From Sorghum bicolor (taxonomy: Eukaryota; Streptophyta; Magnoliopsida; Poales; Poaceae), in contig NC_012876.2 of the NCBI RefSeq assembly GCF_000003195.3, forward strand, positions 65,342,407-65,406,406: DNA of 64,000 bases. The letters run 5' to 3'. The notes beneath the pieces were generated by a model that saw only the letters and a list, made by a program, of their open reading frames with translations, searched no databases and had not been told where the DNA came from. Below are positions 1 to 64,000 of the stretch, piece by piece; the first letter of the stretch is position 1, and each line of letters opens with the position of its first letter. The position numbers and the translations under genes are program-made.

Positions 1-431
1 GATGTTGTTGCAATAGCGTGTTCGTGATGTTTCAGCTACTTTATCCTACTGTTGCAGTGGCAAAGGGGAGGGGCGAACTGGGGGATGGTTTATGGGGGTG
101 AGCTGGCGCCGGGCGGAGGTGTTGAGGGCCAGTGAGGTTGGGCGTAGGTAGATCCCGTGCGCGTGGGTGGTGGCGGGTGGGTTTCGTGCGCGAGAAACGG
201 AGGAAGGGCCGTTCTAATCTCTATTTTCTTCTTCGTGTGAGGCGAACAGTATAATCTCTACTTTCTTCTCCATGCGGGGGCGGGTGGGGTCGTGATTTGA
301 TGTGGGAAGGCAAGGGCGATTTTCGATCTGTACCTTTTCTTTTGTGCGGGGTAGGTAGAGAGAGCACGATGCGGTGCTCGCTCGGTGTCTGGACGCTAGC
401 GCCCGAATCGGACGTCCGGGCGCTAGCAGTA
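1..431. repeat. Terminal part of an unclassified transposon-like repeat
   Basis: The stretch starts with GTTGCAATAGCG- and TTTCAGCTACTTT-type sequence and ends in CGGACGTCCGGGCGCTAGCAGT. The reverse complement of 38208-38600 shows the same layout: a GTTGCAA-rich part, a GC-rich part with T-rich tracts, then the same GTCCGGGCGCTAGCAGT end. I infer one end of a repetitive element whose other end lies outside the window. No coding region is supported; open frames here look accidental. The class is unknown. Confidence 0.4.
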
Positions 432-1503
432 CCGTTTATCCTTCCCTCTTGTGATGGAGGACAATATGATACATGCTTGGTGCAAGAGCTCATGTGTCAG
501 ACACTCAAAACTCTTATGCATGTATACAACCAAATAAGAAGATATCGTCTCGTAGTTGACCAAACAAACATAATTAATTCGGTGCACGGTTTGAGCATGC
601 ATACCACCACTAGCTTGGACCAGCTGTCTATGCTGTTGCTGTGTCTCGGCCGGCGTCACCAGAGCAACCAATCACGTCCAGGCCTGAACGCGAGAGAAAC
701 AGCAGGAGGAGAGGAGAAACATGGGGCAGGGGGAGTGGCGCGTATGGATGCATGCGGTGGCCAACAAGGCAGGCAGGCAGGCACAAGTTCCTGCAATGAA
801 GGCAGGCAGGCAGGCATGTCATGTGCTCACGGCACGAGCGATGGGGTGTTCCTGGAAAACCGCTCGCTCGCAGGTAGCCCAGCAGCCGAGCCGCCCATGG
901 GTGATTCTGCGCAGGCAAGCGGCCGGAAAAAAAAAAACGATTTAGGTTGCGGGGGCCTGGGCCTCCGTTGCGATGGTAATCCAATCCAACCCGGACGAAA
1001 CGGCCCAACACAAGGGAGCGTTTCGTTTGGGCCCAATATCGGAGCCGCAGCAACGAGGGCCGGGCCTATGATGAATCGACACGCCGTATGAACGCAACAC
1101 AAGGCGCGGCCAGGCCCTTGTGTCCTCTCTCGTTCCTTCGTTCTTATCTCCAACGCACGCACGCAGCGTACGATTGTGTGTTGTGTTTTGTTGTGCTCCA
1201 AAAACTCACCCGTCCGTCGGCTCCGAAAAGGGAAAAAGTGAATGAAAAGAAAGAAAAAAAAGAAAAGGCAGCACAGCAGCGATTTCAGCAACAGCAACAG
1301 CAAAGCCCATCCTCCGAGTTTCGCGTTTCGTTTTTTATTTTAAAACAAACAAACAAACACACAAACAAAACAAACAAACAGTGAAACAGGGCAAACAAAA
1401 CCGCAGCCGCTCCTTCCCTTCTCTCCCGTTCCCATCGAGACTCCACCCACACCCACCCACCCCCGCACGAGCCAGTAGCCACACACCCCCCCACCCCGCA
1501 CCC
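432..1503 (+). promoter_or_regulatory. Upstream region and 5' UTR of the 14-3-3 gene
   Basis: This is about 1 kb before the start codon at 1504. The last 150 bases are CT/AC-rich (CAAACAAACA and CTCTCCCGTTCCC type), typical of grass 5' UTRs, and contain a CAG-rich patch near 1275-1302. I could not fix a TATA box or transcription start. A 264-codon open frame at 297-1091 has no recognisable domain and is treated as non-coding. Confidence 0.4.
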
Positions 1504-3500
<1,997 letters not shown>

Positions 3501-4232
3501 TAGTGAGACCATCCAAGTGACTGCCATCTCTGTCTCTTAAGTCTTAACCCTTGGGGGTAGTCGTGATGCTTGTACAAGGACCATTTTCGTTGTGTCCTTT
3601 ATCATCGGGTCTGCTTACCTTTCGTTTTGTTATATTGCTATTGTGGTCCCCCATGTATCATTTCACCTTGCAACTGGAACCCTGTTACTGTTAGTGTGTG
3701 GGAAAGAATAACATAAGCCCTCTGTTAACTAGTACATGGATTGCCGCCAACTCTTATGAACTATTGAGTCTATGATTGAATGGTTATGCATGTTGGATGT
3801 GTATCCACCAAATCCCAGTGATGACTAGGGCTGTGGATTGGTGTTTTTTAGCTGTGTGTGATTACAATCATCGTCCTTTTGATCTTGGGAAGGAGATGGA
3901 TCGCAGCTGGAGATGCAATAATTGTAATCATGGGTATGGCATGGGAGATGGATTTAGTTGGGATATATCATTGTACTATTGAGCTTTTATGCTGGTCTGT
4001 AGGCTTTCCAGCCAAAGATATCTGGGAGAGGATTAGGAGAACATGGTCTGTCGACCTCGGCTAGTGGTCGTGACACTCATATGTGACGTTATGCTGATGA
4101 TTTCATTTATCGGGGAGTGATAATTTCAGCTAATCGTTTTGCACGTTTCTTTGAGGAATTAGGACGCCATTGTGCGCTGTGGGAGAGAATTAGGACGTTT
4201 CTTTGAGTGATGAAGTAGCCATTCAGAGCGTG

Positions 4233-4237
<5 letters not shown>
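3501..4237. other. 14-3-3 3' UTR and flanking spacer
   Basis: The first few hundred bases are presumably 3' UTR. Nothing else is recognisable up to the GA microsatellite; short open frames at 3776-4064 have no domain features. Confidence 0.3.

Positions 4238-4282
<45 letters not shown>
4238..4282. repeat. (AG)n microsatellite
   Basis: An uninterrupted AG dinucleotide run of about 22 units, likely length-polymorphic. Confidence 0.95.
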
Positions 4283-4284
<2 letters not shown>

Positions 4285-4498
4285 ATTTTATAATATCCCT
4301 TCCTATTTATAATATCAAATAGCCGTTAAACTTAAAATGGAGAGAGTAGTAATTTACTAGACAGATCGAGAGCATAAGAGAAATCTCTTGTAAACAATAA
4401 TTTTCTTCACTATAGAGGTGGTATCATTTAGCGTATATAGTCATATGTCATTAACAATTAAATGCTATTGAAACTGCTGTGTCATACATTGAATAATT

Positions 4499-4593
4499 TT
4501 ACTCTCTCTCCATTTCAAATTATAAAATATTTTAAGATATTTTAACTCTCCAAAATTTTTAGAATATTTTATAATTTGGGATGAAAGGAGTAC
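4499..4593. mobile_element. Short Stowaway-like palindromic MITE remnant
   Basis: It begins TACTCTCTCTCCATTTCAAA and ends TTTGGGATGAAAGGAGTA, with internal AAATATTTTA inverted arms. The layout resembles Stowaway ends (CTCCCTCCGTTTCA type) with a TA target, but it is short and mismatched. Confidence 0.4.
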
Positions 4594-4687
4594 CGATTGG
4601 ACACCAATCCAGATAGGTGAGATAAAAGAGGCAGAAGAAAAGGAGGGCGCGGGATCTAGCAGCACGCGAAAGATCTTAGGGTGTAAA

Positions 4688-4910
4688 GCGAAAAATTTCG
4701 CGACACTGTAGCACTTTCGTTTGTTTGTGGTAATTATTGTTCAACTATAGACTAACTAGGTTTAAAAGATTCGTTTCGTAAATTTTAACCAAACTGTGCA
4801 ATTAGTTTTTAATTTTGTCTTTATTTAATACTCCATGTATGCGTCTAAACATTCGATATGATGGAGAATCTTAAAATTTTTTGAATTTTTGGATGGAAGT
4901 AAACAAGGCC
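4688..4910 (-). mobile_element. Tourist-like MITE, 5' end degraded
   Basis: Shares the internal sequence of the family with GGCCTTGTTTAGTT ends: ACTGTAGCACTTTCGTTTGT, AAAAGATTCGTTTCGTAAAT, TTTAATACTCCATG. It keeps the right terminus AGTAAACAAGGCC. The left terminus is not recognisable. Other copies in this window have 3-bp target duplications, which supports PIF/Harbinger (Tourist) membership. Confidence 0.7.
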
Positions 4911-4925
4911 AATGCCACTCACATG

Positions 4926-5566
4926 TAAGGATGAAAACGGAACGGAAATATCCCGAACCGAACCGAACCGTTTTCTATATTGGATCCGATCGAATTCGTA
5001 TTTTCTTGTTCGACTTTACCGTTTTCGTTTTCGTATTTTAGATGTTTCGTATTTTAAATGTAAAAGTAGAAAACGGTTTAGACATTTTTCGACCGTTTTC
5101 TACTTTTCTACTTTTAATTTGAAATATTTCGAATTCAAATTTTGGTTTAAGCCAAATTTATTCAACTGCACGGTCACAGAGCCCAATTACAGAGTAGTGG
5201 CTAGCTATGTTTCTGTTAGCTATTAATTACTTGTTCTTATTTATGTGTGGGCTATTGTATTAAATACCTAAGACCAAGAATCATGCACTTTTTAATTATT
5301 ATATGCACTTGAACTTGATCGTGTATATACTTAGTTATGCACTTAGTACTACACATCGGTATTTCGTATTGAGTTTTCGTATATCGACCGTGTTCGACAT
5401 AAATCCGCTCGAATTGGTTCGTTTTCGAAATTTTTGATATTTCGTAAGTTCGCGTTCATTTTCGTGTCCGACTTTACCGTTTTCGTTATCGTTTTCGTAT
5501 TTCAAATATAAAAATAGAAAACAATTTAGGAGTTTTTCGACCGTTTCCAACGATTTTCATCCCTTG
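4926..5566. mobile_element. hAT-type MITE with CTCACATG target duplication
   Basis: The left end is AAGGATGAAAACGG and the right end CGATTTTCATCCCTTG, which are inverted. CTCACATGT stands directly before the element (4918-4926) and again after it (5567-5575), an 8-9 bp direct repeat. That length and the GGGATGAAAACG terminus suggest a non-autonomous hAT element. The interior is AT-rich, with repeated CGTTTTCGTATTT and GTAGAAAACGG stretches, and encodes nothing. Confidence 0.75.
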
Positions 5567-5812
5567 CTCACATGTGACCGCGCCGCAAGCGTGGTTAGCC
5601 ATCTATCTACCTATACGAATTGTATTGAACTAAATGTCACTCACATGTGGGCCGCACGGCACCTGGGCCAAGTATTAGACAAAAGTCACGGTCCGTCGCT
5701 CCGATTTTGCACGAAAATGAGCTAACAGTTCCTAACAAGAATGCGCTGGCTATGCTCGCCTCCGCAGCGATGAGACGGCATGGCAACCTAACAGTGCTTA
5801 ATCACCCTCCAC

Positions 5813-6081
5813 TAGAATGAAAACGGATCGGATACGGACGGATATCATTTATATCATATTTGTTTTCATATTTCTGGTCGGATTCGGATTCGAATACGGA
5901 TAATATCAATCATATCGGATAAGATAAGATTAGATGTCAACATTATAAATATACGATTTAAGTATTCGGATACGGTATCAGATGTTGAATATTCGGTTTC
6001 GGATACGGACAGATCTAAACCCCTCTAAACGAATTCGGTCTCGAATACGGTCGAAAAATATACGTACCGTTTTCATCTCTA
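5813..6081. mobile_element. hAT-type MITE with CCCTCCAC target duplication
   Basis: Termini TAGAATGAAAACGG and CCGTTTTCATCTCTA are inverted repeats. They are flanked by a perfect 8-bp direct repeat CCCTCCAC (5805-5812 and 6082-6089), the size expected for hAT. The interior is rich in CGGATACGGA and TCGGATTCGGAT motifs and is non-coding. It is a relative of the element at 4926-5566. Confidence 0.85.
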
Positions 6082-6425
6082 CCCTCCACAGCTGCCAACA
6101 GTTGGATTTGTGCCAGCGCATCCTTATCTACGCTCTACACATCTTCTCTTGCAAAAACGTTAGGTGTTAAACGGGGGACAAAGGCGCCCAAATTGTCAGG
6201 TATCAAATGTGCACATAATAAACATACTAACGTGCAATTCATTCCTCCAGCATTTTTTTTCCAGGAATGTCAATTCCATATGGCCAATACGTGCACGCTA
6301 CTAACGAACTACCAAAACAAACGATTCCTTTTATTTGGCAAGGAAAAAAAATACTAATCAATTCTTGATTGTGCCCGGAACGGCCGTGAAAGGGGAAAGA
6401 CATGACGGAGTCTCATATTTACCTA

Positions 6426-6892
6426 GGCCTTGTTTAGTTCCCAAAATATTTTGCAAAATTTTTCAGATTCCCCGTCACATCAAATCTTTAGACGCATGCA
6501 TGAAGCATTAAATATAGACGAAAATAAAAACTAATTTCACAGTTTGATCGAAATTGACGAGACGAATCTTTTGAGTCTAGTTAGTACATGATTGGATAAT
6601 ATTTGTCAAATACAAACGAAAGTGGTACTATTTATATTTTGCAAAATTTTTGGGAACTAGTTCTGAAATTTTTTGGGAAATCGACACTGTAGCAATTTTG
6701 TTTGTATTTGATAAATATTGTCTAATTATAGACTAACTAGGCTCAAAAGATTCGTTTCGTCAATTCCGACCAAATGTGCAATTAGTTTTTATTTTCGTCT
6801 ATATTTAATACTTCATGCATACGTCTGAAGATTCGATGTGACAGGAAATGTGAAAAATTTTGCAAAATTTTCTAGGAACTATAAACAAGGCC
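6426..6892. mobile_element. Two Tourist-like MITEs fused as an inverted pair
   Basis: The left half (6426 to about 6659) is a near-complete MITE in forward orientation, from GGCCTTGTTTAGTTCCC to TTTTTGGGAACTA. The right half (about 6660-6892) is the same family in reverse, ending GGAACTATAAACAAGGCC. CTA flanks both outer ends (6423-6425 and 6893-6895), consistent with a 3-bp target duplication. Together they form a long imperfect hairpin. Confidence 0.75.
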
Positions 6893-6895
6893 CTA

Positions 6896-9800
6896 GTAAC
6901 TAGTAGTGGAGCTGGAGGTGTCATTGTTGCCATCCTGAACCGCGTAAGGCGGCGAGTCAAGCAATAGTCTCACGGCACCTTCTCCTCTATTTATTGTTTT
7001 TACTAGGTAGTGTGCCCGTGCGTTGCTACGGGATAGCTAACAATTTATACTAAAAATACACGGATCACACGATAAAATAACAATACCGTAAAAGTTAAAT
7101 GTTAAAGTGTTATTTAATTAAAAAACAAGGTGGTGTCGCAGGCTCACGAACTGCACTTTATAGACCTTTTTCGTGATGCGGCTAAGATATTGTTTTACAT
7201 CGGCATTTCTTTCATGTGCTAATAAATTCACAAATGAGTTCCGCTGCATCTCTATGCTATCCTATACGCAGGTTCAACTACATATGTAAACATTCGTGCT
7301 TGTCACATGTGTAATATTGTGTGCCTTGAAAATTATATCGTAAAACCTAAAAACAAAGTAAGTTACCGTATAAATATGTGTGGCTTTAAAAGTATTCCAC
7401 GCGGAGGCTACCTGGAGAGGCCCGCGGCACTTAGTTCCCATCACGGTTGCGCCATTCCACGCCTCCCCAGCTAGCTCTATATGACACTGTGAAACCCCCC
7501 ACACAAATGGATCAAAACCCGCGTCAAATCATAGCCATGGAAGAAGAGGTCTTTGAATTTCACAATATATTTTTGAACAGGTTAGAGGGTTCCACCATCT
7601 ACGAAACAAATACACATAGCAGGCATTCTCATACATGAATGCTTAATATTTTAACTGAAGTAAATTTGCATTGTGCAACTCAGACTTCTGAGTTTTTTAC
7701 CTTGAAATAGATAGCAGTTAGCACCTATGCATTTTATCTGAAACTTGTTGTGGATGAGAGCTGAATGGAAAGGATGCCCGTGCATTGTCAAATAATATTT
7801 GTAAATGTAATGTACACATGCTCAAGTAAATACAAATATTCATGTGCATTATGATTTCAAATAATATTTCTCAAGCTCTCCGTCATAGATAATAAACTGT
7901 ATACAATAGGTAGATAAATTGTGTACCATCTACTACTCACAGAACTTATTTTTCCCATAGGTCACCCAAATTACACAACTTGATTCACTCACTAACTCTA
8001 GGCATTAAAATGGATTACATTTCTCTGGTCATAGTGCTGAAGTTTGTAAAATGTTCGACTAATCTGACCATCATAGCATTGAAAACCATTTATACTGCAA
8101 GTCATCTCTCCCACCAATTTGCATTGGCTTCACCACCACACCATCAGGAATGCACTATCAGTTACGGTCACAACACCTGAGATTGATAGTCATAAGAAGT
8201 TTGCAGTTAGATAGGTAGGCTTTGAAATGATGTGTCTATTATTTTCAAGCATGTGTCCATTCTCATGCTGCTTAAGCTGCTGGAGTATGGAAGAGCGAGT
8301 GCTTGACCCCCATAAAGGATTTGTTAAAAGGATAAAATATTAGCAATATTAACCACTGTTAGAAACTTGGAGATCTCAGGAGAACCTAACTTGGGTAACT
8401 AAAACAGCTACACAAATGTCAAATTTGTAAAAGAAAAAGGTATATGAAATAAATTAAAAGATGAGTCAAAATCTTTGAAAACTGTATATATGGAACTATT
8501 CCAAATGGAAAAAGGTTTGCACATGACTTTTTCTATTTTTCTTATAATTATCTCTATCTTAACAGTAATGAGAAAATCCAGCCCCTTATATTTTCAAAAA
8601 AAAAAGAACACAACTTCACATTATCAAAAGGATATAATTAACCTTGGCAGGCTGCTACACATTATTAAATGGTACGTGAGAATAACATTCTCGAAGAAGG
8701 ATGTAGGATTGAATCAGTCTCTGATGGAATACTCCAAAATGCACTACAAGTACAATTTTCTATATTTTATACCTTGAAGCTACCGTATGACTCCTGCAAA
8801 ATATAGCGCTTGTCTAGCATGACCTGCACAATCTCTACAAGAAGCGTCAGGAAATTGTCGCAAGCCACTGGTGACCTGCACATACTTTAGGATTTATACT
8901 GACTCATGGAAAATAAAAAATGGATTAGTGATACTGATGCACAAACAAGATGTATTGAGATTTATGTACAACAATTTTATTTACTATGGAAGATTATTTT
9001 CATTTTTTTCTAAAATAATGGATCATTGAGAAACATTAGCTATGTCACGAAATAGCCAGCACATTTTTAGTACTCCAAAAAAATTTCACTATTACGCCAT
9101 CGCTAAAAGTACATCTTCGTAGTCTTTGCTCCAAGCTATTCCAATAGCTCCATGGTTGTGGTTACATACTGCATTAGAATAAATATTGTCAGTGATTAGT
9201 ATATAGTCAATTCTAAATAAAAATATTTAGATGGCATGTAGATGATGATAGTAAATTATTTTAAAATTCATAGTCCTCAATCCACATCACCGCAAGGCCT
9301 GAACACGATAGTTTCTTCTCTTTTTTCGGAGTTGGAAATCTAAAAGAACATCGAGAGGTTATTCACTACTCTCTTCTTCATGGTAGCAAAGAGCCTTGGA
9401 CTGGGTAGGCATTTAATCCTTTTATTTTTCTCATGAAAATCTGAGATGATTAAACAAAGTTTGAGACAATGATTAATGGTAGTCAAGCAATGTGTGCAAC
9501 TAAAATATTGCAGCCATGTTCAGAACTCCATGTTACTAAATAGTAGCATATTGCATTTCAAATTGGTTTAAGTTGGAGAAAATAAATATGGATCATGATG
9601 GTGGCAAGACAAGGAATAAACCCTTAGAACAGTAGGCTGGCCACACTCCCCTGCGTGTGTCAAACAATAAACAGTAGGCCCTTGAGGATTATAAATAGTA
9701 GGGAGGGAGGGATAACCTGGACAGGCGGCACAGCGACGAGGAAGTAGAGGCGGCGAGGACTATCGATCGTTGCTGCTCAATTGTACAATGGGTGTGGGGT

Positions 9801-10960
9801 GCGTCACGATAGTCGATCTGTTGCAGGCTCCGGGACTGCAAGTGGTGAGATCAGCGATGTTGCAGAGAGATGGCAACACAAGCACTGTGGTGAGTAGTCA
9901 TCAGCAGCAACATCCAAAGTGCAGGATGCTAAATTCCCAAAATTAGAGGATAAGTAGTAAATCTTTACAATGAGAGATAATTTCCTATTAAGTTTTTTTT
10001 TAAAAAGTGGCTTGCTATTAACATGAATATAAAACTGATTCAGTAAGCAAGGCTAGGAGTCTATTAACTCGAATTTGCACAGGACAAAAAGGTGGAGGCA
10101 CAAAAATCATGTAGCATTTCACTATGATTAGTAAACAGAACAAATGAAGCTGATGTACATCGATTTAAACACGAGCAGTCCTTACATTCCATAGTGTGTC
10201 ACTAAGCTTCTCAATCGATCTATCAAGCAGATCATACTGTGACAAAGTTCTTTAAGAAGATACCAACTCAACTGTGAAACAAAATTTTGGCTCTTGTAAG
10301 TATTGCATTAAGAGCTCATGGTGCTGATATCCAAGAAATTAAATAATATCAGGAAGCACTGAACCTCGACTCATTGTGTCCAAAATTTTCTAATAAGCAA
10401 GCAATAACATCGTAACACATAGATGAATTGTATTTCATGCCTCAAAATTTAATAAACAAATTTAATAAGCAAGCAATAACCAGACCTCTCTGTCCAAGCA
10501 TTTAATAAACAAATTTCATACTGAAACATGCAACCATGCAAAGAGCAAAAGCCTTGTATGCGACATACGAAAGAAACTATCGGAAGCATAGCATTTAATT
10601 AACATAAGTAATCTGAGATACTTAATATATGTCGCACAAGCAAGGATCTAATCTTTAGTTAGTCTATAAAGTTAATTCACTATCGCACGCTGCAGTGAAT
10701 TTGACAAATGTGAATACATGCTGCACCTGCATCATGAGAATGAATTGCACAAGGATTGCCTCCACGCTCAGGTACCTAAACTCCATGAACCTACATGACC
10801 TGTTACAACAGCTAGCTAGCGATTAAACAAGGATTAAAATATGTCTGAGAGCAATCAATAATATAAACCCAATAACACACCAATAAGAGACCCATCAAAC
10901 TGCTCCTGGTAAACTGAATTGCATAACAGAAACTTCACCTGGCATCAGGGCATGAATCAG
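6896..10960. other. AT-rich intergenic stretch without a supported gene
   Basis: The segment from about 7015 (GTGCCCGTGCGTTGCTACGG) is a motif I associate with repetitive DNA in grasses. The remainder is AT-rich, with many short open frames and none with domain features. It may be a degenerate non-autonomous transposon several kilobases long, but I could not find both ends. Confidence 0.35.
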
Positions 10961-11740
10961 CAAGCCCCGCCTAGCAGGTGAGGGCAACGCTCGTTGATGG
11001 AGGCGAACCGGCAGCCAGGAGGCGAAGGACGCATGGCGGGTTGAGGAGGCAAAGAACACGACGTGGGTGCGTAGAGGTACCGCGCCGCAACTGCAGCATT
11101 TGGCCTTCGTTCCGTGGATCTAGTGCGAGTTCGCTAGAGCTGCATCTTCCTCCATCCTTTGCACACCCGCTCACTTGTCATCGTAATCGCTCACCTGCAC
11201 AATGGATCCAGGTGCTGCTACTGGAGCCGGTTGGGCCGCGTGCAATCCCATCGCATCCTCGGGTGGACAGCCAACATGCGCCCCTCCAGGCGGCCACGCC
11301 CTTCGACGACCAACTGCTGCCACGCTCGTCCCTATCCCGACGGCGCTCTCGTCCAGGTAGGGGATCCCACCACGGCCGAGAACAGCGCTTGGCGGCGGCC
11401 CCGACGCTACTCTCGTCGCGATTGTGGTCTCGACGGAGCTCTCGTCCAGGTACGGAATCTCGCCACAGCCGAGAGCGGCGGCGCTTGCGGATCACGGCGC
11501 TCGAAAAAGGAGGAGGGGAGAAGAGCGCTTGGCGGCGGCGCTCGGAAAAGGGGAAGGGGAGAAAGAGCACTTGGCGGCGGCCCTTGCGGATCACGGCGCT
11601 CGCGCGGACAAAAGGGGAAAACGATTGGTTGTTTCCTAATAAGCGCGGATGCGGACGCACGGCCAGCCCAACAGAGGCAGGACGAAAGCAATGTCGCACC
11701 AAAAAAATGTCCATCTTTTACTCTTTTTAGTTGTAGGAGA
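10961..11740. repeat. GC-rich segment with internal tandem duplications
   Basis: A GCTCTCGTCCAGGTA block at about 11345 recurs near 11440. A CTTGCGGATCACGGCGCTCG block at about 11483 recurs near 11582. GCTTGGCGGCGG occurs several times. The spacing is about 95-100 bases, so the segment grew by short tandem duplication. Open frames exist in several phases on both strands, which reflects the GC-rich repeat rather than a gene. Confidence 0.5.
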
Positions 11741-12199
11741 TAAATAAAGAAAAAAGTTTAGTCTGACAGACTGACTGCTGGGCCCAGCTGAAGTAGGACG
11801 TCAAGGTCAGAGGACCTTTCGGTAACCGGAACCAAAAGAAGGACTCAAAAAAAAGATATAAAAAAACCACACGTCTTGACCATCGCCACTCGTATCATCT
11901 TGAAGCCTGGACCGTTTCAACTCCGACCCACGCCACAATCCTTCCTTCAAGTTGGCTTCGTCTTCCCCTTTTCCTCTGACGACACGCTCCAACATAGTAC
12001 AACAGAACCTACTGGTCTCCTCTCCGGTGCGCGTGAACCAACTTTCGAGCTCTCCTCGGCACCGGCCGGATCATCTCATCTCAAATCAAAGACATAAAAG
12101 TTGCGGGGCTTCGTAGACCCACCGCGAGTGGTATGGTTGGTTGATTCTGAGCCTGCCTGCCTGCCTGCCTGCTTCCATCCTCCAGTTGGAGAATACAGT

Positions 12200-13693
12200 A
12201 TGTTTTCTTTCAAGTCCAGGTACATACGCACGCACTCCCTACCTTTTCTTATCCATTCATCATCAGATTCATGTTTGTCACTAGCCGATCTTCACTGAGC
12301 ATTAGATCTCTGCTGATTCATTTCATTGTGTTGTCTTTTCCCTTTCTTTCTTGTATCGATTCCTGTCACCAATCCATGGAGGGAACTCACATGTTTGTGT
12401 GCTTCTGTTGACGTCAGCCTCGGGTCATCCTTCAATGGCAGCAGAGTCCCCAACCAGGGTTTCATGGAGGAATCAGACGTGCAGGAACAGTTGAGCAGAC
12501 TGCACGAGGAGCTGAGGAAGGAGAGGCAGGAGAAGGCGCGTGCCCTAGATGAGATACAAGAGCTCAGGATGACGAACAAGAACAGGAGCAAAAAATTGAA
12601 GAGCAATGGAGGCGAAGAGCACTTGGACCTTGCAGACATGTTACAGCACCTGGAAGGCGAACTGGAGGCAGCAAGAGATTCGGAGAAGAAGATGCTGCTG
12701 TCGTTGGAGGCCCAAACAAAGCAGCTTGAGCAGACCAAGGTATCCCTGGAGGAGGCCAAGATTGAGATAGCTTCGCTACGAGACAGCTCTAATCCGGGTA
12801 GGCAGCCGGTGAAGAATTTCAGGAGAAGGGGTATGATGTCATTCTCCTTTGCCGACCCTGGTGAGGTTGAAACATGGTCGCTACAGCGTGAGCTCAAGTT
12901 AGCTGTGGAATCTGAGGAGAAGTGCAAGAAGGCCATGGATGACTTGGCCATAGCCTTGAATGAACAAACTACAGAGGCCAGAGAAACAAAAGCCAAGCTT
13001 TCATTGGTGCAAGCTGAGTTGAATAATGCAAGGACCGAAGTGAACAACTTGAAGGCCTCACTAGAAAGCACAGAGGGCAAGCTCCAGCTGGCACTGGAAG
13101 ATGCAGAGCGACTAAAAGTTGAGTCAGATGAATTGGCAGCAGCGTCAAAAGAAAAAGAGAGGGGCCTCGTTGATTGCATCAAGCTGTTTGAGGAGGACCT
13201 AAGTAAAGGAAAGGAAGAGAATGATAAACTGATTGAATCACAGAGGGTGGTCAGAGATGAGAATTCCCGGCTGAGGGAGATGCTCAAGCACGCGGTGGGT
13301 GAAGCTAACGTAGCAAGGGAATCACTGGAGATTGCCAGAGTGGAGAACTCTCGCCTTAATGAACAGATATTTGAGAAAGAAAGTACCTTGCAGAGTATCA
13401 AGCAAGAATATGAATCCCTCAAGATCAGTGAGGCAGCCGCACAGAGTAGCATTAAAGAATTGAAGGATATGATTGATGCTATGTTCAGTTCCGAATCGAC
13501 CAAAACGTCAGCAACAGCATCACCTCGTGATGCCAAGGGAAGCAAGACGAAAGAAAATTCTGTGGCAGCAGATGATGTGTATTCTGATTTCGAAAGATCT
13601 ACTCAACCAGACGACGTAAAAAACCCTGGAAAGCAGAAAAGGAAGACAATTCTCAGAAAATTTGGTGAGATAATGAAGAAAAGAAACTCCTAA
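12200..13693 (+). CDS. WEB/myosin-heavy-chain-like coiled-coil protein, two exons
   Basis: A 20-base first coding exon, 12200-12219 (MFSFKS plus a split Ser codon), is joined through a 198-bp GT-AG intron to 12418-13693, giving about 431 residues. After about 30 residues the protein is almost entirely heptad-type coiled coil rich in E, K, L, Q and R (blocks such as EQLSRLHEELRKE, ELNNARTEVNNLKASLE). There is one short break near residue 130 containing RRRGMMSFSF. The C terminus is basic (KQKRKTILRKFGEIMKKR) after a Ser/Thr/Asp-rich linker. This layout is known from plant WEB-family and interactor-of-ROP-type proteins, which act at the cytoskeleton or in organelle movement. I cannot assign a subfamily. 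A start at the internal Met (12464) would leave the coiled coil intact; the upstream exon is preferred because its splice sites and frame agree. Its 3' end converges on the PPR gene. Confidence 0.75.
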
Positions 13694-14830
13694 ACTGTAA
13701 TCTAGTATTATGAATTGAAAGCAGTATAGCTTCGATTTTGATTGTTCAGATCCACTGAGCACACAGGACAGCTGGAATGGCAAAGATTTACAGTGACGAC
13801 TGTGTGGGGTCATGCCATGGATTTATACTACAAAGAATGGAACATACATGTAAAAATACAGAGAATGAAATAAGAAAGTGTCATAGCCTTTTATGTTTTT
13901 TATAAGTTTCTGCATTTTAGAATCTCTATATAAAATCTTGGCCTGCTATATGCAATTAAGCAGCCCAGGTTCCCAGATTACAGTATGCCCAAATTACCTT
14001 ATCTTTCTGGGAAATACGTTGATTAATACAGTTAATGAGGAGATTGAAAGAACTTGTGTCAAGGTTCTCCAGAGAGCATATTTACAAGTTAATTATGTGT
14101 GTCTGTGATCTATGGAGCACTGGAATCCCCCACCATCTCAATAGGCCTAAGTAAAACCGCAAAAAGTATTTCATTGAAGTTCAAGGAAAACTACAGAGGT
14201 CCATGGAGGGCCAGTATGACACTGTCTGAAGAACCGGATTCACTTTCCTTTAGGTAATATGCAGTTTTCCTCGATGTTGCTGTGAAACCTGCAAATATGC
14301 CTAAAGTAAGTTGGATCTAGATTTTGTCTAAAACACTAGAAGTTCCAAGGACAACACAAATGAATACAATTACCACCTTTAAGAATTGTTCATTCTAATT
14401 TGCAGCTCCAACCATCAAGTTTTCAAAACTTGAGTCCTTTTCTTCTATCGCAAAGAATCCAGTGTCATCATTACAATAACCACTAAACTTGTCTGATTAG
14501 AGGACATGCTGGATTGTTGGAATTCCATTTTGCCGAGTTGAGGGCAAGTTTAGTTGTACAGCTAGCTTTGCCAGGCAAGCATAACCTTGCCCACGAAGGC
14601 GAGCAGCATTGGCTCATTCTTGTTAGCAAGGAAAATCTGGAAAGCACAGGCACCACCAAGGCAATGCTAACCAGGGAACCAAACTCTGATTCCACATGAA
14701 CCCCTTGCCCACCTAGGCGACCCAGTAACATGTAAAGAATCCAAACACGCCTGTACTCCAAAAAAAATGATCTTTGAACTCATAGGATACTGTGTAGAGT
14801 GGATGTTTCAAAAGGCATGAGCGCTTATGA
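13694..14830. other. Spacer between two convergent genes
   Basis: It should contain the 3' UTRs of the coiled-coil gene (+) and the PPR gene (-). At about 14500-14760 a moderately GC-rich block runs from ACATGCTGGATTGTTGGAATTCC to AATCCAAACACGCCTGTACTCC, with loosely inverted ends suggestive of a MITE. I saw no gene. Confidence 0.3.
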
Positions 14831-17180
14831 TTATGAAAAGTGACCACATTCTTGTGCCAGCTCTACCATTATATGAGCTTCATTGGTGACCATTCGCATA
14901 TGAAAGCTGATTTTTCTCAGCTCAGATATGATCTTTCTCATCTCTGGATGAGATGCATCTCCACCCACAAACATATGAACTTCATTTGCAATCTCAGTCC
15001 AACTGTATCCAGGTTGTTTCTTTACACCTCTTTCTTTCATCTGACCTCTTACTTGATTGACTTGACCCCACATGCCAGCAGCAGCATATATATTCGAAAG
15101 AATCACATAAGGACCTGAACTTTCAGAGTCTGACTGAACAAGCATCTTAGCAGCAAGTTCACCGAGCTGCACGTTACCATGCATCTGACATGCTCCAAGC
15201 AAAGAACCCCATACATTTTTCTCAGCTTCTAATGGCATATCTTTTATATAACTAGAAGCTTTCTCCAATTGTCCTGCTCGGCTCAATATATCCACAATAC
15301 AAGCGTAGTGTTCAGCTCTTGGGGATATGGCGTATTTAGATGACATCAGATCAAACAATTTCAAGCTGGCATCCACCTTGCCAACATGCCCGCATGCCGA
15401 TAATACACTAAGGAAGGTGATATCATCGGGAATAAGTCCAGTCATTTCCATCTCATGGAACAGTGCTATAACTTTCTGATATTTTCCATGTTGTGCATAT
15501 GCAGCAATTATTGTGTTCCAAGAAACAATATCCTTGGTTCTAAGATTGATGAAGACTAACTCTGACTCACCCACATTGCCGCATTTACTGTACATTGTCA
15601 TCAATGCATTAGAAAAAGAGATGCCCGATTCTAGCATTGCTTTGATGGCAATAGCATGTGTGGATTTTCCTTGTCTGAGCAAAGCAAGAGCAGAACAAGC
15701 TGTCAGGACTGCAATAAGAGTCGCATGATCTGGTTTTACACCTTCTCTGAACATTACAGCATGCAATCTCATGGCTTCTTCACCGTGTCCATTGTGAACA
15801 TATCCTGCAGAAATATGGAGAAGTGAACCGTGAGGGTTTCTACCATCGCATGATCACTGGCACAATTAATAAAAGAGATAGCTGCATGATCTTTATATCG
15901 TATTCTGTTTATTACTACAAATCCCCTTCTTTAACAAACCAAAAAAAAACACACATTGATAAGATTATGTGAATCACTGAATCAAGAAAAATATAGGTAT
16001 GAAACATGAGTTAAAAGCTTGAAATTCCACGGTTTGTCCAACGCGACTGTTGCATTCACCAAATATATCTTCTTTTTTTAATTAAAAACGAAAAGAAACT
16101 AAAGCATGAATGCACAAAAGTTAAAAATGTTAAGGTGTTCAAATAAAAAGGTCATTTGGCAATCATACACTTAAAGACCCCCAAGACAAGTTATAGCTTC
16201 AGAGTATTGCAACTGTTAGTCGGTGTACACTTTGTAAAGTGTAATTCACAAGAAGTTTATTGCACATAAACATTCTTCAAAGCTTATTATCTATCGTTTG
16301 AAGCAACTTGATGACACAAGTAGTTGAGGAATGAGGGTGGGCAGCCTCATCTACAGTTTGAACAAACCAAAATGAATTTGTAGGAAAGAAGATTCAACAT
16401 GTAGGACGTACCAGCAATCATGGTATTCCAGGAGATGACATCCTTGGCACGAATCCCATCAAACAGCCTCCTAGCGCTCTCCACATCCCCCTGTTTGCAG
16501 TATGAAGTGATCATCGCAGTGCACGCCACAACATTCTTCTCGGGCATCGCTTCAAACAATTTCGTTGCCTCGACAAACATGCCGTTCTCAACGTACCCAC
16601 TGATCATGGCGGCCCAAGACACCAAATTCCTATCTGGCATTGCGTCAAACACCTCCCGCGCCCTCGCCACCTCACCGCGCCGTGCGAGCCCGTCCACCAT
16701 GGTTGTGTACGACACCACGTTCCTCTTTGGCATTTCTCCGAACAGCCTGTCGGCGTCATCCGCTCGGCCGAGCCTGAGGAGCCCCGCGAGCATGGCGTTC
16801 CACGTGGCCACGTTGCGCTTCGGGGCGCCGGCGAAGTAGGCGGAGGCAGCGTCCAAGTCCCCGTGCGCGAGGCATCCGGCGATGATTGAGTTCCAGGAGA
16901 CGACGTCGCGGGAGGGCATGGCCTCGTCAAAGAGGCGGCGAGCGGCTGGGAGGTGGTGGCGGCCGGCGCGCCAGAGCGCGGTGAGGAGCGCGTTCCAGGA
17001 GACGACGTCACGGTGCGGCATGGCGTCGAACACCCGGCGCGCCGCGGCGACATCGCCCGCGCGGGCGAGGGCGCTGATGCGCTGGTTGTCGCGGAGGAGG
17101 CGGCGGGCGGCGAGGGAGGCGGAGCCACGGAGCGGGAGCATGCGGAGTTTGGAGGGGAGTGCAAACCGAATTCGAGTCAA
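14831..17180 (-). CDS. E-class pentatricopeptide repeat protein, two exons
   Basis: Exon 1 is 16412-17180 and exon 2 is 14831-15804, with a 607-bp GT-AG intron that splits the Gly codon of the motif IAG-YVHNGHGEEA. This gives about 580 residues if translation starts at 17180; the Met of MLPLRGSASL about 12 codons inside is an alternative. The body is a run of PPR units with typical DVVSWNALL, RNVATWNAML and KDIVSWNTIIAAY helices. It is followed by an E-type C terminus (PGYSWTEIANEVHMFVGGD, ASHPEMRKIISEL) and no DYW deaminase domain. Such proteins bind single-stranded organellar RNA one base per repeat, and E-class members serve in C-to-U editing with partner deaminases. The basic, Ala/Arg/Ser/Leu-rich N terminus fits a mitochondrial or plastid transit peptide. 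The start lies about 300 bp from the U-box gene stop, so its promoter is short or overlaps that gene's 3' region. Confidence 0.88.
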
Positions 17181-17483
17181 GTCAAATTGCCCCCAATTGA
17201 TTCAATTCACCCATTTAAATCGGCGTCCCTGATTTTTTTTTTTAAAATATGACGTGTCACGTCATTGATATGCAGATTTGCACAGAACGTGAAATAGCCA
17301 TGTCATGCAGCACCAAAAAAAAAAAAAGTTAGCCATTTCTTCTATCCTTCCTAGCAAGTACAGTAGCAAACACATGAGATATCTGTTGGGCGATGGCCGA
17401 TGGACAGATACACACTGACACACACCAAAATTTTCTATGCCCTGCCGAAAAACGTTGCGTTGTAAAAAAAAAAAAAGGTGAGA

Positions 17484-19599
17484 TCAGAGCTTTCGCGCGA
17501 GCTGGATGAGCGAGTTGGCTTTCCTCTGCGCCCTGCTGGTGCCGTTCTTGGCGATCTTGGAGAGGTCCTCGTGGAGGCCGAACCTGAGCCCGTGCACCAG
17601 CAGCGGCCTGTTGTTGGTGCCCAGCTCCAGCAGCACCGACAGCGCGCACTCCTTGTTCTTGGGCGTGCTGTTGCCGTCCTTGATGAGGCGCACCAGCTTC
17701 TCCACGAACGCCGTCGTCCCGATCTCGGCGCGGCACGCGGCGTGCGACGCCAGCAGCAGGAATATGGACAGCGCCTCGTCCACCATGCCGAGCGCCTTGT
17801 CGTCCATGACCTTGAGCAGCGCCGGCACGATGCCCGCCTGGGTGGCCCGGGCCTTGTTCTGCGGGCAGAGCACCAGGTTGAAGATGGCCGTGGCTGCGTC
17901 CTTCTTCCCGCGAGCGGTGCCGCTGCTCCGCAGCAGCTCCACCAGCGGGGCCAGCCCGCCCAGGCTCCCGATCGCCGCCTTGTTCTCGTCCAGCATGGAC
18001 AGGCTGAAGAGCGTCGCCGCCGAGTTCTCCTGCGCCTCCGGGGTGCCGTTCCGGAGGATCTCGATGACCAGCGGGATGGCGCCTCCCCTGGCGATGAGCA
18101 CCTTGTTCTTGTCGTCGATGGACAGGTTCAGCAGCGACGTCACCGTGTTCTCCTGCACCTTCTTGTCGGGGCAGGCCAGCAGGCCGATCAGCGCCGGGAT
18201 GCCGCCGGTGTCGGCGATCAGCGTCCGGTTCTCGGGGCACTCCTTGGAGAGCCTCCGGATCTTCTTGACGGCCTTGCGCTGCACGTCGGGGTGGATGGAC
18301 GACATGCCTTCCACCAGCGACGGGATGTCCTCCGCCTCCGCCTTGTGCTCCTCCGTCTCCCGCTTCTGCAGCTCCACCATGTGCTTGTCGCACCACTGCA
18401 GGATCAGGTTCTTGAGCGCGTAGTTGGGAGCCAGCGACAGGTGCGCCAATGGCTGCCGCGACTTGGGGCACGTCCTCTCCCCGCTGTCCAGCCACTTCTG
18501 GATGCTCCGCCGCTCGTACGTCTGCCCGCTGGCCACGATCACCGGGTCCGTCATGATCTCCAGCGTGATGGGGCACAGGAAGTCGTTGGGGATCATCAGG
18601 GAGGGGCACTTGTCCAAGCTTTTGGGCATGGACACCTCGCCGCCAAGGACGTCCTTCTCGTCCACGCCGGCGATCTCCTTGAACCGGTTGAGAAGGTCCA
18701 CCATCTGCCGGGTGCTGTCGGCGAGCTGCTGCTGCTGCTGCCCGCCGCTGCCGCTGTTATTGATGAGCTTCTTTATGGCCATCGTCTCTGCCCTCAGCTC
18801 CGCCAGTGACTGCAGCTCCAGCTTCTTGGCGAGCCTCTCCAGGATGGCCCTGTCAGCGTTCCTCTCCTCCTCCTTGTTCTGGAGCTGGAGGATCACCATC
18901 AGATCCATTGACAGCTCCATGTCTTGAGTGTCCGTTCGCTTCTTGCACCTCATCAGCTGCGCGTTCATAAGCTCCACCTAGAATACTCTGAATGAATTAA
19001 TGACAGAGATCGACACGTTCCTACACATGCTCATGCCAGCCTGAGGCGCGAGCTTATTATTACTACGTACTTGCTCCTTGACCTCATCGGAGATGGCGAG
19101 CTCGGCGTACGGCATCCCGTCCAGCGCGCTGTGCATCTTCTCGTACACGTCGCGGAACTTGGCCAGCACCGTCTCGCTCTCAAGCGCCTGAAATGAGATT
19201 GAGATGAGAGAGCATGATCGAGCATGCATGAACACGGCGTACGCATGCAGTGCGTGGATCGAATTAATTAAGTCGAACCAGGTAGATCTTGCTGCCGTCG
19301 TGGCACGATCTGAGCAGGCGTCTCGCGGTGGCGAGCGCGCGGCCGAGCAGGGCGAGGCGGCGGTAGGCGTCGTCGGTGAGCCGGGGCGCGGCTTCGCGGA
19401 GCTCCTCCAGGAGCGGGAGGACGAGCTGCAGCCAGCGGAGGAGGTTGGCACACTCCTTGCGCTGCGTGCGCCGGAACTCGGCGAAGGCGCGCGCCGAGTT
19501 CACGGTCACCAGGAGCTCCTCCACCAGGTCCTCGTCGTCCATCTCCCGCCCCACCGCGGGGTCGTCCGGGGACGACGGTGGCAACGTCGGTGGCGGCAT
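17484..19599 (-). CDS. PUB15-like: U-box / armadillo-repeat E3 ubiquitin ligase, three exons
   Basis: Exons 19279-19599, 19071-19187 and 17484-18977 are all in phase 0 with GT-AG introns and encode about 643 residues. Order: an N-terminal helical UND-type region (from about residue 20 to 230, with a poly-Gln patch), a U-box at about 274-348 (MIPNDFLCPITLEIMTDPVI, GQTYERRSIQKWL, CPKSRQPL), then armadillo repeats (PSLVEGMSS, NRTLIADTGGIPALIGLL, NKVLIARGGAIPLVIEIL, NKAAIGSLGGLAPLVELL) to the C terminus NSLIQLARKL. The U-box recruits E2 enzymes and the ARM repeats select substrates; plant relatives such as SPL11 and PUB12-15 act in immunity, cell death and flowering. Closest by eye is the PUB14/PUB15 group, from memory. 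The first Met is MPPPTLPPSSP. A TATA-like CTATACAT lies about 140 bp upstream on this strand. Confidence 0.93.
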
Positions 19600-22500
19600 G
19601 CGGCATCAAGCGATCCGGCGGGCCACCGGCGATAGATGCCCGGCCGTGTGCGAAATTCCAGGGAAGGACGATCGCAACGCAAGTGCTCCGAGGCGAGGCT
19701 CTGGGCCACACACACACGGCACAAGATAATGGACAATGCTATGTATAGTGCGCTGCCCCTTCCCATCCCTTGCATGCTGCAGCTGCCGAGCCAAAATATG
19801 ACATACCATTACCATCCCATCCCGGCCGCCCTCCATTTCTATTTCTCATTTTCTCCATCTACTAGGAAATGGAACAAGGCAGGCAAGCCCAAGAATAGTT
19901 ATACCTCCTCTAGTGTCGTAATTTTTACAATCACAGACCCCAAACATACATATAAAATGGATGAAATGCACCTACACTGCATGGATATCCATACCCTGAA
20001 ATCCATAGATGACCATGTCACCCTTCAAAAAAACTGAGACCTTTGGTATGGCTTCCAGTGCCGCTTCAGGAGTTGTTTTAGCACTTCACCAACCAAACAC
20101 GTTTCTATCAAACAGCTTCAGACAAAAGGTCTCGTAAATGGCAAAAAGTACTGCTGCCTGATTTATTTTGAGAGAAAAACGTTGCTGCATGGCTGACAGA
20201 TTCGGCTGATAAGCCCAAACGAATTATTAGAGCTGTTACACGCGGAAGGAGCTAAAAAAATAAGCTTCTCATAGCTTCCTCGATCTCGCGTGTGTAGGCC
20301 TCAGCACAGGCAAGAGTAGATTTGCCCCGGGTCGGTGCAGAGAGGGATGGCGCGAGGTTACGCTGCCGTCGATGCTCGGCTCCAGGCCAATGGGGGCGCG
20401 GGTGCCGGTACTCAACTAGAGATGCTTTTTAAGCCAAAGCAAAAATAAGCTACTTCATCGGTGAAGTAGAACTATGCCAAACAGGCCCTAAAGCCTATAG
20501 TTTTTGGACTGGGTAGGGGGACACTAGGATAAGCCACTGGACGTTCATCGTTGACCTAGGGAACTATAAGTTGCCTATGAGTTTCACCACAACTAGACCA
20601 AGGAGAACAAGATCCAAGGGCTGATAGGCTAGATCCAAACGAGGGTCGTGGACCATGTGAAGATGGTGCGAGCAAAGTTCAGTGGATCCATAGCTTGGGG
20701 CGAATAAGGGAAAAAGTAGCAACGAGACACGCTTTACTAGGTTAAGAGGATGAGCTTCACATGGAGCTAAGGAAGCAAATATTGCACATGTCGAATCAAA
20801 TTTGAGCATCGACCACTAGATCTGTCATTCCAATACATGCACGTGAGCATGAGGAAGGAAGGGGGAGGGCAGATCGAAGGAGGAGTAGGAGGGGGATGCA
20901 TATGCTCACCTCTTTACAACGGCAGCTCATATGGTGGCCGAAGGAAAAACTATGTGGTGATTTTTTTTTTGGCTGGAGGCTAGTATGACTCCTCGTGTCA
21001 CACAAAGAGATGCGTTATGGAGAGGCGGGGGCTTGACACAACCAACGGATACCATATCTAGCTAGGTGAATGTTGAACGCTAAGGTCCTAGTTGGATCAA
21101 CGAAAATAAATTAGCAACACTATGGTTCTGGTTGGATCAACTAAAATAAATTACTAGTTGCTTAAAAAATTAGAATTGACCTAAACAACTCAATTAAGCA
21201 TGCCTATTCGCTTGAGCTTATCATTCGAATCTGTCAATCATTCAGCAGTATTTTTTTCTCAAAACTGATCAGCCAACGATACTTTCTACCATAGTTTATT
21301 AGCCAAACAAACAAGGTGACCATCCGGCTTTTAAAAAGTTATTAGCCTTTTTTTAGGTAAATAAAAATTATTGCCGAACGAGGTCTAACAAAATTGGCTT
21401 ACATCATTACATGTGTGATGTAGCCATAGAACACATGGAAGAGACGAACCAGCACATCTAAATCCTGCCTGACCTGTCGTACTACTACGAACAAACCAGA
21501 CAAAACTTTGTTGAGAAATTAGAAACTATATAAAAGCAGTGGTGTTTGAGGATACCAAATAACACTCTGGAGAGCCATAAAAGGGAACTCCATATAGTAA
21601 GAGTATAATGTTTTTGACAAAGCTACGTACATGTACTACTACTAGTCCGTGGTACTATATACATATTGCTGCGTCGCTGGCACCGGCATGGCCGCATCCA
21701 TCCTACACCTACTACACGGTGTTTTGTCCATGATGGTCGTTTTCGGCCGTGTCAATTCTCTTGCATTCCGGGAGCGGCGAAATGACGCTCATGTCCTGCA
21801 AGTGCCACATGAGGCCATCAGCATGAGCAAGCGGGCAAATTGCGCCGGCGTCGCTCTCCGTCATAGCATGAGTCTCCCCACACCACACCCAGGTGGGTCC
21901 CTCTCCAACGGCAACATATGCTAAGCCAAGTTACAACACGACATCAATGACCAATAGGGACTCCTTTTTTTTTAATACAAGGACCAATAGGGGCTCGTAA
22001 AAGAAGAGGACAGGAAATTGCAAAAAAAATCAAATGGCGATTGGTCCATATATTCACGTATGGTATGGATACTGTATGTTATGTATCAATCAACGAAACG
22101 AAAACAGGGGGACGACCTCACTCGATTAACGCATCCACCTCAGCTTAGGCTTAGTTAGTGTTGCTAGGTTTGCAATGGCCAGCCCCCCTGTTGCTTCTGT
22201 CTGATCTGATCTGATCCTGGTCCACATCTCGTGGGTCCTGTGCTATTGATAAGCTTAAACATGGCTATGGATCTTTAGTCAGTATTAATGGTGTTTTATT
22301 TATAGATATTAAATATGTTGATGTAGCATCGTACTATTAAAGATAAAGGTAATAAAAGTTTCATGAGAGTAAAGAAAGTTTTATAGGGGATGAAACCCTT
22401 TTACACTGTCTCTAAAATATAGATGTATTGGAAACTGGTTCACGAAACCCCCACTAAGAATGATCTTATACTTGACGATAGCCTCAATTAGTGTACATGG

Positions 22501-23928
22501 TTGTACCCTCGTGCCTTCTAGTTTGTTCGCTTGATCTTATCGACCGAATCTATCAGCTACTCAACAGTGTTTTTCTCTCACGATAAATCAGCCAAGAGTA
22601 CTTTCTGTCATGGTACTTGCTTGACTCTCTTTTTTAAATACACTGTCATTAGCCTATAACTCATAAAATGTTAAGGGTTCGTTTGTGTATTTGGGAACGG
22701 GCCATTTCGGGCGTTGTTCCACCTGGACCGGATTGAAAACTGGACTAAAATGGCAAGGATCAAAACCTAGACCGATGCTGCGAGCCCAAAGTTTATTTAC
22801 AAATTCATGGACAATCCGTCATGCAGCCCTTGCATGAAATAGTTGAATCTCCAGACTATTTCAATATATATTATCAAATCCTAGACATTAGTCGAAACAA
22901 TATTTCATCTTGAGTTGGATTTTTCTTGGAGGTAGGGGCAAGTGCAGTTTGTTGAGCAATTTGGTTAACTCGGAATAATATAATTTTTGACGAGCCGCAA
23001 CACCATCTTACTTGTAGATTATCTTTAGGGGGACTTATTGGATCCTGGTCCCTACTACAGAAAGAGGAGGTTCACCAATTCACGAAGATGAGTTGGAGTA
23101 TAATTGAGACGATTACTATGAAGGTGTTTGCGAGACATAGTTCAAGATTTAGTAATAGAATTGCGTTTTAAATGTTGAGCTTGGGAACTTTTCCTTTCGT
23201 TTCTCCGAACCTTAACTTTGTGTTTGGGTTTATGTGGACCGCAATGTTGGTGTCTATAATAAAGAACAACTATATGCATTGAGGTTAGGATATTTCTAAT
23301 ATATATATTTTTTAAAAAGATAGTGGAAGTGTAGAACAAGAACCATGATCATCGTACTAGATTGCCTCCTCACTTTTGCCCATCTGGATCCACGCTAGAC
23401 CGATTTTTTCCCTTTTTAAGCTCTTTTTTTAAAAAAATTATGCTTACCTTAACCTAATTTTACTAGCCTGTCCTCTCTCTCTCTCTCTCTCTCCTGGCCC
23501 ACGACTTGCCTACTACGTCCCTAAGCCCCTTTCTAAGATCACAAAGCACAAAACCCCCTAGTATCAGAGGGCCCAGGCCTTCTACAATATGGTAGTGATA
23601 CCACAAAATATATAGGCCCCACACCGACATCAAACTAGCTGCAGTGTAAAAAAAAATGTTTGACACCGAAGCCATCTAAGATTGTCGGGATCCATGTCCA
23701 ATAAAATATCTCTCACTATCTTCTCTATCTGGTTCATTTCCACGAGGAAATATTCCCTTTCTCTTCCTCCTTTGATCCTCCTTGCTCTATAAATCTTTTC
23801 CTCGATCTCTCTCATCCAAATAAAGTCAACCCTGCTCTTCTAGATCCTGCTTCTCCATTCAATCTCAGAGCTGATCTCATCGCAGGCGTCGCCGTCAAGG
23901 CGGCGGCGGCTGCCGAGGCTGAGGTTGC
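19600..23928. other. Intergenic region with degenerate MITE fragments
   Basis: The first 250 bases should be the U-box gene promoter. Beyond that I see fragments of a MITE family with AATCTATCAGCTACTCAACAGTGTTTTTCTCTCAC-type sequence at about 21230-21310 and 22540-22620 (also at 47630-47720 and 55690-55790), and CT-repeats at about 23471-23492. There is no credible gene; open frames are short and lack domains. Confidence 0.35.
23471..23492. repeat. (CT)n microsatellite
   Basis: About 11 CT units in an uninterrupted run. Confidence 0.9.
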
Positions 23929-26900
23929 TGAAGGCCCTAGTTTGGTTTTGGATAATTGATGAAACCCTAGTACTAACCTCTGTACTAAGTGTGTGTAGAC
24001 TTAATGAGGTTGGTAAATGCCAAGTGATGAAGCAAGTGATGATCATGGTGATGATGGTGATGACCACAAGATGATCAAGTGCTCAACTTGGAAAAGAAGA
24101 AAGAGAAAAAACAAAACCCTATGGAGATCAAGGCAAAGGTATTGCTTAGGGTTTTGGTTTTGGTGATCAAGACACCATAGAGGGTGTGATCACATTGAGG
24201 ATAGATAGCCGTACTATAAAGAGGAGAATTCTTTGGCTAAGCGGTTATCAAGTGCCACTAGGTGTCATTGTTCATGTGAAGGCATTTAGAACCTAGTGAG
24301 CTAACTTAACTCCTTCGAAGAAAATGTTTGTGAAAATACTAACACACATGCACACTTGTTGGTTTACACTTGTGGTGTTGGCACACTTTGATTCGGCGCT
24401 TTCGAGAAAATGAAGTGCTTATTTTCTATTGCGCCGGTGGGAAAATTGGAGAAGTCGCGGGAGTGTTTCTCGCTGAGGAACACTCACCGGACGCTGGCTC
24501 AGAGGCACCAGACGCTGTGTGTGAGCGTCCGGTGTGCAGGCTGCCTGGCCCAGCTAGGTTAAGGCACCGGACGTTAGGCACCGGACGCTGGCTTGAGCGT
24601 CTGAAAGGTCCTAATATGGCTAGAGGGGGGGTGAATAGCCTATTTACAAATTCTACAAACTCACTAGAGCAAGAGGTTAGTAAATAACAAAGCGAAGCTT
24701 TTTGCTCTAGCTCTAATGGGGTGTTTGCAAGCCACCTATCCAACAATTCTAGTTGATATAATCACTAGGCACACAAGAGCTATGTCACTACTTACACTAG
24801 AAAGCTACCTAAAGTTTCTATACAAGTAAGTAAGCTACTCTAGTTTGCGGGAATGTAAAAGAGTGGATGAGATAATTATACCACCGAGTAGGGGATGAAC
24901 CAATCACCAATATAAACAACCAAGCACCGGGAGAATGCCAATCAAACACAATTGAGACACCGATTTTTCTCCCGAGGTTCACGTGCTTGCCGGCACGCTA
25001 CGTCCCCGTTGTGTCGACCAACACTTGGTGGTTCGGTGGCTAAGAGGTGTAGCACGAACCTCGTCCTCACTAGGACACCACAAGAACCTACCCACAAGTG
25101 AGGTAGCTCAATGACACGAGCAATCCACTAATGTTGCCTTTGGCTCTCCGCCGAGGTAGGCACAAACCTCTCACAATCACCGGGAGATGGCCACGAACAA
25201 TCACCAACTCGTGCCAATCCTCCTCCGCTGCTCCAAGCCGTCTAGGTGGCGGCAACCACCAAGAGTAACAAGAAAACCGCAGCCAAATCGATCCCCAAGT
25301 GCCACTAGATGCAATCACTCAAGCAAATGCACTTGGAATCACTCCCAATCTCACAAAGATGTTTAATCTATGAAGGAGATGAGTGGGAGGAGTTTGCTTA
25401 GGCTCACAAGGATGTCAAGTATGTTAGAATGCCAAGAGTCTAAGCCCCAAGCCGGCCAAACACGTATTTATAGCCCCTCAAACAAATAGAGCCGTTGACT
25501 CTTTCACTGGGCAAAACTCGGGGGCACCGGACGCTCACAGGGAGCCACCGGACGCTCAACACCCAGCGTCCGGTGCTCAGCTGACCGCCACGTGTCACTA
25601 GCCGTTTGAAGTCGACCGTTGCTGCCAACGGCCACTTCGCACGCGCGCCTGCACAGCACCACCGGACGATGGGCACCGGACGGTCCGGTGCTCACCGGAC
25701 TCGTGCGCAGAGAGTTTGTCAAACTCGCGACCTCACCGGACGGTCCGGTGCTCACCGGACTCGCGCGCAGAGAGGGTTGCAAAAACCCCTCACACCGGAC
25801 GCTAACCACCGGACGCTCTCAAAGTGCGTCCGGTGCTTAACCCTAGCAGGGTCAAGCTCACCGGACGCTGAGGCCAGCGTCCGGTGCCTCCGCACTCAGC
25901 GTTCGGTGAGTGTTTCTCAGTGAGAAAACACTCCCGCGACTTCTCTAAATTTCCCACCGGCGCAATAGAAAAAATACACTTATTTTTCTCAACGCGGCTG
26001 ACGTTGGAGCACCGGACGCTGGTGTTGAGCGTTTGGTGCCCCTTTAAGAGCGTCCGGTGACCCCGTGTTTTGCCCAGTGAAAGAGCCAACGGCTCTATTT
26101 GCTTGAGGTGCTATAAATACGTGTTTGGCCGGCTTGGGGCTCACTCTCTTGGCATTCTTGACTACTAGACATCCTTGTGAGCCTAAGCAAACACCTCCCA
26201 CTCATCTCCTTCATAGATTATACATCTTTGTGAGATTGGGAGTGATTCCAAGTGCATTTGATTGAGTGATTGCATCTAGTGGCACTTGGGGATCGTTCTA
26301 GCTGCGGTTTTCTTGTTACTCTTGGTGGTTGCCGCCACCTAGACGGCTTGGAGCAGCGGAGGAGGATTGGCACGAGTTGGTGATTGTTCGTGGCCATCTC
26401 CCGGTGATTGTGAGAGGTTTGTGCCTACCTCGGCGGAGTGCCAAAGGCAACATTAGTGGATTGCTCGTGTCATTGAGCTACCTCACTTGTGGGTAGGTTC
26501 TTGTGGTGTCCTAGTGAGGACGAGGTTCGTGCTACACCTCTTAGCCACCGAACCACCAAGTGTTGGTCGACACAACGGGGACGTAGCGTGCCGGCAAGCA
26601 CGTGAACCTCGGGAGAAAAATCGGTGTCTCAATTGTGTTTGATTGGCCTTCTCCCGGTGCTTGATTGTTTATATTGGTGATTGGTTCATCCCCTACACGG
26701 CGGTATAAATATCTCATCCTTTCCTTACTTACCGCAAACTAGTGTAATTAGTTTAGTTGCTTTTTTTTCCTTGTGTAGCTTAGTTCTTGTGTGGTTAGTG
26801 TTCTTAGCAACTAGAATTGTTGGGTAGGTGGCTTGCAAACACCCCTTTTAGAGCTAGAGCAAAAAGCTTCGCTTTGTTATTTACTAACCTCTTGTTCTAG

Positions 26901-26963
26901 TGTTTTTGTAGAATTTTTAAATAGGCTATTCACCCCCCCCTCTAGCCATATTAGGACCTTTCA
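23929..26963 (+). mobile_element. Solo-LTR-like element with GTTGC target duplication, internally inverted
   Basis: The element starts TGAAGGCCCTAGTTTGG and ends TTAGGACCTTTCA, so it has TG...CA ends. It is flanked by a perfect 5-bp direct repeat GTTGC (23924-23928 and 26964-26968), as in LTR retrotransposon integration. A CTATAAATA box near 26110 on the + strand lies downstream of CACCGGACGCT-type repeats, the expected U3 layout. Inside, at 24602, a second terminus of the same LTR (TGAAAGGTCCTAATATGG) begins in the opposite orientation. It runs to about 25992, producing long inverted arms. No polyprotein is present. The copy at 61111-63783 belongs to the same family. Confidence 0.75.
24602..26963. 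repeat. Long inverted repeat (two opposed LTR halves)
   Basis: The left arm from 24602 (TGAAAGGTCCTAATATGGCT) is the near-perfect inverse of the right arm ending at 26963 (AGCCATATTAGGACCTTTCA). The match continues for about 900 bases, including CACGTGCTTGCCGGCACGCT against its inverse near 26590 and AAGCCGGCCAAACACGTATT against its inverse near 26115. The remaining centre of roughly 500 bases is full of CACCGGACG repeats, so a transcript would form a very long hairpin. Confidence 0.85.
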
Positions 26964-26968
26964 GTTGC

Positions 26969-27610
26969 GCGGGAGGCGGATGATAACCTTAGATCAATCT
27001 TGAAACCCATGGATCTAGCTGGTGATGCATCACCAACTCCTTGTGGGTTTTGTACCATTCCCTTGTAAGAACTACCTTGATAGCTTCCTTGTGATGGGAA
27101 TGGAATTGTGGGTAGTTTGATTGAGATCCAAATCAATTAAACATGTGTGAATACTGGGGGTGGAAATTGGCAAGAAATTATGGTGGATAGTTCATGGCGT
27201 ATTATGGTGAAGGGAAATGATATTGTTGCCTAGTTCGATTTTGTGGCTCACCAGTTGTCATTGCAGAGTTAATTTTTTAAAAGAAACAAGAGGGGCAAGA
27301 AGTCCCTACGGGAGATAAATTAAATTGGAGCTTGTAGTTTGTTATAGGTAAATGAAATGGAGCAGCAAGAGAAAAGGAAACACTACAGAGTTTATCATAT
27401 TGTGAAAGATGAGGATGTGTTCTCCATGGCTAGGGAGAGAAATAGAGAGAGATTTGTGTGTGTTTATGTATAGATGGTCACTTTTATATATAGACCTTTG
27501 CGAACGTCAGACGTTGTTTGAAGGCCATGTGCCAACGCCTGTGTGCCCAACGGTCTCGTCTACACGAAATGAGATGAAATGTAACACCAACTGTCAGCTT
27601 TTTGCTATAC
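26969..27610. other. Flank of the LTR insertion; possible gene remnant
   Basis: The minus strand at 26951-27136 reads a short open frame with codon-like composition (GSYQGSSYKGMVQNPQGVGD) ending at the LTR. The GC-rich stretch left of the LTR (23860-23928) could be its continuation. I do not recognise a family and call no gene. Confidence 0.25.
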
Positions 27611-28175
27611 GGCCCTATTTAGTTCCTGTCTAAATTTTTTTTATCTAGTCCCATTGAATGTTTGGATACATGCGTAAAGTATTAAATATAGACAAAAAAT
27701 AACTAATTACACAGTTTGTATAAAAACTGTGAGATGAAATTTTTAAGTCTGATTAGTCTAGATTAGGCATAATTGCTACATTAACACACATGTGCTAATG
27801 ATGGATTAATTAGGCTTAATAAATTTATCTCGTGGTTTTCAGATGAGTTATGTGATTAGTTTTTTAATTAGTATTAACATCTAAGGCCTTGTTTAGTTCC
27901 AAATTTTTTTTTGCAAAATAGGAATATTACCACTTTCGTTTGTATTTGACAAATATTATCCAATCATGTACTAACTAGACTCAAAAGATTCGTCTCGTCA
28001 ATTCCGACCAAACTGTGTAATTAGTTTTTATTTTTATTTATATTTAATACTTCATGCATGTATCTAAAAATTTGATGTGATGAGGAATCTTAAAAATTTT
28101 GCAAAAATTTTTTGGGAACTAAACAAGGCCTAATATGACACCCAAAAAGTTTTTATCCACAAACTAAACAAGACC
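27611..28175. mobile_element. Outer Tourist-like MITE interrupted by another MITE
   Basis: The outer ends are GGCCCTATTTAGTTCCTGTC and ACAAACTAAACAAGACC. The interior differs from the abundant family. A complete second MITE (27885-28130) sits inside it. Confidence 0.65.
27885..28130 (-). mobile_element. Complete Tourist-like MITE with TAA target duplication
   Basis: Termini GGCCTTGTTTAGTTCC and GGGAACTAAACAAGGCC are perfect inverted repeats, flanked on both sides by TAA (27882-27884 and 28131-28133). The 3-bp TAA duplication is the PIF/Harbinger (Tourist) signature and supports the family assignment for the other copies. Confidence 0.88.
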
Positions 28176-29370
28176 TGAATCTACGTGCATTTCAGTTGTA
28201 CTCAGTGTTTTATGGTGTAGAATAATGCTGCCGTATATATGCACAATGCATAAGGCCGAAATGTACACGTAGCTAGATTGTGAGGCTCCATAGTTGAAAA
28301 GCTCGTTTGGCTTGCTGGGCATGTCGCGGTCGCAAAGGGAAATCCACGTCGAAAAGCACGACGACGAGGCCAAAAGTGTGGGGAGCAGAGGAGCGGTGAG
28401 CGCGAGCGCACCCGCAGCACAGCAGCGAAAACAACGGCCAACGCCGCGGGGGCGGGGCCTGCCGCCTGCGGGTGAATCGGTGATCGATCACTGCCGTCCC
28501 GCTGCATCCATGGTCATCGTCCGATCCCCCACAGAGGCAGAGAATAATGGGCCCTGCACTTGCTACATCCACGGTTGTTTTTTATTTTATTTTACCCAAC
28601 CCGCGGTTGGTTTTTTTAACCTCACCGGAATTTTACGATTGATTATTATCCAGTATCCACGCGCCAGTGGCCTTGTTTTTTTTTTTTAGATTTCATGTAT
28701 AAGTAAACAAGGCCTAACTTTTTTTTGTTGGAACTTCTCTGATCTTCGGCCTTGTTCATTTGGTTGAAAAAAAAGCTAAAATTTTCATTTACTAATTTAT
28801 TATGAAATAAAACACTGCTGACTGATATAAGTTCGGCACATAAGCTTAAACTAACGGACTCTTATTTTCAGTTTTTTTTTAAAAAAAAAAAAGGGGCTGT
28901 TGCGCAGCACTGTAGTGCAACATGCACATGCTATTCTGATTCTTGTTGGACAGAGAAATTGGTGTGTGCATCTTCGGCAGAAAAGAGAGTAAAAGGAGAC
29001 GAGGGATGAGAGGGACCCACTGCCGGACCAGCGGATGGTGCTGGGGAGTGGACACCAGGAATCGCTGTCAGTGACAAGCCTGACTTTTCACGTGGCACCG
29101 GGCCCACCGACAGCGACCCAAGCTCGCTTGCTGCCTCTCCAGCCCACTGTCGCTTTCGATCCCATCCCGATCTCGGTCCCGTCCCATCCTGCTGTTTCTT
29201 TCAGAAACGCCCCGGAGCGTCCTGCTAATTACTCCCATGTCTTTTTTTTCCCGTAGCAGACACACAGACGGATACGGCCATACGGATACGGGGGATGAGA
29301 TGGCAAAATAGGCCTACTACTAGGTAGGACGGACTGTCCCGTCTACGAAGAATGTACGGGAGAACTCACA
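28176..29370. other. Intergenic region downstream of the HD-Zip gene
   Basis: Apart from MITE scraps (28669-28714, and about 28749-28870 beginning GGCCTTGTTCATTTGG), I see no gene. Open frames near 28270-28690 occur on both strands at once and lack domain signatures. Confidence 0.3.
28669..28714. mobile_element. Internally deleted Tourist-like MITE (46 bp)
   Basis: Only the two termini remain: GGCCTTGTTTT at the left and AGTAAACAAGGCC at the right, with a T-run between them. Confidence 0.6.
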
Positions 29371-29735
29371 AAAAACTACTACGTAGTAGGTACAATTCCA
29401 TTTTACAAAATTTTGCAGAAACGCCCCCCACACCCCACTGGGCACTGCCGAGTTGTTTATTGGGTTCCCCGCAGCCCACCGCGGCCCGCGGGTCCGCCCT
29501 AGGCCCAGTGCTCCGTGGGCTCGGTCCACCACGGCAGCGACGGCGGAGGCTGCAGGTCCGCGAAGAAGCCCCCGCACGCCGCGTCGTCGTCGCCCAGGAA
29601 CGCCGCCTCGTCCTCCTCAACCTTGAGCAAGAACACCTCGCCGTGCTGGACCTGGAGCTGCGGCGCCGACGCCTCGGCGGGCACCGCCTTCTCCGCGTCG
29701 TTCACCACCCCGCTGGAGTCGCTGTCGGACGACCC

Positions 29736-29989
29736 TGTTATGTCTAGTGGGCCGTGGGCCGTAGCTGTGCTGTTCTAGGCCCAATAGCTCTGAGTAGAGT
29801 CGGCGCTCCAGGGTGGGCAGTTATAAGCCACCCTGTCGCCTGTAACAAACCATGGAAGAACAGATACTCTGCATCCCCATTCTATGAACTCACCTCCCTC
29901 TCGGAATTCAGCCGAGATCCATCTTGTTCTTCCCAAATTCTTGCTACGTTTCCCTCCCAAACTCTATTCAGTTATCTAGGATCGTTACA
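29736..29989 (+). repeat. 5' LTR
   Basis: Starts TGTTATGTCTAGTGGGCC and ends GGATCGTTACA, 254 bp. A TTATAAG box lies near 29820. It looks identical to the 3' LTR. Confidence 0.95.
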
Positions 29990-30004
29990 TTTGGTATCGG
30001 AGCC
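29990..30004 (+). promoter_or_regulatory. Primer-binding site of the gypsy element
   Basis: TTTGGTATCGGAGC begins right after the LTR. It matches the initiator-Met tRNA 3'-end complement (TGGTATCAGAGC) with one mismatch. Confidence 0.85.
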
Positions 30005-30085
30005 TTGTGATTTGGGGAGAAATTCTTTTTTCTCGAATCGCTGGCGCCGAAGAAGAAGACCAACCCGCCGAAGTATCATCTGGAG

Positions 30086-33000
30086 ATGGCGGCGTCCGTG
30101 GAATCCCTGAAGACGACGCTGGACGCCATGGCGCAGCAGTTCAAGGGTTTCCAGGAGATGATGGCAACCTCCCTGGACAAACTGAGTGCGCTGGAGTCAT
30201 GGCGTACCACGGCGGAGGAGTCCATGGATTCGCTGCTGCGACGATCTACAGAGACGTCAACGCAGATGGCTGAGACGGTGGCTCGCATCACGACCTTGGA
30301 GCTCCGACCACCTCCGCCGCCTCCGCCTCCTCCTCCTCCGCTTCCATGGGGTCTACATCCGCCTCCCCCGCCTCCACCACCACCGCGGGCTGGGGGGATC
30401 GATCTCAACGTCGCAGCCGCGGCCTCGTGCAGTGCGACGCCGCCGCTAGACGACATGCCCAGGGGGCCCGGCGCGAGCGGAGGTGTGCTCGGCCACCCTC
30501 CGCTTCACAACCTTCACGGTACGCCTGTCGGTTTTCATGCTCAAGTTCATGCATCTGAGGATTCAGTTCACCATCCTCCCTTTCCGAAAATAGAGTTTCC
30601 CAAATTCGATGGCACTAACCCCCGTTGGTGGCGGGATCAATGCGAGGTTTACTTCGAGGTCTACTCGGTGCCGCCATCGATGCGGACAAGGTTCGCGGCG
30701 CTCAATTTCAAGGGGCCCGCGGCGGCGTGGCTGCAGACAATCCAGCGTCGTGGGCGCATCGATGATTGGGATCGTCTGTGCGAACTGGTCATGACCAAGT
30801 TCGACAAGGACCAGTACGAGATTCTTCTACGCCAACTTCACACGCTGAAGCAGACGGCATCGGTGACGAACTACCATGCCGAGTTCGAGAAGCTTGTACA
30901 TGGTGTGCTACTCTACAATTCAGCCATCGACGACACCTTCTTTGTCACACGCTTTGTGGGCGGCCTGCGCGACGACATCAGGTCGGCAATACTTCTCCAT
31001 AGACCTCGTGATGTCGATTCTGCGAGTGCTCTGGCCCTGATTCAAGAGCAGGAGATTGAAGGGGGGCGTGCCAAATCCTCTTGGCGGGATTTCACCAGAG
31101 GAGTGCCCCGTGCAGCGGAGAAGGGCAAGTCAGTGGAACCAGTGAAACAGAACACTCAGAGAGCGGAGACTGATGATAAGTTGGCTGGACTGAAGTCATA
31201 TAGGCGCCGTAATGGCCTATGCTTCAAATGTGGGGAAAAATGGAGCCCAGCCCATACATGTCCCCCACATATTTCTCTTCATGTGTTGGAAGAGATTTTG
31301 GATGCATTGGATATTGTGGACACAGTGGACGATCAGGACAGTGATGAGGAAGTCACACCACAACAGGAGGTGTTGGCAGTGATGCCTGCTCCCAATGCAC
31401 AGAAAGTTCATCGGCAGACCTTGAAACTGTTGGGGCAGATCGGGAAACATAAGGTGTTGATTTTGGTTGACTCTGGCAGCATTGGGACATTTGTTAGCGA
31501 GCAGCTTGTTAAGCAGTTGAAGTTACCAACACTCTCTTGTACAGCCAGCACTTTTCGAGCAGCAGATGGAGGAGTGATGTTGTGTGATCGTTCTGTGTCC
31601 CAACTGAAATGGTTTATTCAGGGACATAGTTTTGTCTCTGAGGCTAAGGTGCTGCCACTTAAATGCTATGATTTGATCTTGGGTGAAGATTGGCTAGAAG
31701 AATTTAGTCCTATGCTCATTGATTACAAGCTCAAGACAATGCAGATAACTCATCAAGGGAAGCAAATTCAGCTGCAAGGAGTTATTGACAACTCTACTGT
31801 TTGCACCCCAGTCAGTGCTCACAAACTCAAAGGTCTTTTGAAGCATGGTGCAGTGTCACACTGTATTCAGATGACAGTACCTTCATCTCAGTCGATAAGC
31901 TCTGTTCAAGAAGAGGAGCAGGACTTGTCACAAGAATTTCCACCTCCTGTTACTGCATTGTTAGAACAATTCAATCATTTGTTTGCTGAGCCGAGTGGAT
32001 TGCCTCCTACAAGGCCTGCTGATCATAGGATTCCATTGATACCTGGAGCCCAGCCAGTCAAAGTAAGACCATACAGGTATTCTCCAGTTCAGAAAACTGA
32101 GATTGAGTCTCAACTCAAGAAAATGCTTGCTCAAGGAGTTATTAGGCCCAGTACTAGTTCCTTTGCCTCTCCGGTGCTGTTAGTGCGTAAGAAGGATGGT
32201 ACTTGGCGTTTTTGCATAGATTATAGACATCTCAATGCGATTACAGTCAAGCACAAGCATCCGATGCCGGTGGTTGATGAGTTGCTAGATGAATTGGCCG
32301 GTTCTAAATGGTTCACTAAGTTGGATTTCAGATCTGGTTATCATCAGATTTGTATGGCTGCAGGAGAGGAGTATAAGACAGCCTTTAGAACACATAATGG
32401 TCTATTTGAGTTCCTGGTAATGCCTTTTGGTCTCACAAATGCTCCAGCTACATTTCAGAGTTATATGAACATCATCTTTGCTGATTTGTTGAGGAAAGGA
32501 GTATTGGTTTTCATGGATGACATCCTTATATACTCCAGGACTTTGGAGGAGCACACTGTTTTGCTGAAACAGGTATTGGAGATTTTGCAGCAACACCAAT
32601 TCTTTATAAAGAAATCTAAGTGCTCCTTTGCAAAGAACTCAGTGGAATATTTAGGCCATGTCATATCTGAGTCTGGGGTTGCTACTGATAAATCTAAGAT
32701 CCTAGCAGTATCCTCTTGGCCCACTCCAAAGTCAGTTAAGCAGCTCAGAGGATTCCTTGGGTTAACTGGATATTATAGAAAATTCATAAAGCATTATGGG
32801 TTGATAAGTAGACCTCTCACTGACTTGTTGAAGAAGAATGTTCAGTTTCAGTGGACCGCTCTAGCTCAAGATGCATTCCAGACCTTGAAACAAAAACTTA
32901 TATCAGCTCCAGTCCTGGCTGTACCAGATTTCACACAACCATTTGTCATTGAAACAGATGCAAGTGATATGGGGGTTGGAGCAGTGCTGATGCAGAACCA

Positions 33001-34759
33001 ACATCCTGTGGCATATTTGAGTAAAGCGTTGGGACCAAGGAATCAGGCATTGTCTGTATATGAAAAGGAATGTCTTGCAATTCTCTTGGCCATTGAGAAG
33101 TGGAGAACCTATATTCAGCACAAGCCATTTGTCATTAAGACTGACCATCGGAGTCTGCAACACCTTACTGAGCAAAGATTGTCCAATAAATTGCAACACA
33201 AAGCAATGATGAAAATGATGGATTTGCAGTATACCATCCAATACAAGAAAGGAGTCAACAATGCAGCAGCTGATGCCCTTTCTAGATGCGAACACAGTCA
33301 GGAGGTGCAGGCAATTTCTGAATGTATCCCAGCTTGGATACAGAATCTCAAAGAAGGTTATGATGATGATGATCACGCCAAGAAATTGATGACTGAGTTA
33401 ACCTTAGCTCCCAATAGTCAATCTGATTATGTGCTGCAGGATGGAGTCATCAGGTTTAAAGGCAGAGTGTGGGTTGGAAATAATAGGACAGCCCAACATC
33501 ACATTTTGGTGGCTATGCATGATAGTGGATTGGGTGGTCATTCGGGTACCAATGCAACGTATGCAAGAATCAAGCAACTTTTTGCTTGGCCTAATATGAA
33601 ACAATCTGTCCAGGACTTTGTCAAACAATGTCAGACTTGTCAGCAGGCCAAGACTGAAAGAATCAACAAGCCTGGTCTCTTAGATCCCTTGCCCATACCT
33701 GAACAAGCATGGGAAATGATAAGCATGGATTTTGTTGAAGGGCTACCAAATTCAGATAATTTCAATGCATTATTGGTAGTCATCGATAAACTGACAAAGT
33801 ATGGGCACTTTATACCAATAAAACATCCATTCACTGCATTGCAAGTTGCACAGTTATTCATGAACAATGTCTATAAGTTACATGGGTTGCCCAAGACAAT
33901 CATATCTGACAGAGACCGGGTGTTCACTAGTGCGGTCTGGCAACAGCTGTTTCGATTGTCAGACACCAAACTGATGATGAGTTCTTCATATCATCCCCAA
34001 ACCGATGGCCAAACAGAGCGACTCAACCAGTGTGTTGAAGGATTTCTCAGGTGCACAGTCCATTCCTGTCCGCGACAGTGGAGTAAGTGGATTTCAGTCG
34101 CAGAGTTTTGGTACAATACATCAGTTCATTCAGCACTAGGCAAGTCGCCATTTGAAGTATTGTATGGTTATACTCCTCGTCAGTTGGGAATTTCAAACCT
34201 GCAGCTGTGTACTGTGCCGGATTTGGAACAGTGGTTGACTGATCGGGAATTGCTATCTCAGCTGATCAAGCAGCAGTTGGCCCGAGCTCAGCAGAGGATG
34301 AAGTCACAAGCTGACAAGCATCGTACGGAACGGGTATTCAAAGAGGGTGATTCTGTATTCCTCAAGTTGCAACCTTATGTGCAGTCATCAGTGGCAAACA
34401 GATCCAATCAAAAACTCTCATTCAGGTACTATGGTCCATACAAAATTCTGCAACGTGTGGGCAAGGTGGCATATAAGTTGGAACTTCCAGCCGACGCTAA
34501 GATTCACCCAGTGGTGCATGTGTCTCAACTCAAGCCGCATGTGCCTTCTGAGACACAAGTTAGTGCTGATCTCAACACGGTGGGCTCTGATCCATACTGT
34601 ATTCCTTGGCCACGGAAGATTTTGGATCGTCGTTCGGTGATGCGTGGAGCAACTGTGGTACCCCAACTATTGATTCAATGGGATCATTTACCACCAGAGA
34701 TGGCGACGTGGGAGGATGCTCTGGATTTGCCGGCGCAGTTTCAAGACATCAGTGGCTGA
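30086..34759 (+). CDS. Gag-Pol polyprotein of the gypsy element (1557 aa)
   Basis: One uninterrupted frame. Order: an N-terminal coiled/Pro-rich region (proline runs at about residues 73-100); Gag core (about 170-300, FPKFDGTNPRWWRDQCEVYF); a zinc knuckle CFKCGEKWSPAHTC near 375; aspartic protease with catalytic VDSGS (Asp462); reverse transcriptase with KLDFRSGYHQI and the FMDD box (Asp811-Asp812); RNase H (IETDASDMGVGAVL); and integrase. The integrase has an HHCC zinc region (HSGTNATYARIKQLF to CQTCQQAK) and the DD35E triad at Asp1215, Asp1275 and Glu1311. The C terminus has a GPYKILQRVG module and a chromodomain-like end (LLIQWDHLPPEMATWED). Every catalytic residue I could check is present, so the element is probably active or only recently silenced. 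It lies antisense to the HD-Zip gene it splits. The start is the first ATG after the PBS. Confidence 0.95.
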   Translation: MAASVESLKTTLDAMAQQFKGFQEMMATSLDKLSALESWRTTAEESMDSLLRRSTETSTQMAETVARITTLELRPPPPPPPPPPPLPWGLHPPPPPPPPPRAGGIDLNVAAAASCSATPPLDDMPRGPGASGGVLGHPPLHNLHGTPVGFHAQVHASEDSVHHPPFPKIEFPKFDGTNPRWWRDQCEVYFEVYSVPPSMRTRFAALNFKGPAAAWLQTIQRRGRIDDWDRLCELVMTKFDKDQYEILLRQLHTLKQTASVTNYHAEFEKLVHGVLLYNSAIDDTFFVTRFVGGLRDDIRSAILLHRPRDVDSASALALIQEQEIEGGRAKSSWRDFTRGVPRAAEKGKSVEPVKQNTQRAETDDKLAGLKSYRRRNGLCFKCGEKWSPAHTCPPHISLHVLEEILDALDIVDTVDDQDSDEEVTPQQEVLAVMPAPNAQKVHRQTLKLLGQIGKHKVLILVDSGSIGTFVSEQLVKQLKLPTLSCTASTFRAADGGVMLCDRSVSQLKWFIQGHSFVSEAKVLPLKCYDLILGEDWLEEFSPMLIDYKLKTMQITHQGKQIQLQGVIDNSTVCTPVSAHKLKGLLKHGAVSHCIQMTVPSSQSISSVQEEEQDLSQEFPPPVTALLEQFNHLFAEPSGLPPTRPADHRIPLIPGAQPVKVRPYRYSPVQKTEIESQLKKMLAQGVIRPSTSSFASPVLLVRKKDGTWRFCIDYRHLNAITVKHKHPMPVVDELLDELAGSKWFTKLDFRSGYHQICMAAGEEYKTAFRTHNGLFEFLVMPFGLTNAPATFQSYMNIIFADLLRKGVLVFMDDILIYSRTLEEHTVLLKQVLEILQQHQFFIKKSKCSFAKNSVEYLGHVISESGVATDKSKILAVSSWPTPKSVKQLRGFLGLTGYYRKFIKHYGLISRPLTDLLKKNVQFQWTALAQDAFQTLKQKLISAPVLAVPDFTQPFVIETDASDMGVGAVLMQNQHPVAYLSKALGPRNQALSVYEKECLAILLAIEKWRTYIQHKPFVIKTDHRSLQHLTEQRLSNKLQHKAMMKMMDLQYTIQYKKGVNNAAADALSRCEHSQEVQAISECIPAWIQNLKEGYDDDDHAKKLMTELTLAPNSQSDYVLQDGVIRFKGRVWVGNNRTAQHHILVAMHDSGLGGHSGTNATYARIKQLFAWPNMKQSVQDFVKQCQTCQQAKTERINKPGLLDPLPIPEQAWEMISMDFVEGLPNSDNFNALLVVIDKLTKYGHFIPIKHPFTALQVAQLFMNNVYKLHGLPKTIISDRDRVFTSAVWQQLFRLSDTKLMMSSSYHPQTDGQTERLNQCVEGFLRCTVHSCPRQWSKWISVAEFWYNTSVHSALGKSPFEVLYGYTPRQLGISNLQLCTVPDLEQWLTDRELLSQLIKQQLARAQQRMKSQADKHRTERVFKEGDSVFLKLQPYVQSSVANRSNQKLSFRYYGPYKILQRVGKVAYKLELPADAKIHPVVHVSQLKPHVPSETQVSADLNTVGSDPYCIPWPRKILDRRSVMRGATVVPQLLIQWDHLPPEMATWEDALDLPAQFQDISG

Positions 34760-34791
34760 CGATGACACAGCTTGAGGACAAGCTGTTGGTT

Positions 34792-34804
34792 AAGGAGGGG
34801 CGAG
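34792..34804 (+). promoter_or_regulatory. Polypurine tract before the 3' LTR
   Basis: AAGGAGGGGCGAG directly abuts the 3' LTR. It is nearly all purine and sits where plus-strand priming is expected. Confidence 0.75.
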
Positions 34805-35058
34805 TGTTATGTCTAGTGGGCCGTGGGCCGTAGCTGTGCTGTTCTAGGCCCAATAGCTCTGAGTAGAGTCGGCGCTCCAGGGTGGGCAGTTATAAGCCAC
34901 CCTGTCGCCTGTAACAAACCATGGAAGAACAGATACTCTGCATCCCCATTCTATGAACTCACCTCCCTCTCGGAATTCAGCCGAGATCCATCTTGTTCTT
35001 CCCAAATTCTTGCTACGTTTCCCTCCCAAACTCTATTCAGTTATCTAGGATCGTTACA
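34805..35058 (+). repeat. 3' LTR
   Basis: 254 bp from TGTTATGTCTAGTGGGCC to GGATCGTTACA, matching the 5' LTR with no difference seen. Confidence 0.95.
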
Positions 35059-35853
35059 GACCCCTGCGCCGCCCCGGCGGCGGGGACCTCGACGTCGGAC
35101 GCCGCTGGCTCCTCCTTCACCGACGAGAAGGCGTCGTCGTCGCCCAGCTTCGCCTTGAGCTCCTTGATCTGCCACGAGACGAGCCACGGAACAAAACAAA
35201 CGCTGTACTGTAAAAGGAAGGAAGAAGAATGTTCCCCTTTCTTTCTTTCTTTCCTTCTTTTTGGTGTGCACCGACCGTGCACGTGAGCAAGAGAGAGAGA
35301 GGATCGTGCTCATCTCACGCACCTCGTCGAGCAGCGCGTCCTTGTCGCGCCGGAGCTCGTCGTGGTCGGCGCGGAGCGCGTCGTACGAGTGGCGCAGCGC
35401 CGCGTAGTCGCGCTCCAGCTGCTTCGTCTTCCAGCGGGCGCGCCGGTTCTGGAACCAAACGGCCACCTGACGCGGCTGCAGGCCCAGCTCCCGCGCCAGC
35501 CGCGCCTTGCGTTCCGGCTCCAGCTTGTTGTTCTCCGTCTCGAAGCTCCGCTCCAGCGCGCGCACCTGCTCCGTGCTCAGCCGCCGCTTCTTCTCGCCGA
35601 AGCCGATGCCGTTGCACGGCACCATGTCCTCGTCGGCATCCTCCATCCCGACGCCGCCAAAGCCATCGTCTTTTTTTTTTTTGTTTAGGGTTTCCAAACA
35701 ACAAACCCAACAATATATATCATCAGCCAAACCGGAAGGAGGCACTGGCAAGAGAGAAAAGTTAGTAGTAGTATTACCACTGTGAACCACCGGAAGGAGG
35801 TCGGGACTGCCGCCGCCGCCGCCGCCGGAGATGGAACCGCTCGGTCTCTTCAT

Positions 35854-36500
35854 GACTGTCGCTGCTGCCGGCCGGGTGTGAAATTCTCAGAGACTCCCTC
35901 CCAAGAGAAGGAGGTGGGTGGGAGGGCCTCTGATCCAGAACCAAAGAGAAGCAAGCAAGGAAGGAAGGATCACAGACACAGACACTCGTGTGTGGGTGTG
36001 GGTCAGGGGAAGAGGGGCAACCGGGGAAAGGGGAATGGGGAGAGGCCGGGATGGCGCCTCCGGTGATGCTTCTCCTCCGTCTTGCTGTGACCACCAGCAC
36101 CACCACCACCCAGGACCATCACCATGGCTGGCTTGTCTTCTTCCCCAGCTCAGCTCGGATCGCACCTCCTCCTAGTACAAGTGAGAGCTAGTACTTGGGA
36201 GGTTTCTCATGACTGTCTCACCGCGCGAATGGAGCGAGAGGTTCCTTCTCTCCGGTTGCTATTTTCGGCCGGCCGGCCGCAGAAAATACGAGAGCGGAGT
36301 GGAGAAGGATAGGGGGATTTTGGAGCTCGGGTGTCACTGGTCGGGTTACCTGGGATGGGATGGGATGGGATGGGATGAGCCTGGGCTGCCTGGTGGTGGT
36401 GTAAAAAATGACCATGGTTAAGGCGGGGTCAGATTCAGATGGGACCACGCGAAAGCCCAGCGCGAACGCGACAAGAAAGACAAGGGCCCAGAGCCACACA
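35854..36500 (-). promoter_or_regulatory. Upstream region of the HD-Zip gene
   Basis: GC-rich and purine/pyrimidine-biased sequence, likely 5' UTR and promoter. A GGGAT pentanucleotide repeat of about five units lies at 36352-36376. No TATA box was assigned. Confidence 0.35.
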
Positions 36501-36530
36501 GCCACTGACCATGCTTGCCAATTTTGAACT

Positions 36531-36740
36531 GGCCTTGTTTACTTTTTTAAAAAAAATTAAAAATTTCTCAACACATGAATTCTTACGGCACTTATATTAA
36601 GTATTAAGTATATATATAATAATTAATTATATAATTTATTTTTTTAATCTAGTTAATCTATGATTAGACAATATTTTTCAAATACAAACGAAAATGCTGC
36701 AATATCCATTTTACAAAAACTTCTACAACTAAACAAGGCC
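36531..36740. mobile_element. Tourist-like MITE
   Basis: Left end GGCCTTGTTTACTTTTTT, right end CAACTAAACAAGGCC; internal CAAATACAAACGAAAATGCT as in other copies. AT-rich and diverged. Confidence 0.75.
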
Positions 36741-36761
36741 TAAACAAGCCCCCCCCCCCTA

Positions 36762-36974
36762 AAAGAAAATTTTAGGTACCGTAACACTTTCGTTTGTATT
36801 TGATAATTATTATTCAACTATGGATTAACTATGCTCAAAAGATTCGTGAAAAAAATTACAGACAAACTGCGGTATTAGTTATTTTTTATCTATATTTAAT
36901 GCTCCATATATGAACCGCAAAATTTGATGTGATTGAGAATCTTTAAAAAAAATTAGATTTTGAGTGCAACTAAA
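36762..36974 (-). mobile_element. Tourist-like MITE fragment
   Basis: Internal ACACTTTCGTTTGTATTTGA, CTCAAAAGATTCGTGAA and TTTAATGCTCCATATATGAA match the family, ending GCAACTAAACATA. The outer termini are lost. It lies just behind the copy at 36531-36740. Confidence 0.6.
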
Positions 36975-37680
36975 CATATATAAGTTTGGATTAAAATTTA
37001 GTTCATTTATATAAATATATGTAATTAGTTTTGTAATTAGTCTATGTTTAATACTTTAAAGTGGTGTCTAAATATCCGATATGACATAGACCAAAGTTTA
37101 TAAAGTGGAACCAAACACGAATCCGCGTAGAAGGTAGCACGCCCAACAATTTAATCTAAGTGATTTGACAGGCTTATATACTTTTTTATTTTCTTCTCCC
37201 TTCTCTAAATCTAAGTGATTTGAGGCTCCAACAATTTTGAGATTTGAGCTCAAACCATTGTGCTTAGAGGGAAGGCTGACCTGGCGATCATTGAGGATGG
37301 TTGGGGTAGAGGCCTCAACTCGGTATCCAAGTAAAGTCGAGTTAGTGTGATATCATGGTGGTAAGAGCAGGTGTTAGGGATGTAGTCAGAGAATGTAAAG
37401 TCCGAAAGGGTATTGTCAAAGTTTCAAAAAAAAAGAAAGGGTATTGTCAATGTAAGAGTTATGAGCAATTGGAACTAAATGTGAAACAAAGAAAAAGTAG
37501 AACCAAGGAAATAAGTATTTTTGTAAATATTGTATCATGGTTTGTAGCTTGGAAAATAATGGGATGTGAAGAAGGAAGAAACGTTACTAACCTTTTATTT
37601 TTCGAGACTCATATGCATTAGTTACATGAGAAATTGAGAATTAAAGAGTAGTTGGTTGCCCTCTTGGGTTTGGACAACGA
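36975..37680. other. Intergenic spacer
   Basis: AT-rich. A further MITE-like scrap is at about 36980-37110. I see no gene. Confidence 0.3.
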
Positions 37681-37911
37681 GGCCTTGTTTAGTTTGCGAA
37701 AATTTTTAGTTTTAGCTACTGTAGTATTTTCGTTGTATTTGACAAATATTATTCACTCATGGACTAACTAGGCTTAAAAGATCCATCTCACAAATTACAG
37801 GCAAACTGTGCAATTAGTTTTTGTTTTTGTCTATATTTAATGTTTCATGCATACATTGAAAGATTTGATGTGATGAATAATCTTAATTTTTTTTAGTAGG
37901 AACTAAACATG
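37681..37911 (-). mobile_element. Tourist-like MITE
   Basis: Starts GGCCTTGTTTAGTTTGCG and ends TAGGAACTAAACATGA; the interior matches the family (GGACTAACTAGGCTTAAAAG). The right terminus is mutated. Confidence 0.75.
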
Positions 37912-38207
37912 ATTATAATTGAGCTTCAAGGGAGGCAATCCGAATCAACAACGGTGGTGGGGTGTAGAGATGGTACATTGAGGTGTTGTGGACAAAATGT
38001 TCGAGGAGAAGGCTAGACATAGGGGGAACACTTGTGGTCCATAAAATTGAAAAGAAGTAAGGAAAGCACATAGAAATAGTAATAAGAAATAAGGTGGAGT
38101 ACTGGAGTTTAGAAAATACCTATTTTCAGTCAAAATGGTAGGCTGCATCATCCTTATTTTAATGATTTTACTATTTCCAAAATGCTAGAGTCCAAATTTC
38201 TTTAGCT

Positions 38208-39785
38208 TAGACTGCTAGCGCCCGGACGTTCGGCGCCAGTACCGTATCCGGACGCCGAGCCTCCAACCCGCGCCATCCAGAGAAAATAAAAAAAGCGTCA
38301 ACAACACATCCGTACGTCGAGCCCCCACCCGCAAAAAGAAAAAAAAGAAAAAAAAGGGAAACCGTCCGTCTGCAACCATCTCGCGCTCTGCTCTACTTGC
38401 CCCGCACGGAGGACTGCTCTTCGTCCGCTCCCCAGACAAGGAGCCCGTCCCCACCACCGCGAGCACCGAATCCACCTCGCCCCTCGGCTCACCGGTCCCT
38501 AGCACATCTGCCCATCATCAACTCGTCCCGACAGCCTACCCCATAGACTTAACGCTGCAACACAATGTGCGTGATAGTACAACAACATAGATATACTATT
38601 ACAACAATAGGTTGAAGTAGATGAAACACCATAAAACATAGTATTACAACAAACACTGAACACCTACTACAACAACATGCAAACACTACTACAACATACA
38701 GATTGAAGCATTGGATGGAGCAGCTGAAACACCATGAAACCTAGTATTACAACAACAACGAACGACTGCTGCAACAACATGTAACAGCTAATGCAACAGC
38801 TAGATTAAAGCATTGGGTGGAGAAACCGAAACACCATGGATATAGTAGTGCAACAAACACCGAACAGCTGTTGCAACAACATGCAACAACTAATACAACA
38901 GTGAAGATTGAAACATTAGATGGAGCAACTGAAACACCATGGACATAGTACTACAACAACACCGAACAACTACTGCGACAACATGAAAGAAACTACTAGA
39001 ACATGCAGATTGAAGCAAGTGAAACAACATCTTGAAACACAGTATTGCAACAAACGACTGAAACCTACTGCAACTTCTAGAGAGAACCATTGCAATGAAG
39101 ACGAGACCTGAACCTGAGAGCTCGTCAAAATCCTACCCTACTGCAACATCACTTGAAAACGTACTGCAACAAGCAGAGAACACCATTACAACATGCGCGA
39201 ACGCTGAAACCCAAAAGCTCATCGAAACCTTAACCACCACCACATCACGTAGATCCAGACCCAAAGGAGAAGTAGGAGGAGGAGGAGCAGAGTTGAAGAA
39301 CGTAGAGGAGGAGGGAGGAGGGCTCAGATCTAGATCCACACAAGAAGAAGAGGAGGGCTTAGATCTAGATCCATAGGAGGAGGGAGGGGAAAGAGAGACC
39401 TCAGATCCAAATCGTCCCCACCTACCTCATTGGAGGTGCGCCGTCATCCATGGAGGTCGCCGAGCGAGGAAGAGAGTACGAAGATAGGGAGACGTGCGGC
39501 TTGCTGCAAGCCACCGTCGCCGCCCCCACTCTGGTGGCATGGAGACATGGAGGTTGTAGCGAGGTGAGGAAGGGAGGAAGGGAGAGAGAGGGATGGCTAG
39601 CCAGCGGCGCAGTAGAGTGTGGGCGTGTGTGGCAAGAGAAGTGGAGCGGCCAGAGAAGATGAAAAGTAGTGAATAAAACGTGTGGACAGCAGCGCGAGGG
39701 AGAGAAGAAGGCAACGAGTGAATCGGATAAAACGAGTGGACAGCAGCGTCCGTCCGTCCGGACGTCTTATACATATCATTACCGT
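38208..39785. mobile_element. Unclassified transposon-like element with tandem-repeat interior
   Basis: The left end ACTGCTAGCGCCCGGACGTT is the inverse of the sequence at 415-431. The right side carries CGTCCGTCCGTCCGGACGTC near 39745-39768. In between are a GC-rich block, a block of degenerate tandem repeats rich in CAACA (38560-39080), and purine-rich sequence (39240-39400). No transposase is visible. Exact right border and class are unknown. Confidence 0.45.
38560..39090. repeat. Degenerate tandem repeat, about 95-115 bp period
   Basis: The phrase GATTGAAGCATTGGATGGAG..TGAAACACCATG recurs near 38700, 38812 and 38907, with weaker versions near 38610 and 39008. The copies are separated by TACAACAA/TGCAACAA-rich sequence. 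Confidence 0.65.
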
Positions 39786-40484
39786 ATATTTTTCCCTAAA
39801 CTCGATCAAAGTTAAACAAGTCTGGTTTATGAAAAAACTAAAACAATTTACTCTATCTATAACTACAATGTAAATTAGAGGTAGGTAAGTACATGGTACA
39901 TGTAGCAGGGAAGTGTCCAAGTCTACTGTACCTGTAGTCGTTACTCGAAGCAAGCAGTTGGTGCTTGGTGATAGGCAGATGCATGTGGCAGACGTACTCG
40001 CAATGATGCCCATGAAGCGACGACTTTTTGGTTGTGCTTGTGCAGCACGGTGATGGTTGCGAAAGGCATTGACCGACTCCGGTTGCAACTCTCGCGACGA
40101 GCCATGCCCTCCCGATGGATGCCGAGCAGCCCTGCAACCGGCGCCGCCGTAGGTAGAGGTAGGAAAGGGGGCGACCTTTTTGGAAGGCTGTGGCCTGTGC
40201 CTGTGGGACTGGGACTGGGACTGGGACGGACAAAGCAAGACGCCAATCCAAAGCCGCTTTCCTTTCGCACCCTACCCCATCGACACGGCAACCTTTTCGG
40301 ATTTTCCCCAGTAGCGGAGTGTCGTCGGGCCGGGGTAGCTTATGAACCAAACAGATATTATATGTCAATTAGTGTCTAATAATAAATTAATTATACTTAA
40401 AAAGATTTGTCTTGTAAATTATTCTTTAGCTGTGTTTTTAATAGTCTAGATTTAGTACTCCATGCATATGCTTAAACATTTGAT
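39786..40484. other. Intergenic region
   Basis: A GGGACT hexanucleotide run (about 4 units) lies at 40204-40228. 40345-40484 resembles one end of the second MITE family (compare 60632-60860). Open frames near 39597-40379 on both strands have no recognisable domain. Confidence 0.3.
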
Positions 40485-40599
40485 GGCCTTGTTTACTAGC
40501 AAAAATATGAATAGTAACACTTTCGAAACTTCTCCCGTGGAAGCGGTCACAGGAGGAAGGGATGGGAGTGAGTGAGCGCCCGCCCCCGGGCGTCGCCGC

Positions 40600-43342
40600 G
40601 CCCGGCGACACGCCCCCACCGCCTCCACCGCTTTCCACCCCACCTGCAACTCCACCGCCGCCAAAGTCCCCGCCGCCCCCACCCCGGACGCGTCCCCTGA
40701 AGCCCGCCCTCCGCCGGAGCTGCTGGTCTCGAGCGCCCGCGACGCCGCCATCCAGTTCCCCCGCCGTCGTTGTGTGGTCATCCCGCCGTCGCCATCCAGG
40801 TTCGATCTTCAAAACCGCCTGCTCTCCGAACTCCATGATTGCATTGTCCCCGACCTTCTAGCTCCCTCGGCTGCCCCAGCTCCTGTCTGGGTGACCCCGC
40901 CTTCCCTGAACCCTCGTTTCAACTCGTTTTTTATCAAGAACGCTCTTTGCCACTGCCTCGCACCGCGTCCGAGTCGCCTTAGCGTCGTGCGTGTCCATGT
41001 CGCGGTGTTCGTGGTGACCGTGTCGAGTAAGAGCTTCGCGGATGCTCTGGTGATCTCCGGTGTGCTCCAGCTTGCCGACGTCCGGCTCGCTTTCCACCCC
41101 TCCCTTGAATCGGCCGTTCTCGCGGTGTCACGGCTACCTCCGTTCACCCTAAAGCCCTCGGCCAGTGCGAGCGTTCAAATTCCCAACGCTTCATTTACTG
41201 AGACTCGTACGTCTTCACCAACCGGTGTCCTTCCGGCAGACTCCCTCCCTGTCACGCCTTTAGAGGCAATCCAGCTGGGCTCTGTGCCCGTAGATCTTTT
41301 GCGTGTTGCGCCCATACCTTTCCCCTCGCTGCCAGGTACGGGGGGGCGTCGCAACGTCCTGTCGCGCCCGCGGCGACAGCTCTGCGCGACGTCAAGCAGC
41401 TCGGCGTCAATGCGCAGCGGCCCCGCACCTACCTGGAAGCCGCGCTCTCTCCTCCCGCGCCTAAAACTTCTACCGTCTCAACTTGCAGAACCCTAAACCC
41501 TGCCAAGGGCTGTTTCCGCTGCCTTGCAACTGACCACCAGGTTGCCGCCTGCCGCGACCCTGTCCGCTGCCGCCGTTGCTGGGCATCAGGCCACAGAAGC
41601 AGCAGCTGCAAGATGAAGCTCGGAGTGAACCTCCGTGCCGTGGCGCGCAGGTTGCGCACCCCGGCAGCCGCCCGTGCAGCCCGCGCGCGCTCCGCTCCCA
41701 CCCCCACCCTCGCCGCCCTGCCACCGGTGGAACGTGCTGATGATCCTCCTAATGACTTCTCCTTCGGCTGCTCGGCTGCCTACCACCCCGACAACATGGT
41801 GCCTTCCTCGTCCTCGGCCCTTCAGCAGGACGAAGAAGCCCCCATGTGTGTGGACAAGTTCGTAGTCGGGTCCCCGCGCCTGGTGCCGCTGCGTATGCTG
41901 AACGGCATCCCCACGTCGCCACCTTCTGCCTTCGCGAGCACTGGGGATGATCCCAGGGCTGACGTCGCCGCCCAGGCGCCGATGGTCATCGATACGTCCT
42001 CTGCCGAGGAGTTTGCCAGTGGCGAGCTGGACTCCGGCTCCGACGGGTCTGGCTCGTCTTGGCAGGGGGGCACCCGAGCCATGCTGAGGCCTGGGTATCC
42101 CCTGGCCGTGCCGAGCTCAACGACCGCCTCCTCTACGCCTTCATCGAGCCCCCGGTGCCCATGCTCGACGTCAGCGCCTACCTTCGGAACGCTCTGCGCT
42201 CGGTGGCGCCGCTCCAGCCAATCGACCTGCTCCCGTCCTCCATGGGGGCGATGCTGTTGCGCTGTGAGTCCCTCGCCGCTCGAGACCGTCTTCACCTCCT
42301 CGGCCCGATCTCCTTCGGGGGGTCCGTTCTTTACCTGCTGAAGCCGGAGGAAACGTCGAACCGCTTCTTCCGTGTTCCAGTTTGGCTCGCCTTTGTCTTT
42401 GTCATCGGCTTCCCAACTGAGCATTGGTACGAGGACAAGATCAGGGATTGCTTCCGTGGCTTCGCCGAAGTAGTTGAAGTCGACCCCGAATGCCTCACTG
42501 GAGAAAACTATGGACCTCTTCGCCTTCTACTCGAGCTGAACGACCGCCTGGAGCTGCCCTTGGAGCTTTGGATCTCTAGCAGTTCCGGTGTCGGGAGGGC
42601 GGGTGCCGTGGCCAAGGTCGTCCCCATCCGTGTGTGGCCACGGGAATTCCAACTCGACAGCCGGGGCAACCTGGCTCCTTTCTTCGGTCCTCCGGCTCCA
42701 CCTCCCGCAGGGCCCTCGATCGGCCCAATGGGGCCTACGAGCAGCCATCAATAGCTTCGTCAATAACCGCACTACTTCAACCTGGCGTTCCCGCCTCGCG
42801 ACAACCCGACACTCCCCGGTAACCGGCAGCGCCCGTTCGACCCCCTGGGCCTCAGCTCTCGGGTGCTGCCTCGTGCGGTCAATCATCCCTCACGCCCTAA
42901 GCCGGGATTGGTGCTCGCACTAATCCTCGCCCAGGTGCTGAGCGTGCGCTCGGCCGCCCGCCATGCTGTGCCTACGTCCCCCGGCGGGGCGCGGGGGGGA
43001 GGGCCTGCCACTGGCAACAACAAACCCCTCATCACCTACCAACGCCGACGCCTGCGGATCAAGTCCACACGCCCGCCTGCAAAAGACGCTCTGATTCGTC
43101 GCACCAGCTCTCGCCTCGCGGCCAAGGCACCGGCCGTCTTCGTCGACATGACCTCGCAGGCTATGCATCGTAAAGTGCTGCTCAACTCTCTCTTCGGCTG
43201 CTCGCTCTCTCTAAAGAAGGTGGTCTCCAAGCGGAACATCCTCTCGCACAATGGGCTGCCGATCGGGGCCAAGGATCTGCGGATGCTTACGTCGGCTGCT
43301 GGGCTTGATGCCCCGAACCCGGTGCAGACTGCGTTTGTATGA
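40600..43342 (+). pseudogene. L1 ORF1 (nucleic-acid-binding protein), frameshifted
   Basis: Coding signal changes frame along the region. One frame runs to about 41340 (RFDLQNRLLSELHDCIV). A second runs from about 41340 to 42100 and contains two CCHC knuckles, CFRCLATDHQVAAC and CRRCWASGHRSSSC. A third runs from about 42100 to 42754 (LNDRLLYAFIEPPVPMLDVS, FFRVPVWLAFVFVIGFPTEH, an RRM/DUF4283-like fold region). After stops near 42752 and 42761 the third frame resumes to 43342. The first shift coincides with a run of seven G at 41340-41346. ORF1 proteins coat LINE RNA. The start codon is not certain. Confidence 0.75.
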
Positions 43343-43529
43343 TCACTGCTGCACTGCACCCCTCTCACGGCGGTTTGCACCACAGCCCCAACGGCCGCTG
43401 GGACCTAGACTGCGGTGGTGCTTGTATCTCTTGTTTTTCTTGCTTTCTCCTTCCGGGTTTCGGCTGTTTTGTTGTTTCTGTTGCTAGCCCTGGGCCTTTC
43501 GGCTACTGGTGTTGTATCGGTTGTAAACC

Positions 43530-46500
43530 ATGAGCTCCCTGTCGAACTCGAACTCGCTTAATCGCTGCTTTAACGTTGTGTCGTGGAATGTAAGAGGTTT
43601 AAGCGACTCGGACAAATGCAAGGTCGTGCGAAACGTGTTCTCTGATGCTAAACCATCCATCATTTGCATCCAAGAATCAAAACTTGCTCTTTTAAACAAC
43701 TTCAAATCTAAAACCTTCCTCCCCCAACCTTTCTCCTCCTCCTATGTCTACTCCCCGGCCGATGGCTCAAGAGGTGGCCTCATCACCGCTTGGGACCCGA
43801 CGCTGTTCTCCTTAATCTCCCAACACTCGAACCCCTACAGTCTAACCACAAAATTTGCTTGCAATGCCTCCGACCATGACCTGCAAATTACTAATGTCTA
43901 CGGCCCGGCAGACCATAGCTTTTCCAACCTCTTCCTCGATTCTCTCTGTGTTGTCCACCAACATATTTCTGGGCCATGGATCCTAATTGGTGACTTCAAC
44001 CTGGTACGTAGTGCCGGAGACAAAAGCAACGGTCAGTTCAACGCTGCACTGGCAAACGCTTTCAACAACACAATTCTGCAAATTCTGGTAACTGAAACCC
44101 CCCTTTCCGACAAGCGTTTCACCTGGTCGAATATGCAAGCTTTCCCAATCCTTGCTAGGCTGGATCATGCTTTCACCAATGTGGCACTAGATCAAGCATT
44201 CCCGCTGACCTCCCTTTCCTCCCTGCCTAGACCTACCTCCGATCACACCCCTATTCTTCTGTCTCTTTCTTCGACCATTCCCAAACCGAATTCCTTCAGA
44301 CTAGACAACTACCTACTCAAAAACAACAGCTTCCTTGCCTCGATCGTTCATGGTTGGCAGCAGGCGCCTGCTTGCAGCGACGCTGCGGGGAAGCTGGTGG
44401 CGTGCATTAAGGCTGCAAGAGCCGCAACAAAGGTTTGGAAGCGGCGTTTCAGGGCGCCCCCACAAATCATCCACAACTGCCTTTTCATTATTAAGCTTTT
44501 TGACTACTTCGAAGACTTTCGCTCCCTTTCTACATCCGAGTTTCAGGTCAGAAACAAAGCTAAGGAGAAATTGCATGAGGAAATCAAGATCAAGGCCGCA
44601 TACTGGAGGCAGCGAAGCAAAGAAAGAAGGATCAAAGAAATGGACTGCAACACCGCCTATCACCATGCTCAGGCAACTCATAGGATGAGGAAAAAATACA
44701 TCAGGATGGTGAAAGTAGGCGACAGGGAGTTAGTTTCGCACTCAGGGAAAACAGAGGCACTGACCGCCTTTTTCAGCTCCATCATCGGCATCCCTGGGCA
44801 GTCGACAGCTTTTGACCTCGAGCAGTACTATGAAGACCCTCAAAGTCCTGCCAGCGACCTCACCAGGGCGTTTTCCGAATCAGAACTGAAGCAAGCAGTT
44901 TGGGACATGAACCCCATCAGCGCGCCGGGCCCGGATGGTTTCGGCCCATCTTTCTTCAAGATTGCTTGGCCTTCAGTGAAAGAGACTGTAATGCACTTTG
45001 CTAATGCTTTCCACGCGGAGACTGTCGAACTGGAGAGATTAAACAGGTCACACATGGTGTTGCTGCCCAAAAAGCCTGATGCTGTAGATGTGCAAGCTTT
45101 CAGGCCAATTTGTCTCCAAAACTGCGCACTTAAAATCATCACCAAAGCTCTGACTACACGTCTATAGTTGGAGATCCCAAAACTCATTGACCTTCACCAA
45201 ACTGGGTTTGTCAAGGGCAGATCAATCTCTGAAACCTTTGTTTATGCTCTCGAGCTCGTTCAGACCTGCCACAAAAGAAAGTTGCCGGCTATTATTTTGA
45301 AGCTGGACTTTGCCAAGGCCTTCGATACGGTGAACTAGGATGGTCTTCGGAGAGTACTCCACGCAAGACGTTTCGAACCCAAATGGATCATATGGATGAT
45401 GAGCCTTCTGTGCACCTCTAAGTCATTTGTTCTGGTAAATGGTACCCCCGGCCCATGGATAACTTGTAAGCGAGGTCTGAGACAAGGTGACCCGCTCTCC
45501 CCCTACCTGTTCATCCTCGTGGCGGAGACCCTTCAACGAATGATCAGAGCAGACACACAACTTAAGCACCCAACCAATGCTGACCTTCCCTGCGCTGTGC
45601 TACAATATGCCGATGACACTCTGGTGGTTTTCAAAGCTGAAGCTGAAGCGGCACTAAAGCTAAAGGAAATTCTAGATCAGTTCGCAGCAATGTCCGGGCT
45701 GCAAATCAACTTTGACAAAGTACTCTAGTGCCTATTCATGTTCCTGAACACATTGCCAACCTGTGTGTTCAAGCAATCGGGTGCAGCAAACAATCCTTTC
45801 CTCAGCAGTATCTGGGCCTACCTCTATCTGCAACCAAACTACCAGTTTCCACTTTCAACACCTACATCCAAAAGGCAGACAAATTTCTCAGCTCTTGGCA
45901 GGCCGACCTACTGAATCCCATGGGCAGAGGTATAATGGTGAATGCAGTTCTGGACTCAATTCTGGTTTATCTGATGGGCTCGCTTCAAATTCCGCAGACC
46001 ACGATTCAGGCCATGGATGCCAAGAGAAGGGCGTTCTTCTGGTCTGCAGACAAAAATGGGCATTGCTCGCCTGGAGCCTGCCTAATCGCCTGGGACAATA
46101 TTTCATGTCCTCGGGAGTATGGAGGCCTCGGTGTACGAGATCTGGGGATTCAGAACATTTGCCTCCTGCTAAAACTTATCCACCGGCTTCACTGCCCACA
46201 ATCTTCAGCGTGGGCGCAGTGGGTTCAGGGGCGTGCCTCGATTTGCTCACTTCAAGGTGATCTACATGGGGATCATTGGCAAACTCTAAGATCCATCCTA
46301 CCGCTCTATCAAGCAATCACGACTGTCTCAGTCGGGGATGGCAGGACCTGCTCGTTTTGGCATGATGTCTGGGTAGATGATGAACCTTTGGCCGATCGTT
46401 TCCCCGTGCTGTTTTCACACTGCACGGACAAGTCCTCCACTCTGAGCTCAGTTAAAGCCTCTGGCATCCACTCCTCATTGGTGCCTAGGCTCTCCACAAT

Positions 46501-47158
46501 AGCAGCTCAGGAACGGAACCTGGTTCAGGGCTTAGTGGACTCTACTCTTTTAAACAGTGATCCAGACAAGCGGAGCTTGGCTTTCTTCCGAGTGGATGGC
46601 ACCCTTGACACTGGGCAGCTTTACAGGTTCATCAAGGCCAAAGGCCAAGGAGAAGACCCAAAAGCAAATTTCATTTGGAAGTCCTTCGCTCCGCCAAGGG
46701 TTCAGCTCTTTATGTGGCTACTAACTCAGAGAAGAATCAAGTGCAGATTGGTGCTACTAAAGAAACACATTGTAGATTCCGCAACTTGCGAAATCTGTAA
46801 CAATGGCGACGAGTCTCCTGAGCACATCATCCATGGCTGCACCACCGGCAGGGAGACATGGCAGTGTCTAGGCCTTCAGTCCATAATCTCCATGGACATG
46901 TCTCAACTGCACACTGCCTCCAACTCAGCTGCTGCCCCTGTCCAGGAGTTCTCCTCCTTCATTGCGCTCATCTGCTGGCACATCTGGAAAGCTAGAAACG
47001 CAAAGATCTTCAACAACGAAACTCATTCAGTTGACAGAATCCTCTTTGACTGCAAGTCGGCAGCCGAACTTTGGCAACTACGACTACCAAGGCGGAAAAG
47101 GCCAATAGTCACCCATTGGTGTTCACTCCTTGAAATGGCTAGAAACTCTCTACTCTAG
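43530..47158 (+). pseudogene. L1 ORF2 (endonuclease-reverse transcriptase), two stops and one frameshift
   Basis: Starts MSSLSNSNSLNRCFNVVSWN. An APE-type endonuclease occupies about the first 240 codons, with WNVRGL, the catalytic Glu in CIQESK, GDFNLV and SDHTP. The reverse transcriptase follows (SAPGPDGFGPSFFK, FRPICLQNCALKI, LRQGDPLSPYLFIL, and the YADD box at 45606-45617). The C terminus has a zinc-finger region (ATCEICNNGDESPEHIIHGC) usual in plant L1. Lesions: TAG at 45165-45167, TAG at 45336-45338 in DTVN-stop-DGL, and a one-base loss in the A-run at about 45717 that shifts frame before PIHVPEHIANL. So the RT is dead although its motifs are intact. Confidence 0.9.
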
Positions 47159-47513
47159 TACACTCTGTCAAATGCTCTCAAACCCTGTGATCGCAACTTT
47201 TAGTTGCAGCTCTGTAATATGCTACCTATATTTCGTGCCGTTTTTGGGGCAAAATGAATAAAGTTTTTCAGGTGGGGAACGTCTCCCCCCGTTGACCCTC
47301 AAAAAAAATAGTAACACTTTCGTTTGTATTTGACAAATAATGTCCAATTATAGGCTAACTATGCTCAAAAGATTCGTCTCGCAAATTACATGCAGCTGTG
47401 TAATTAGTTATCTTTTTTTACCTATATTTAATGCTTCATGCATGTGCCATAAGATTTGATGTGATGGAAAATCTGAAACATTTTGCAAAATATGTGGAAA
47501 AGTAAACAAGTCA

Positions 47514-48174
47514 CTAGGCTTTGATCCTATTTTCTTTACTAAAAAGGAATAAAAATAGAGGTGGGAGAAGAGTTTTTTTCTCACAATCCCTTTGCAGGGG
47601 GACGGCACGGGCTCGTCTGAGGTTCGGACAAGCTTATCAGCCAAATCAATAGCTATTCACTTTCTCTCACAATAAATTATCAAATATTATTTTCATCATA
47701 GCTTTTTATCCAAACAGATAGTCTGGTTGATGAATCCAAACGGATCATCTCGTGAGACGGGCTGAGGCAGTCAAGACCAAACTTAGAAAAAATATGACTT
47801 TTTTTAACTGAAAAATAATGCAGACCATCCTATACTGTATATAGGAAAAAAATATAGGAACACATTTAGAACTATGTAAATGGTCAAATTTATTTGCTTT
47901 CGAGGAGTCTGCCAATGCCACTCAGGATCAACAGATCAATGAAAGTGACCAAATCACAGGTCACAGACAACAAAACAAAACTCAAAAGTATTAAATATAA
48001 AGTATTTACGAAACTAACAATATAACTAGAGAATAATTTGCAAGACGTATCTTTTGAAACTAATTAGTCTATAATTAGACACTAATTGCCAAATAAAATA
48101 AAAATGCTACCATACCCATTAAACTTAACACCCCTAACCAAAAGAGTAGCTAGTCTCGCACTCGGCACACTTCG
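47514..48174. other. Spacer with MITE fragments
   Basis: About 47625-47725 matches the AGCTATTCACTTTCTCTCACAATAAAT family. About 47960-48135 is one end of the second Tourist-like family (TAATTAGACACTAATTGCCAAATAAAAT, ending AACACCCCTAACCAAA). There is no gene. Confidence 0.4.
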
Positions 48175-48545
48175 TCTCATGTAGGCAAATAACATGCTTT
48201 GGGAAGCAGGCTGTCGATCGCGGCCTCAAAACACAAGATTTTACGCATCAATCAATACTCATTCATGCACTAATCTTCATCATGGATTTAATATAAGACA
48301 AGATGTGGGTCATCAAATCAAAATTCAAAAGTCACTCGTGCTTTTATTTCCCTTGTGGGTAAGACATATGATAGTACATCAATCAAATCAAAGGATATAT
48401 AAGACGGTCTTTACAGCCTACCAAAACCCATCCGCTTTCTAGGTTATGCTCAAAAACTTCTAAGACTCATCTGTTATTATGCATTCATAGGCACCTCAGA
48501 AAACAAAGTATATGATACGCTACTTATACTGCTCCAAGACTCATC

Positions 48546-51500
48546 TCAATAAAGACCCAACAATTTCCACCATAATGCACCAGCAGCTCCCCAAATTACA
48601 GCATTGATGACGGCTGTTATAAAACCCAGCTTGAATACATCTCCAAGGCCAACGTACCCCGCTGCACAAGGAAAACATCAGGTTGCTCAACAGAGAACAA
48701 ATACTCTATTAAACCTTTATTTATCAAAGCCCTTATAATAACCCATAACTAATAAAACAGGCAAATAATTTTGTTCATGTGTACGCGCAGCAGCTTGTGC
48801 TTTCGTTTCACTATATAAGGCTCCATTTGAATTATCATTTCATTGTGTGCACAAATATGAAGATAGTTTTCATGATCAAATACACTGTCATACCTAGCGA
48901 AATAGAAATTGATGCTAACTGCTCTATAAATTGGCATTGAAAACCAAACTCGAAACAAGTATGGAATGTACCAATCCAATGCGGTGGAATGCAAGCAAAC
49001 TTGCAAAATACGGTGCTATTTAACAAAAGAGGTGGAAAAGCACAATTACCTCCAAAGTATACTGCAGATTGCCCGCTACTATAATGTGTCAGTGATCCAA
49101 AGAGGTTTGCATTATATGCCAAAGCAAGTGTTGACATTACAGCTGGCACATCAGCTGCTAAATGCATGGCAAGAAATGCCGAGTATAAAGCTCCAACATG
49201 TGCAGTTTGGCTTGCAAATATATAGTGAATAAAGAAGAATGAGGCCTGAAGAACACCAAATGCTGCAGGCCAGCTCAATGAGAAAGATCGAAGAATCTTG
49301 GCAACACTACTCGATATCCAGGACACAATACCGAGCTTAGTAAGCTGACCAGCCAAACCAACTAAAATAGCAAACCAAGCTAGGGTGTCCCATGCAGACT
49401 TCTCATTCAAACAATCCTCCCAGTTCAGCACTCCAAGCAGAAGAAGTATTGAGAGTCCAATCATTGAAGCAACAACGCTGGATACGCCAATAGTTTGCCT
49501 GCAATATTAGAAACAGGATACACCTTTTTTGTTAACCATAATACTCTTGGCCATAAAGAAAAATATATATGTTAGCTGTCTCCACAATCATGAGTGGAAC
49601 CACAGACTAGTAAAGGAACTTTTCAAGGGAAAACACACAGAACAATGCTGCTTGCACCAATAGAGTGCTGCTCAATGCTCTGTGATGTGAACATTATCAC
49701 AATGACTACTACAGCAGGCACCCGTCAAGAAAGATACTTGTGCTCTTGTGCTGTGTGTATATATACTTACTTGCGTGATCCAAGAACAGTGTAAACGGTG
49801 AAACTAAAAACAAAAGTTCAGTTACTGAAAGTTTAGCTTCAGATTGCAAGTCAAAATCCTCTTTAAAAAGAAAAAACTTACCCAAAAATCCATAATGAGA
49901 CTGCAAGAAGCATCGTTGCAATCATAGCCCATTCATTTTTTGTTACTGGACCCATGTTCTTTAGCTTCTCGGCAGCTAACGCTGGGGCTTCAGGAGTGTC
50001 CTTTATTTCAGGGGGGAATATTTTGTAAATCAAATAAGGAGTCACTAAAATCCCAAGAAGTGCTGGCACGCTAGCAACCTTGAACCAAGTAAACCAATAG
50101 TTTCCGATATTAACACCAATCTCCTCTGCTAACTTCAGACACAACAGGTTCTGTGCAGCCGCTGTCAAGAAGAGAGCACTGGAGTTGGCAGCTGCCTGTC
50201 AATCAAGCATCAGAAACAAGCATAGTAAATCAATTTATCAAATTTTAAATTGCACTAAGGATTAAGTATAGTGCCCATGTTAACGCCACGGCGCCATTTC
50301 AGGGATGTATATGAAAACAATCAAATGAGGCAGTCTGTTCGGCCGGGTTCAGTCATCTGCGGGCGTTTTTGGCCTTCGCCGTTTAGCCTTGCCCTGTCGC
50401 TTTACCTGGGTTTTCGTTTACTTTTCTTTGCTGCCGTAGTCCGTTTGGTTGCTTGGCTTGGGTAACTGTGGTTACCATCCAAGCAACACAGTTTGTAACA
50501 AAAACCTTCTTCTACTTAATGAAAAACGTGCTAAGCACGATCTCGAAAAAAACAATCAAATGAGGAAAAATATGTTACAAACAATATTTATAAATTCCGA
50601 TTGATTCCACCACTCTAGGGGTACAAACTCCCAACGCACAGTTACCATAGCAGCCGTGTCTCTCACTCTCTCTCTCTCTCTCTGAATTTGTTAGTGTGGG
50701 CAACATAAACTTCGGATTTGTATCGATTTGGATTAAGCAATGAAACAATAATTATCCTTCCTATCTCTTCCATATATAGGGCGCTGAGGGGAAAAACTTT
50801 GCCTCATTAGCGATCATAACTATGGGCTGCGTAGTCGGGGTTCTGCTGTGGGCAGAACACGTCTACAACACCACCTTCCAGTCTTCAGTCCGGGAGACAC
50901 CGTTCAAGATCCTCCCCGTAGATCCCACCAACCATCCGCTCCTATGAGCCAGGCGAGACATGGGTCGCTGTGGTGACGAAATCCATGGCCAAACTTCATG
51001 AGCTTCTCCCCTATGTCCACCACCAGCAAGCTCAGGTCATCTACAAGCACTGCGTAGTCAGGGTCCCCTGCTACCATCACAAAACACGGACCCATTCTTA
51101 ACAGTTTGTAAAATTGCTCAGTGTTTTTCAGTATTTCAGAGCAACCAAGGAGGCACTCCCCCTGTAGAGGCCTCTGGCCCCTCCAGTTTCATAAAAAAAA
51201 AACGAGGCACTCACAGAGACTCCCAAGGGAGATCAACTGCAACATTTGTTCTATAAACACAATCTTATACAGAGACATCAATAAGGTAAGGACATAGAGT
51301 AGCAACTGAAATATATAAACAATGAGACTCTGATGTTACTAATGCATTACATCTCATAACTAAAGCAAAACTGTTGGCGACTAATTCGATGAAAAAACAC
51401 TCGAGCAACACTAGAAAAAAGACATTTAACCAGTGCTAGATCTACACAGTGGGCTGTGCAGTAGCAGACTAAGAAGGCTAGATACACAAGAATCTACCAA

Positions 51501-52606
51501 ATTCTTTAGCAAGAAAATGAGTATACATATCTATATCTGTGTATCACTGTGTCCAGAAAACAGCTACCTGAACACTAGACTAGCAAAATGATTTGCATAT
51601 AATACACTACAATTGCCATGAGGTTTCCACTACTGCTTTCTTTGCATTGAGTCAAGTGGTGACCAACAAGGCAACAACCATAACAAATGTTTTTAAGGAT
51701 CAATCTATTCAGTTCTGTGTTATGCAATCAAATGACTCAGAGTACTGCAATCAAGAATGAACAGAGTTTTTCAATGCAGTGGTGATTAGCATCAATTTGG
51801 ATTCCTATAAGACATTGAACAATCTTAAGGCACAGTTTCCATTACTAGGCCCGATCAAGCATTATTTCAAGCGCGTCGTCGTTTCGTTTAATTATTACCT
51901 GTAGCTGCGACTGCACAAGATAAGAGCCGAGTTTCTTTGCCGAGGGGTCGTTGGGCTTGCTTCCCGACGAGAGCGAGAGCGACTTGATGATGGGAAGGAA
52001 AACCCCTCCTGCCCTGGCCGTGGTGCTGGGCATGGCAGGCGAGATGACAGCCTCGCTGATGACAAGGCCATAGGATAGGCCCAAAGTGCTGCGCCCCAGC
52101 CATTTGACGAAGTAGGTGGCGACGCGGTCGCCGAGGCCGGTCTTGACGAAGCCGCGCGCGAAGAAGAAGGAGATGACGATAAGCCAGATGACCTCGTTAG
52201 TGAAGGCCCCGAACGCGGCGGCGAAGGAGAGCGTGCGCGTGGCGACGGTGACGGTGAGGCCGAGGAACGCCCACGCACCGACGGGGAGCGGGGCGAGGAC
52301 GAGCCCCGCGATGGTGGAGAGGAAGATGGAGAGGAGCTGCCAAGCCTGCGAGGTTACCTGGGCCGGCCGCGGCACGAGGAAGCGGACGGCGAGGCCGAGG
52401 GCAAGCGAGATAAAGAGGGGCAGCGGCTTAGCACCACCCGATGCCGCCGGTGCCGGCGCCGGCGCCGGCTTAGGGCTCGGGGTTGCCGAGGAAGCGGGGC
52501 AGCCAGGAGGATCTGCTTCCACGACCACGACCGTCTCAGCGGTCGTCGTCGTCGTCGTCCCTATCTCTATGTCTCCTGTCGCGACGGTGGGATGACTACT
52601 CTTCAT
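48546..52606 (-). CDS. DiT2/DCT-like: Dicarboxylate transporter, left tandem copy, four exons
   Basis: Exons 51899-52606, 49882-50195, 49050-49498 and 48546-48661 (708+314+449+116 nt) give about 528 residues. It belongs to the DASS/SLC13 carboxylate transporters, with many hydrophobic helices (PLFISLALGLAVRFLVP, VIWLIVISFFFARGFV), the ANSSALFLTAAAQ substrate-site motif and SSGQSAVYFGG. Plant DiT2 exchanges malate with glutamate or other dicarboxylates across the plastid inner envelope, and C4 grasses use relatives for C4-acid transport in bundle-sheath chloroplasts. Unlike its neighbour, the N terminus (MKSSHPTVATGDIEIGTTTT, then VVVVEADPPG) is acidic and not transit-peptide-like. Conserved positions differ: QLTKLG for QLTNLG, AADVP for AAGVP, YVGLGD for YVDLPD. 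Intron 1 is 1.7 kb and holds retroelement scraps. It may be diverging, retargeted or decaying; transcript evidence would be needed to tell. Confidence 0.85.
49759..49791 (-). other. Candidate cassette exon (33 nt) in the left transporter copy
   Basis: Within intron 2, GTTTTTAG precedes TTTCACCGTTTACACTGTTC and the segment ends GCAA before GTAAGT, so both splice signals are strong. Inclusion would add 11 residues in frame between exons 2 and 3. Homologues that I recall lack this insertion, so the main gene model omits it. Confidence 0.35.
50331..50549 (+). mobile_element. 5'-truncated LINE 3' end in intron 1
   Basis: The direct repeat AAACAATCAAATGAGG flanks it (50315-50330 and about 50550-50565). 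The insert ends in a short A-run after GCACGATCTCG. It is only about 220 bp, the product of incomplete reverse transcription. It lies antisense to the transporter. Confidence 0.8.
50666..50682. repeat. (CT)n microsatellite
   Basis: A short CTCTCTCTCTCTCTCTC run in intron 1 of the left transporter copy. Confidence 0.8.
50820..51110 (+). mobile_element. Fragment of a gypsy integrase/pol region in intron 1
   Basis: The + strand reads WAEHVYNTTFQSSVRETPFK, which resembles the integrase C-terminal segment of plant gypsy elements (wYNTSFHSSLKTTPFE type). Stops and frameshifts follow. No LTRs were seen nearby. Confidence 0.5.
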
Positions 52607-52689
52607 TCAGAAGTGGACGAGGAGGAGGGACACGGATCCGGTATCCTAGGCATGGACATGGAGGACCAACCGGCCCCGCGCGCCACCAT
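52603..52689 (-). CDS. Upstream ORF overlapping the left transporter start
   Basis: ATG at 52689 opens 28 codons (MVARGAGWSSMSMPRIPDPC, then Ser-rich) ending in TGA that overlaps the main ATG as ATGA. Composition (Arg, Ser, Met, few acids) is more like a plastid transit peptide than the annotated N terminus. It is either a regulatory uORF or the out-of-frame remnant of the old targeting sequence. No transcript evidence. Confidence 0.4.
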   Translation of the reverse strand: MVARGAGWSSMSMPRIPDPCPSSSSTSE

Positions 52690-52869
52690 GCTTGCTGCTC
52701 TCAGCTGCCTCGATCGATCGGTGAGGGCGTTGCGGAGCTGACGTTGAAGCGGTCAACCAGCGGGATGCAAATGCATGTTGTTGGCTGCTGCCCGCTGGCC
52801 GGTTGTGACTTGTGAGTCCATGCCCACACCACAGGCCACAGCCACAGGTTCAGCGACGCGACCGAGACA

Positions 52870-53000
52870 CCGAGTAGGCCTCAGCAGGACTTGCCGATGA
52901 TCTTCTTAGCGACGGCCTCGATCGAGACGTGGATCGGCACGCCCTCGAGGCAGAGACGCACATGGAAGTCCATCGGCATCGGGGCATGCTCGCCGGGGGT
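52870..53000 (-). pseudogene. Small LINE/retroelement-type coding remnant
   Basis: The minus strand reads MPMDFHVRLCLEGVPIHVSI, then EAVAKKIIGKSC and a stop. It resembles the 'LEGxPxHAW...VAxxxxGxxC' phrase of retroelement ORF1 (DUF4283-like) proteins. Too short for certainty. Confidence 0.35.
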
Positions 53001-53057
53001 GGCAAGGCGCCGCCATGGACGCAGCCAGCCGGAGGCTGCGGGGGCGTGGATTCTCTC

Positions 53058-53245
53058 CGATGTTTTAAATAGCGGGCTAAGACGTTTAGCGGTTCATGTC
53101 TAAAACAGCTAATAGCAGAGCTAAATCGGGCTATAGCGGAATATAGCGGCTAAATTGTACATAAACACAAATAGCAGCATTCTGCCTCAAAAGGCTATAG
53201 CGGGCTATAGCGGTAGCTATAGCGGAATATTTAAAACTATGATTC
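53058..53245. mobile_element. Small repeat rich in CTATAGCGG with inverted ends
   Basis: Starts GATGTTTTAAATAGCGGGCTA and ends GCGGAATATTTAAAACTATG, with repeated GGGCTATAGCGG inside. The inverted TTTTAAATA / TATTTAAAA ends suggest a MITE. Confidence 0.5.
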
Positions 53246-53289
53246 TCTCCCGTGCGACAGCTTGGTCGTTGTAGTGGTGATGGGCAAAG

Positions 53290-53450
53290 CATGCCACTAG
53301 TAATAAGGTCATGTTTGGTTGCAGACTTGCAGTTGTTAATAAACTTTAGTTCTCATCGCATCGAATGTTTGACACATGTATAAAGTACTAAACATAGACT
53401 ATTTACGAAACTAAAAACACAACTAGAGAGTAATTTGCGAGATCAATTTT
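53290..53450. mobile_element. Fragment of the second Tourist-like MITE family
   Basis: Contains TGTTTGGTTGCAG, ATCGAATGTTTGACACATGT, AAGTACTAAACATAGACTAT and GAGAGTAATTTGCGAGA, as in 60632-60860; the other half is missing. Confidence 0.5.
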
Positions 53451-55612
53451 TTAATGCATGACTGCAGGTCGGGTCCGCCTGCAACACAACTAGAGCTTGT
53501 CCGGGTCGGGTCCGCCTGCACACTCCACGTACATAAAGTGCGTGTGTTTTTTTAAAAAAAATATAATAAGCTAGAAACTATGGCGCTGGTTGTTTACTCC
53601 ATGCACAGAACTCCTCTTAGCCAAAAAAGATTAGGCCACTCAATCCTTCAGAGATACTCATAAAAATAAAATTTGCATACGAGAGGTGAGTGTATGCACC
53701 ATACTATATTCTTTTAAAAAAGTGTCAGCCTTTAGCAACTAAGAAATTTGACAAACATTAGCTGTCAGTCGTACCGTAGCCACCTCTTGGTTCTCCACCT
53801 GTCACCACCTCTAAGATAGGACTATACAAAACACACCACTACTATATTAGGTGTGTTTGGTTTTCTAGGGCTAGTCTAAGCCTGGCTTAAATTCTAAGCC
53901 AAACCAGCAAAAGCCTAGGTTGAGCAATGCAATTGGCTATTGTTGGTTCTCTGGGTAAGACTGGCTTATAACTAGGCTCTTCACTCGCATCTTCTTGTGC
54001 TCCATCACATCCGTCCTTTTCCCTCCGTCGCGTGCTCCTCGGCTCCTCGCCGAGACCAATAATGGTGGAGGTGCTCCCATCTGCCACCTCTGTACACGTG
54101 CCAGCTCCCTCCCATCCCTCTGCCTTTAAGTGCGATGGCTCCATGCGACATACCCGCGGCCGTGCGTCCCCACGCTCGACAGCCATGGCGCTTCGACAGC
54201 CCATGCCTGCCTGCTGGTAGCCACGATGCCCCGCAACCTATTATGCTCGGCAGCCACGGCGTGACCCCTTTGCGCGTGCCTCGTGCTCCTCTCCGGCAAC
54301 GGCAAGCGCTCCGCCGCCTCTGTCCCTCTCCACGCGGCCGTGTCACCCCCATGCATGCTGGCCTCGTCGACATCAGTGGCATGCATGGTATACGCGGCAC
54401 TGTAACGTGTCCCCGCCGTTGTGATTGGCAGACAACATGGAGCCAGCCAGATCTGGTGGCTAGCGGTACATCTCCAGCACGGTGGCCGGTGACGAATCTT
54501 CGTCTCCAGTAGGCGGATCCCGAGCAAGCATGGTGGCCTAGGATAGGGAGGACACGATGGCCCCTTCTCTCCCATTTCGATGGCCGCGGGTGGTGAACGA
54601 CTGAACGGTGGTGGAGGAGCACTGACAAGTGGGCCCATACACTTGTACAAGCCTAGCTGGCTTAGCTAAAACAATACAGCTTTGACTCCCCTTTTTGGCT
54701 TCCACGAGCCTTAGGCCTTGTTTAGTTCCTAAAAAATTTTGCAAAATTTTTCAGATTCCCCGTCACATCGAATCCTTAAACACATGCATGAAGTATTAAA
54801 TATAGACAAAAATAAAAACTAATTGTACAGTTTGGTCGAAATTGACGAGACGAATCTTTTAAGACTAGTTAGTCCATAATTGGACAATATTTGTCAAATA
54901 CAAACGAAAGAGTTATAGTGTCGATTTTGCAAAATATTTTGGAACTAAACAAGGCCTAAGCTTAGGGTCTACCCAGGCAACCAAAAAGACTGAAAGCTAC
55001 ATTAGAGCATGCCCAACGCAAGCATACATCCATAGTGGTCTTAGATAAAAAGTTTAGTTACATGTAGATTCAGAGCTCCAAGGCTACCATACTCACAATG
55101 GAAACTACAGCTAGCTTTTTTGCTTCTCTGTATTCATCGTACTCTATTTTTCTTTCTCCTACTCTCACATATCGCTTTATACCAGCATCTTTAGTATGAA
55201 GCACTAGTAGCCTGCAGAAGCTCATCTGACAATCTGCAAGCCACTACTTTACCTCCAACTTGGCATCCGAACCTGGCTGGTTAAGGCTACAAGCCACATC
55301 ACCGCGTTGGGGCTGGCCTTATAGAAGCCTGCCAGGCCACCATACACATTACCATGGGTCGAGGCAGCCGAAGCATGCCTTTTTAACCCAAACCAACTCT
55401 GAATTTCGCTATTGAGGTGCTGCTGAGGAGTTAATTTCTTATTCACCGCAACCTTGCCCTTTTAATCCTCCGTTGTCAAATCGTCAAGCATTAGCACATG
55501 CTCTTTCATCAATCTTTGCCCTTTTAGCCACAGTTCTGTACAGTTTTTGTACAGCCGTTCAGGGTGGCGGGCGAGTGTGGTCATCAACAGGCAACACTGC
55601 GCCTCTGCTCAT
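53451..55612. other. Spacer between the transporter duplicates
   Basis: A larger transposon-like unit may span about 53849-54990: GTGTGTTTGGTTTTC at the left and CAACCAAAAAGAC at the right, with GCCTGGCTTA and CTAGCTGGCTTAG near the ends. A complete MITE is nested in it (54714-54956). Open frames at 53887-54650 on both strands have no domain and lie inside this unit. Confidence 0.35.
54714..54956 (+). mobile_element. Complete Tourist-like MITE
   Basis: Perfect termini GGCCTTGTTTAGTTCCT and GGAACTAAACAAGGCC. The flanking triplets are TTA and TAA, so the target duplication is not exact. The interior is typical (TGACGAGACGAATCTTTTAA). Confidence 0.85.
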
Positions 55613-56154
55613 GTATACAGGGCAGGCAAATAGCAGGCTTGGGGAAGCAGGCTATGGCGGCCTCAAAACACAAGATTTGACGCATAGTGCTGTTGGCTTG
55701 GCTGATAAGTCATGGCTGAAAGTATTCACTGATTTTATTGTGAGAGAAAAATACAAAGCGGCAGATAAGCTCAAGTGAATAGGCTATAGATATTCATTCA
55801 TTCATGCATCTTCATGGATTTGATATTTGCCTTGTCGCCGCCGCCGCCTCAAAACACAAGATTTGGGTCATCAAAATTCAAAAGTCACTCATGCATTTAT
55901 TTCCCTTGTGGGGAGGAGATATGGTGGTACATGAATCAAATCAAGGGGTATATAAGATGATCTTTACAACCTACGAAACTCATCTGCTTCCTAGGTTGAT
56001 CATGCTCAAAAACTTTCTAAAGATGAGCGTTCCTCTGTTATTATGCACTCATAGGCACCTCAGAAGGAAAACGAACACCGACCTCCGATGGTGGATCATG
56101 AGGTACTTGTTTAATATATGGTACCATTTTCATGTACTTCTACTGCCCCAAGAC

Positions 56155-59100
56155 TCAATAAAGACCCAAAAATTTCCACCAGAATGCACCAGCAACTCCC
56201 CAGACTACGGCATTGAGTGCGGCTGTTATAAAACCCAGCTTGAATACATCTGGAAGGTCAACATACCCCGCTGCACAAGGAAAACATCAGGTTACTCAGC
56301 AGACAACAAATATTAAAGCCCTTATAATATAAGGATGACCTAACTAATAAAACAAGCAAAGAATTTTCTTCATATGTCTATGCGCAGCAGCTTGTGCTTT
56401 CATTTCATTATAAGGCTCCATTTGAATTATCATTTTGTTGTGTGCACAAATATGAAAGTAGTTTTCAAGATCAAATACACTGTCATACCCCGAGATAGAA
56501 ACTGATGCTAGAGAAGGATTTAGTAAATTGAATCGACGACAAGAACAAAAATGGTGCATCAAAATGTGTTCTACACATTGCAATACCAGTTGAAGCTAAC
56601 CAGTTAATTAACTACTCTATAAATCAGTATTGAAAACCAGGCTCCAAACAAGTATGAAATGCTACCGATCCAACACGGTGGATTGCAAGCAAACTTGAAA
56701 AATATGTATATTCAACAGAAGGGGTGGAAAAGCACAATTACCTCCAAAGTATACTGCAGATTGCCCGCTGCTATAGTGTGTTAGTGCTCCAAAGAGGTTT
56801 GCATTGTATGCCAAAGCAAGTGCCGACATTACAGCTGGCACACCAGCTGCTAAATGCATGGCAAGAAATGCCGAGTATAAAGCTCCAACATGTGCTGTTT
56901 GGCTTGCAAATATATAGTGAATTAAGAAGTATGAGGCCTGAAGAACACCAAATGCTGCAGGCCAGCTCAATGAGAAAGATTGAAGAACCTTGGCAACACA
57001 ATTTGACATCCAGGACACAATCCCGAGGTTAGTAAGCTGCCCAGCCAAACCAACTAAAATAGCAAACCAAGCAAGGGTGTCCCATGCAGACTTCTCATTC
57101 AAACAATCCTCCCAGTTCAGCACTCCAAGCAGAAGAAGTATTGAGAGTCCAATCATTGCAGCAACAACGCTGGATACGCCAATAGCTTCCCTACAATATT
57201 AGAAACAGGATAAGCCATTTTTGTTCCTCATCAATAAAAAAAGGAAAACTGAATAACCATATTGACTCTTGGCCAAAAAGAAAAAAGAATATTTTAGCTG
57301 TCTCCACAATCATGAGTGGAACCACACACTAATAAAGGAACTTTTCAGGGGAAAACACACAGAACAATGCTGCTTACACCAATCGGGTGCTGCTCAGTGT
57401 TCTGTGATGTGAACATTATCACAATGGCTACTACAGCAGGCACCAGTCAAGCAAGATACTTGTGCTCTTGTGCTGTGTGTATATGTACTTACTTGCATGA
57501 ATCCAAGAACAGTGTAAACGGTGAAACTAAAAACAAAAGTTCAGTTACTGAAAGTTTAGCTTCAGATTGCAAGTCAATTCATGGGGAAAATCCTCTTTAA
57601 AAAGAAAAACCTTACCCAAAAATCCATAGTGAGACTGCAAGAAGCATCGTTGCAATCATGACCCATTCATTTTTTGTTACCGGACCCATTAACTTTAGCT
57701 TCTCGGCAGCTAATGCTGGGGCTTCAGGAGTGTCCTTTATTTCTGGGGGGAATATTTTGTAAATCAAATAAGGAGTCACTAAAAGCCCAAGAAGTGCTGG
57801 CACGCTAGCAACCTTGAACCAAGTAATCCATGGGTTTCCGATATTAACACCAATCTCCTCTGCTAACTTCAGACACAACAGGTTCTGTGCAGCCGCTGTC
57901 AAGAAGAGAGCACTGGAGTTGGCAGCTGCCTGCCAATCAAGCATCAGAAAGCAGCAAGTAAATCCATTGATCAATTTTTAAAATGCACTAATGATTAAGA
58001 AGCGAAAACATAACTAGTACAACTACAGAGGACACAGGTACACATAACACATGCAAGAAACAACATGCTCCCTCCATACTCAAAAATAAAGTCGTTTTGG
58101 ACAAGGTTTGGGTCAAACATTGAGAATATAAACCATGAATAACTTTTAAATCGTTGAGTTTGGAAATGTGAAAACTATATGAATAGATTTGCCTTAAAAA
58201 TTATTTAAATAAAACTATACATATATCATTTTTCGATAAATATTTTATAAAACAAGAAGTCAAATTTATGCTTTGGAGACCGTGTCGTTGTCCAAAACGA
58301 CTTTATTTTTGAGTATGGAGGGAGTATAAGAACACTTGCAGGTTGAGGCTTTTCCAATTCAAATGTCAGATTTCAATTTGTTCAAACAAAAATATCTTTA
58401 CCCACAATTAGTTTGTGTGAAAAAAATGGATATCTCACTGCTGCATTGATTACTTATGGTTGTATCTTAGCACATCAAAATTATCCTTACAAGTGCACCC
58501 TTCGCGTCAAATCATAATGCTTACTTAGTACTAAGGACCTTACGGATCAAGAAAATTACCATTGCTCCCTTGTATAAACACATTGGGAGTAGTCTTGAAT
58601 GCAGAGTGCGGTAGACAAAGAAGTGACAGATTATAGTAAAAAAGGGAAAATAAAAACAATTCACATTCATGAATATCTGATACAACAGCGGCATTCATCA
58701 GACTATTAACATCTTCTTAATATAAAACCTGCATGCATCTGCATCATCAAGCATTCAAGCGCATCGTCGTTTAATTATTACCTGTAGCTGCGACTGCACA
58801 AGATAAGAGCCAAGTTTCTTCGCCGATGGGTCGTTGGGCTTGCTTCCCGACGAGAGCGACAGCGACTTGACGATGGGAAGGAAAACCCCTCCTGCCCTGG
58901 CCGTAGTGCTAGGCATGGCAGGCGAGATGAAAGCCTCGCTGATGGCAAGCCCATAGGATAGGCCCAAAGTGCTGCGCCCCAGCCATTTGACGAAGTAGGT
59001 GGCGACGCGGTCGCCGAGGCCGGTCTTGACGAAGCCGCGCGCGAAGAAGAAGGAGATGACGATGAGCCAGATGACCTCGTTAGTGAACGCCCCGAACGCG

Positions 59101-59558
59101 GCGGTGAAGGGGAGCGTGCGCGTGGCGACGGTGGCGGTGAGGCCGAGGAACGCCCACGCACCGACGGGGAGCGGGCCGAGGACGAGCCCCGCGATGGTGG
59201 AGAGGAAGATGGAGAGGAGCTGCCATGCTTCCGGAGTTACCTCGGCCGGCCGCGGCACGAGGAAGCGGACGGCGAGGCCGGCGGCAAGCGAGATGAGGAG
59301 GGGCAGCGGCTTAGCACCGCCCGATGCCTCCGTCGGCGGTGGCGGCGGCTTGGTTTCCGCTTGAGAGGCCGATGCGGATGCGAAGAGCGGGGGCAGGTGG
59401 CGGCGAGGGATAGGTGAGAGGTGGGAGGAGATGCGGGGTGAGAGGGAGAGGGGATTGGGGTAGGGATGGAGTTGCAGTTGGCGGCGGCGAAGGTGGCTAT
59501 GGGGGGTCGGGAGAGGAAGAGCCGGGCAGTGGGTGACGGCGAGCCGGAGGCTCGCCAT
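56155..59558 (-). CDS. DiT2/DCT-like: Plastid dicarboxylate transporter, right tandem copy, four exons
   Basis: Exons 58782-59558, 57616-57929, 56742-57190 and 56155-56270 (777+314+449+116 nt) encode about 551 residues, the normal DiT2 length. The start MASLRLAVTHCPALPL opens a Ser/Arg/Pro/Leu-rich, acid-poor stretch of about 75 residues, a convincing plastid transit peptide. A DASS/SLC13 membrane domain of roughly 12 helices follows. Key motifs: the ANSSALFLTAAAQ substrate site, GLSILLLLGVLNWEDC, LAGQLTNLGIVSWMS, THYSSGQSAVYFGG, and the C terminus GAGYVDLPDVFKLGF to WWKFLGLY, closely like Arabidopsis DiT2.1 as I recall it. It exchanges dicarboxylates (malate, glutamate, possibly oxaloacetate or aspartate) over the chloroplast inner envelope. 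In NADP-ME C4 grasses this type supplies malate to bundle-sheath plastids; that role is inferred here. An ATG 18 codons upstream in frame is less likely the start. Confidence 0.93.
57500..57533 (-). other. Equivalent of the cassette segment in the right copy (34 nt)
   Basis: Same splice-like borders as the 33-nt segment of the left copy, but one base longer (GGATTCATGCAA instead of GGATCACGCAA). Inclusion would break the reading frame and give an early stop. The main gene model omits it. Confidence 0.3.
58068..58324. mobile_element. Stowaway-like MITE in intron 1 of the right transporter copy
   Basis: The ends CTCCCTCCATACTCAAAAAT and ATTTTTGAGTATGGAGGGAG are perfect inverted repeats and continue inward (AAAGTCGTTTTGGAC). 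TA follows the right end, and TG stands where the left TA is expected. Typical of Tc1/mariner-derived Stowaway elements. Confidence 0.9.
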
Positions 59559-60310
59559 TGGCGGCGGCGGCGAGCGGGATGGGCAGTGGTGGCTGCAGTC
59601 GTCGGAGAGCAACAGCGAGATTTGTTTTTGTTTGCTTTGTTTTCATAAAACGGGGAGACTGGAGAGGCGTGATCTGTCAGAGTGCTCCTGACAGCTGGGG
59701 ACAGTGCCCAAGTGTACTAGTGGGACCACAATGTCAGTTTCTCTACTGTACATTGTGAATTCCGTAACCTTTCTGTTTGACAGATCATCACAGGTTTTGT
59801 TTCAGGAATCGGCCTGAGCCCCACGGGCAGTGAGAGGGTAGATTGGGATCGTCAGGTGTGGCTGTGTGGTTCAGATGTTGATTTTGGGCGGAATCTACGG
59901 TAATGGGTAGGACGTGGACGTGCATCACTGGCCACGTCGTATATCTCGCGGCCACCGTCTCTGAGCATCTCTTTTGTTATTTTTTTTGTTTGTCATTTGT
60001 TATAGTTTGCCACCTCTCAAAATAAAATGGAGAGGAGAAAAATAAGTTATCTCCAAGAGTTTTGCAAAATTAATTTGATATTTACCAAATTGTGGACCCA
60101 AGTTGACTTGGTGCGAAATTTTTGTGCGAGGGAGTAGCGTAGGATTCACAGCGATCGTGTTTGGCAAGTGCTCTGCCGGTTTGCATATATGCACAACTTG
60201 ACCAGTTAAATAGCAATTTGTCCAAAATATCAATCCAAAATGCAAAACTGTTGGATACGTATTTTCGAGTTTTTTAAAAAAACAAGAATGCCAAACGTAA
60301 ATGCCTAACT
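59559..60310. other. Transporter promoter and spacer
   Basis: The first few hundred bases should contain the promoter and 5' UTR of the right transporter copy (minus strand). No defined element could be assigned by eye. Confidence 0.3.
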
Positions 60311-60327
60311 GTTGGAGATGCTTTGTT

Positions 60328-60559
60328 TAGATAAAAAGGTTTTGAATTTTGACATTATAGCACTTTTATTTTTATTTGACAAACATTATCCAATCATGGA
60401 GTAACTAGTCTTAAAAGATTCGTCTCGCGATTTACAGTCAAACTGTACAATTAGTTTTTGTTTTCATTTATATTTAATGCTCCATGCATATGCCGCAAAA
60501 TTTGATGTGACGGAAAATCTTGAAAAAGTTTTTGATTTTTTGTTGAACTAAACAAGGCC
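60328..60559 (-). mobile_element. Tourist-like MITE, left end degraded
   Basis: The right terminus TTGAACTAAACAAGGCC is followed by TTA. The interior matches the family (AAAGATTCGTCTCGCGATTTACAG). Confidence 0.7.
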
Positions 60560-60631
60560 TTAGGCTCGAGAGTCAAGATAGCTATTCTTTCTACTATAGT
60601 GGATAAAACAAACCAAAACACATAATAGTTA

Positions 60632-60860
60632 GGGCTTGTTTGGTTACGGACGGTAAAGTTTACCGTTCGTCACATCAAATATTTAGACATATGCATGAAG
60701 TATTAAATGTAAACTATTTATGAAATTAAAACATGGTTAGAAAGTAATTTGCGAGACGAATCTTTTGAGCCTAATTAGTTCATGATTAGACACTAATTGT
60801 CAAATAAAATGAAAATGATACAGTATCTCTTAAACTTTAATAACTCCAACCAAACACCCC
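60632..60860. mobile_element. Second-family Tourist-like MITE with TTA target duplication
   Basis: Ends GGGCTTGTTTGGTTACGG and CTCCAACCAAACACCCC. TTA flanks both sides (60629-60631 and 60861-60863). The interior includes GCGAGACGAATCTTTTGAGCC. Fragments of this family lie at about 40345-40484, 47960-48135 and 53290-53450. Confidence 0.85.
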
Positions 60861-60929
60861 TTAGTTGCTCTATCCATTGCTTGTTTGGTTTCAATGTATA
60901 AATCAACCTCTCATTTAGTGGGGATTAAC

Positions 60930-61105
60930 GATGACCATCGGGTCATGTCGGCCCGGCCCAGCGGTACGGTGAGCCGTGCCGCTGCCGTGCTTGTGCTCGG
61001 CCTCCGGCCCAAGGCACGACCCATGGGCCATCGGGCACGTGTTGGGAGCACGATGGTGCGCACGCAGGGAAGAGGTAGCAGCGGGAGGTGGCGGTAGCTG
61101 TCGGC
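60930..61105. repeat. GC-rich repeat-like sequence left of the LTR
   Basis: Phrases such as TCGGCCCGGCCCAGC and AAGGCACGACCCATGGGCC resemble a common grass repeat. The LTR element is inserted in it; GC-rich sequence resumes at 63784. Confidence 0.35.
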
Positions 61106-61979
61106 GTGCTTGAAAGGTCCAAATGGCTAGAGGGGGGATGAATAGCCTATTTAAAATTTCTACAAACTTCACTAAGCAAGTGAGTTAGTAAAACAAATGG
61201 CAAAGCAATTCTAGCACTAGCTTAACTAAGTTATGCAAGCCACCTATACAAACTAGTACAAGGCTAAACACTAAAGCACAACAACCAAAGAACTAAGCTA
61301 AACAAGCTACACAACTAGCAAGGTATGCACAAAAGTAAAGGAGAGGTGAGTGATTGTTAAACCGACGTTGTAGAGTAGAAATATAGCCAATCAATCAATC
61401 ACAACTATAAGAGAATCCTCGGCAAGAGATGACACAAGATTTTTTTACCGAGGTTCACTTGCTTCCCGACAAGCTAGTCCTCGTTGTGGCGATACACCCA
61501 CTTGATGGATCACGAGCTAATTGGCAATCCAAAGCCAAACCCTCAGCGGGTGCCGCACATCCACTCATAAGATGGGGATCCTCCAAGCCACGAGCAATCC
61601 ACTAGAGTAGCCAATTGCGATCTCCCGCACAAATCACTTGGTGAGGCTCGAAACAATCTCCAATCACGAGCTCAACACCACCGCTGCTCCAAGCCGTCTA
61701 GGGCGTCGGGAAACACCCAAGAGTAACAAAAAATCCGCAGCAAACTCAAGAATCAAGTGCCACTAAATGCAACTCTCAAAGCAATGCACTTGAATCTTCA
61801 CTCAATCTCACTAGGATGAGCAAACAAGCAAGGAGATGAGTGGAGGGAGTGTTCTCTAGCTCAAAGTATGTCTCAAGTAATCAAATGTGCAAGAGATGGC
61901 CTCCCAAAGCCGGCCACCCTCAATTTATAAGCCCCTCAAAGAAACTAGCCGTTGGCCATTTTCACTGGCTGAAATCAGG

Positions 61980-62370
61980 GGCACCGGACGCTACTAAGTG
62001 AGCACCGGACGCTCGACTCCCTGCGTCCGGTGCACTGGAGTTGGCCACGTGTCCTCTTTGAATCTCGCGTGTCAGATCCTAACGGCTACCTGCAACACAC
62101 CGGACGCTCTGCAAGTCCACACCGGACGCGTCCGGTGCACACCGGACTCATGCACAGAGAGTTTGTCAAACTCGCGACCTCACCGGACGCTAGGCACCGG
62201 ACGGTCCGGTGCTCACCGGACTCGTGCGCAGAGAGGGTTGCAAAAACCCCTCACACCGGACGCTAACCACCGGACGCTCTCAGAGTGCGTCTGGTGCTCA
62301 ACCCTAGCAGGGTCAAGCACACCGGACTCTGAGGCCAGCGTCCGGTGCCTCCGCACTCAGCGTCCGGTGA
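61980..62370. repeat. CCGGACG repeat cluster in the LTR
   Basis: Many CACCGGACGCT and AGCGTCCGGTG units in both orientations, some joined into the palindrome CACCGGACGGTCCGGTG. Similar clusters lie at 24480-24600, 25525-25910, 25980-26060 and 62970-63115. Confidence 0.85.
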
Positions 62371-63426
62371 GTGTTTCTCACTGAGAAAACACTCCCGCAA
62401 CTTCTCCAAATTTCCCACCGGCGCAATAGAAAATATACACTTATTTTTCTCAAAAGCGCCGAATCCCGCTGAGCTTGACCCACACCCCTCTCAACCCTAG
62501 GAACTCCACCTCCTTTGTAAATGTGCTAACACCAACAAGTGTCCACCACCAAAGTGCAAGTGTGTTAGCTTTTCACAAACATTTTCACCAAAGGAGTTAA
62601 GTTAGCACTTTACTAGATCCTAATGCATATGCTCAAGATATGGACCTAGTAGCACTTGATTCGAGAGATGACCGTGATTTCCCCTCTTGATAGTCGGCTA
62701 TCTATCCTAAACCCGGTCAATCACTTCTCTACTCATCTTAGACCGGCAAAAGTAAAATCCTATGTTTATACCTTTGCCTTGATAACTTTGCTCCTCGTCT
62801 ATCACCATGATCTCCACTTCATGCTTCATCCTTTTGTGATCGTGTGGCCACCTTTCCATGCCACCATGCTCCTTCATCACATGTGTTGCTATGCCTAACT
62901 CAAGTCACTTAAATAAAAGGCATTAGCAACTTGGTGTCATTAATTACCAAAACCAAACTTGGGCTTTCAGTAGCGTCCGGTGCTCACCGGACCCATGCGC
63001 AGAGAGGGTCGCAAAATGTCCTTACACCGGACGCTAACCACCGGACGCTCTCAGAGTGCGTCCGGTGCTTAACCCTAGCAGGGTCAAGCACACCGGACGC
63101 TGAGGCCAGCGTCCGGTGAGTGTTTCTCAGTGAGAAAACACTCCCGCGACTTCTCTAAATTTTCCACCGGCGCAATAGAAAATATGCACTTAATTTTCTC
63201 AAAAGCGCCGAATTACTTCTCTAAACCTGGTCAATTACTTCTCTACTCATCTTAGACCGACAAAAGTAAAAATCTATGTTTATACCTTTACCTTGATAAC
63301 TTTGCTCCTCGTCTATCATCATGATCTCCACATCAAGCTTCATCCCTTTGTGATCATGTGGCCACCTTTCCATGCCACCATGTACCTTCATCACATGTGT
63401 TGCTACGCCTAACTCAAATCACTTAG

Positions 63427-63723
63427 AGCATCCCCAACCGTTTTGCAAATAAGCTTTGCATTCATGTATTTGCAAAAAAATCTTAAAAACACTTATCCAA
63501 CGGTTTGGCATTTAGACTTTGCAATTTTGTTAACTTGGTAAAAAGAGAAGAAGGATTGGCATATATGCCAAACCTGTTCACACTTGGCATTGGGAAATTG
63601 GCGCGAAGTGATTAATACCAAACCATTGGAGATTGCCTCTTTTCACCTTTGCCATATTTTTTTGAGACTTGGCAAACTCCCTCATTTGCCAAACCAATTA
63701 TGCAAAACGGTTGGGGATGCTCT
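63427..63723. mobile_element. MITE nested in the LTR, TTA target duplication
   Basis: Inverted ends GAGCATCCCCAACCGTTTTG and CAAAACGGTTGGGGATGCTC are flanked by TTA on both sides. The interior has further TTTGCAAATAAGC- and TTGGCAT-type stretches. It is absent at the same place in the LTR segment ending at 62969, so it inserted later. Confidence 0.88.
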
Positions 63724-63783
63724 TAAACACAAGACATTAGCAACTTGGTCTCATTAATTACCAAAACCAAACTTGGGCTTTCA

Positions 63784-64000
63784 GTGCTTGACGTCGCCAC
63801 TACAGCTCTGGCCTCCGGAGAAGAGGACAAGGTCGTGGCGGCGCTTGATCTTCAGCCTGCCATCGCGGGGCGCCGGACGGTCGGAGGAGATGGGGGCAGT
63901 TGAACAGGGTCGCAATGGCCGTCCGCGTGAGCTAGGAGGGCGCCGCGCCGCAGCTGCGTCTTGAGGCCAACGCGCTCGAGCACAACTGCGGAGGGCGCCG
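63784..64000. other. GC-rich flank at the window end
   Basis: A short open frame (63773-63964) begins inside the LTR and has no domain; it is not called as a gene. Confidence 0.3.

Follow-up and report, generated by a model that had tools for sequence, protein, structure and literature searches.

A recent antisense Ty3/gypsy insertion in the last coding exon of a HOX20-type HD-Zip I gene of Sorghum bicolor and its predicted truncated product

Introduction

Retrotransposon insertions that are spliced as introns are known from maize waxy alleles and from introners, and the proteins of HD-Zip subfamily I are set apart by their binding to CAAT(A/T)ATTG. As far as the C-terminal end of such proteins is concerned, removal of this region from ATHB1 abolished activation in yeast, and VRS1 and pea tl-mimic are without an AHA-like sequence, according to the part of the source on which we draw (PMC3060862). 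The plant Ty3/gypsy chromoviruses, in turn, comprise the CRM, Galadriel, Reina and Tekay clades, and a chromodomain is present in 94% of chromoviruses and in none of the elements elsewhere, again in the part of the source used here (PMC6317226).

The locus described below, found in a window of 64,000 nucleotides (the whole stretch of Sorghum bicolor DNA that was analysed), can be set beside each of these systems. Like the waxy alleles and introners, it has a transposon within a gene that may possibly be removed from the RNA; unlike them, the HOX20 site has no exact splice window, whereas a second copy of the element, in a BAHD acyltransferase gene, has one. Like the grass HOX20/HOX4 HD-Zip I proteins, the interrupted gene encodes a homeodomain, a leucine zipper and, at the C-terminus, a conserved acidic/aromatic block, but the sorghum allele would be without the 76 C-terminal residues, and its homeodomain has one extra Asn, common to sorghum and the HOX20-type Miscanthus rows. 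Like the plant chromoviruses of the partly consulted survey (PMC6317226), the element has a 5-bp target duplication, TG...CA ends, the order gag-PR-RT-RH-INT, a terminal chromodomain and one polyprotein ORF; unlike them, it belongs to a family of which very few copies were found (two full, one solo LTR), the full copies being exonic. Finally, a retained HD-Zip part with an absent AHA-like end recalls the barley VRS1/HvHox1 and pea tl-type losses, as far as that source was used (PMC3060862), but the sorghum loss would be caused by an LTR retrotransposon.

Results

An earlier note on this DNA had described a very recent gypsy insertion with indistinguishable LTRs, bordered by a perfect duplication of the target GACCC and carrying an open 1557-codon polyprotein, and these points are borne out (Table 1). 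Namely, the LTRs are identical at 254 of 254 bases, where differences would have spoken against the claim, and GACCC borders the element on both sides, the pairing of LTRs and target duplication that is expected of Ty3/gypsy elements. The superfamily is given by the Pfam domains: the polyprotein, searched as five separate pieces, has the order PR-RT-RH-INT, with the integrase core rve at 29.7 bits under its Pfam cut-off of 32.6, and with Integrase_H2C2, SH3_Tf2-1 and Integrase_p58_C all exceeding their own. The chromodomain within the polyprotein, by which a chromovirus is recognised, passes only just (25.2 bits vs a cut-off of 25.1). The primer-binding-site-like stretch is putatively of the initiator-Met tRNA type, and the small size of the element presumably points to the Reina clade. 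Neither Rfam models nor a tRNA scan had a match in the window, and the relatives of a 600-aa polyprotein piece reached no more than 78% identity, over 80% of its length (best 120 of 1,310 matches, in a search that could return records of about 330-1,050 aa only). A TATAA at 34891, within the 3' LTR, is directed into the HOX20-like gene, antisense to it.

Table 1. Features of the element and of the interrupted gene, in positions of the window
Feature	Positions	Strand	Length or basis
Full-length Ty3/gypsy chromovirus-type LTR retrotransposon	29736..35058	+	5,323 bp
5' LTR	29736..29989	+	254 bp
3' LTR	34805..35058	+	254 bp; same as 5' LTR
Target-site duplication GACCC, left copy	29731..29735	.	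directly flanks element
Target-site duplication GACCC, right copy	35059..35063	.	directly flanks element
Primer-binding-site-like stretch, just past 5' LTR	29992..30004	+	read from sequence
Purine-rich stretch, directly ahead of 3' LTR	34792..34804	+	read from sequence
Polyprotein, one ORF, 1,557 codons	30086..34759	+	ORF call
gag domain, PF03732	30692..30973	+	Pfam
Aspartic protease, PF08284	31457..31747	+	Pfam
Reverse transcriptase, PF00078, portion within scanned piece	32186..32665	+	Pfam
RNase H, PF17919, portion within scanned piece	32852..33082	+	Pfam
Integrase, H2C2 zinc-binding domain and rve core	33485..33979	+	Pfam
Chromodomain, PF00385	34613..34747	+	Pfam
HOX20-like gene, exon 1 coding part	35778..35853	-	exon border as in P0002
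HOX20-like gene, exon 2 (with homeodomain and bulk of zipper)	35323..35669	-	frame analysis
HOX20-like gene, exon 3 upstream of insertion	35059..35168	-	frame analysis
HOX20-like gene, exon 3 severed part including native stop	29499..29735	-	frame analysis
Premature stop codon within 3' LTR, in the gene's reading	35037..35039	-	frame analysis
AATAAA just past native stop, now stranded beyond element	29456..29461	-	motif seen

The family is represented in this genome by one further full-length copy and one solo LTR, as far as found. The second copy, at 63.44 Mb on the same chromosome (chr7), 1.9 Mb from the first and with identical LTRs, differs from the 5,323-bp element by one substitution and one gap column, and all five complete family LTRs found are the same. 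Given one near-identical full copy and one solo LTR, the family must have moved very recently, and the identity of the LTRs together with this second copy upholds the recent date claimed for the insertion. In principle, an identical-LTR copy on the same chromosome could mislead an assembler into misplacing the element into the gene. However, the full copies differ in their target duplications (GACCC at the HOX20 site, GAAGG at the other) as well as in the two sequence differences, and the HOX20/LTR junction is also encoded on a separate contig of 3,042 bases (P0055), so that we reject such an assembly or curation artefact as extremely improbable.

That the element lies in coding exon 3 of an HD-Zip I gene, as had also been claimed, is confirmed by the reading frames, by the HOX20/HOX4 matches and by the homeodomain and HALZ domains. 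Removing the element and one GACCC leaves, as proposed, a single open exon frame, which runs to the native stop at 29501-29499 and completes a protein of 254 aa (the empty-site protein); if both GACCC copies are kept, or neither, the frame of exon 3 is broken. In the occupied allele, the frame ends at 35037 after 184 codons. In P0001, an unbroken protein from another Sorghum bicolor assembly, a domain search places the homeodomain at 51-105 and, directly after it, the HALZ zipper at 107-148, both ahead of the break, and found no START or MEKHLA match, which is the arrangement expected of HD-Zip subfamily I. HALZ also occurs in subfamily II, according to the part of PMC12389044 used here, and it is the HOX20/HOX4 matches that speak for subfamily I. 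The designation HOX20-like follows the best database matches, grass HOX20 proteins; identities among the 120 matches listed are 85% for Miscanthus HOX20-like, 65% for Miscanthus HOX4-like and 60% for Zea HOX4. A search of solved structures gave mainly homeodomains among the matches listed (60 of 132).

P0001, used here as a protein record, has a longest contig of 70,271,347 bases, as compared to 65,505,356 for this chromosome. It is identical to the empty-site protein from residue 27 and has one residue rather than two at the exon 1/2 border, where it fits a site 3 bases earlier than P0002. P0053, from a 7,241-base contig, has an unbroken exon 3 preceded by a read-through intron 2 and equals the empty-site translation along its whole length, while P0055 carries the interrupted form and equals the frame of the window along its whole length, the first residue being left out of both comparisons. 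Because another S. bicolor assembly has an unbroken matching protein, the insertion is real, beyond chance. What is more, fixation, which the earlier note had named as fatal to its reading, is contradicted by P0001 and P0053, and these protein records show the insertion to be polymorphic within Sorghum bicolor.

Discussion

We put at roughly 85% the probability that a low-copy Ty3/gypsy element of chromovirus type very recently entered, in antisense orientation, the last coding exon of a HOX20-type HD-Zip I gene, that the insertion is polymorphic within the species and that the product is truncated. Transcripts of the occupied allele would read into the 3' LTR, and the protein would end after 184 residues, 178 of them native and 6 encoded by the LTR. 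Such a product would retain the homeodomain and leucine zipper, and the 76 C-terminal residues, an activation-type region with the conserved acidic/aromatic block, would be gone; with one part kept and the other lost, it could mean loss of function, or a protein that still binds DNA and dimerises and competes with its HD-Zip I partners. Its level may be reduced further by antisense transcription that starts in the 3' LTR, and a tail-less protein seems as likely as no protein at all. The earlier note had offered "a natural knockout or modified allele": the modification, a C-terminal truncation, is what we infer, but "knockout" is too strong, since the DNA-binding and dimerisation parts remain intact.

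It is conceivable that the gene was already dispensable, being redundant with HOX4, and that the insertion came along as a neutral passenger, with no effect. Namely, a HOX4-type paralogue is present in grasses (P0024, P0040), the two rows named Zea mays among the 120 matches listed, at only 60-62% identity, are consistent with, without showing, a loss of HOX20 in maize, and the extra Asn sits in the homeodomain itself. Against this, the empty-site frame is intact and agrees with the other accession, and the C-terminal block is retained in 15 of 18 aligned relatives; we therefore hold this reading only tentatively, at clearly less than even odds.

Alternatively, the element could act as a new intron, spliced from a cryptic donor in exon 3 to an acceptor within the 5' LTR or past it, to yield a near-complete protein and a functional allele. 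In the stretches scanned, 61 donor/acceptor pairs would restore the C-terminus in frame, and three (7.06, 5.74 and 5.63 bits) outscore the gene's intron 1 (4.88) when a crude matrix is applied. Among the three, donor 35061, two bases ahead of the border and scoring 4.2 on that matrix, would with acceptor 29769 give a protein of 266 aa, 12 residues above the unbroken one. However, none of the 61 attains the 12.66 of intron 2 on the same crude matrix, an exact GT-AG window is present in 0 of 6 offsets, and no contig of 65,505,356 bases is the longest one among the 120 matches listed, although P0001 stands for two sequences with the longest contig shown and could hide one. We consider this reading quite improbable. 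An exact intron at the HOX20 site, with no GT-AG window, is ruled out.

The second full-length copy likewise splits a coding exon, that of the BAHD acyltransferase gene, and there the target duplication does yield an exact GT-AG intron. A 467-aa protein record whose contig is as long as this chromosome has the unbroken BAHD sequence, a precedent in favour of the intron reading, and the two observations suggest that the annotation splices the element out of this gene. One may speculate, and we consider it unlikely, that this low-copy chromovirus-type family targets transcribed coding exons rather than heterochromatin, that its TG...CA ends and exonic AGG target sites can make exact GT-AG introns, and that splicing removes some insertions without harm (the BAHD copy), others (HOX20) becoming tail-less dominant alleles. 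If so, the reference line would bear both outcomes of one recent burst.

The event is of an ordinary kind, yet it offers a clean natural allele for testing. In particular, this genome, identified as the sorghum reference by gene coordinates in the literature (PMC8766336), has a broken transcription factor gene of which another sorghum assembly has a whole copy, and, consequently, work that relies on the reference, be it a gene list, an expression study or reverse genetics, can misjudge the gene. Among the matches listed, no title announces an account of the HOX20 insertion or of sorghum HOX20, though one may exist, and the insertion is not mentioned in the portions used here of the main texts of PMC6537160, PMC9846640, PMC9777646, PMC12389044 and PMC11170960. 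In the part of the source used, overexpression of rice HOX4, a studied relative, gave semi-dwarf plants (PMC6538746), and height or gibberellin response is therefore the first trait of interest. Published outlier SNPs, at 65318268, 65355302, 65357757 and 65431483, flank the insertion site (PMC8766336) and make an association directly testable. The same holds for recent retrotransposon activity in sorghum, given two coding-exon insertions from one near-identical family.

Element structure and insertion site

The claim of the earlier note, namely that a young gypsy element sits within an exon of an HD-Zip I gene, is borne out by identical LTRs, a perfect target duplication and a site in a coding exon. 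With the polyprotein cut into five pieces for the domain search, Pfam models identified gag, an aspartic protease, a reverse transcriptase (RT), RNase H, an integrase zinc-binding domain and core, integrase C-terminal domains and a chromodomain, where the integrase core scored 29.7 bits, under the cut-off of 32.6, and the chromodomain 25.2 bits against a cut-off of 25.1. The motifs DSG, FMDD and TDAS, which we take to be the catalytic residues of protease, RT and RNase H, respectively, are readable in the translated polyprotein. Because of its chromodomain, we group the element with the chromoviruses; PMC6317226 describes this domain for 94% of them and for none of the other groups.

Coordinates of the features discussed (bare coordinates are positions in the window; C7 and C1 are chromosomes, and L022 and L023 pieces, of the element's own genome)
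Feature	Position	Remarks
Retrotransposon	29736-35058	LTR pair and target duplication
LTRs	29736-29989 and 34805-35058	254/254 bases identical
Target duplication	29731-29735 and 35059-35063	GACCC
Polyprotein ORF	30086-34759	single, 1,557 codons
HOX20-like coding exon 1	35853-35778	minus strand
HOX20-like coding exon 2	35669-35323	minus strand
HOX20-like coding exon 3	from 35168	minus strand
Dicarboxylate-transporter-like genes	48317-52183 and 55870-59066	tandem duplicated
Second full copy	C7:63436227-63441550 (L022 2228-7551)	duplication GAAGG
Solo LTR	C1:4949756-4950009 (L023 3757-4010)	duplication TAGTT

Once the element and one GACCC are removed, exon 3 is open as far as a stop at 29501-29499, and the whole protein comprises 254 aa; keeping both GACCC copies, or neither, breaks the frame. 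The occupied frame stops at 35037, after 178 native residues followed by VTILDN. The homeodomain and the leucine zipper (residues 51-105 and 107-148 of P0001, the unbroken protein of another S. bicolor assembly) both lie upstream of the break point, and the 76 lost residues contain a block kept in 15 of 18 relatives, aligned from the 120 protein matches listed. The three rows without this block are two ORF calls ending at intron 2 and one occupied form.

Two further features of the host gene may be recorded. An extra Asn in the homeodomain (ETENNKLEP, exon 2) is found in 6 of the 18 aligned proteins, namely that of the other sorghum assembly, two HOX20-type Miscanthus rows, two unnamed rows and the occupied form P0055; it is absent in 10, a HOX4-like Miscanthus row included, and the stretch itself is missing in the remaining 2. 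The leader (35854-36415) contains upstream ATGs, one of which, at 36125, starts a 40-codon frame.

Likely effect on the HOX20-like protein

The occupied allele would encode a truncated protein with its stop in the last exon, and for this reason classical nonsense-mediated decay need not follow, despite the length of the new 3' region. With the insertion, the gene's own AATAAA (29456-29461) is on the far side of the element, and a scan of 737 bases downstream of the new stop showed none of five poly(A)-type hexamers. A TATAA at 34891, in the 3' LTR, is oriented into the gene, antisense. Precedents for tail-less HD-Zip I proteins are C-terminally cut ATHB1, VRS1 and pea tl-mimic: as described in PMC3060862, removing the C-terminal region of ATHB1 abolishes its activation in yeast, and the AHA-like sequence is missing from VRS1 and tl-mimic. 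For rice HOX4, a relative, overexpression is described as giving semi-dwarf plants (PMC6538746).

Empty and occupied alleles

The joined, empty-site protein gave 4,666 matches, 120 of them listed, in a search of 5.8 billion proteins. The best is P0001 (BDA96_07G241900, S. bicolor, 253 aa, two member sequences), whose longest contig of 70,271,347 bases marks a different assembly from that of this chromosome; the BDA96 prefix presumably denotes cultivar Rio. P0001 is the same as the empty-site protein except for N in place of SD at the exon 1/2 border, a difference explained by a donor three bases earlier. P0053, an ENA protein record from a 7,241-base contig, agrees with the empty-site translation over its full length (first residue outside the comparison), and since its start, residues 1-38, is intron 2 read through, it reflects empty-site DNA. 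P0055 (longest contig 3,042 bases) agrees in the same way, again leaving aside the first residue, with the occupied frame of the window. With P0001 and P0053 unbroken and P0055 interrupted, both alleles are thus represented outside this assembly.

Family size and age

Searching the element's own genome with the LTR, in a query that started one base early, gave seven matches, namely five complete LTRs and two relics (81% and 74%). A 901-bp internal piece gave 14: both full copies matched at 100% and twelve other sequences at 65-80%. The search tool describes such counts as lower bounds. The complete LTRs, two from the window element, two from the second copy and one solo, are identical over 254 bases, and the perfect 5-bp duplications of the three young insertions are all different. 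No internal element sequence was found in the 8 kb examined around the solo LTR.

The second copy (5,324 bp) is separated from the window element (5,323 bp) by a single substitution and a single gap column, and the open frame is equally long in both. At a grass substitution rate of 1.3e-8 per site per year, this substitution dates their common template to about 7,200 years ago (95% interval 180 to 40,000), and therefore one insertion or both must be that recent. Taken alone, the LTR pair sets only an upper bound of about 450,000 years (95%) on the age of the window insertion.

The second copy and splicing

Joined, the flanks of the second copy form one open frame of 467 aa, a BAHD acyltransferase (PF02458). 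Both full copies found are thus inside coding exons; near the solo LTR, a zinc-knuckle ORF ends about 500 bp upstream. Assuming that 5.5% of the genome is coding, the chance of at least two of three insertions in coding sequence is about 0.009, a value from few sites and a test chosen after the data were seen.

The protein record P0121 matches the joined BAHD protein over all 467 residues, and its longest contig (65,505,356 bases) has exactly the length of this chromosome. No other near-identical BAHD copy lies within 50 kb either side of the second copy, where the closest match, in the genome piece L028, reaches 32% over 218 residues. The exon target GAAGG and the TG...CA element ends together make a GT-AG intron that restores the BAHD frame exactly, as 40 of the 1,024 possible 5-mers could. 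On the simplest reading, annotators removed the element as an intron when building the P0121 model, splicing in cells being a separate matter. At the HOX20 site, none of 6 offsets gives an exact GT-AG window. Inexact splices there amount, on paper, to 61 in-frame pairs, of which, by a crude matrix, three outscore intron 1 of the gene itself (4.88) and none comes close to its intron 2 (12.66).

Chromosomal neighbourhood

The window is C7:65342407-65406406 of the 709-Mb genome. Its PPR-like ORFs (14831-17180) agree in position with the PPR gene Sobic.007G226400, listed at chr7:65356668-65359547 of sorghum v3.1 in Table 3 of PMC8766336, and the transporter-like pair is probably Sobic.007G226700 and 226800, described as adjoining dicarboxylate-transporter genes in PMC7883667 and published as DCT2.1/DCT2.2. 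Because of these gene matches, we place the window in the sorghum reference, presumably line BTx623, where the broken HOX20-like gene is probably Sobic.007G226500 or 226600. The same Table 3 lists 13 directional-selection SNPs in 24 Ethiopian sorghum accessions, four of them at chr7 65318268, 65355302, 65357757 and 65431483, all four sharing a MAF of 0.13 and an FST of 0.91. The second and third correspond to window 12896 and 15351, and the insertion (chr7 65372142-65377464) falls between the last two, a matter of position that says nothing about cause.

Elsewhere in the window, an inverted repeat at 24858-26726 has 706-nt arms, 95% complementary, spaced by 457 nt, and repeats of the type CACCGGACG occur in this region and again at 62.1-63.0 kb. 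By reading, two ORFs at 43530-47158 resemble the endonuclease and reverse-transcriptase parts of a non-LTR (LINE-type) retroelement.
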